A stretch of DNA of 37,782 bases from a virus. Location: positions 1-37,782 of IMG/VR virus record IMGVR_UViG_3300017950_000024, one strand, 5' to 3'. A program made the translations under genes and the position numbers. This document shows, piece after piece, positions 1 to 37,782 of this stretch (position 1 is the stretch's first letter; each line of letters opens with the position of its first letter). The notes under the pieces were generated by a model, which saw nothing but the letters and a program-made list of their open reading frames with translations, was not told the origin of the DNA and made no database searches.

Positions 1-2
1 CA

Positions 3-713
3 GCAAGTATTTTAAAATCTTTACTTGGAGGTCCATCCTCGCAGCCTAGTTTGTCAAACGCAGTTGCAGCTAAAGTTAAAGGTGCCGATAATGATTGGCG
101 TGTGCGTTTAAGTGTTCCTTCTACTATGCCTAAAGATGGAATATTAAAACCTTTAGATGCTACAAACGGCTTAGTGTTTCCGTATACTCCTACTATATTA
201 ATACAACATTCAGCTAACTATGATGCAATGCAGCCGACACATAGTAATTATCCCTTCCCACAATACCAAAGCAGTCAAATTGATGATATTGTTATTACAG
301 GAGATTTTTTCTGCGAAAATGCTGTAGATGCTCAGTATTGGGCAGCAGCTTTGCATTATCTTAGAAGTGTAACTAAAATGGCATACGGACAAAGTACAAA
401 TGCAGGAGCACCACCGCCTTTAGTATTTTTAAATGGATACGGAGATTTTGTATTTCCAAATGTTCCGGTTATTATTAAAACATTTAGTGTTGACTTACCA
501 GCAGATGTTGATTATATAAAAACACAAGTAGACGGCGAAGTAGCAAAAGTAAATGCAGGAACAAAAGTAGAAGGATTTTATGAAGGCTGGGCTCCTGTAC
601 AAAGTCAAGTAATGGTAACAGTACAACCAGTTTACTCACGTGCAAGAACTTCGCAATTTAGTCTTGATAAGTTTGTGAAGGGTGATTACTTAGACAACGG
701 AGGATTTATCTAA
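3..713 (+). CDS. Tail-tube cap / baseplate-tube junction protein (T4 gp48-like), 5'-partial
   Basis: The reading frame is open from base 3, so the gene enters from outside the window; the TTG at 51 is not needed as a start. The visible 236 residues carry a pattern seen in T4-type tail-tube cap/initiator proteins: a strand with a Tyr-Asp and PTHSNY motif, a central helix with LRSVTKMAYG, then PPPLVF and VPVIIKTFSVDLPADVDYI, and an ending with PVYSR and GGFI. These proteins sit on top of the baseplate hub and nucleate tail-tube polymerisation. Its position directly before gp53 and the hub genes fits that role. The stop codon overlaps the next ATG (taATG at 711-715), so translation is probably coupled. 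The family call rests on motif resemblance and context; gp54 or another tube-baseplate adaptor is an alternative. Confidence 0.6.
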   Translation, partial: ASILKSLLGGPSSQPSLSNAVAAKVKGADNDWRVRLSVPSTMPKDGILKPLDATNGLVFPYTPTILIQHSANYDAMQPTHSNYPFPQYQSSQIDDIVITGDFFCENAVDAQYWAAALHYLRSVTKMAYGQSTNAGAPPPLVFLNGYGDFVFPNVPVIIKTFSVDLPADVDYIKTQVDGEVAKVNAGTKVEGFYEGWAPVQSQVMVTVQPVYSRARTSQFSLDKFVKGDYLDNGGFI

Positions 714-1015
714 TGGCAACATATGGACCTATTAGTCCTTGGGGATCTACAAAAGTTATTAATAGACAATATTTAGATGTGTTAAGAATACGCCCAATAC
801 CTAAAAGTGATGACGATGTATTGTACGAAGTGCAACCACAATTTACACATCGTCCAGATTTGTTAGCATTTTCGGTATATGGTACATCTAAACTTTGGTG
901 GGTATTTGCGCAGAGAAATATGGATATATTAAAAGATCCTGTTTTTGATTTAGAAGCAGGTATAAGAATTTTCCTACCAAGAGAAGATCAATTACAAAAA
1001 TTCTTAGGATACTAA
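713..1015 (+). CDS. 53: Baseplate wedge protein gp53 (LysM-like)
   Basis: This is a 100-residue protein, shorter than T4 gp53, which is known as a wedge subunit that joins wedges around the hub. It opens with YGPISPWGSTKVINRQYLD. The C-terminal half has the LysM-like signature of gp53: a hydrophobic strand followed by KLWWVFAQRNMDILKDP, then an acidic-Gly turn and the strand RIFLPRED. The start ATG at 713 overlaps the upstream stop and has a strong GGAGG Shine-Dalgarno at about 699-703. In T4, gene 53 also lies directly upstream of gene 5; here one large gene separates them. The identification is good from the WW...N...DP pattern plus synteny. Confidence 0.75.
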   Translation: MATYGPISPWGSTKVINRQYLDVLRIRPIPKSDDDVLYEVQPQFTHRPDLLAFSVYGTSKLWWVFAQRNMDILKDPVFDLEAGIRIFLPREDQLQKFLGY

Positions 1016-1018
1016 TAC

Positions 1019-3673
1019 ATGGCAATTAGACCTACACAGATTGTTCAGAGAAGTTTAGAAAGAGCTAGAGGAGTTGGCGAAGGCCTTATCAATGATGCTT
1101 CTCAACAGGCTGAAAATCTTAGAAGACAGGCACAAGGTGCAATTGATAAATCTATACAAGTGCTTGACGGAGCCAACCCTATCGGTGCTGAGTTAGAAGC
1201 AGTAGCAATAGCATTTAAAAATCAATTACCACAAGTTCCTTCACCGACAATGTCTGCAATGGCTGACCTAGCAATACAATCAGGACAACCAATTGGTGCT
1301 ACAGAAAATATTTTAAAATCATATGCTAGTTTCAACTATGTTATAACACTTGCGTGTTTAACAGTAAACGAACTTAATTTTCCAGAAGCTACTTACAGAT
1401 CAAGAAGTCCACAAGTAACTGTTTTAAGAAGCGGTGGCGGAGCTCCAGGGAAAGCAATGACAGCTTTTGAATCAGCTGATGCACAATTAGAGTATTTTAT
1501 TGACGACTTAGAAATTGATACGATTATATCACCAACTACGGCAACTCGTACATCTAATGCTACTATGTCTAGTTTTACAGTGCTTGAACCATACAGTATG
1601 GGCTTGTTTTTACAAACGCTTATGATAGCAGCAAATAAAGCAGGACACGCCGACTATCTTAAAGCACCGTACGCTCTTATATTAGAATTTATTGGTTATG
1701 ACGACGATGGTAGAGTGTCAAATTCTCGACTAGGTAGACGAGTATTTCCTATAAAAATAAACAAAGTAGACTTTGATGTAAGTAGCGGCGGCAGCAGATA
1801 TAATGTTAGAGCCCACGCATGGAATGAAGGATCTTTATCATCTGTTGCACAAACAACTAGAACAGATGTAAAAATTACAGGCAATAATGTAACTGAACTT
1901 TTACAAACTGGTCCGTTAAGTTTAACAAATATTTTAAATCAAAGAATTAGAGAAAAAGCAATAGCAGATGGCAATGCACCAATCAACAAAGATGAATATG
2001 TGATTTTATTTCCTAAAGAACTTAGTTCAAGTTTAGGATTAAGTAATAATGATGACGGCTCCGGCGATTTAGCAGCAATGACTGTTGAAGAATATTATGC
2101 TAGAGTAAGTCCTGGAAATACAGATTTTAATAAGTTACCAGATGCTGCCGCTGCTGATGTAGTAATAAATTTTAGAAAATACCAGCAATTATTTTCTAAT
2201 AGTTCAGTATCTAGACAAATTAGAAGAATTGCTGATAGCTCTGAATTAATAAATGATATCGGAAAAGCAACTATTGTTGAAAGTATGGCAACTGGAGGAG
2301 CACAGCCATTTGGACAAGAAGCATATGTAAAAAACGAAAATGATGTTTATGTTTCGGATAATATAGAAATTTCAAATGACTTTAGAACTTTTCAGTTCCA
2401 AACTGGAACTACAATCGAACAAATAATTGAAGAAATTGTAATTCTAAGCACATATGGGCAAAAAGCAGCTACAGAAATTAAACCAGACTCTAACGGTATG
2501 ATTCCTTGGTTTAGAGTTCATACACAAACTTTCTTAGTATCTGACGAACAAGTAAGAAGTGTTAGTGGAGAAAATCCAAAGATTTATGTTTATGCCGTTG
2601 TTCCTTATCTAGTACACTCAAGTGTGTTTAACAATTCAACACAACCGTCAGTTGGTATTAAAAAGAGAAAAGAACAAGCAGCTAAACAATACGATTATAT
2701 CTATACTGGACAAAACGATGATATTTTAGATTTTCAAATTAACTTTAATAATTCATTTTTTAAAGCAGTTAGTTCAGGTATAAACTCTTCCGGTACTGCT
2801 AGGTCAGCAACAACAGACAGTACAAATAATCCTAATAATTCAACATTTACACAATCAGAAGGAGCAGCAGGTATTGTAAGTTTAACGGGTAACCCTAATG
2901 TTGCAGAAGTTTCAAATGCAGTTTCAACAGGACAAGGCGGCGGCGGAGATGCTGATAGTCCAAAAGTTCATATTGCAAGAATGTTTAACGAAGCTATTGT
3001 AAATAATGAAGTAGATTTAGTTACAATGGAATTAACTGTTTTAGGTGATCCGTATTATCTAGCAGATACTGGACAAGGAAATTACAGTTCGCCGCCCTCT
3101 GGAGATCCTGCATATACAGCAGACGGCACAATGAATTATCAAAGAACTGAAATTGAAGTAAATGTTAATTTTAGAACTCCTATAGATTATCCTAGTAATG
3201 GAGGTAACATGATTTTTCCAACTGGAATGACCGGCACTGGCGATACTGTACCTGTTGGAGCGTTTGGAGGACTGTATAAAGTTAATACCGTAAAAAATTC
3301 TCTAACAAGCGGTAAATTTACCCAGGTACTAAAATTAATTAGACGTCCTAACCAAGCAACTGATGTAGGACAAGAAGGATCGCAACAAGACAATAATGCT
3401 GTAACAAGTAGACCAGCAGACGCAACAGTAGACGGTAATCAAAATGTTACTCCTACTACTGCATCAAATCCTGATGCTAATGATCCAAGAGGCGATCAAA
3501 CAGCAGCTCCTAGCAGCGGCGGATCAGGAGCAACACCTGCGACAGCAACAGGTACAACTACAACTACAACTACAACTACAACTACAGAAACGCCGGCCGC
3601 AACAACAACTACAACAACACCAGTTGATAGAGGTCCTACAGATATATGGGGCTTTCCGAGACCGCAAAGATAG
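1019..3673 (+). CDS. Large virion structural protein, putative baseplate hub (gp27-like) with Thr-rich C-terminal tail
   Basis: This is an 884-residue protein between gp53 and gp5. The first ~45 residues are charged and probably helical (RSLERARGVGEG...). A central region holds FIDDLEIDTII, a Thr/Asn stretch and FTVLEPYSMGLFLQTLM. Near residue 667 comes MELTVLGDPYYLADTGQGN, a pattern I associate with gp27/gpD-type hub folds, where the protein forms the ring on which gp5 sits. The final ~90 residues are Asn/Asp/Thr-rich low complexity with a poly-Thr run, then a short basic-aromatic end (DIWGFPRPQR). It is much longer than T4 gp27 (about 390 residues). An AGGA Shine-Dalgarno lies at about 1005. 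The structural assignment is firm from context; the hub assignment is inference. Confidence 0.55.
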   Translation: MAIRPTQIVQRSLERARGVGEGLINDASQQAENLRRQAQGAIDKSIQVLDGANPIGAELEAVAIAFKNQLPQVPSPTMSAMADLAIQSGQPIGATENILKSYASFNYVITLACLTVNELNFPEATYRSRSPQVTVLRSGGGAPGKAMTAFESADAQLEYFIDDLEIDTIISPTTATRTSNATMSSFTVLEPYSMGLFLQTLMIAANKAGHADYLKAPYALILEFIGYDDDGRVSNSRLGRRVFPIKINKVDFDVSSGGSRYNVRAHAWNEGSLSSVAQTTRTDVKITGNNVTELLQTGPLSLTNILNQRIREKAIADGNAPINKDEYVILFPKELSSSLGLSNNDDGSGDLAAMTVEEYYARVSPGNTDFNKLPDAAAADVVINFRKYQQLFSNSSVSRQIRRIADSSELINDIGKATIVESMATGGAQPFGQEAYVKNENDVYVSDNIEISNDFRTFQFQTGTTIEQIIEEIVILSTYGQKAATEIKPDSNGMIPWFRVHTQTFLVSDEQVRSVSGENPKIYVYAVVPYLVHSSVFNNSTQPSVGIKKRKEQAAKQYDYIYTGQNDDILDFQINFNNSFFKAVSSGINSSGTARSATTDSTNNPNNSTFTQSEGAAGIVSLTGNPNVAEVSNAVSTGQGGGGDADSPKVHIARMFNEAIVNNEVDLVTMELTVLGDPYYLADTGQGNYSSPPSGDPAYTADGTMNYQRTEIEVNVNFRTPIDYPSNGGNMIFPTGMTGTGDTVPVGAFGGLYKVNTVKNSLTSGKFTQVLKLIRRPNQATDVGQEGSQQDNNAVTSRPADATVDGNQNVTPTTASNPDANDPRGDQTAAPSSGGSGATPATATGTTTTTTTTTTTETPAATTTTTTPVDRGPTDIWGFPRPQR
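3554..3586 (+). repeat. ACAACT hexanucleotide tandem repeat encoding poly-Thr
   Basis: Five complete ACAACT units plus ACA lie in frame near the 3' end of the 884-codon gene. A looser ACA/ACT-rich stretch follows at about 3600-3620. Each unit encodes Thr-Thr, so gain or loss of a unit changes linker length without shifting the frame. Confidence 0.85.
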
Positions 3674-3683
3674 GAAATTTTAA

Positions 3684-6167
3684 ATGGCAGTAGATAGTCG
3701 CCCAGGCAATAGAAAATTAGTAAATAACCCCGGACCTTACGAAGCAATTGTAATATCTCATCTTGACCCTAAAAGAATGGGAGGGTTAACTGTAGAACTA
3801 TTAAAAAATAGTGAAAGCGGAAATCAGCCTGAAAGATCAGGACAAGTTGTTACAGTAAAATATATGAGTCCTTTTGCAGGACAAACTCCTGTTGCTGGAA
3901 CTACATCTGAAGATACATTTCAAGGAACACAAAAGAGTTACGGTATGTGGTTCGTTCCTCCGAGTCCAGGAACTAAAGTTCTTGTTATGTTCGCTGAAGG
4001 AAATATCGCAAGAGGATATTGGATAGGATGTGTTCATGACACTTACACAAACTGGATGACGCCAGATCCTTGGGCAGGAAGTGAGTTTAATACACAAGAA
4101 CAAGGTAGGCCACTACCAGTTGGAGAATACAACAAGCGTATTGCAACAGGTGTAGGAAATAATCCTAATAGATATACTAAACCTGTTAATAGTGATTTCT
4201 ACACAATTTTAGCAAGACAAGGATTAGTTGATGATCCAGTAAGAGGCCCTGGTAACCATTCGAGCCGTAGAGAAACTCCTTCGCATATCTTCGGTGTAAG
4301 TACCCCCGGACCTAGGGATAAGCGTGATGGTGCTCCTAAAACATCTATTGGCGATTCTAACTCAAGAACACAAAGTTTTTCTAGTGTCTTAGGTGGACAT
4401 AGTATTGTAATGGATGACGGTGATGAGAGAGAAATAAGAAATAGCTATGCTTCGCAAGGTCCTAAAGAATATACAAGTTTAGTTAATAATCCAGATGCAA
4501 CTACAGGAATAAAAACTATTCCTAAAGGTGAAATGATGCGTTTTAGAACACGTACTGGACACCAAATATTAATGCATAATTCGGAAGATTTAATTTATAT
4601 TGCAAATGCAAATGGATCTACGTGGATCGAGCTAACAGCAAACGGAAAAATTGACATCTACGCACAAGATAGTGTTAGTATTAGAACACAAAATGACTTG
4701 AATATAAGTGCTGACAGAGATATTAATATGACTGCTGCACGAGATATTAATCTTAATGCTAGTAGAGATTACAAATTAACTGTGTCAAATAATAGTGACG
4801 TTAAAGTGGGCGTAGATCACAAACTAGATGTTGGAGCCAATCATGATGTTTATGTTGGTGCAACACAAAAAATATTTGTAGGTGCAGATAATAATTTACT
4901 TGTAGCAGCAGCACACAATATTACTAGTCAAGCAACACTTGATATTAATACTACTGGTGCCAGAAAAGATACACAAGCATCGTGGGACGTTAATTCGGGA
5001 GGCTATAATTATTTTACATCTGGCGCAAATACAGAAATTGCATCCGGCGGCGATATTTTACAATCTGCTGGCAATATACATTTGAACGGCCCAGCTGCTA
5101 CAGGAGCAGCAAACGCAGGATCAGCAGCAACAGCAGCAGTTGCAGCACCTGCATTATGGCCAGTTCGTGTACCGGTACACGAACCGTGGAATGCACACGA
5201 ACATTTAGATCCAGGAACATTTACGCCACAGTATACTCAAGCAGCTGGATCGCCTAGTCCTGCACTAAGAGAGTCAACACCACAATTAGGTAGTGCCGGC
5301 GACTTAGCCGGAAGTGGTGCAGCAAGCGGCTCAACTGTATCAGCAGCAAATCTTAACGGACCGCAAACTGTTATTCCTGGAGAAGTAGGAGCATCCGGTG
5401 ATCAACCGGCAAAACCAGTTGAAGTTACACTACTGCAACAATACTTCTTAAGCGAGCTTATTAAAAAAATAGGATTGGATCCTGCAAACGCACTCAAAAC
5501 AGCAGATCCGAGCAGACTTGCGCCTGGCGAAACCCCTGGTAATGCAGAAGCACTTGGTATGGCAATGGCACAAATTCAAGCAGAGTGTGCTTTCCGTCCT
5601 AGAAGTGAAAACTTAAACTATCGTGCATCTGCTCTTAGACGAGTTTTCCCTACTCGTGTTAGAAGTGACGCATTTGCACAAGAACTTGTTGCTGCTGGAC
5701 CAGCTGCGATTGCTAACACAATTTACGGTAATAGATATGGTAACGCACAAAATGAAGGATACAAGTATCGTGGTAGAGGACTTATCCAGCTTACCTTTAA
5801 AGACAATTATAGAACATATGGTGGTAAAGCAGGAGTTCCGCAAATTGTAGAAAATCCTGATCTAGTAAATGATCCTGAAATTGCTGTAAAAGTTGCATGT
5901 GCGTACATTCAATCTAAAACAGTAAGTTGGGACAGTTTTGATTTTGGCGCACTAGGACAACAATTTCGAAGAGCAGTCGGGTATGCAGATCAAGGAGGCA
6001 ACGAAACTGCTAATCGTATAGGGCTTGGTAGAGGTTTTGCAAGCAAACTTATTACAGGTGATCTTACACCAGTAGAAAGTATCACTACAGAGCCAGCAGG
6101 AACAAACATCGAAGCAGGTAATAGAGTTGACACAGATGCTCCGACTACAAGCAGCGGTCCGCAATAA
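3684..6167 (+). CDS. 5: Baseplate hub/needle protein gp5 with C-terminal GH19-type muralytic domain
   Basis: This 827-residue protein has four parts. Residues ~13-140 are a gp5/VgrG-type OB-fold (YEAIVISHLDPKRMGGLTVE, later MWFVPPSPGTKVLVMFAEGN and YWIGCVHD). Residues ~300-470 are beta-helix repeats (DINISADRDINMTAARDIN, then VGVDHKLDVGANHDVYVGA) that would trimerise into the membrane-piercing needle. Residues ~471-580 are an Ala/Ser/Pro linker. Residues ~585-800 are a GH19/chitinase-like lysozyme domain: AMAQIQAECAF with putative catalytic Glu634, SENLNY with Glu642, VFPTR, AIANTIYGNRYGN and YRGRGLIQLTFKDNY. T4 gp5 instead carries a T4-lysozyme-type domain between the OB-fold and the helix. 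The protein would locally open peptidoglycan during tail contraction. The start ATG at 3684 lies 10 bases after the upstream stop, with AGGA overlapping that stop. Confidence 0.85.
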   Translation: MAVDSRPGNRKLVNNPGPYEAIVISHLDPKRMGGLTVELLKNSESGNQPERSGQVVTVKYMSPFAGQTPVAGTTSEDTFQGTQKSYGMWFVPPSPGTKVLVMFAEGNIARGYWIGCVHDTYTNWMTPDPWAGSEFNTQEQGRPLPVGEYNKRIATGVGNNPNRYTKPVNSDFYTILARQGLVDDPVRGPGNHSSRRETPSHIFGVSTPGPRDKRDGAPKTSIGDSNSRTQSFSSVLGGHSIVMDDGDEREIRNSYASQGPKEYTSLVNNPDATTGIKTIPKGEMMRFRTRTGHQILMHNSEDLIYIANANGSTWIELTANGKIDIYAQDSVSIRTQNDLNISADRDINMTAARDINLNASRDYKLTVSNNSDVKVGVDHKLDVGANHDVYVGATQKIFVGADNNLLVAAAHNITSQATLDINTTGARKDTQASWDVNSGGYNYFTSGANTEIASGGDILQSAGNIHLNGPAATGAANAGSAATAAVAAPALWPVRVPVHEPWNAHEHLDPGTFTPQYTQAAGSPSPALRESTPQLGSAGDLAGSGAASGSTVSAANLNGPQTVIPGEVGASGDQPAKPVEVTLLQQYFLSELIKKIGLDPANALKTADPSRLAPGETPGNAEALGMAMAQIQAECAFRPRSENLNYRASALRRVFPTRVRSDAFAQELVAAGPAAIANTIYGNRYGNAQNEGYKYRGRGLIQLTFKDNYRTYGGKAGVPQIVENPDLVNDPEIAVKVACAYIQSKTVSWDSFDFGALGQQFRRAVGYADQGGNETANRIGLGRGFASKLITGDLTPVESITTEPAGTNIEAGNRVDTDAPTTSSGPQ

Positions 6168-6182
6168 GAGGGTAAATACATT

Positions 6183-6626
6183 ATGAGCACACAAGAGAAA
6201 AAACTATATAAAGAAATTGAAATTAAATCAAATAAGCGTCCTTCTACACCAGTAGAAAGTCGTGCTTATAAGGGTATTTCAACTGTTAATAACAACAGTA
6301 ATAGTTTTAATCTCTATGATATTGCCCTAATCAAACAAGATATTATTAACCATTTTCATATTAGAGTAGGTGAAAAATTAGAAAATCCAGGGTTTGGAAC
6401 TATTATTTGGGACGTACTTTTTGAACCAATGACAGATTCCCTTAGAGATGCTATTGCTAATAACGTTACAGAAGTTGTTAACTATGATCCGAGGGTACAA
6501 GTTGAACAAGTAACAGTTGACACGTACGAAAGCGGCATTTTAATAGAATGCACACTTACATATTTGCCATATAATATCTCAGAAAGTATGAAACTAAAGT
6601 TTGACGAAGATAACGCAATAGCGTAA
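6183..6626 (+). CDS. 25: Baseplate wedge protein gp25 (GPW/gp25 family)
   Basis: This is a 147-residue protein. Residues ~40-140 match the gp25/GPW family: DIALIKQDIINHFHIRVGEK, then NPGFGTIIWDVLFEP, a helix LRDAIANNVTEVV, and YDPRV followed by a beta-hairpin ending in LTYLPYNISESMKL. T4 gp25 (132 residues) is part of the conserved wedge core and helps initiate the sheath. The first ~35 residues are Lys/Glu-rich and look disordered. In T4, gene 25 lies away from gene 5; here it sits between 5 and 6. The Shine-Dalgarno is the AGAGGG just after the gp5 stop. Confidence 0.85.
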   Translation: MSTQEKKLYKEIEIKSNKRPSTPVESRAYKGISTVNNNSNSFNLYDIALIKQDIINHFHIRVGEKLENPGFGTIIWDVLFEPMTDSLRDAIANNVTEVVNYDPRVQVEQVTVDTYESGILIECTLTYLPYNISESMKLKFDEDNAIA

Positions 6627-6627
6627 A

Positions 6628-6636
6628 ATTAAATAC
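6628..6636 (+). promoter_or_regulatory. Candidate T4-like late promoter box (ATTAAATAC), upstream copy
   Basis: ATTAAATAC lies directly after the gp25 stop and is a one-base variant of the box found 24 bases downstream. It could be a second, weaker late promoter for gp6 or a chance match in A+T-rich DNA. Confidence 0.3.
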
Positions 6637-6651
6637 GCACTTTTCTAAACT

Positions 6652-6662
6652 TAATAAATACT
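6652..6662 (+). promoter_or_regulatory. Late promoter box (TAATAAATACT) for gp6
   Basis: This box resembles the T4 late promoter TATAAATA. It lies in the 59-base gap between gp25 and gp6, with its end about 24 bases before the gp6 ATG. A start site some 7-10 bases downstream would leave a short leader containing the AAAGGAAAG ribosome-binding site. The same ATAAATAC core recurs in three other operon-leading gaps. Confidence 0.55.
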
Positions 6663-6685
6663 GTATCAATTAAAGGAAAGCAAGT

Positions 6686-9600
6686 ATGTCAAGTACAGAC
6701 AGACAAAACAGATTATTATTAGCAGAAGACTGGAAGCGAATTTATCAAACCTTCCGTAATGCAGATTTCCAAAGTTATGACTTTGACAATTTACGCAGAA
6801 CTATGATTGGCTATCTACGCCAAAACTATCCTGAAGATTTTAACGACTATATTGAGTCAAGTGAATACTTAGCACTAATTGATCTTATTGCTTTCCTAGG
6901 TCAAAATATCAGCTATCGTATTGATCTTAACGCAAGAGAAAACTTCCTTGAACTAGCAGAACGCCGTGAAAGTGTATTACGTTTAGCAAGACTGCTTTCC
7001 TATAATCCTAAACGTAATCAAGCAGCAAACGGTTTATTAAAGTTTGAATCTGTAAGTACTACAGAAGAACTATATGATTCAAACGGAACTAATTTATCAG
7101 GACAAACAGTTCTTTGGAACGATATTTCAAATCAAGAGTGGTATGAACAATTTATTAAAGTTTTAAATTCAGCGTTACCTGCAAACTCAGTCTACGGACG
7201 TCCTGTAAAAACAGGAATTGTAAATGGAGTAAGTGCTGAACAATATAGAGTCAATGGCACAAATACAGATATTCCAATATTTGGATTTAGTAAAAATGTT
7301 GACGGTAAAAACACACAATTTGAAATAGTATCAACTGGCATCGAAGACAACAGCATTGTTGAAGAGTCTCCTCTACCGGGTAATAACTTTGCCTTTTTAT
7401 ATAGAGATGACGGACAAGGAGCCGGCAGTTCAAATACAGGATTTTTTACACATTTCCGTCAAGGACGATTAGATCAAGGAAACTTTAACGTATCTAATCC
7501 TTCAACTAACCAAGTAGTTGCACTAGATGCAGTTAACGTCAACAATTCAGATGTATGGTTGTATAAATTAGATAATATTGGTAATGAAACTGAGTTGTGG
7601 AGTAAGGTTGATGCTGTAGAAGGAAACAACATTGTATACAACAGTTTAAATAAAAATATTAGAAATGTTTACAGTGTACTTACTCGTGTTGAAGATAGAA
7701 TTAGTTTAATTTTTAGTGACGGTACGTTTGGTGAATTACCAAAAGGATCCTTTAAAGTTTATTATCGTGTAAGTGAAAATAGAAGTTATGTAATTAGTCC
7801 TGACGAAATGATTAATATATCGATCAGCATACCTTATCAAAGTAAAACAGGAACTAGTGAAAGATTAACTATTGGCTTAGAATTAAAATATACTATTGAT
7901 AACGGAACTACTTCTGAAACAAACGCAGAAATAAAAGCAAATGCTCCTGCAACATATTATACACAAAATCGTATGGTTACAGGAGAAGATTATAATATTG
8001 CTCCTCTTGCAGTTAGTCAGGAAATTCTTAAAGTAAAAAGTGTTAACAGAACGTCAAGTGGTATTTCAAGATATTATGATTTATTAGATGCTACTGGAAA
8101 ATATAGTAAAACAAATTTATATGGTAAAGACGGTATAATTTATACGCAATATCTTACTAGCAAAGAAAATTTTACATTTAATACAAGGACAGATATTGAA
8201 GGTGTAATTAAAAATCAAATAGAAAGAATTTTAGGTGATTATAAAACTAAAAACTTTTACTATTCAAAATTTTCTAAAATATTAGTTAGAGATTTAGGAG
8301 CTAGGTGGAATCAAGTTACAAAAGCACAAAATATTTCAACTGGCTTTATTAGCGATGCTGACGGATCGAAGTTAAGAACAGGCACATTTACAGGTTCTAC
8401 ACTACAATATTTAGAACCTGGCGCAATGTTAAAATTTGAAGCACCTACAGGATATCATTTTATGCCCGACGGAACTATTATGGCAGGCGCTGCGAATCAT
8501 CCAGGAGCAATAACATATAAATGGGTAAAAGTTGTAAGTGTAAATGGCCCAGGTGTTGATAATACAAATGATGGATTAGGTCCTATTATTCTTAATGATG
8601 TTATTCCAAATGCAATAAATGGAGATTTGAATACTGCACCTCTTCTTACAGAAATTAAACCAATATTTGTTACAGGTATTGAATCGCAAATTCAAACACA
8701 AATTATTGATCAAGTGTTTACATACAAATCATTCGGATTGCGATACGATTTTAATACATCAACTTGGCGTGTTGTATTAGACACAAACTTAGATACTGTG
8801 TCACCGTTTAGTACAGGTAAAACCGGCGACTTAACAAATCAAAATCTTGATGCAAGTTGGGTATTATTATTCCAAACAGATGGCGAAACATATACTATCA
8901 CATCGCGTGGACAGCGTTATGTATTTGAAAGCGATGAAGAAATAAGATTCTATTATGATAGCTCGGACAAAGTATATGATCCCTTAACGAATCAAATTGT
9001 TAAAGATAAAATATCTCTTATGAGTATTAACAGAACTCCGTTATCAACAGGATATGCATTAACTCCGTTCACTGTTCCTTTTGAATGGGAAATTATTGCA
9101 GAATATAGAGATAAAGAAGGCTATGTTGACAGTAAAAAAGTTGAAATAGGATTTTTTGATTCAGACGACGACGGCGTTGTAGACGATCCAGAAATCTTTA
9201 CAAGATTTATTACACCTAACGAAAAAGAAAAATTTATTTTCTTAAAACAATATACAACAACAGATAACGTTGATGATTTCCGTTATGTAAATGCTACAGA
9301 AGAACTTATACAAGTAGTATTAAATGAACAAGAAGTTATTGATAATGGTATAGCAAGTTATTCAGAAGGATCTGTATTTTATATAATTGATAAAAATATC
9401 TTTAAAACTTATAACACAGATACGGAAACTTTACAACTTATTGTAAACTATCGTGCGTATGAAGGCAGAGATAATATTATTTTCCAATATGTACATGCTG
9501 CTGACGAAAGCAACAGAATAGACCCAAGTAGTTCAAATATTATTGATGTTTATATGTTAACTAGACAATATGATACACAGTTTAGACAATATATACAGGG

Positions 9601-10186
9601 CGGAATAACAACTAAACCGTTAGCACCGAGTAGCGATGCACTATTTGTAAATTTTGGTAAAGAAATTAATTCAATTAAGTCAATCAGTGACGAAGTAATT
9701 TATCATCCGGTTAAGTACAAAGTGTTATTTGGACAGGACTCAACAGAAGATTTGAAAGCAACATTTAAAATAGTTAAAAATCCTAATCGTGTTGTAAACG
9801 ACAACGAAATTAAAGCCTCAGTTATTACTGCAATTAACGAATTTTTTGCAATTGAAAACTGGGAATTTGGAGATACATTCTACTTTACAGAACTTAGTAC
9901 ATATGTAATGAGTCAGTTAGCACCAGACTTGTCAGCATTTGTAATTGTTCCGTTACAAGAAAGTTTATCTTTTGGTAGTATGTTTGAAGTTAACTCAGAA
10001 GCAGACGAGATTTTTGTAAGCTCGGCAACAGTGGAAAATATAGAAGTAGTATCTTCGTTAACTGCATCTAAACTAAGAGCAACAGGTGCAATATATGCGG
10101 ACGAAGTAACACAAGCACAAACAGGTGTTATAAGTTCAACAGGCACTATTATCAGTCAAAGTACAAATGGAGGCACTAGTTATTAA
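6686..10186 (+). CDS. 6: Baseplate wedge protein gp6 (baseplate J-like)
   Basis: This 1166-residue protein is nearly twice the length of T4 gp6 (660 residues). The N-terminus carries the gp6 signature of marine T4-like phages: NADFQSYDFDNLRRTMIGYL, then YPEDFNDYIESSEYLALIDL, FLGQNISYRIDLNAREN and RRESVLRLARLLSYNPKRNQ. T4 gp6 dimers form the continuous ring that holds the wedges together and drives baseplate rearrangement. Residues ~280-800 are beta-rich. Near residue 1050 is a baseplate-J-like segment (IKASVITAINEFFAIENWEFG, then FYFTELSTYVMSQLAPDLSA). The last ~60 residues are Ser/Thr/Ala-rich. The ribosome-binding site is AAAGGAAAG. The stop overlaps the next ATG (taATG at 10184-10188). Confidence 0.85.
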   Translation: MSSTDRQNRLLLAEDWKRIYQTFRNADFQSYDFDNLRRTMIGYLRQNYPEDFNDYIESSEYLALIDLIAFLGQNISYRIDLNARENFLELAERRESVLRLARLLSYNPKRNQAANGLLKFESVSTTEELYDSNGTNLSGQTVLWNDISNQEWYEQFIKVLNSALPANSVYGRPVKTGIVNGVSAEQYRVNGTNTDIPIFGFSKNVDGKNTQFEIVSTGIEDNSIVEESPLPGNNFAFLYRDDGQGAGSSNTGFFTHFRQGRLDQGNFNVSNPSTNQVVALDAVNVNNSDVWLYKLDNIGNETELWSKVDAVEGNNIVYNSLNKNIRNVYSVLTRVEDRISLIFSDGTFGELPKGSFKVYYRVSENRSYVISPDEMINISISIPYQSKTGTSERLTIGLELKYTIDNGTTSETNAEIKANAPATYYTQNRMVTGEDYNIAPLAVSQEILKVKSVNRTSSGISRYYDLLDATGKYSKTNLYGKDGIIYTQYLTSKENFTFNTRTDIEGVIKNQIERILGDYKTKNFYYSKFSKILVRDLGARWNQVTKAQNISTGFISDADGSKLRTGTFTGSTLQYLEPGAMLKFEAPTGYHFMPDGTIMAGAANHPGAITYKWVKVVSVNGPGVDNTNDGLGPIILNDVIPNAINGDLNTAPLLTEIKPIFVTGIESQIQTQIIDQVFTYKSFGLRYDFNTSTWRVVLDTNLDTVSPFSTGKTGDLTNQNLDASWVLLFQTDGETYTITSRGQRYVFESDEEIRFYYDSSDKVYDPLTNQIVKDKISLMSINRTPLSTGYALTPFTVPFEWEIIAEYRDKEGYVDSKKVEIGFFDSDDDGVVDDPEIFTRFITPNEKEKFIFLKQYTTTDNVDDFRYVNATEELIQVVLNEQEVIDNGIASYSEGSVFYIIDKNIFKTYNTDTETLQLIVNYRAYEGRDNIIFQYVHAADESNRIDPSSSNIIDVYMLTRQYDTQFRQYIQGGITTKPLAPSSDALFVNFGKEINSIKSISDEVIYHPVKYKVLFGQDSTEDLKATFKIVKNPNRVVNDNEIKASVITAINEFFAIENWEFGDTFYFTELSTYVMSQLAPDLSAFVIVPLQESLSFGSMFEVNSEADEIFVSSATVENIEVVSSLTASKLRATGAIYADEVTQAQTGVISSTGTIISQSTNGGTSY

Positions 10187-13100
10187 TGGCTTACAATGAC
10201 GAACAAAACGAATATCCTCTACCAGCGGATGGAAAGACATCTAGAAAGAGTGAAAAGTTTTTACCTAAGTTCTTTAGAACTGATGCTAATAAGAAGTTTT
10301 TACAATCAACACTAGATCAATTAACACAGCCAGGGGTCGCAGAAAAACTAAACGGATATTACGGAAGAACAATCTCCAAAGCATTTAACGCAGACGATAA
10401 CTACGTAGGCGATGTATCTACACAACGTGAAAACTATCAGTTTGAACCTGTAACACTAATCAAAGACGATTTAGATAACGTTACTTTTTACAAAGATTAT
10501 AACGATTACTTAAATCAAATTAAGAGCTTTGGTGGACGAATTGATAATCAAGAAGTTCTTAATGGACAAGAATATTATTCTTGGAATGCTAACATTAACT
10601 GGGACACTTTTACAAACTTTCGTGAATATTACTGGTTACCGTATGGTCCGCAAACAATTCGTATTGCAGGTCAAAGTCGAGGCGTTCAAAGTACTATTGC
10701 TGTAAAGTTAATTAATAATGTTGATAACAACACTTATAGTTTTAGTACAGACGAATTAGTTAATAATCCAACGCTAGTGCTATACAAAGGACAAACATAT
10801 ACTTTTGATATTACCGCTCCGGGCAATCCGCTAACATTTAAAACAAAAAGAACACTTGATGAAAGTTTTAATTACAATTCCGGTATTAGCGCACAAAGTG
10901 TTGAAAAAGGCACTATCACAATTACTGTAAGAAATGATACGCCTGAAGTATTATATTATGTTGCAGAAAACGATATTAATAATAGTGGTTTAATACAAAT
11001 TAAAGATATTGAAGAAAATACTGAAATTGATGTTGAACGCGAAGTAATAGGTAAAACTAGCTATACTACTAAAGACGGATTAAGTTTATCAAATGGAATG
11101 AAAATCTCATTTGCAGGTCTTGTTACACCAGAAATTTACAGCGACGGTGATTTTTATGTAGAAGGTGTAGGAACATCAATTAGATTAGTTAGAGAAGCTG
11201 ATTTAGAAATTCCAGGAGCCTATTCAGAAAATAAAGATTTGCCGTTTGATACTAATGCATTCGATAGATTGCCTTTTGCTAATGCTAACGGTTATCCTGC
11301 TACTAAGGATTATATTGTAATCAATAGAGGTAGTCTAGATAAAAACATGTGGAGCCGATACAATCGTTGGTTCCATAAAGATGTTATACAAGCAAGTGCA
11401 GCAGCAAACGGACAAACTATAAATGTTGATCAAGCACAACGTGCAACTCGTCCTATTATTGAATTTAATGCAGATCTAAAGTTAATGAACTTTGGTACTG
11501 CGAATAAAACAAACGTAGATTTAATTGACACATTTACTAAAGATATTTTTAGTACAATTGAAGGCTCTATCGGTTATAACATAGATGGTATTAATCTTGT
11601 AGATGGTATGCGTGTTTTGTTTACTGCTGAAGAAGATATTCGAGAAGCGGGCAAAATATTTAAAATTAAGTTCATTACACACAAAGGACGTAGACAAATT
11701 AGTCTTATTGAAGAAGATGATTCTGCTCCGCAACTACACGAAACAGTTCTAGCACTAAACGGGGAAACTTATCAAGGACGTATGTTCTGGTATGATGGCG
11801 AAACGTGGAAACTAACACAAGAAAAGAATACAACTAACCAACAACCTTTGTTTGAACTATTTGATGCCGATGGCGTAAGCTATGCGGATTACGATAATAG
11901 CACCTTCCAAGGTAATATGATTTTTTCATATGCTACAGGAACAGGAACAGTTGATGAACAGTTAGGATTTCCTCTAAGTTACAGAAGTATTGAAAACATC
12001 GGTGATGTTGTTTTTAACTTTGATTTATTAAGACGTTCATTTACATATACAAACAATAATTTAGAAACTGTAACACTTGGAACAGATAACGGATTCTTGC
12101 ACAAACATATAAACAGAGAAGAATTTGTTAATGTAAATGGCTGGACACAAGCAAATATACAAAGCACACAGCGTGTTTTAAGACAGTATGTTACAGTGCG
12201 TAATCAAACAGATTATCCAATTGATGTATACAATAATAGTGCAGATTTAACAGATTTAAATATTCGAGTTACTGTTAATAATGATTTTAAATTTGAAGGG
12301 ACAGATTTTGAAGTTGTAACAGTAGGTACAACTGCTGTTGTAAGATTTAATAGTGCGTTAAAAATAGACGATATTGTAGTTTTAAAAACACGTTCGTCTG
12401 CAACTAAAAATGAAAACGGAGTATATGAACTACCGGGTAACTTAGAAAGAAATCCACTTAACAATGATATAAGTGCATTTACATTAGGCGAAGTTAACGA
12501 ACATGTTTCGACTATTGTACAAGAAGCAGATAACTTCTTTGGAGCGTTTCCAGGGGCAGGTAATTTAAGAGACCTTGCTAATCCTTCCCAGTACGGACGT
12601 AAGTTTTTGCAACATACTGGCCCAATTAACTTATCTTTATATCACATAACGGATAAAAGTGCAAACATTATTAAATCAATTGACTTTGCAAGACGCGAGT
12701 ATGCTAAATTTAAAAGATTGTTTTTACAGACTGCTACAGAACTAGGATTCGACGGAACACCTAAAGCACATGTAGATTTAATTTTCAAAGAACTGAATAA
12801 AAACAAAAACAGTTCACTACCGTTTTATTTTAGTGATATGGTGCCGACAGGTGGCGCAAGGTCAATTACTTATAATGGTATACCTAACAATAAGTTTTAT
12901 GCTCTAAACGAAATATTTGACATTACGTCACCAAACGTAAAAGCAGTTACCGTTTATGTTAACGACGAGCAGATAGTTTATGGTAGAGATTATACATTTA
13001 ACGCAGACGGGTTTTGTGAAATTGAACTATCATTGACAGAAGATGATGTAATACAAATCTTTGAATATGAAAATACAGATGGATCATATGTTCCTCCGAC

Positions 13101-16100
13101 ACCTACAAAATTGGGAATGTATCCTAAATTTATTCCGTATAAGTTTGTTGACAGTACATATAATACACCTACAGAAGTTATACAAGGACATGATGGTTCT
13201 ATAACTAGAGCATATGGTGATTACAGAGATGACTTATTGTTAGAATTTGAAAAAAGAATTTTTAATAATTTAAACGTCAATTATGATACTAATGTTATTG
13301 ACATCCATAGTTTCGTTCCTGGTGCCAATAGAAATACTACAGTTACTAAGCAAGAAATTGATAGTGTTATGCTAAAAGATTTTGCTTCTTGGTTAAGTGC
13401 AGTAGGCGATGTTGATTACACCGGGTTTAGCTTTTATGATAGAGAAAATAGATTTACATATAATTACGGAAGTATGAATTCTCCTACAGGCGAAAAATTA
13501 CCTGGCTACTGGAGAGCAATTTATAAGCAAGCATTTGATACTGATCGTCCTCATACACATCCATGGGAAATGTTAGGATTTAGCATTATGCCAGACTGGT
13601 GGGAAGAAAAATACGGACCAGCCCCGTATACAAGCAATAACTTATTAATGTGGGAAGATTTAGAAAAAGGTATCATCGCTCAACCCGGAGTTGTTAATGT
13701 TATACTTGACACGTATAAGCGTCCTGAGTTAACATCACACATTCCAGTTGACACTCAAGGTAACTTGTTAAGTCCGTTAGACAGCGGATATGCTAAAAAT
13801 TATGTTAATAGATTAACTCGTAGTACGTTTGTATTCGGCGACGAAGCGCCGGTTGAAACAGCTTGGCGCAGGAGTTCAGAGTATGCGTTCTCGTTATTTA
13901 AGGCTTGGGCATTAATACAACCTGCAAAAATTATAGGATTAGGCTTTGACAGACTACGTGTGCAACGCAATATTGCTGATCAAATCGTTTATTCTGAAAC
14001 TGGTAAACGTATTAAGTTAACAGATTTAGTATTTCCAAACAACTCTACAGTAGAAACAAGAACAAGAACATACACTTCCGGATTTATTAATTTTATTGCA
14101 AATTATCTCGCAAGCAATATACTTGTAAACTATCAAGATTATCAAGATAATATAAACCGTATTTCTAATCAGATGGCATTTAAAATCGGCGGATTTACTG
14201 ATAAAAGTAAATTTAATCTAATTTTAGATTCAAGAACTCCTCTAAGTCAAGGCAATGTTTTTGTACCTGATGAAAATTACGAAGTAATACTTCAAACAAG
14301 CAGTCCAGTTGAACTTGTAACATATAGTGGCGTAGTTATTGAAAAATCAGCTAGTGGCTACATTATTAGAGGTTATGACTCAACTACACCTTCATTTAAG
14401 TATTACAACTATGAATCTAATGAAAAAGATCCTACAGTTAATGTAGGCGGAATTAGTGATAATTATATTGAATGGGATGATAACAAGCGTTATATCGAAG
14501 GCGTTATAGTTAGATATGACGGACAGTTTTATAGAACAAAACTAGCACATACTAGTTCACAAGCATTTGATGCTACTAAATTTGCTAGATTACCTTTCTT
14601 ACCAGAAGTTGGCGGCAAAAGTGCTGTATTTAGAACACAATTTGATAGAGTATTCATACAGGAATTACCGTATGGAACATTATTAAGAACTACACAAGAA
14701 GTAGTTGATTTTCTAATAGGTTACGGAGAGTATCTAAAAGATCAAGGATTTGTATTTGATAATTTTAACAACGAATTGAGTTCAGTTGAAAATTGGAAAT
14801 TAAGTGCAAAAGAATTTATGTTTTGGACTTTACAAAATTGGGAAGCAGGTGCATTAATTACATTAAGTCCGTCTGCACAGAAAATTCAATTTAAAAGAGA
14901 AAATGCAGTAGTTGATAATGTTTTTGATACGTTTTACGATTACGGATTAGTAAAAGCAGATGGATCAAAATTAAAACAAGAATTTTGTAATATTTTTAGG
15001 CAAGACGATAATACTTTTGTATTAAGTTTAAAAAATACTGCTGACGGAATTTATGCCTTAAAACTTCCACTTGTACAAACAGAACATGTTGTTTTGCTAG
15101 ACAACCAAACAGAATTTAAAGACGTAATTTACGACCCAGAAGCAGGTTATAGACAAGAACGTATCCGTGTTTTAGGTTATAGAACAGCTGATTGGTCCGG
15201 CGGATTAAATATTCCAGGGTTTATATACGATCAAGCACAAGTATTTGAATGGACACCGTACAAAGATTATGCTATTGGTGACGTTGTTAAGTATAAAGAA
15301 TTTTACTATACAGCAACAACAAAAGTAAGCGGATCGCAAGATTTTGAATCAAGTAAATGGTACAGACTAGCCGAAAAGCCAACACCTGGATTAATTCCAA
15401 ATTTAGAGTATAAAACAAATCAGTTTGCTGATTTTTATGATTTAGACACTGACAATTTTGATGTAGGTCAGCAAGAGATTGCACAGCATTTAATTGGTTA
15501 CCAAAAACGTGATTACTTGGCAAACATTATCAATGATGATGTAAGTCAGTATAAATTTTACCAAGGTATGATTCAAGATAAAGGTACTAAAAATGCATTA
15601 ACTAAATTGTTTGATGCGCTAGGTGCTGCTGATAAGGAAAGTTTAGAATTTTATGAAGAGTGGGCAATTCGTGTCGGAAGATACGGAGCAGCTGACGGGT
15701 TTGACGAAGTTGAATATATTCTTAATGAGGAAGAAATGGTTGTTAGTCCACAACCTGTATTACTTTCTAATGAAATAACTGGCGACGAAACAGACTTAGT
15801 TTATAGAATACTACCAAACGATGTGTATGTTAAGTCTAGTCACTATGATCATAAACCTTTCCCTACAAAATATATAAGCGACACTCCTATTAAGACTGCC
15901 GGTTATGTTAGAGAATCAGATGTACAATTTACTGTAACAAATAAAGAAGATATTCTTAATTTAGATATTGCATTAGTTGCAGAAGGTGATTACATATGGG
16001 TTACATTTGAAGGTCAAGAATGGAATATTTACAAACATGCTGATACACTGTATACAGTAAAAAGTGTTGCTCCTGCAGAGGATAATCAAATAGAAGTTGT

Positions 16101-19100
16101 ATTTGATAAAATACACAACTTTGTTGTCGGAGACTACATTGGTATCAAAGATGTTGTTGATTTAGATGGATTTTATGAAGTATTAAGTGCAAATTTAAAC
16201 AGAGTTACGGTTGAGTTGAAAGAAGACGGAGTACTTGGCACTGAAGAAACAGAATTATCAGGAGTTGTTTCGACAATAAAAACAAATCGTGTTGCTAAAC
16301 TTGAAGATGCTAATAAGTATGCAGAAACAGATATAAATGAAGATGAACTTATTTGGATCGATAGTGTCGATAGTGATAATAAATGGGCTGTATTAAAAGC
16401 ATCAAATGCATATAACTTTGATGAAGATATTCATAATCCTAATAGTAGCAATACATTCGGAGATAGTTTAGCAACAAATACAGATAATACATTTATAGCA
16501 GTTGGAGACCCAACTGACGGCGAAGGCAAAGTCCATATATACAAAAGAGAACAAGACGGCAGCACCGTTTATGGAACATTACAGCCACATCAAACACTAG
16601 AACCAATTGCAAACTTTGACAATGGTGCAAGTAAGTTTGGTGACAGTGTAACAATGAGTCCAGATGGCAAATATATTGTAGTTGGTGCTCCAGAAGCAAC
16701 ATATGTAAAAAGTGCATTTAAAGACAATTTTGATTTTTCTACAGATTATAAACTAGGTACTATTGTAAAATATAATGGCGGACTATATAAATCTCGTAGA
16801 AGAGTTTTTGGTAGAACAGATAATGTTGAATTTGGATCGTTCGACAGTGTAAGTCGTTGGCGTTCTGAACTTTATAAACAGTACAATAATTATTTAGATT
16901 TTCCTGTAATTACTACAGGAGATTATCCGTTAACAGATATAACTACAGATCACATCCTCGTAAGAGCACCTGCTGATGCATACGAAGGAAGCAATGTAGG
17001 CGATCGTATCTACTTTGAGTGGAATGATATTACTAACGCATATATTGATAACAAAGGTATAGAAATTGTTGGCCTAAGCATGGGCAATCCTGTTACACTT
17101 ACTACAAACAGAGATCACGGATTAGTTGATGGTGATCAAGTAATACTAACGGATTTTCCAAACGATAACTTAACTTTTAGAAGCGACCTTTATGACAATA
17201 GTGATATAAACACTCCGTTTGATACTATTGAACAACAAGGCGTTAAAGGTTTTGAAGGATTTACATATTATGTTAAAAAGACTTTAGATCAACAAATTGA
17301 ACTTTATAGAGATGCAGAATTAGTAACACGAGTTAATGGCACAATTGGCTTTACTGGTGAACCTATTGGAGCAAGTGGCGCTAACCTTAATTTAGGCGAC
17401 GGCAGTGTACAAGGTGTCATTCGTAAAATTAATTTTCCGTTTAACAAGAAACAATCTGAAATAACAAAAGAATTCTTAACAGAAACGACTCATACAATTA
17501 GACGTAAAGTTGAAGAATTATTCTATATTATCGATCCAGTAAATGTTCCTAATATGCCAGTAACAATTACAACTACTGGTAATGTTCCTACATCCAATAT
17601 TGTAGTTGGTAATATTATAGGACAAGCTAATAATACAGTATTTGGTACAGTTAATAAAATTAACGGCAACGAAATAGAAGTAATTAATGTTTCGGGAATA
17701 TTTAAAACTCAAGGAAACTTAATCAATAGATCGGCATTAACTTCTACTGATTGGATTGATTTGGGTCCGAGCACAGTTCCTACAAATATAGATGCTTTAA
17801 TTCAAACAGGTGCTAGAGTTACTACAGAAACAGGAAATGCCACAGTTACCTATATTAGAAAAGATTTAGGTAGACTAATAATTTATGCTAATGATAAAAA
17901 CGGAGTCTTTGAAGAAACTGGACAACTGTATATCGACGATCAGTTCTTTGTTGGCGATTATGTACGTCCTTTACACGATGAAGTTGATAGAAGTGATGTA
18001 GTTGGCGGATATTGGGAAATTGCTACAGACAATTCTTATATTCCAGGAGACATAACATCTGACAATGCATACGGATTAGTAATTAGCGATATTAAAAATG
18101 GATATAATCCAAATACATTTAGCAATCCAAATCCGACGTGGAAAGAGAGCTCTGCAAGATTACCATATAAGTCAAGTGTTCAAAATGCCTTAGAAAATCC
18201 TGTAGAAGTTTTAAGCGGTGTAGATAAACAATTCCAAAAAGAAGTAGACTTAATTAGAGTATTAAGTCATAAAAGTCAAGGTATTGCTGGCGATGTAAAC
18301 GAAGTTGATATTTTTGATAATAGATGGGTAATAAGACTTCCTAAAAATGTATCAGATAAGTCATCTACTGATTCTACTCTAGCAGTTGGTATATACTTAA
18401 ATGATATTAGAAACGCTGACGGATCTATTATTGATTTATCTGACAGAGGATTTGGCAACGATCCTTACAGTATTATTAATAGAGTTGACTTACCAGTTGA
18501 TTTATGGGATGGATACATTGATTATGATTTAACTGTAGAACTTGATCTACAACCTGGCGACACTGTACGCGAAGGCGTTACTGGTGCTACTGCAACAGTT
18601 GTATATTATCAACGAGACTTAGATAAGTGTAGGATTTACGTTAAGGATGTTGCAGGAACGTTTACATTTGGTAGTCGTTATATAAGCGGCGTTGCTCCTG
18701 AATCAATGTTCCTTTACAAACAAGTTGGCGCAAATCTATCAAGAGTAGGTACCACTGAATCAAGACAACTTGCTGATAGTGATATTGGTAAATTAGCGGT
18801 GTTTACACATACTGAAAATTTAGAAATTCCACCTAAACTATCTTATGCAGTAACAAGTCAGACTGACGAAATTGCAGATTACGAAACTAAGTTTATTACA
18901 GGTATAGAATATCAAACTTGGATTGAAGAATACAAACCAGGATTACCAAGAAACCCACTTGCTCCTAGTAGAGAAAACAATGACTGGGCAGAAGTTAATA
19001 ATATTCCAATCAATGTTGGTAGAGATGCAAGTACATTTGTAAGAGAAGGTGCTTTCTTTGTATATGAACACAATACTGAAACAGGTAACTATGATTTAGT

Positions 19101-22100
19101 TAACGGTTACATTCTACCTAATAGAGAAGACAACAGAAAACTTGCATCGGAAGTTAAACTAATTAACAACGGTGATTTTTATAGACTAGTTCTCAACAGT
19201 AGTGAAAATCATATTAATGATACAGACGCAGCCGGCGGAGCAGGTAGAGTTTATTTTGTCGTTCATGGCAACAATCAGTTTGGAGAGTACGATTGGCAAC
19301 TAGGTAAAAATCAAAACTTTAAAGGTGTTTACAGTAATACAGACATCTACTACGAAGGACAAGTTGTTATTTATAATGACGTGTTTTATAAAGCATTAAC
19401 TAATCTAAGCAACGAAGAATTTGATAGATCTAAGTGGCAGTTATTAAGCGAACATATAGATTTTGTAGGCTATTTGCCAAATACATCAGGATATGTAATT
19501 CCTGGAGATGATTCTAGTATTGTTGATTTAAATACAAGCACATTTGGTAGAACATTTGATATTAGTAAACAAGGAACAGTTCTTGCTACTATTGCTGAGT
19601 ACAGTAGTGGAAATAAACTAGTAATTTATACATTAAAAGATAACCATTTTGAGTATAAGACAGAATTTACAGCTCCAGAAGATAGTAGAGGATTTGGTAC
19701 TCGAGTTGCAGTATCTAATAATGGTAACTTAATTGCAGTAAGTGCTCCAGAAACATATGCAGAAAACATACTACAAGGAAAAGTATATGTTTATAAAAAT
19801 ACCAATGGAACATTTAGATTGCATCAAACACTTGAAAGTCCAAATAAAGAACTTGCAGAAGGGTTTGGATTTAGAATAGACTTTGACGATAATCAATTAA
19901 TTGTTTCAGGAAGCACAAGCGATATAGTATTAGAAACTACTTTTGACAGATTCTTAAATAGAGATTCAAATTCGCAAGATAGATTTAACAGTACGTATGT
20001 TAACGATCCACAGCGCGAATTGTCAGTGGGCCAAACTACGTTTGATAACGGATTTACAAATTATGTAAGTTCTATAGAAGACAGCGGTATAATTTACCTG
20101 TATGAAAATGTTAATGATAGTTTAATATTTGGACAACGCTTAAAGTATAATAATTTTAATGTTAACGAATTTGGTAAAAACGCTATTGTACAAGATAATA
20201 CTATATTAATAGGATTACCTACGTTAGACGGCGGCAAGGTTGCAGTTTACATTAAAGAACCAAATGCAAAAGTTTGGACTGTGCATAGAGAACCTGTTAT
20301 ACCGGTTGATGTAAGCAAAATGCGTGGATCGTTTATATACGACACAAATAAAAACTTAATGCTATCACGCTTAGATATTATTGATCCTGTACTTGGAAAA
20401 ATTGCAGGTATTGCTGAACAAGAAATTTCTTATAAGACATACTTTGACCCAGCTAATTATAATATTGGCAATGCATCTACAAAAGAAGCTCTTACAGTAT
20501 GGGCTCAAGATAATGTTGGTAAATTATGGTGGGATTTAAGCACTGTAAAATTTGTTGATTATCACCAAGGCGATGTAACATATTCAAATAATATATGGGG
20601 CAATCTTGCACAAGGTGCAAGTGTTGATGTTTATGAATGGGTAGAATCAAGAGTTATTCCTAGCCAGTGGGACGCAAATTCAATTACCAATCGAGGCGTA
20701 GCTAACGGCTATAGCGGACAAACAAAATATAGCGACACAAAATATGTAGAAAAGGATATTTACGATAACATTAGTCAGAGCTTTAGCAAGCGTTACTACT
20801 TCTGGGTTAAGGATACACGTATTGTTCCGAATGTAGAAAACAGAAATAAAACAGCATTTGACATTGCAAACATTATTAGAGATCCGGAAGGACAGCAGTT
20901 ACGTTTTGTTACATTACTAGGCAATGATAGATTTGTATTATATAACACAAATAAATTAACTAGTGAAAACAATGTTGCTGTTAATTTCCGTTATTGGACT
21001 ATTGATAATCAAGATAATAACATTCACACAGAATATCAAATTATTACTGACGGGCTAGATACAAGTCGTCCTAAGAAAATAATAGAAGACAAATGGTTTG
21101 ACAGTTTAGTTGGCGCAGACAAATATCATAGAGATGTACCTGATGCTACATTGAGTGTTAAACAAAAATACGGAAATCAGCTTAAACCAAGACAGTCGTG
21201 GTTTGTTAATAGACAAGAAGCACTTAAACAGTTTATTGAAAGAGTAAACAGAGTGCTTGCAGATGAACTAGCAGTGGACAATTTAAATATTACTAAGCTA
21301 TTTGAAAACGATCCAATGCCGTCGGAGTTATCAGGTCTTTATGATACAGCAATTGACACAGAAGAAGAATTGCGTTTAGTTGGTACTGTTAGAGCAACAC
21401 AAGCAGTGTTGGAACCGGTTGTTGTAGATGGTACAGTTGAAAGTGTTACCATTGTTAATGGCGGTAGAGGTTACAGATTGCCTCCTAAGATTGAAATTGA
21501 AGGTACCGGCGAAGACTTAGAATTACGTGCTAATGTAAACATTATAGGCGCTATTACAAGCGTGGATGTTGTTAACGGCGGCACTAACTACCAAGACACA
21601 CTAACGCTTGCTGTAAGACCTCTTAGTGTGCTTGTACGTGCTGATAGTACGCTTATTGGAGCATGGGCAATATATGCATGGGATGTCACTACACGCACTT
21701 GGAATAAATCAAATCAACAATACTATAATGTTGCTGACTATTGGAATTATAAAGACTGGTATGCAGAAGGTTATAGTTCTCTAACTTCGGTAGACTTCTT
21801 AATAGACGACTATTATCAGTTAAACATTATCGACGATGCCATCGGTGATATTGTAAAAATTAGTGACGTTGGTGCAGGCGGCTGGATACTATTAGAAAAA
21901 ATAGTAAATGTTGACACACCTGATTACAGTACAGGTTATAAGACTGTAGGTAGAGAAAACGGAACTATTGAGTTTTTAGATAAATTATACACGCAAGTAG
22001 GTGGCGATACCGAATTGCGTAAAATATTAGAAACTATTAGAGATGACTTGTTTGTAGATGAATTAGCAAACGAGTACAATCAATTATTCTTTGCAAGTTT

Positions 22101-25100
22101 GCGTTACGTACTGTCAGAGCAAAACTACGCAGATTGGTTATTTAAAACAAGTTTTATTAAAGCAAAACACAATGTTGGCGAGCTAAGAGAAAAAACAACA
22201 TTCCAAAATGACAACTTGCCTAGCTTTGAAGAATATGTTAATGAAGTAAAACCTTATAAAACTAAAATTAGAGAATATCTATCGGCCTATGATAAACTTG
22301 ATAATACACAAAGTGTATTAACAGACTTTGAATTATCACCGTTTTATGATCCACAGCGTGGTGAAATAATTTCGCCAACAGTTACAATTAACGATGGTGT
22401 ATTATCAGATATTAATTTTGATGTAAATGTATATCCGCAGAAACACTGGATTGATAACTTTACATACGAAGTAGAAGAAATACTAATTAAAGACGGCGGC
22501 AGCGGCTATACCGAAGTACCTCTAGTAACTATAAGCGGTGGCGGCGGCACAGGTGCAACTGCTCGTGCATTTATTGGTAGTGGCGCTGTTAAGAGTATTG
22601 TAGTTGATAACGGTGGCAATGGTTATACTAGTGTTCCGACAGTTAACATTGAAGGCACACAAGCAGACGGCGGAACACAGCCTAGGTTAAGTGTTGTACT
22701 TGGTAATAAGAAAATTAGAACTTTAAATGTCAAACAAAAATTTGATAGAATAACACCTAATTATGAAATACTAGTTCTCAAGGAGACAGAGACATTTATT
22801 AGTACAGGAACTGAGCTTAGAATTGAATTAAAATATCCAATGGATTTAACACGAGCTAATGTAAGTGTTGTTATAGATGGTGTAGAAGCACTTGACAGTG
22901 AATACTCATACGGTAATCAAGATAGTCTAAATGGATATATTTTACTTGAACAATCTCGTATTGCTGGTACAACTATTACTGTAGAATATAACAAGAGCTA
23001 TGAAATGTTATCAGCTGCTGATAGAATTAATCTAGCATACAATCCAGAAACTGGACAATATGGTAAAGATTTAGGACAGTTGATGGACGGCGTAGATTAC
23101 GGCGGTGTAGAAGTTCGTGGATTTGAGTTTGGAAAAGACTTAGGATATGATTCTCAACCATGGTTTACAACAGAATGGGATTCTTATGATGATAATTTTG
23201 ATGACGAAACGTTTTATACAGACGGCAGTACAACTAAATTCCAGTTAAGCAAACCTCTTGCAGACGGAGAAACATACAACGTCTACGTAAATGGTATAAG
23301 AATTGACGATCCTAACTATGACGGTAGTACAAAAACTTATCTTGCAGACGATGGAATAACTATACTTGCACTAGGTAACCCAAATGCAATAATGAAATCT
23401 GTTACTACTGAAAGTCCTGAATACATTATTGAAACTAATAATAGTGTTACAGAATATTTTATAAAAATAGAAGATGTTGAATCGTGGGAAAGTTTATACG
23501 ACGATACTTGGTATAATCCACCAAGCGATGATGTTGTTGTAGTAATACGCAAGTCAACTTCAGACGGAAGTTTCTTACCAAGTGGAGCAGGATTTGATAC
23601 ACTTATCGAAGGTGGAAATTTACAGTACGGAACTGCTACAGGACTAGATGCAGGTGACATTACAATAGACGGCGACGGATTTGTAACACCAACATCGTCA
23701 AAAGGTCCTGAAGAATTAGTACCCGGACAATTACATGATACTCTAGATATGAAGATATTTGACAGAGTAGCAGACGGCGGTAGTGTAATGTCGACTAGAA
23801 ATTACACTGCTATAGAATCACAAACTGAGTTTGATTTAAATATTTTGCCACATAATATCTTCTCGTTATTTGTAAAAGTAAATGGCAGTATGCTTACTGA
23901 AAATGACTATGAGATTAATTATGCTGATAAAAAAGTTGTACTTAATACAGAATTAAATGTAGGCGATAAAGTTAATATTTCTTCAATGTCAGGCAATGGA
24001 GAAAGAATACTTGATATTGATAATTTTACAGGCGATGGCAATACAAGAACGTTTGTAACAAATAGTGTTTACAGAGAAGAGTTGCAATCCTATATTACTG
24101 TTAATGGATCGATAGCAAAAGTAGCATTATTTGAAACAGATGAAACATATGGAGATAAGCAAGGGTTAGTTGGATTAGAATTTTCAACAGCACCTGACGC
24201 TGATTCGTTTATTTACTATGCGCTATATGACACAAACGAATCTACAATACAACGATATAGTGCAACAGCAGTAAATAGATTTGTAGGCGACGGCAGCACT
24301 ATAGGATTTGAGCTCGCACCAGAGCCTAGTTCAAGATTGCCATTAAGTCATAATGTTGTTGTTAAAGTTGATGACACAATATTATATCCGGGTTATACAC
24401 AACAGTGGTATATTGTTCCTGACAGAGTGTATACCTTAGATAGATCGCAATATACTGGAAGTAGCTTAAATCCAGATGAAGTTGATGTTTATCTAAATGG
24501 AAGTAAGCTAAAATTCTTAATAGATTATAACTGGGATTTTGCTAATACTCAAGTTGTGTTGTTTGACAACGTAGGCGAAACTGGAGACGATTTAGAAGTA
24601 GTTGTACCGTCGACAGCAGAGTATGCATTTTCTAAGAATACTAGAATAGGATTATCTCAGGTAACTGGTACTTTTGAGGTTGGAGAAACTGTAACAATTG
24701 GCTATCCTGATAGTACACAGTTTACAGCAACAGTTAAATCTTATAGTACTAATTTATTAACGGTTATTGGCACCATTCCTGGATTACAATCATTAGTTAA
24801 TAGCGACGATACTATTCCAATTGAAGGATTAACAAGTAATGCATCAACAAACGTTGTGTTAGATGTTGACTTAATCGAAGCTGGTGATAACTTAGTTCTT
24901 AATGATGTTCCTGCAATAGGTGCAAATATTGATGTATTTACATTTACTAGACATGAATTGCAAGATATCCAAATGGAAACTAAAACTAATGTTTCTAGAA
25001 GTTTGCTAACTATTGGAAGTGACGACTATTATGATGCTCATAGACGAGGTAAAGGTTTAATTGAACTAAGAGAACCTGCCGTTGACGCTGCATATGTTTG

Positions 25101-25986
25101 GGTAGTTCTAAACGGTACATTGCTAACAGCTAACAGAGACTATAAACTAGTTAAACTTGATAGTTATGTACAAATAACTCGTCCGTTAACAACTGAAGAT
25201 GTGATACAAGTAATACACTTTGCTGCACCTAAATCTAACGTGAAATTTGGATTTAGAATGTTCAAAGATATGCTAAACAGAACTCACTACAAGCGTCTAA
25301 ACAAAAATAATGTTTATACTCTTGCACAAGACTTAAATATAACGGATAAACAAATTGTACTTGCAGATGCAACAAATATTACTATTCCTGATGTAGATGC
25401 AAATAACCCAGGTGTACTATTCATTGAAGGTGAGCGCATCGAATACTTCCAAGTAGACGGTAATACACTTTCACAATTACGTAGAGGTACACTAGGTACT
25501 GGTGCTCGAACAGTTTACAGTGAAGGAACCGAGCTTATGGACCAAAGTGATAAAGAAACTGTTCCTTACAAGGATCAAATGGTTTCTTTAATTGCACTTG
25601 AAGACGAATCTACAAAGATTGTACTTGATTGGCTTCCAACAAAAGGAGTAAATGAATTTGAACTCTTTGTAGGCGGTCGTAGACTACGTAAAAATGCAAT
25701 ATCTGCATACCAATTCCAGGAAGTTGATGCAGACGGAAACTTAGTTACTAGCCTAATTGATAAAGAAAGTCCAGAAGGCGACATTACTTTAGCTCCAGAA
25801 TTTACTCTTACTATAGATAATGACACTGCTATAGTAGAACTTGCAGAAATACCTGCAACAAATAGTAGAATATTAATAGTAAGAAAAGTAGGAAAAACAT
25901 GGCAAAAGCCAGGTGAGCAGTTAAGATACTCCGATGATCCAGTAGCACAATTCATCCGCGGAGCAACAACTGACTTACCCGAATAA
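10186..25986 (+). CDS. Giant modular virion structural protein (5266 residues), putative baseplate-periphery/fibre-attachment protein
   Basis: A single uninterrupted frame of 5266 codons has its ATG overlapping the gp6 stop and a GGAGG site at 10169-10173. The N-terminus (~1-170) contains FLPKFFRTDANKKFLQSTLDQL and a Trp/Tyr-rich patch (SWNANINWDTF, REYYWLPYG). Visible modules are: four CBM5/12-like units (Y..G..V.Y....Y...W) near residues 1430, 1688, 2182 and 3044; FG-GAP-like propeller blades near 2085-2175 and 3118-3360 (KFGDSVTMSPDGKYIVVGAP, GFGTRVAVSNNGNLIAVSAP); NGG-GY repeats near 3751, 3790, 4098 and 4135; at least seven VNG beta-sandwich units near 693, 919, 4225, 4362, 4558, 4765 and 4969; and an end module (IEYFQVDGNTLSQLRRGTLG near 5080). 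No signal peptide or membrane segment was noticed. It takes the place of T4 genes 7-11. Very large structural proteins occur in marine T4-like phages; the exact role here is inferred. It may bind surface glycans. Confidence 0.8.
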   Translation: MAYNDEQNEYPLPADGKTSRKSEKFLPKFFRTDANKKFLQSTLDQLTQPGVAEKLNGYYGRTISKAFNADDNYVGDVSTQRENYQFEPVTLIKDDLDNVTFYKDYNDYLNQIKSFGGRIDNQEVLNGQEYYSWNANINWDTFTNFREYYWLPYGPQTIRIAGQSRGVQSTIAVKLINNVDNNTYSFSTDELVNNPTLVLYKGQTYTFDITAPGNPLTFKTKRTLDESFNYNSGISAQSVEKGTITITVRNDTPEVLYYVAENDINNSGLIQIKDIEENTEIDVEREVIGKTSYTTKDGLSLSNGMKISFAGLVTPEIYSDGDFYVEGVGTSIRLVREADLEIPGAYSENKDLPFDTNAFDRLPFANANGYPATKDYIVINRGSLDKNMWSRYNRWFHKDVIQASAAANGQTINVDQAQRATRPIIEFNADLKLMNFGTANKTNVDLIDTFTKDIFSTIEGSIGYNIDGINLVDGMRVLFTAEEDIREAGKIFKIKFITHKGRRQISLIEEDDSAPQLHETVLALNGETYQGRMFWYDGETWKLTQEKNTTNQQPLFELFDADGVSYADYDNSTFQGNMIFSYATGTGTVDEQLGFPLSYRSIENIGDVVFNFDLLRRSFTYTNNNLETVTLGTDNGFLHKHINREEFVNVNGWTQANIQSTQRVLRQYVTVRNQTDYPIDVYNNSADLTDLNIRVTVNNDFKFEGTDFEVVTVGTTAVVRFNSALKIDDIVVLKTRSSATKNENGVYELPGNLERNPLNNDISAFTLGEVNEHVSTIVQEADNFFGAFPGAGNLRDLANPSQYGRKFLQHTGPINLSLYHITDKSANIIKSIDFARREYAKFKRLFLQTATELGFDGTPKAHVDLIFKELNKNKNSSLPFYFSDMVPTGGARSITYNGIPNNKFYALNEIFDITSPNVKAVTVYVNDEQIVYGRDYTFNADGFCEIELSLTEDDVIQIFEYENTDGSYVPPTPTKLGMYPKFIPYKFVDSTYNTPTEVIQGHDGSITRAYGDYRDDLLLEFEKRIFNNLNVNYDTNVIDIHSFVPGANRNTTVTKQEIDSVMLKDFASWLSAVGDVDYTGFSFYDRENRFTYNYGSMNSPTGEKLPGYWRAIYKQAFDTDRPHTHPWEMLGFSIMPDWWEEKYGPAPYTSNNLLMWEDLEKGIIAQPGVVNVILDTYKRPELTSHIPVDTQGNLLSPLDSGYAKNYVNRLTRSTFVFGDEAPVETAWRRSSEYAFSLFKAWALIQPAKIIGLGFDRLRVQRNIADQIVYSETGKRIKLTDLVFPNNSTVETRTRTYTSGFINFIANYLASNILVNYQDYQDNINRISNQMAFKIGGFTDKSKFNLILDSRTPLSQGNVFVPDENYEVILQTSSPVELVTYSGVVIEKSASGYIIRGYDSTTPSFKYYNYESNEKDPTVNVGGISDNYIEWDDNKRYIEGVIVRYDGQFYRTKLAHTSSQAFDATKFARLPFLPEVGGKSAVFRTQFDRVFIQELPYGTLLRTTQEVVDFLIGYGEYLKDQGFVFDNFNNELSSVENWKLSAKEFMFWTLQNWEAGALITLSPSAQKIQFKRENAVVDNVFDTFYDYGLVKADGSKLKQEFCNIFRQDDNTFVLSLKNTADGIYALKLPLVQTEHVVLLDNQTEFKDVIYDPEAGYRQERIRVLGYRTADWSGGLNIPGFIYDQAQVFEWTPYKDYAIGDVVKYKEFYYTATTKVSGSQDFESSKWYRLAEKPTPGLIPNLEYKTNQFADFYDLDTDNFDVGQQEIAQHLIGYQKRDYLANIINDDVSQYKFYQGMIQDKGTKNALTKLFDALGAADKESLEFYEEWAIRVGRYGAADGFDEVEYILNEEEMVVSPQPVLLSNEITGDETDLVYRILPNDVYVKSSHYDHKPFPTKYISDTPIKTAGYVRESDVQFTVTNKEDILNLDIALVAEGDYIWVTFEGQEWNIYKHADTLYTVKSVAPAEDNQIEVVFDKIHNFVVGDYIGIKDVVDLDGFYEVLSANLNRVTVELKEDGVLGTEETELSGVVSTIKTNRVAKLEDANKYAETDINEDELIWIDSVDSDNKWAVLKASNAYNFDEDIHNPNSSNTFGDSLATNTDNTFIAVGDPTDGEGKVHIYKREQDGSTVYGTLQPHQTLEPIANFDNGASKFGDSVTMSPDGKYIVVGAPEATYVKSAFKDNFDFSTDYKLGTIVKYNGGLYKSRRRVFGRTDNVEFGSFDSVSRWRSELYKQYNNYLDFPVITTGDYPLTDITTDHILVRAPADAYEGSNVGDRIYFEWNDITNAYIDNKGIEIVGLSMGNPVTLTTNRDHGLVDGDQVILTDFPNDNLTFRSDLYDNSDINTPFDTIEQQGVKGFEGFTYYVKKTLDQQIELYRDAELVTRVNGTIGFTGEPIGASGANLNLGDGSVQGVIRKINFPFNKKQSEITKEFLTETTHTIRRKVEELFYIIDPVNVPNMPVTITTTGNVPTSNIVVGNIIGQANNTVFGTVNKINGNEIEVINVSGIFKTQGNLINRSALTSTDWIDLGPSTVPTNIDALIQTGARVTTETGNATVTYIRKDLGRLIIYANDKNGVFEETGQLYIDDQFFVGDYVRPLHDEVDRSDVVGGYWEIATDNSYIPGDITSDNAYGLVISDIKNGYNPNTFSNPNPTWKESSARLPYKSSVQNALENPVEVLSGVDKQFQKEVDLIRVLSHKSQGIAGDVNEVDIFDNRWVIRLPKNVSDKSSTDSTLAVGIYLNDIRNADGSIIDLSDRGFGNDPYSIINRVDLPVDLWDGYIDYDLTVELDLQPGDTVREGVTGATATVVYYQRDLDKCRIYVKDVAGTFTFGSRYISGVAPESMFLYKQVGANLSRVGTTESRQLADSDIGKLAVFTHTENLEIPPKLSYAVTSQTDEIADYETKFITGIEYQTWIEEYKPGLPRNPLAPSRENNDWAEVNNIPINVGRDASTFVREGAFFVYEHNTETGNYDLVNGYILPNREDNRKLASEVKLINNGDFYRLVLNSSENHINDTDAAGGAGRVYFVVHGNNQFGEYDWQLGKNQNFKGVYSNTDIYYEGQVVIYNDVFYKALTNLSNEEFDRSKWQLLSEHIDFVGYLPNTSGYVIPGDDSSIVDLNTSTFGRTFDISKQGTVLATIAEYSSGNKLVIYTLKDNHFEYKTEFTAPEDSRGFGTRVAVSNNGNLIAVSAPETYAENILQGKVYVYKNTNGTFRLHQTLESPNKELAEGFGFRIDFDDNQLIVSGSTSDIVLETTFDRFLNRDSNSQDRFNSTYVNDPQRELSVGQTTFDNGFTNYVSSIEDSGIIYLYENVNDSLIFGQRLKYNNFNVNEFGKNAIVQDNTILIGLPTLDGGKVAVYIKEPNAKVWTVHREPVIPVDVSKMRGSFIYDTNKNLMLSRLDIIDPVLGKIAGIAEQEISYKTYFDPANYNIGNASTKEALTVWAQDNVGKLWWDLSTVKFVDYHQGDVTYSNNIWGNLAQGASVDVYEWVESRVIPSQWDANSITNRGVANGYSGQTKYSDTKYVEKDIYDNISQSFSKRYYFWVKDTRIVPNVENRNKTAFDIANIIRDPEGQQLRFVTLLGNDRFVLYNTNKLTSENNVAVNFRYWTIDNQDNNIHTEYQIITDGLDTSRPKKIIEDKWFDSLVGADKYHRDVPDATLSVKQKYGNQLKPRQSWFVNRQEALKQFIERVNRVLADELAVDNLNITKLFENDPMPSELSGLYDTAIDTEEELRLVGTVRATQAVLEPVVVDGTVESVTIVNGGRGYRLPPKIEIEGTGEDLELRANVNIIGAITSVDVVNGGTNYQDTLTLAVRPLSVLVRADSTLIGAWAIYAWDVTTRTWNKSNQQYYNVADYWNYKDWYAEGYSSLTSVDFLIDDYYQLNIIDDAIGDIVKISDVGAGGWILLEKIVNVDTPDYSTGYKTVGRENGTIEFLDKLYTQVGGDTELRKILETIRDDLFVDELANEYNQLFFASLRYVLSEQNYADWLFKTSFIKAKHNVGELREKTTFQNDNLPSFEEYVNEVKPYKTKIREYLSAYDKLDNTQSVLTDFELSPFYDPQRGEIISPTVTINDGVLSDINFDVNVYPQKHWIDNFTYEVEEILIKDGGSGYTEVPLVTISGGGGTGATARAFIGSGAVKSIVVDNGGNGYTSVPTVNIEGTQADGGTQPRLSVVLGNKKIRTLNVKQKFDRITPNYEILVLKETETFISTGTELRIELKYPMDLTRANVSVVIDGVEALDSEYSYGNQDSLNGYILLEQSRIAGTTITVEYNKSYEMLSAADRINLAYNPETGQYGKDLGQLMDGVDYGGVEVRGFEFGKDLGYDSQPWFTTEWDSYDDNFDDETFYTDGSTTKFQLSKPLADGETYNVYVNGIRIDDPNYDGSTKTYLADDGITILALGNPNAIMKSVTTESPEYIIETNNSVTEYFIKIEDVESWESLYDDTWYNPPSDDVVVVIRKSTSDGSFLPSGAGFDTLIEGGNLQYGTATGLDAGDITIDGDGFVTPTSSKGPEELVPGQLHDTLDMKIFDRVADGGSVMSTRNYTAIESQTEFDLNILPHNIFSLFVKVNGSMLTENDYEINYADKKVVLNTELNVGDKVNISSMSGNGERILDIDNFTGDGNTRTFVTNSVYREELQSYITVNGSIAKVALFETDETYGDKQGLVGLEFSTAPDADSFIYYALYDTNESTIQRYSATAVNRFVGDGSTIGFELAPEPSSRLPLSHNVVVKVDDTILYPGYTQQWYIVPDRVYTLDRSQYTGSSLNPDEVDVYLNGSKLKFLIDYNWDFANTQVVLFDNVGETGDDLEVVVPSTAEYAFSKNTRIGLSQVTGTFEVGETVTIGYPDSTQFTATVKSYSTNLLTVIGTIPGLQSLVNSDDTIPIEGLTSNASTNVVLDVDLIEAGDNLVLNDVPAIGANIDVFTFTRHELQDIQMETKTNVSRSLLTIGSDDYYDAHRRGKGLIELREPAVDAAYVWVVLNGTLLTANRDYKLVKLDSYVQITRPLTTEDVIQVIHFAAPKSNVKFGFRMFKDMLNRTHYKRLNKNNVYTLAQDLNITDKQIVLADATNITIPDVDANNPGVLFIEGERIEYFQVDGNTLSQLRRGTLGTGARTVYSEGTELMDQSDKETVPYKDQMVSLIALEDESTKIVLDWLPTKGVNEFELFVGGRRLRKNAISAYQFQEVDADGNLVTSLIDKESPEGDITLAPEFTLTIDNDTAIVELAEIPATNSRILIVRKVGKTWQKPGEQLRYSDDPVAQFIRGATTDLPE

Positions 25987-25990
25987 ATAC
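25982..25990 (+). promoter_or_regulatory. Late promoter box (AATAAATAC) before the fibre cluster
   Basis: The AATAAATAC box overlaps the stop codon of the giant gene and lies 17 bases before the next ATG. It is the same core as at 6652, 31069 and (minus strand) 35557. It would uncouple transcription of the fibre genes from the 15.8-kb gene upstream. The leader would be very short. Confidence 0.5.
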
Positions 25991-26007
25991 ACTAGCAGGA
26001 AGATAAA

Positions 26008-26625
26008 ATGACAGATACATTTAAAGATTTAAACGGAGTACTACTCCAAGGACATATTAAAATCAGTGATCCTGAGAGTGGTGAAGTTCTTATTGACAAA
26101 CGCAATGCTATTCATTATGAAAATATGAGTATAGCACTTGCTGAGTCTTTGGCAAACGCAGGACAAGGTCCAATATATAAAATGGCGTTTGGCAACGGCG
26201 GCACATCAGTTGACCCAACTGGTATTATTACTTACTTAACTCCAAACAGCACTGGCACAAACGCAAGTTTGTATAATGAAACGTTTGATAAAGTAGTAGA
26301 TGATCAAGCAAGCAATAATACAGATCCAGTAAGAAATAAAATAGAAACAAGACACGTAAGTGGTACAAACTACACAGATATACTTGTAAGTTGTTTGCTA
26401 GATTACGGCGAACCTAGCGGACAAGATGCATTTGATACTGCTACAAATACAGAAAATCTTTATGTATTTGACGAACTAGGACTAGTAAGTGCAGGTGCAA
26501 ACGGCACCAACGGTAGACTATTAACACATGTTATCTTCCATCCTGTACAAAAGTCGCTTAACAGACTTATACAAATTGACTATACTGTAAGAGTTCAAAG
26601 TTTAACCGGATTTAATGAGGGATAA
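26008..26625 (+). CDS. Putative virion structural protein of unknown function
   Basis: This is a 205-residue soluble protein with no cysteine-rich or catalytic motif I can see. It begins with FKDLNGVLLQGHIKISDPES and includes KMAFGNGGTSVDPTG, then an Asn/Thr-rich middle, and ends with a beta-rich section (LLTHVIFHPVQKSLNRLIQI). The layout suggests a small beta-sandwich tail protein. Start: ATG at 26008, preceded by AGGAAG. It leads the fibre cluster behind a late-promoter-like box and lies 2 bases from the first fibre gene. It may be a fibre connector or baseplate decoration protein; this is inferred from position only. Confidence 0.6.
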   Translation: MTDTFKDLNGVLLQGHIKISDPESGEVLIDKRNAIHYENMSIALAESLANAGQGPIYKMAFGNGGTSVDPTGIITYLTPNSTGTNASLYNETFDKVVDDQASNNTDPVRNKIETRHVSGTNYTDILVSCLLDYGEPSGQDAFDTATNTENLYVFDELGLVSAGANGTNGRLLTHVIFHPVQKSLNRLIQIDYTVRVQSLTGFNEG

Positions 26626-26627
26626 CA

Positions 26628-28796
26628 ATGGCATATACTATTAGATTTTCAGATTTCGTAAACAAAGGTAGTATTGTTATTGAAGATAACACTATTAACC
26701 AAGAAACTTCATTGAACCTTCCGGGAAGAAATACTACTGCATACGGATCAAGTATTGCAGAGAATTTTTTACATATATTAGAAAATTTTGCTAATTCGGT
26801 TCAACCATCAAATCCAGTTGAAGGACAATTATGGTATGACAATACACCAGGTGTTGACCAACTTAAACTATGGGACGGCACTACTTGGGTAGCAGCAGGC
26901 GGCTTAAAGAAAGCAAATTTAGCACCAGATGCATCGAATTCAGTCATTGGTGATTTATGGGTAGATACAGATAATCAACAACTATACCTGTTTGCAGGAT
27001 CTGGTTGGGTATTAGTTGGCCCAGAATTTTCAGAAGGTTTAGTTACTGGTAGTAGACCAGGACAGGTTACAGCCGTTGATAATAATGATTATAATGTTGT
27101 GTTTATAGAAGTAAAGGGCAAGCCAGTTGCTATTGTATCTGGTGAAGCATTTAGTCCTAAAGCAACAATCGAAGGGTTTGAAAATGGTATTCGCCCTGGT
27201 ATTAACTTATCAAACACAAATTTAGAAGGTGACGGTATACCTCAATTTAATGGTATTTCAGAAAAATCGTTAAATTTAGTTATTCCTGGTGTAACATCTG
27301 CAACAGATACACTTGTTACTGCTACAAATGTTATGCGTAAAGATGCAGAAAATATTGCTAACTTTCCTTTAAAAATTAAAAATGCAGGCGGTGTTAACGT
27401 AGGCATTAGTAATGAATTAAAATTACAAGTTGACGGTAATGCAGGTGTAATACAACATGATATAAGCGGTTCTAATTTGCAAATTAGAATGAATAATGCA
27501 GGTACTACAAGTACTGTAATTACTATCGATAGTACAGAAAAAGTTGGTATTAGAAATCCAAGCCCTCAACACGAATTAGATGTTAGAGGTGTAATAAACA
27601 CAAACGAACAACTTCGTGTTACTAGTTTAACAGACAGTCAAGGCGTAAGTAGTGGTAGTATTGTAACAAGCGGCGGAGCAGGAATTGCTAAAAATTTATA
27701 TGTAGGCGGCCTTGCCGACATAGACGGACCGATTATTGTTGGTAAACCTAATCTTATTAATCCAGATACTGGATCTGTAAACCCTGTTTCGGCAGCAATA
27801 CTTCCAGATTCAAATAATTTAAGAGCAATTGGACAACCTGATAAAGTGTTTAGTGCTGTATATTCTACAGAATTTATAGGTAGTTTACGAGGCGATGTAC
27901 AAGGTAACGTATCAGGACGTTCTGGTTTGGCAAATAGGTTGTCATCTCCGACAGTATTTCAGGTAACAGGAGATATTACTGCTAATAATATCGAATTTGA
28001 CGGACAACAAGGTACAGTAACCTTCAATACAACTATTACTAACAACTTTATTGCTAATAAACCAGCTACAATTGGCAGTGGCGATAATGCTCAGCCTGTG
28101 TCCTCAGAAGCTGATGACGAATTTTTGGTTAATAAATCAACTGGTATTTTTAGAATGCCAAGAGACAGAATACTCGGAAGTATTACAGCAATTGTTCCAG
28201 TAGGTACTATTATTCCGTATGCTGGAATAATAAATGATGTTGATATACCTTTACCGAGCGGTTGGTTAGTATGTGACGGCTCAAACTATTTAATATCTGC
28301 TTATCAATCATTATTTCAAAGAATTAAGTATTCGTTTAAACCTAAAGGACAAGTTGATCAAGATGAAGGTGTTGCAGATCAATTCTTTGCTGTACCTGAT
28401 ATGAGAGGAAGATTTCCTCTAGGTAATGACAGTATGGGACGTAGAGGATCAGCAAACGTAACAACTCCGCCAGCAGCTGATGTGCATGGTGGACAAAGTG
28501 GTACTGAACAAGTAATTTTAACAAAAGAACAGTTACCAGAACACGAACACGATATGGTTAACGATAGAAATGACGCAAGCGGCTCGCAGTTCTATGCAGT
28601 AAGTACTACACCAAACGTGGAAAATCTAAATAGGGGTCATACACTAGCAGTTGACGACTTAGTTGGTACTGGATCAGGAGCACTTTATGAAGGAACTGGC
28701 GGAATATTAGCAGATACTACTATAGGACAACCGATTGAAGTACTAAACCCGTTTTTAACACTTAACTACTTAATTTACGCAGGAGAAGAGGGCTAA
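26628..28796 (+). CDS. Tail fibre protein A with C-terminal phage tail collar domain (gp12-like)
   Basis: This is a 722-residue fibre. Its N-terminal ~300 residues are homologous to those of the next two genes: LPGRNTTAYGSSIAENFLHI, LENFAN, GQLWYDNTPG and GDLWVDTDNQQLYLF. The middle has fibre-shaft features (NLRAIGQPDKVFSAVYSTEF). Residues ~524-605 are a phage tail collar domain (GTIIPYAGI, LPSGWLVCDGSNY, FAVPDMRGRFPLGND), as in T4 short tail fibre gp12. A His-x-His motif (LPEHEHDM, His639 and His641) matches the metal-binding motif of gp12-type tips. It is probably a receptor-binding fibre. The start has GAGGG upstream; the stop overlaps the next ATG. Its position matches that of gene 12 in T4. 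Confidence 0.8.
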   Translation: MAYTIRFSDFVNKGSIVIEDNTINQETSLNLPGRNTTAYGSSIAENFLHILENFANSVQPSNPVEGQLWYDNTPGVDQLKLWDGTTWVAAGGLKKANLAPDASNSVIGDLWVDTDNQQLYLFAGSGWVLVGPEFSEGLVTGSRPGQVTAVDNNDYNVVFIEVKGKPVAIVSGEAFSPKATIEGFENGIRPGINLSNTNLEGDGIPQFNGISEKSLNLVIPGVTSATDTLVTATNVMRKDAENIANFPLKIKNAGGVNVGISNELKLQVDGNAGVIQHDISGSNLQIRMNNAGTTSTVITIDSTEKVGIRNPSPQHELDVRGVINTNEQLRVTSLTDSQGVSSGSIVTSGGAGIAKNLYVGGLADIDGPIIVGKPNLINPDTGSVNPVSAAILPDSNNLRAIGQPDKVFSAVYSTEFIGSLRGDVQGNVSGRSGLANRLSSPTVFQVTGDITANNIEFDGQQGTVTFNTTITNNFIANKPATIGSGDNAQPVSSEADDEFLVNKSTGIFRMPRDRILGSITAIVPVGTIIPYAGIINDVDIPLPSGWLVCDGSNYLISAYQSLFQRIKYSFKPKGQVDQDEGVADQFFAVPDMRGRFPLGNDSMGRRGSANVTTPPAADVHGGQSGTEQVILTKEQLPEHEHDMVNDRNDASGSQFYAVSTTPNVENLNRGHTLAVDDLVGTGSGALYEGTGGILADTTIGQPIEVLNPFLTLNYLIYAGEEG

Positions 28797-31048
28797 TGGC
28801 TTATAAACTTAATAAAACAGACGGAACACTTCTTACAGAATTAGTTGACGGGCAAATAGATACTACAACTTGCGATCTTACGTTAATAGGTAGAAACTAT
28901 GTAGGATTTGGTGAAGCATTTAACGAAAACTTAATTAAACTACTGGAAAATTTTTCAAGCGCAGGCGCACCTACTACACCTATTACAGGACAATTATGGT
29001 ATGATAGGTCAGAAGGTAGATTAAAAGTTTATGACGGAACAGGATTTAAGTCAAATGGACCAATTGTAAGTAGTTCGCAACCTCAAATGGTTGCAGGTGA
29101 TATATGGATTAATAATTTAACAAATAAATTATACTTTTATGACGGAACAGATTTAGTACTAGTTGGTCCTGTATATGACAATGCACAAGGAGTAAGTGGA
29201 TGGCAAGTAGATACTGTTCGCGATCGAAGTGCTGTTGACCATACGTTACTTAAAATGTTTGTAGGCGGCTCATTAGTTGCTTTCATTAGTAACGAAGAAT
29301 ACACACCGACAGTTGCTGAACAATCTTTATTACAAATTACAGGTGATGTTAGAAAAGGTATTAACATTGTTAACGAAGACGAGTTCCGTTTTTATGGAAT
29401 TTCTGATTCTACTAACTCTCTTGTTACAGATAAAATTGATCCTGATACAGGTTTACGTATTAAAAAGACAGCTTCTCAATTTTTACCATCAGATGAAGAA
29501 GAAGCAACGATGAGCGGATCGCTTAGAGTTAGAGGACCTGACGGTATTACACTTGGTCAATCAGGACAATTTTCAATTAAAGCAAACAGCGATGGTGCAA
29601 TTTTTCAAAACATTGCTCTAAATGATCAACTTAGATTTAGATTATTAAGTGATGTAGATTATGATGGATTAGTTCTTAGTCCGGCAACTAGAAGCCTTGG
29701 TATTAATCTTTCAGTAGACGAGCAACCAACTGCAAATTTAGATGTTCGCGGTGATGTTTTTATTAGTGGCGACCTAACAGTTCAAGGTGCTAATCAAGTA
29801 ATCGAAGCAACTACAGTTACTATTGACGATTATAATTTAGAATTAGGACACACTGATACTATTATAACTCTTACTGAACCTTTAAATTCGTCTACAGCAG
29901 GACAACTTATAGACGGTGAAAGAATTACACAAACAACAAGCGGAGCAAGAGCTAATTTTAAACGTATTTCAGATGACAGACAAACTTTATATCTAGAACC
30001 TATAAGTGGGTTATTTACTACTACTAGTGATAATCTAACAGCAGATACTAATGGATTATTCTACCAAGAAGATGGTGTTACTCCTGTATATGTTGATTCT
30101 GTTTCGCAACGAAATAACGACACAGCAAACGGGGCAGGTATTACAATTAAAGGCGAACCCGGTGCGAATGCTGACAAGACTATTGCATGGATAAACGACA
30201 CTGTTAATGGTACAAGTTGGACCCTTAATGATAATCTTAATCTTGTAGATGGTAAACAATACAGAATTAATGATGTTATGTTAATTCAAGAAAATTTCGG
30301 CGGCACTTTTTACGAATTAGGTGTTGACATTGAAGAAGCATTAGGTATACGAGATGTTGGCATTATGGATAGACTACGTATTCATAGTAGTATGACGTTA
30401 GACGAACTTACCGGAGTGCCTACAATTACTACAACTTCACCGTTAACTATTGATAGTTCAGGAACTATAACATTTAAAAATGGTGCAAGTACTGTAATGC
30501 TTACAGGGCTAACTACTACTAATTATACCACTGGCAATTTAACAGATGCAGCAAACAAAGATTATGTAGATACACAAATGGAAAGTGCAACAGTTGCACT
30601 AGCATTAGATACTACCGATATGCCACAAGCAGGATTTGGTTCTCTTGTAGAACAAGTTATTGATATTTTAGATTTCTTGCACCCAGCAGCAGAAAAACGT
30701 ATCGGTACATATGCAAGAGTGCATACTACATCATTTAGAGGAACAGTTGTTGACATTAATGTAGAAAGTACGATTGATACTACTTCAATAGGCGCTGATT
30801 TTAGCGACATTAACACAGTTGAACCGTATGGTGTTACCCCCGTAAGTGGAGGATCACCTAATCAGCAGTTAATATCAAATATTGGTTTTACAGGTGTTGC
30901 ATCAGGAAATGTTATACTAAACGCAGACGATGGCACTACACCGACACCAATTTCAACAAGGGTAAAAAGATTTTTTAAAGTCGTTGACAACGGCGGAACT
31001 AATGAATGGACGTCGTCCGCTACAGGACCAAACGGAGAAACACCGTAA
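28796..31048 (+). CDS. Tail fibre protein B (paralogue of A and C)
   Basis: This is a 750-residue fibre paralogue. The N-terminal third repeats the modules of its neighbours: LIGRNYVGFGEAFNENLIKL, LENFSS, GQLWYDRSEG, GDIWINNLTNKLYFYDG and SLLQITGDVRKGINIVNEDE. Near residue 320 is a shaft-like strand-turn segment (TANLDVRGDVFISGDLTVQG) that recurs in many phage fibres. It lacks the collar domain of protein A and the DLAEKY end of protein C; its last ~140 residues are beta-rich with no domain I recognise. ATG overlaps the upstream stop and is preceded by GGAGAAGAGG. It is probably a fibre or fibre-attachment protein acting alongside A and C. Confidence 0.7.
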   Translation: MAYKLNKTDGTLLTELVDGQIDTTTCDLTLIGRNYVGFGEAFNENLIKLLENFSSAGAPTTPITGQLWYDRSEGRLKVYDGTGFKSNGPIVSSSQPQMVAGDIWINNLTNKLYFYDGTDLVLVGPVYDNAQGVSGWQVDTVRDRSAVDHTLLKMFVGGSLVAFISNEEYTPTVAEQSLLQITGDVRKGINIVNEDEFRFYGISDSTNSLVTDKIDPDTGLRIKKTASQFLPSDEEEATMSGSLRVRGPDGITLGQSGQFSIKANSDGAIFQNIALNDQLRFRLLSDVDYDGLVLSPATRSLGINLSVDEQPTANLDVRGDVFISGDLTVQGANQVIEATTVTIDDYNLELGHTDTIITLTEPLNSSTAGQLIDGERITQTTSGARANFKRISDDRQTLYLEPISGLFTTTSDNLTADTNGLFYQEDGVTPVYVDSVSQRNNDTANGAGITIKGEPGANADKTIAWINDTVNGTSWTLNDNLNLVDGKQYRINDVMLIQENFGGTFYELGVDIEEALGIRDVGIMDRLRIHSSMTLDELTGVPTITTTSPLTIDSSGTITFKNGASTVMLTGLTTTNYTTGNLTDAANKDYVDTQMESATVALALDTTDMPQAGFGSLVEQVIDILDFLHPAAEKRIGTYARVHTTSFRGTVVDINVESTIDTTSIGADFSDINTVEPYGVTPVSGGSPNQQLISNIGFTGVASGNVILNADDGTTPTPISTRVKRFFKVVDNGGTNEWTSSATGPNGETP

Positions 31049-31066
31049 ACAGTTTAACGGGCAAAT

Positions 31067-31086
31067 ACGATAAATACTATTATCGT
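31067..31086 (+). promoter_or_regulatory. Late promoter box (GATAAATACT) within a 7-bp inverted repeat
   Basis: The 58-base gap before fibre C contains GATAAATACT at 31069-31078, the same core as at 6652 and 25982. ACGATAA (31067-31073) and TTATCGT (31080-31086) form a perfect inverted repeat around it with a 6-base centre. The box supports a late promoter for fibre C; the inverted repeat may be incidental. Confidence 0.5.
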
Positions 31087-31106
31087 AATAGGGGATATTA
31101 ACGAAA

Positions 31107-33737
31107 ATGGCATATACAATATTTAACACTAGAAATAACGAGATTGCAGTAGTAGAAGATGGTACTATTGATAACAGTACCGACCTAAAATTAATAGGTA
31201 AAAACTACGCAGGATACGGAGAAATACAAAATGAGAATTTTGTTTATCTTTTAGAAAACTTTGCTGGAGCAAATCAACCACCTAGGCCCATTGCAGGTCA
31301 GCTTTGGTTTGATACTGATGACAGCAAAATAAAAGTATATGACGGCAATGATGAAAATGTTTTTGTTCCCCTAGGAAATGTACACATCGGCGCAAAGCCA
31401 TCTGGTGCTGCAATTACCGCAGCAAATGTTAATAAAGGTGACTTATGGTGGGATGATGTTACTAGTCAATTATATGCACACAATGGCGCATTGTCAGGCG
31501 ATCCGTTTGTATTAATTGGGCCAAAAGGATCCCAAGCTGTTAGAACAGAAATTGTAGATACACTTGTATACGATAGCTTGTATGCAGGACAAGCAGATCC
31601 AACCCCTTATCAGCATCAAATTTTAAAAGGATATGTTGATGATTCAGTTATCTTTATTACAAGTAATGATGAATTTACATTAGATGATTCAAATGCTATT
31701 GCAGGATTTGATAGAATTAAAAAAGGTATTACGCTAGTTAATACAGAAAATGCAAACGACGGCGTAACAAGTGGTAATTATAGTTTCCACGGTAGTGCTT
31801 CTGATGCATTACGTTTAGGCGGAACACTTGCAGAAGAATTTGTACAACGTTCTAATCCTGTGTTTGTAACACAAGTAGATATTGACGACAATGACGGTTT
31901 ATTAATAGGCCCTAATAATGAAGTATTATTAAAAGTTGGCAGTGGAGAAGCAATTTTAGAATCTACTATTACTGGCGCCAAAATGAATTTTAAAGTTAAA
32001 GATGCAGGCGGAAGTACTGTTACACCTTTAACACTTACTGAAAACGGATTAATTCCAATATCAGATAACACATATAACATTGGTAGTACAAGTTTGCGTT
32101 GGAGCGAATTACATGTTGCTAACTTAAGAGGTGTTTCTGATAAAGCAGATAGTCTACTAAGTGACGGCACTTATAAAATTGCTACTAAAACTAACACAAA
32201 TGATTCAGTAGTTACTCGTGACAGTGTTGGCGATATATTTGCTACATCTTTCCGCGGAACACATCTTATTAATTCAACTGATACTAATGTTGCTGTAACA
32301 GGTAAGGTTACAAAGTCAGAAGGATTATTAATTGACGGAACAGATACTTTTGTTCCAGCTACTACATCATCGGTAGCAAACAGAGTTGTAGTACGTGACG
32401 GATCAGGAGAAGTTTTTGCAAATCAGTTTAACGGTTTAGCAACTAGAGCTGCTACAGTGCGTGTTCCTACAGGAATACCAGATCAATATGAACATAGATC
32501 TGCCGCAGTTGCAGACTTAGCAGCAGCACCAAATACAGTAGCAGTTCGTGATAATAACGGTAAACTATTTGCTACCGAATTTGTAGGCGCAGTTAATGGA
32601 GCAGCAAATACAGCCGCTGCTTGGACAACTGCAAGAACTATTACAGTTGACGGCGATGCAAACGGTATAGTTACACTAGATGGATCGCAAGATGTTACTC
32701 TTACATTAACAGTTGGAGCCAATCAAGTTGCGCTAGGAACAGATACTACTGGTAATTATGTAAACGGAATTAGCGTTTATAATAATGATCCGTATATGAA
32801 TATCTATGTTAATGCAGACTTAGATGGTGCAGCAACAGAAAATGCAGTTGTTCAATTAGGCATTGATGCAGATACTGCAAAACGTGCAAACACACTAGTC
32901 GCACGTGATGTTAACAACAAAATTATGGTCGGCGAAATTGATGCTGACGGTGACGTTACAGGTGACACAATTACAGCTAATGTTAGATTTGTAGGACACA
33001 TTAACCAAGCCGGCACTTCGAATGACGGGTGGTTTGATAATTTAACTGTTGGTACAATTAATGCTTCAAACTTTAATTTTGGTTCAAATATAACTGCTAT
33101 TACAAACGGTGGTACCGGTGCAACTACAGCAAGTAGTGCAAGAAGTAATTTAGATATCTATAGTAAATCGGAAGTTGATAATTTTGTTGCAGGAATTAAT
33201 GGCACGATCAGCGGAATATCAAGCGATAGAATTGAAAGTGGATCTACTAGAGTACTAGCAATTGAAGATTCTGATATTGTAATGCGTCGAGCTGGTACTA
33301 ATGTTGCAAGTGTAACTGAACAAGGAATTGTATTAGCATCTGGCTATAAATTTGTTGGTACTGCTACAGAAGCTGAATACGCTGACTTAGCAGAAAAATA
33401 TTCAACAGCTGAAGAACTACCATACGGAACAGTAGTAGCTGTTGGAATTGATGAAGAACATGATGTACAAGCTGCTAACCGAGGTGACATTGCAATTGGT
33501 GTTGTGTCAACAAACCCGGCTCTTATGATGAACAGCGAAGCAGAAGGACAGTACATTGGTCTAAAAGGACGTTTGCCAGTACGTGTAATTGGTCCTATTA
33601 AGAAAGGACAAGCAGTATACGTTGACGATAACGGTTGTGCAAGTACAGCAATTAACGGTGGCTCAATAGTAGGTGTTGCATTAGAAACTAATAGCGCAGA
33701 AGATGAAAAATTAGTTGAATGTGTTCTTAAAGTATAA
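31107..33737 (+). CDS. Tail fibre protein C with C-terminal DLAEKY-type domain
   Basis: This is an 876-residue third paralogue. The N-terminal third matches A and B: LIGKNYAGYGEIQNENFVYL, LENFAG, GQLWFDTDDSKIKVYDG and GDLWWDDVTSQLYAHNG. The middle has NTYNIGSTSLRWSELHVANL, a fibre motif it shares with A and with the minus-strand fibre, then shaft repeats. Residues ~753-876 carry YADLAEKYSTAEELPYGTVV and a compact beta domain ending in LVECVLKV. This resembles the C-terminal module of several phage fibres, in some of which (peptidase G2 type) it self-cleaves; I cannot see whether the catalytic residues are present. The ribosome-binding site (AGGGGA) is spaced rather far from the ATG. A strong terminator follows the stop. 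Confidence 0.75.
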   Translation: MAYTIFNTRNNEIAVVEDGTIDNSTDLKLIGKNYAGYGEIQNENFVYLLENFAGANQPPRPIAGQLWFDTDDSKIKVYDGNDENVFVPLGNVHIGAKPSGAAITAANVNKGDLWWDDVTSQLYAHNGALSGDPFVLIGPKGSQAVRTEIVDTLVYDSLYAGQADPTPYQHQILKGYVDDSVIFITSNDEFTLDDSNAIAGFDRIKKGITLVNTENANDGVTSGNYSFHGSASDALRLGGTLAEEFVQRSNPVFVTQVDIDDNDGLLIGPNNEVLLKVGSGEAILESTITGAKMNFKVKDAGGSTVTPLTLTENGLIPISDNTYNIGSTSLRWSELHVANLRGVSDKADSLLSDGTYKIATKTNTNDSVVTRDSVGDIFATSFRGTHLINSTDTNVAVTGKVTKSEGLLIDGTDTFVPATTSSVANRVVVRDGSGEVFANQFNGLATRAATVRVPTGIPDQYEHRSAAVADLAAAPNTVAVRDNNGKLFATEFVGAVNGAANTAAAWTTARTITVDGDANGIVTLDGSQDVTLTLTVGANQVALGTDTTGNYVNGISVYNNDPYMNIYVNADLDGAATENAVVQLGIDADTAKRANTLVARDVNNKIMVGEIDADGDVTGDTITANVRFVGHINQAGTSNDGWFDNLTVGTINASNFNFGSNITAITNGGTGATTASSARSNLDIYSKSEVDNFVAGINGTISGISSDRIESGSTRVLAIEDSDIVMRRAGTNVASVTEQGIVLASGYKFVGTATEAEYADLAEKYSTAEELPYGTVVAVGIDEEHDVQAANRGDIAIGVVSTNPALMMNSEAEGQYIGLKGRLPVRVIGPIKKGQAVYVDDNGCASTAINGGSIVGVALETNSAEDEKLVECVLKV

Positions 33738-33751
33738 GATACACTAGATAT

Positions 33752-33781
33752 AAAAAAAGGAGCGTAACTGCTCCTTTTTTT
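33752..33781. terminator. Bidirectional intrinsic terminator between converging fibre genes
   Basis: A7-GGAGC-GTAACT-GCTCC-T7 forms a perfect 12-bp inverted repeat with a 6-base loop, including the flanking A/T tracts. It lies 15 bases after the fibre C stop and 21 bases from the stop of the minus-strand fibre. Read from either strand it gives a GC stem followed by a U tract, so it can end both transcription units. Confidence 0.9.
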
Positions 33782-33801
33782 GTGACTTAATAAATTAATT
33801 A

Positions 33802-35511
33802 TTAATGTAAGTCGGCCCACGCACTTCCGTCATAAACTTGTAGTTTAGAAGTAGAAGTGTTAAAAATAACCATACCTGCTTCAGCAGTTAATGCGTCTCT
33901 TGTAGTGGTATCCATATTAGAAAATTTAACAGCAGTAGCAAAATCTGCAACTGTTTCTGTAATTTTTGTTTTAATTGCGTAGTTTGCACCGTTTTGTAAT
34001 TCATCTACATCATTAGGATCGCCTGAGTATTCTACAACAAAAAATCCTGTATTTGTTTCGCTTAACTGTGTTCTGTATTGTGCCGAATACGCTCTATCAC
34101 CAAACGCTGATACTTTACCATAAACCTCAAGATCATAATCACATTTTAGTGATGAATATATTTCCAAAGGCGTTGTAGAATCGTTTAAATCTGCTGCAAG
34201 GTAATTAGTAGTAATAGTAGTTGGATTAATATTATTCCATGATAAAATACTATTATCGTTAATGAAGATACCGTTAACATCTCCAATTTGTATTTCTTGG
34301 CTAGCACTAATTCTTGCATCAAATATTGCTTGAGGAGTAACTGTAATTGCACTTGAATCACTACTGTCGATGCTATTTGTAATAATATTACCTGTAACAG
34401 TACCTGTAACATCGCCTACAAGGTTATTATTTAAAGTACCGCTTATAACACTTGCTGGAATGTTTCCTGCTACAGCATCTACTAATAATGCACTGTCATC
34501 GGCAAAAACACTACCAGTTACATCACCGTCAAGTGTTCCTGTTGCTGTAATAGCACCTGTAAATGTTCCAGTGTGGTCACCATCAGCATTACCTGTTAGA
34601 TTACCTAATACGTTACCTGTAACATTTCCTGAGATAGTACCTGTTGTAGTAACATTAAATACTGAAAGTTCTGCGTCTGCAGGTCCTGTATTTGTTGCAA
34701 ATACCGTAACACCGCTTGAGCCTTTAATAGAACCAGTTACGTTACCAGTAACCTCGCCTGTTAAATTACCTGTAACATTGCCTGTTAAATTACCAGTAAG
34801 TGTATTATTAACTGCATCTATAATTAGTGTACTATCGTCTCCAAACACTGAACCTTTAGTATCACCTGTATGGTAACCTTGTGTATTACCTGTAACATCA
34901 CCAATTACTGAACCAGTGTGTGTTCCTGCTGTATCGCCGGTTACATCACCTGTTAAATTACCAGTAAGTGTATTAGCACTAACATCAACCATCACAGTTG
35001 AATTATCAGCAACTACATCTGCATTAATAGCAACAGCATCTATTTGTCCGTCAATTGTAGCACCGTTTGCATAAACGTTGCGCCATCTTTTAGACATAGT
35101 ACCTAAGTCGTAAGCAGTATCAGTTTCAGGAGTTATACTGCTATCAACTTGTGCTGTAATTGTTACTGTGTCACCTGGTGCATCACCAATATCAATATTA
35201 CCGCCTGCAACAATGTTTCCAGTTGCATTAATGTTTCCTGTAATATTAATATTACCTGTACCGACAACATCATTGCCGTTGAGGTCTAAATTTTGTTGCA
35301 AATCTAATGTTGAATTGATTGTGTCGGCAGTAATATATGTGCCAAGCACTGCACCTGCGTTGTCTGTAAGTTTGACACCGCCTGCCGTTGATCCATCACC
35401 GACGTACAGAGCATCTGTATCGGTTACATATATTAATTCGCCTTCTGCAAATACAACTCCACCGCCTGCAGTGCGTTCAGCATCGGTGCCTCGTCTTATT
35501 TGTAAAGCCAT
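33802..35511 (-). CDS. Tail fibre protein with GNLTG/GNVTG repeat shaft
   Basis: This is a 569-residue fibre on the opposite strand to the other fibres. The N-terminus MALQIRRGTDAER, followed by EGELIYVTDTDALYVGDGST, is a widespread phage fibre/tropism-determinant attachment motif. Next come shaft repeats, AYDLGTMSKRWRNVYANGAT, and at residues ~177-375 many short GNLTG, GDVTG and GNVTG units that probably form an extended beta structure. The C-terminus has GMVIFNTSTSKLQVYDGSAW, a common fibre end motif. ATG at 35511 follows AGGAG and a late-promoter-like box. It may be an alternative or additional receptor-binding fibre. Confidence 0.75.
   Translation of the reverse strand: MALQIRRGTDAERTAGGGVVFAEGELIYVTDTDALYVGDGSTAGGVKLTDNAGAVLGTYITADTINSTLDLQQNLDLNGNDVVGTGNINITGNINATGNIVAGGNIDIGDAPGDTVTITAQVDSSITPETDTAYDLGTMSKRWRNVYANGATIDGQIDAVAINADVVADNSTVMVDVSANTLTGNLTGDVTGDTAGTHTGSVIGDVTGNTQGYHTGDTKGSVFGDDSTLIIDAVNNTLTGNLTGNVTGNLTGEVTGNVTGSIKGSSGVTVFATNTGPADAELSVFNVTTTGTISGNVTGNVLGNLTGNADGDHTGTFTGAITATGTLDGDVTGSVFADDSALLVDAVAGNIPASVISGTLNNNLVGDVTGTVTGNIITNSIDSSDSSAITVTPQAIFDARISASQEIQIGDVNGIFINDNSILSWNNINPTTITTNYLAADLNDSTTPLEIYSSLKCDYDLEVYGKVSAFGDRAYSAQYRTQLSETNTGFFVVEYSGDPNDVDELQNGANYAIKTKITETVADFATAVKFSNMDTTTRDALTAEAGMVIFNTSTSKLQVYDGSAWADLH
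34385..34980 (-). repeat. Degenerate short tandem repeats encoding GNLTG/GNVTG units
   Basis: On the plus strand this reads as recurring 'ttacctgttaa' and 'ttacctgtaac' words at roughly 12-24-base spacing, in frame with the minus-strand fibre gene. Copies are imperfect and interrupted by spacer sequences such as FGDDSTLIIDAVNNTLTG. Repeat-mediated length change would stay in frame when whole codon multiples are lost or gained. Confidence 0.75.
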
Positions 35512-35546
35512 TCGTTAAACTCCTGATAACATATTTATTTGTTACA

Positions 35547-35557
35547 AGTATTTATCC
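35547..35557 (-). promoter_or_regulatory. Late promoter box (GGATAAATACT) for the minus-strand fibre
   Basis: Read on the minus strand, GGATAAATACT lies about 36 bases before the fibre ATG, in the 62-base gap after the upstream gene. It has the same ATAAATAC core as the plus-strand boxes. A second, weaker candidate, AAATAAATAT, lies a few bases downstream. Confidence 0.5.
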
Positions 35558-35573
35558 GATTGAACGGAATAGC

Positions 35574-35888
35574 TTATCTTCTTAGCTTAAGGAATTTTTT
35601 TGTTCTTGAAGTGATGTCGCGCTTAACTTTTTCTGTATTAAGTCTAAAGTCGACGTTTTGTATATGGTCTTGATACTGCTCGAATAATTCATCTAAAGAT
35701 TTTTCTAAATCTTCTACCTTATTCTTTTGAGTGTTAATATCTATATCCCAGATCTTGCCATCAACAAACTGCACTCTAACAGAATCGAGGTATTCGAGCG
35801 GAACTACATCGATTTCCACGTCTTCGAATACCTCGGGCCAATGGCTAATAACTTCGTCTGGGAGTTTTTTACTGGGCTTCTTGGGCAC
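35574..35888 (-). CDS. Conserved-looking hypothetical protein, probable GTG start
   Basis: The 104-residue protein is read from GTG at 35888, which overlaps the last 20 bases of the upstream gene. An in-frame ATG at 35966 would give 130 residues, but it lies deep inside the upstream gene, has no Shine-Dalgarno, and adds only a basic segment that looks like out-of-frame sequence. The start choice is tentative because the GTG also lacks a strong site. The N-terminus is Lys/Pro-rich, then DEVISHWPEVFEDVEIDVVP and YLDSVRVQFVDGKIWDIDI, followed by a coiled-coil-like acidic helix and a basic end (TSRTKKFLKLRR). I do not recognise the family. It is the last gene before a late promoter. Confidence 0.6.
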   Translation of the reverse strand: MPKKPSKKLPDEVISHWPEVFEDVEIDVVPLEYLDSVRVQFVDGKIWDIDINTQKNKVEDLEKSLDELFEQYQDHIQNVDFRLNTEKVKRDITSRTKKFLKLRR

Positions 35889-36480
35889 TAGACTTGGTCT
35901 TCTTTTTAGTCGGCACAAGTTTTTCTGCTTGTTCTCTAAGGCTCTTTGCCTCTTTAAACAATGCATCTGCTTGTGAACGATACTGTGCAGCCAAGTCGTC
36001 GTCGCTTAAAACTCCGTCAACTGATGTAGTTGCATAGTCAGCAGCCGGATCAATTGTTCTAGTTTCTTGTACTGGTTGAACTGTTCGACCATCAGGACCT
36101 TTTAATGCTAGATCCGCAACAGTAACACCTTTTTGTTCAGCAATCATCTTGTTTAGTTCTGCAAGATTAACTGAACTAGCAGTGTCAGGGGTCATTTCGA
36201 TAGTATCAGTTTTTACTTTCGTAAGTTTACCATAACGTTGCATACCTGCTAACATATTCAAGCCATCCGACAATGTAGTACGTGCCATAGCTTCTGCAAA
36301 TTCGTATGCATTTTGTCCTGCATTTGATTCAAGAGCTTTCATCAAATCGTCATGTTGTGCTGCATCTAAAGCAGAAGTTGGAATTACTAAGCAATAGTCA
36401 GGATCTCCTGGAATTACTCTGTATGCTACTACTACTTTTCTTCCTGTCGCTGCATTACGACCTACGTGTTTTAGAGCCAT
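35869..36480 (-). CDS. Hypothetical protein, possibly virion-associated
   Basis: This is a 203-residue soluble protein. Residues ~1-60 look globular (GRKVVVAYRVIPGDPDYCLV, ALDAAQHDDLMKALES). A helical middle follows (EFAEAMARTTLSDGLNMLAG), then a Thr/Asp-rich linker with VQETRTIDPAADYATTSVDG, and a charged coiled-coil-like C-terminal helix ending in a Lys-rich tail. ATG at 36480 follows AAGGAGAG, which lies inside the 3' end of the upstream gene 2 bases away, so the two are probably translationally coupled. I do not recognise a family. It is grouped with a VWA protein and fibre gene, which hints at assembly or structure, but no function can be assigned. Confidence 0.65.
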   Translation of the reverse strand: MALKHVGRNAATGRKVVVAYRVIPGDPDYCLVIPTSALDAAQHDDLMKALESNAGQNAYEFAEAMARTTLSDGLNMLAGMQRYGKLTKVKTDTIEMTPDTASSVNLAELNKMIAEQKGVTVADLALKGPDGRTVQPVQETRTIDPAADYATTSVDGVLSDDDLAAQYRSQADALFKEAKSLREQAEKLVPTKKKTKSSAQEAQ

Positions 36481-36482
36481 AA

Positions 36483-36722
36483 TTACTCTCCTTTAGGTTC
36501 TTCCTTGGGCTCTTGCTGTGCGGCTACTGCACCTAAGAAAGATTCCAATTTGTTATATGTTGTACCAACAACAGCCATTTCGTTTGCTTTAAATGCACCA
36601 CGAGAGCTTGCTACGTCAATAATCTGCTTGATAGCAGTTAGGTCTTGTACTGTAAGCTCAGCCGCTGCTGGCGCTTGAGTTGTTGTTTCTGCTTCTGTTG
36701 CTTGAGTTTTTTCATCAGCCAT
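36483..36722 (-). CDS. Small hypothetical protein with disordered flanks
   Basis: This is a 79-residue acidic protein. Residues 1-22 are Thr/Ala/Glu-rich and look disordered. Residues ~23-67 form a compact helical core (LTVQDLTAIKQIIDVASSRG, AFKANEMAVVGTTYNKLESF). The last ~12 residues are Glu/Pro/Lys-rich. ATG at 36722 follows AAGGAGA. It lies 2 bases upstream of the 203-residue gene. Similar small proteins are, as far as I recall, common in marine T4-like phages without known function. Confidence 0.65.
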   Translation of the reverse strand: MADEKTQATEAETTTQAPAAAELTVQDLTAIKQIIDVASSRGAFKANEMAVVGTTYNKLESFLGAVAAQQEPKEEPKGE

Positions 36723-36736
36723 AAGTTTTCTCCTTG

Positions 36737-36752
36737 TATAATATTATATATG
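36737..36752 (-). promoter_or_regulatory. Possible promoter -10-like palindrome
   Basis: The 39-base gap before the 79-residue gene holds the perfect palindrome TATAATATTATA (36737-36748) next to GCATATA. It could supply a sigma-70-like -10 element for the three small minus-strand genes. No clear -35 was seen and the DNA is A+T-rich, so this is weak. Confidence 0.25.
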
Positions 36753-36761
36753 CGTACTTAA

Positions 36762-37046
36762 TTATTTGTACTTTAAAAGTGGACATGCTAACATGAAATA
36801 ACTCATTTCTTTTGAGTCTTCAAATCCCACTTTCATTAGTGTTTCTACTTTACTAGTTTTTGTTGATATGTCAACAGTTTTCCCAACAAAGTATCTTCCT
36901 TTTAGATTTTTTGCTATCCATTTATTTAATGATTCTTCAATGTTGTAAGTGTAAGGAATGGATATGTATTCAAAGTAAGGAACAATTACAGATGACTTCC
37001 TTACTTTGAATAAGTTTAAAGCATTTGGTTCTTTTATCTTAGGCAC
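36762..37046 (-). CDS. Hypothetical protein, probable GTG start overlapping the VWA gene
   Basis: This is read as 94 residues from GTG at 37046, which overlaps the last 8 bases of the VWA gene and is preceded by GAGGAA (37051-37056) at 4-base spacing. In-frame ATGs at 37100 and 37091 would add 18 or 15 residues, but they lack a ribosome-binding site and lie inside the VWA frame. The protein contains KVRKSSVIVPYFEYISIPY, NIEESLNKWIAKNLKGRYF, and ends with MSYFMLACPLLKYK. It is basic and probably globular. I do not recognise the family. Confidence 0.65.
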   Translation of the reverse strand: MPKIKEPNALNLFKVRKSSVIVPYFEYISIPYTYNIEESLNKWIAKNLKGRYFVGKTVDISTKTSKVETLMKVGFEDSKEMSYFMLACPLLKYK

Positions 37047-37782
37047 TTGCTTCCTCGTAGCGTACAGTAGTACCAAACGGCGCCTGTACATTTTTATCAT
37101 GGTGTGAGTGAATTAGAAATACTGTGTCACAGTAGTCTTCGTCACCCCAGCTATCCCAAGCATAACCATCTGTGAACATAATGAACTTCTTAGGAACATA
37201 TCCTGTTTCTTTCATATATGCCCAGTTCGCCATAAAGTCAGTACCGCCACCGCCAAAGATTTCATAGTCGAGCAAGTCTTCGCCACCGTCTGCACTAAAG
37301 TCTTGTTCGTTGTAAACTTTAGTATCAAAACACCAAACTTTAATGTTATAGTCGGCATACTGATCCATAATGCCTTTGATTTCACCTAAGAAATCTTGTG
37401 CTTGTGCATTGCCAATTGAGCCTGACATGTCTAGTGCAACAGCAATATCGATTGTCTCATCAAAGTTTTGTCCTGGAAGTATAGCACCACTCTGCCAACC
37501 TTTGCGTGAAGGACGTTGAAACGTAAAATCGTTTTTAATAACTGACTGAATTTGTTGTTGCAAAATTTCACGCCAATTCATCTTAGGCTCAGTAAGCTCG
37601 CGAATCATGCGTTGTACTTCACCTGGAGTATTGCCAGCACCTGCGGCTTGTGCGGCAGTCATCATACCTTCTTTAATTTCATCTTTGATTTTGCTAAGTT
37701 CTTCTTTAGAATACTTAGGACGCTTCTTACTTATATTGTTACCGTTTTCATCTTTTTCTTCTTTACCCTCTTCGACTTCGCC
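37039..37782 (-). CDS. VWA-domain protein (DUF2201/putative metallopeptidase-like), C-terminal part; gene runs off the right edge
   Basis: 247 codons are open to the right edge, so the start lies outside the window; the ATG at 37665 is internal. The visible N-terminal part is a Lys/Glu-rich helix followed by MIRELTEPKMNWREILQQQI. Then comes a von Willebrand A fold with a MIDAS metal site: IAVALDMSGSIG (DxSxS), a downstream GGGGTDF with the conserved Thr, and FIMFTDG with the conserved Asp. This arrangement matches the C-terminal VWA-like half of DUF2201 proteins, whose N-terminal half is a predicted metallopeptidase and which are often encoded beside a MoxR-type AAA+ ATPase. It may act in assembly or remodelling. 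The partner and the N-terminal half are not in the window. Confidence 0.75.
   Translation of the reverse strand, partial: GEVEEGKEEKDENGNNISKKRPKYSKEELSKIKDEIKEGMMTAAQAAGAGNTPGEVQRMIRELTEPKMNWREILQQQIQSVIKNDFTFQRPSRKGWQSGAILPGQNFDETIDIAVALDMSGSIGNAQAQDFLGEIKGIMDQYADYNIKVWCFDTKVYNEQDFSADGGEDLLDYEIFGGGGTDFMANWAYMKETGYVPKKFIMFTDGYAWDSWGDEDYCDTVFLIHSHHDKNVQAPFGTTVRYEEASA

Follow-up and report, generated by a model that had tools for sequence, protein, structure and literature searches.

T4 gp6 and gp7 form a 2:1 trimer, (gp6)2-gp7. The gp7 fold comprises a core bundle and a trifurcation, and a KGT motif is present in gpI of phage P2. The wedge of phage A-1(L) is a heterotrimer of the same 2:1 kind (PMC10966104). 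T4 gp7 is described as a monomer present in six copies, whose A domain moves outward on baseplate opening, and as part of an ordered assembly with gp11, gp10, gp8, gp6, gp53 and gp25 (PMC3004832).

A second group of described proteins is catalogued as PHROG 10938, giant "virion structural proteins" of 3,333-5,624 aa from Rak2-like, PA5oct-like and Atu_ph07-like jumbo phages. Its members include PBECO4 gp538 (3333 aa), CBB_236, AUZ94962.1 of Atu_ph07 (4449 aa), Cassandra_0442 (3857 aa) and, assigned by mass and position only, phAPEC6 gp245; the orthologue in Salicola phage SCTP-2 has 3807 aa. The gene comes after gp6 in Atu_ph07, Cassandra, PBECO4 and CBB. Of the five isolates looked at, SCTP-2 alone departs from this: ~92 kb separate its gp6 from the giant, and what precedes the giant there is another giant ORF, 9.3 kb long (L003:8630-17920). 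At least one orthologue is located in the virion: CBB_236, identified as the orthologue adjoining CBB_237 (gp6), yielded 21 unique peptides in virion mass spectrometry, covering 7.72% of the protein (PMC5259590 Table 4). For phAPEC6 gp245, a 381.88-kDa protein encoded after the gp244 baseplate wedge protein, 17 unique peptides and 7.6% coverage are given (PMC7247149). These peptides mark the giant-family protein as a virion component, and coverage below 8% is too low to establish that the chain is incorporated in full. The first-pass annotation of the DNA studied here had pointed to virion proteomics of related phages for peptides along the entire protein; such peptides exist, at the low coverage just given. 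In AP-J-162, a 4455-aa structural protein follows a wedge protein and passes without comment in the portion of the report available (PMC11242549), and we found no discussion of the giant as gp7 in the literature searched, of which few subscription papers were within reach. The family is known but little described, and the locus reported here adds a large new member.

The DNA analysed, hereafter the window, is a 37,782-base fragment of a virus record. Its gene order is T4-like, 25-6-(7)-(8)-fibres, with one enormous ORF in the slot after gp6 (Table 1). In addition to its own PHROG, the window gp6 matches PHROG 219, the T4 gp6 family (E 1.2e-21). The C-terminal end of the gp5-type hub protein resembles a class I chitinase (GH19) domain (Pfam E 1.1e-5).

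Table 1. Features of the window, with positions counted from its first base.
Feature	Position	Strand	Basis or remark
gp53-like protein	713-1015		PHROG 7145 E 1.1e-23
884-aa virion protein	1019-3673		
gp5-type hub-lysozyme	3684-6167		
gp25 baseplate wedge protein	6183-6626	+	Pfam GPW_gp25 E 1.7e-7
gp6 baseplate wedge protein, 1166 aa	6686-10186	+	PHROG 10646 E 5.1e-294
Giant gp7-slot virion/baseplate protein	10186-25986	+	5266 aa, ATG start, no internal stop
Conserved region with KGT motif (proposed gp7-like core), residues 980-2010	13123-16215	+	61-sequence alignment A1
CBM5/12-like module 1, residues 1424-1475	14455-14610	+	Pfam CBM_5_12 E 1.1e-13, best stretch
CBM5/12-like module 2, residues 1683-1734	15232-15387	+	local model
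CBM5/12-like module 3, residues 2176-2227	16711-16866	+	local model
Variable insertion zone, ~710 residues (2220-2932)	16843-18981	+	BLAST blocks, low alignment occupancy
CBM5/12-like module 4, residues 3043-3092	19312-19461	+	pattern and local model only, no Pfam report
Second conserved region with GGxGY modules, residues 3330-4110	20173-22515	+	alignment A2
205-aa protein, fold groups with gp8 and peripheral baseplate proteins	26008-26625	+	A3 model, pLDDT 85.6
Fibre 1, 722 aa	26628-28796	+	Pfam Collar E 4.1e-10
Fibre 2, 750 aa	28796-31048	+	~320-aa N-terminal region in common
Fibre 3, 876 aa	31107-33737	+	~320-aa N-terminal region in common

A single gene of 5266 codons directly after gp6 had been proposed in the first-pass annotation, and this held: the frame runs without a stop, its ATG overlaps the gp6 stop codon by 1 base (TAATG), and the other five frames across the same interval contain 235-774 stops each. 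We compared the giant with L005, the closest relative fetched, for which 4,604 aa of protein were available. Differences at codon positions 1, 2 and 3 numbered 534, 310 and 1538, and the third position was highest in every one of 19 bins of at most 250 residues. This third-position excess indicates that, across the part compared, purifying selection acts on one coding frame, and to that extent bears out the earlier suggestion that the frame has long been maintained by selection. The ORF is a genuine long gene and no chance frame.

Four successive overlapping pieces of the giant matched PHROG 10938 (E 4.1e-150, 1.8e-110, 5e-63 and 8.2e-23), the strongest match falling in the first quarter of the protein; judged by these matches, the giant belongs to that already catalogued family. 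A tblastn search with the N-terminal quarter found a relative in 63 of 50,697 phage records, and one N-terminal query identified 490 IMG/VR stretches that encode a relative, the best 80 of which were analysed. All 79 relatives that could be tested among these 80 had gp6 immediately before the giant, in the same orientation (L061 had too little upstream sequence to be counted), and 68 of the 79 shared the 1-base stop/start overlap. When 32 records were searched over their full length, three Rak2-like ones had an open frame of 3339-3356 aa and 28 others one of 4476-5624 aa. The window giant is therefore not the longest of its kind, as relatives in its own clade reach 5624 aa. With the PHROG 10938 isolates it shares the slot after gp6 and homology over N-terminal and central blocks, at ~26-33% identity in most of them; the virion location applies to CBB and phAPEC6. 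It differs from the isolates in length (5266 aa against 3333-4449 aa) and in an extra variable block at residues 2220-2932, a zone also skipped in BLAST alignments to the shorter relatives L028, L036 and L060. Conservation was strongest, with gaps, over residues 1-1900 and ~3400-4100.

Pfam CBM_5_12 scored 51.4 bits against a curated cut-off of 26.2 and reported three stretches within residues 1201-2534, only the best of which was placed. The remaining modules were located with a local model. As the four window copies were the input to this model, its hits to them arise by construction; it served to search the other giants for the module. The fold of module 1 matched a CBM at Z ~7, and the predicted CBM fold also matched a chain of Agrobacterium phage Milano (a baseplate with receptor-binding complex) and tail fibres of phage 7-7-1. 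Copies at the positions of modules 1 and 2 recurred in all seven clade members tested. The window giant has four such modules, whereas the four isolates tested have one (Atu_ph07, Cassandra) or none (SCTP-2, PBECO4).

Alignment A1 drew on 94 loci, of which 85 passed the coverage rule and 62 were left after thinning, two more having run off their locus; for A2, 51 loci passed and 41 were left. Profile searches of the two returned chitin-binding and tailspike modules only, the latter including tailspike Dpo31 (A2, E 5.4e-4), and a PDB sequence search with two large pieces of the giant returned a chance antibody match only. A short GGxGY module occurs at least twice in the giant and recurs in cyanophage structural proteins (loci L196-L200), and it is the profile region of this module that matches Dpo31. 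The module looks like a mobile phage surface element, one that may mislead annotation of gp7 and gp8.

We asked how the giant compares with T4 gp7 (PHROG 964). Both are encoded directly after gp6 with an overlap, of 4 bases between T4 genes 6 and 7 and 1 base in the window, and the giant has a motif that resembles the KG[TI] motif of gp7; they differ in length (1032 against 5266 aa), and the giant has no gp7 family-model match. The gp7 models (PHROG 964 and the Pfam Gp7 domains) matched no window piece at E up to 1, and PHROG 964 was found in none of 12 related jumbo records while matching both T4-type controls (T4 and V09). Alignment of whole T4-type gp7 to 12 giants by hhalign gave noise (probability ~0.1% or less), with the T4 KGI region placed at giant residues 3677-3727 and not at the KGT motif. 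A T4-type gp7 HMM against 12 giants produced chance hits only, none at that motif.

The motif itself, KFYQGMIQDKGTKNALTKLFDAL near residue 1799, resembles the gp7 core. We built a gp7-core profile from 51 T4-type and cyanophage sequences, left after thinning of 127 with the pattern; S-H38 was not in the set, since its motif deviates from that pattern. Run unguided, this profile placed the KGT motif as its top hit in two giant alignments, a weak match (E ~0.03, probability <2%). In shuffle tests, 2 of 60 shuffles of A1 scored as high, and 0 of 40 did so for whole giants, the best shuffle reaching 29.0 against 29.2.

Structure prediction covered residues 980-2010 of the 5266 and the 205-aa protein. 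The AF2 model of residues 980-2010, from 61 sequences, had a mean pLDDT of 74.5, with values of 29-46 around the KGT motif (model residues 761-860), as might be expected if the helices fold only together with gp6. A fold search with this model matched mainly CBMs and a small terminal beta module, along with weak matches to baseplate chains of KP1 and phi812 (9f4a_LS, 9euj_G). The absence of gp7 from the fold matches listed tests little, because the core is poorly predicted. P2 gpI (PF09684) was tried as a source of the KGT motif; it matched 0 of 9 records, T4 included, and is insensitive here. Segmenting the protein for profile searches and structure prediction had been suggested as a way of recognising T4 gp7, gp8, gp10 and gp11 in it. 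The profile searches found none of these families in the giant, and the structural half, on residues 980-2010, listed no gp7 across a core of low confidence. Homology of the giant to T4 gp7 is unproven, and we claim for it the gp7 slot without filing it in the gp7 family.

Cyanophages offer a parallel. In all five Kyanoviridae genomes examined, chosen via matches to the GGxGY modules of the window giant, the gene directly after gp25-gp6 is a giant: 7022 aa in S-MbCM6, 6405 in S-RIM50, 6376 in Syn33, 5512 in S-H38 and 4337 in S-B43. Three of these giants are annotated as baseplate wedge initiator or gp7, one as gp8 and one as virion structural protein. Each of the five genomes also has a separate downstream gene of 510-519 aa, annotated as gp8 in three and as "baseplate wedge" in two. 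The coexistence of a giant with a separate wedge gene means that gigantism in the post-gp6 slot does not imply fusion with the neighbours.

The five cyanophage giants carry the motif FY..KG[TI]..[SA]...LF, the T4 gp7 version of which is FYSTKGIEASYKFLF. Matches to PHROG 26741 occur in the T4 gp7 core and in the giants of S-MbCM6 and S-B43; PHROG 17744 matches T4 gp7 and S-MbCM6, S-B43 not being among the matches listed. A T4-type gp7 HMM had no hit in 22 cyanophage proteins, so the link to T4 gp7 rests on the intermediate families and the motif. With the window giant, the Kyanoviridae giants (PHROG 701/2885) have in common the slot after gp25-gp6, the GGxGY modules and a KGT motif, but the sequence matches are confined to modules and do not extend to full-length homology. 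The gp7-type motif is clear at residue ~200-700 in the Kyanoviridae giants and weaker, at ~1800, in the window giant. In S-CREM2, a "Baseplate wedge protein, intermediate" (77594-83407, 1.9 kilocodons) is listed with 91 unique peptides and comes after two "inner" wedge genes (PMC10665884 Table 3), which we infer to be gp25 and gp6.

Taking these comparisons together, we favour, with moderate confidence, the explanation that the giant is a wedge-scaffold protein of a jumbo myophage baseplate, occupying the gp7 slot and probably serving the gp7 role. Most likely it does the job of T4 gp7 alone and not that of five T4 genes.

The strongest competing account, though an unlikely one, makes the giant an extra peripheral protein, a skirt or whisker, with the gp7 role residing in an enlarged gp6 or in an unrecognised small protein. 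The window gp6 has 1166 aa against 660 aa in T4. The lack of demonstrable gp7 homology in the giant, the separation of giant and gp6 in SCTP-2, and the presence, in three of the five cyanophages, of a further gene downstream of the giant that is annotated as gp7 or wedge initiator are all consistent with such a division of labour. The overlap of the giant's start codon with the gp6 stop in 68 of 79 relatives argues against it, as does the restriction of the gp7-type motif to the five cyanophage giants, with no match in the other 17 cyanophage proteins tested.

The genes downstream of the giant bear on how much of the T4 periphery it could have absorbed. The 205-aa protein that follows it is 97.6% identical to its nearest relative, ~78-83% to three others and 36-51% to the proteins of four jumbo isolates. 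It corresponds to phrog_11259, of unknown function in PHROGs, and was matched in 60 phage records, mostly as hypothetical among those listed. A model from alignment A3 (52 loci hand-picked from 169) gave eight fold matches at Z 6.9-9.8, all to tail, arm or baseplate entries or to a phiKZ baseplate protein, the next match falling to 4.9. These were the tail of the archaeal virus HFTV1 (9.8), KP1 (7.5), A511 gp105, the phi812 arm, phiKZ gp139, T4 gp8 (7.2), and baseplate chains of phiKZ and phi812. Over 149 aligned residues the rmsd to T4 gp8 was 5.9, and over 145 residues of the KP1 chain taken as gp8 it was 5.3, with scores of Z 7-8 common according to the tool. The T4 gp8 score is tied with those of other peripheral baseplate proteins and lies below that of HFTV1. 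Foldseek returned no PDB match at E <=0.001, phiKZ gp139 coming first at 0.0012, and did not include T4 gp8 among the 50 matches listed; in BFVD it returned 33 matches at E <=0.001, mostly uncharacterised. No sequence link to gp8 was found with Pfam on 53 members or with hhalign, which showed no preference for gp8 among gp8, gp9, gp10, gp11, gp12 and gp53. The protein resembles T4 gp8 in its position after the gp7 slot and, at a moderate score, in its predicted fold, and differs in length (205 against 334 aa). From the modelled fold, it is likely, though unproven, that it acts as a separate gp8-like adaptor.

The three fibre proteins are 27-29% identical over their first ~320 residues and divergent downstream. 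This pattern of a common N-terminal region and divergent tips suggests that they probably share one docking region and carry several receptor-binding tips. The first-pass annotation had the giant followed by fibre genes ending in a collar-type protein; fibre genes are indeed present, but the next gene encodes the 205-aa protein and the Collar fibre is the first of the three. A gene with a Major tropism determinant N-terminal (Mtd_N) match (33802-35511, minus strand, E 6.4e-10) adjoins the fibre genes. Farther on, for the gene at 37039-37782 (minus strand), the PHROG label of HNH endonuclease looks doubtful against a Pfam assignment as VWA-like/metallopeptidase-like (DUF2201).

Earlier, the giant had been read as one gene replacing T4 genes 7-11, a single chain combining the roles of gp7, gp8, gp9, gp10 and gp11. 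We consider this improbable. It accords with the giant being roughly double the combined length of T4 gp7-gp11, with its sugar-binding-type modules, and with the results of family models for gp7, gp8 and gp11, which matched none of 12 jumbo genomes or fragments and both T4-type controls. Absence by HMM is, however, weak evidence of absence at such divergence. The gp9/gp10 N-terminal family did match in G002, at three short places, two of them over the cut-off; the best (E 3.8e-8) belonged to an ORF of 2094 aa, over 70 kb away from the giant. A sub-threshold match occurred in SCTP-2. No gp7-gp11-like gene had been recognised elsewhere in the window, which by sequence is correct save for a Gp10_C match in fibre 1 below the cut-off (E 0.022), but the 205-aa fold groups with gp8; and in a fragment such as the window, a missing gene means little.

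T4 gp8 is among the matches of PHROG 438, whose best match in the giant falls at the mobile GGxGY module, a point in favour of the combined chain. Direct BLAST of T4 gp8 against residues 3330-4110 was nevertheless at chance, and PHROG and Pfam searches of the pieces found no gp8-gp11 domain inside the giant. Of the wedge, fibre-attachment and host-binding roles once suggested for the one chain, host binding has putative counterparts in the CBM5/12-like modules. The replacement itself is not supported: the 205-aa protein and the three fibre genes are separate and stand in T4-like order, and all five cyanophages have a 510-519-aa wedge gene of its own alongside a giant whose size is comparable to that of the window giant or greater.

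That several genes were read as one through an assembly or annotation error has next to no probability: the gene lies in two frames in the relative G016, yet the frame is single and open in 31 of 32 related records, which we count as refuting an error, the third-position bias extends through all bins compared, and the same gene is present in isolates. In G016 (contig L026) the two frames are of 3381 and 1845 aa; in G004 the frame is intact, at 5230 aa.

If the giant is the wedge-scaffold protein of the gp7 slot, the following arrangement can be envisaged by analogy with the described wedges. One giant chain would belong to each wedge, six per virion, each joined to a pair of gp6 chains close to conserved residues ~1500-1900. 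Arms of beta modules, of ~1,500 aa on the N-terminal side and ~3,300 aa on the C-terminal side, would reach outward as the baseplate periphery, where the CBM5/12-like modules, as putative sugar binders, could hold weakly to the cell surface. Onto this rim the 205-aa protein and the three fibre proteins would attach, with specific receptor binding left to them. A broader scenario, which we consider unlikely, holds that the gp7-slot wedge protein became gigantic separately in jumbo phages and in cyanophages. In jumbo phages, six chains of ~590 kDa, grown by accumulating sugar-binding and beta modules, would make up most of the baseplate periphery and a surface-binding skirt, taking over from the pins gp9, gp10 and gp11, while the gp8-like adaptor and the fibres stay separate genes.

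The giant family is abundant, as the IMG/VR search indicates, and nearly all records listed name its members as hypothetical, structural or virion structural protein. The position behind gp6 has room for a protein thousands of residues long, with gp8-type genes remaining separate. If the giant is gp7, the T4 wedge plan reaches as far as jumbo phages, with gp7 as its growing component. The modular arms, with their putative sugar binding, would be a candidate first-contact device distinct from the tail fibres.
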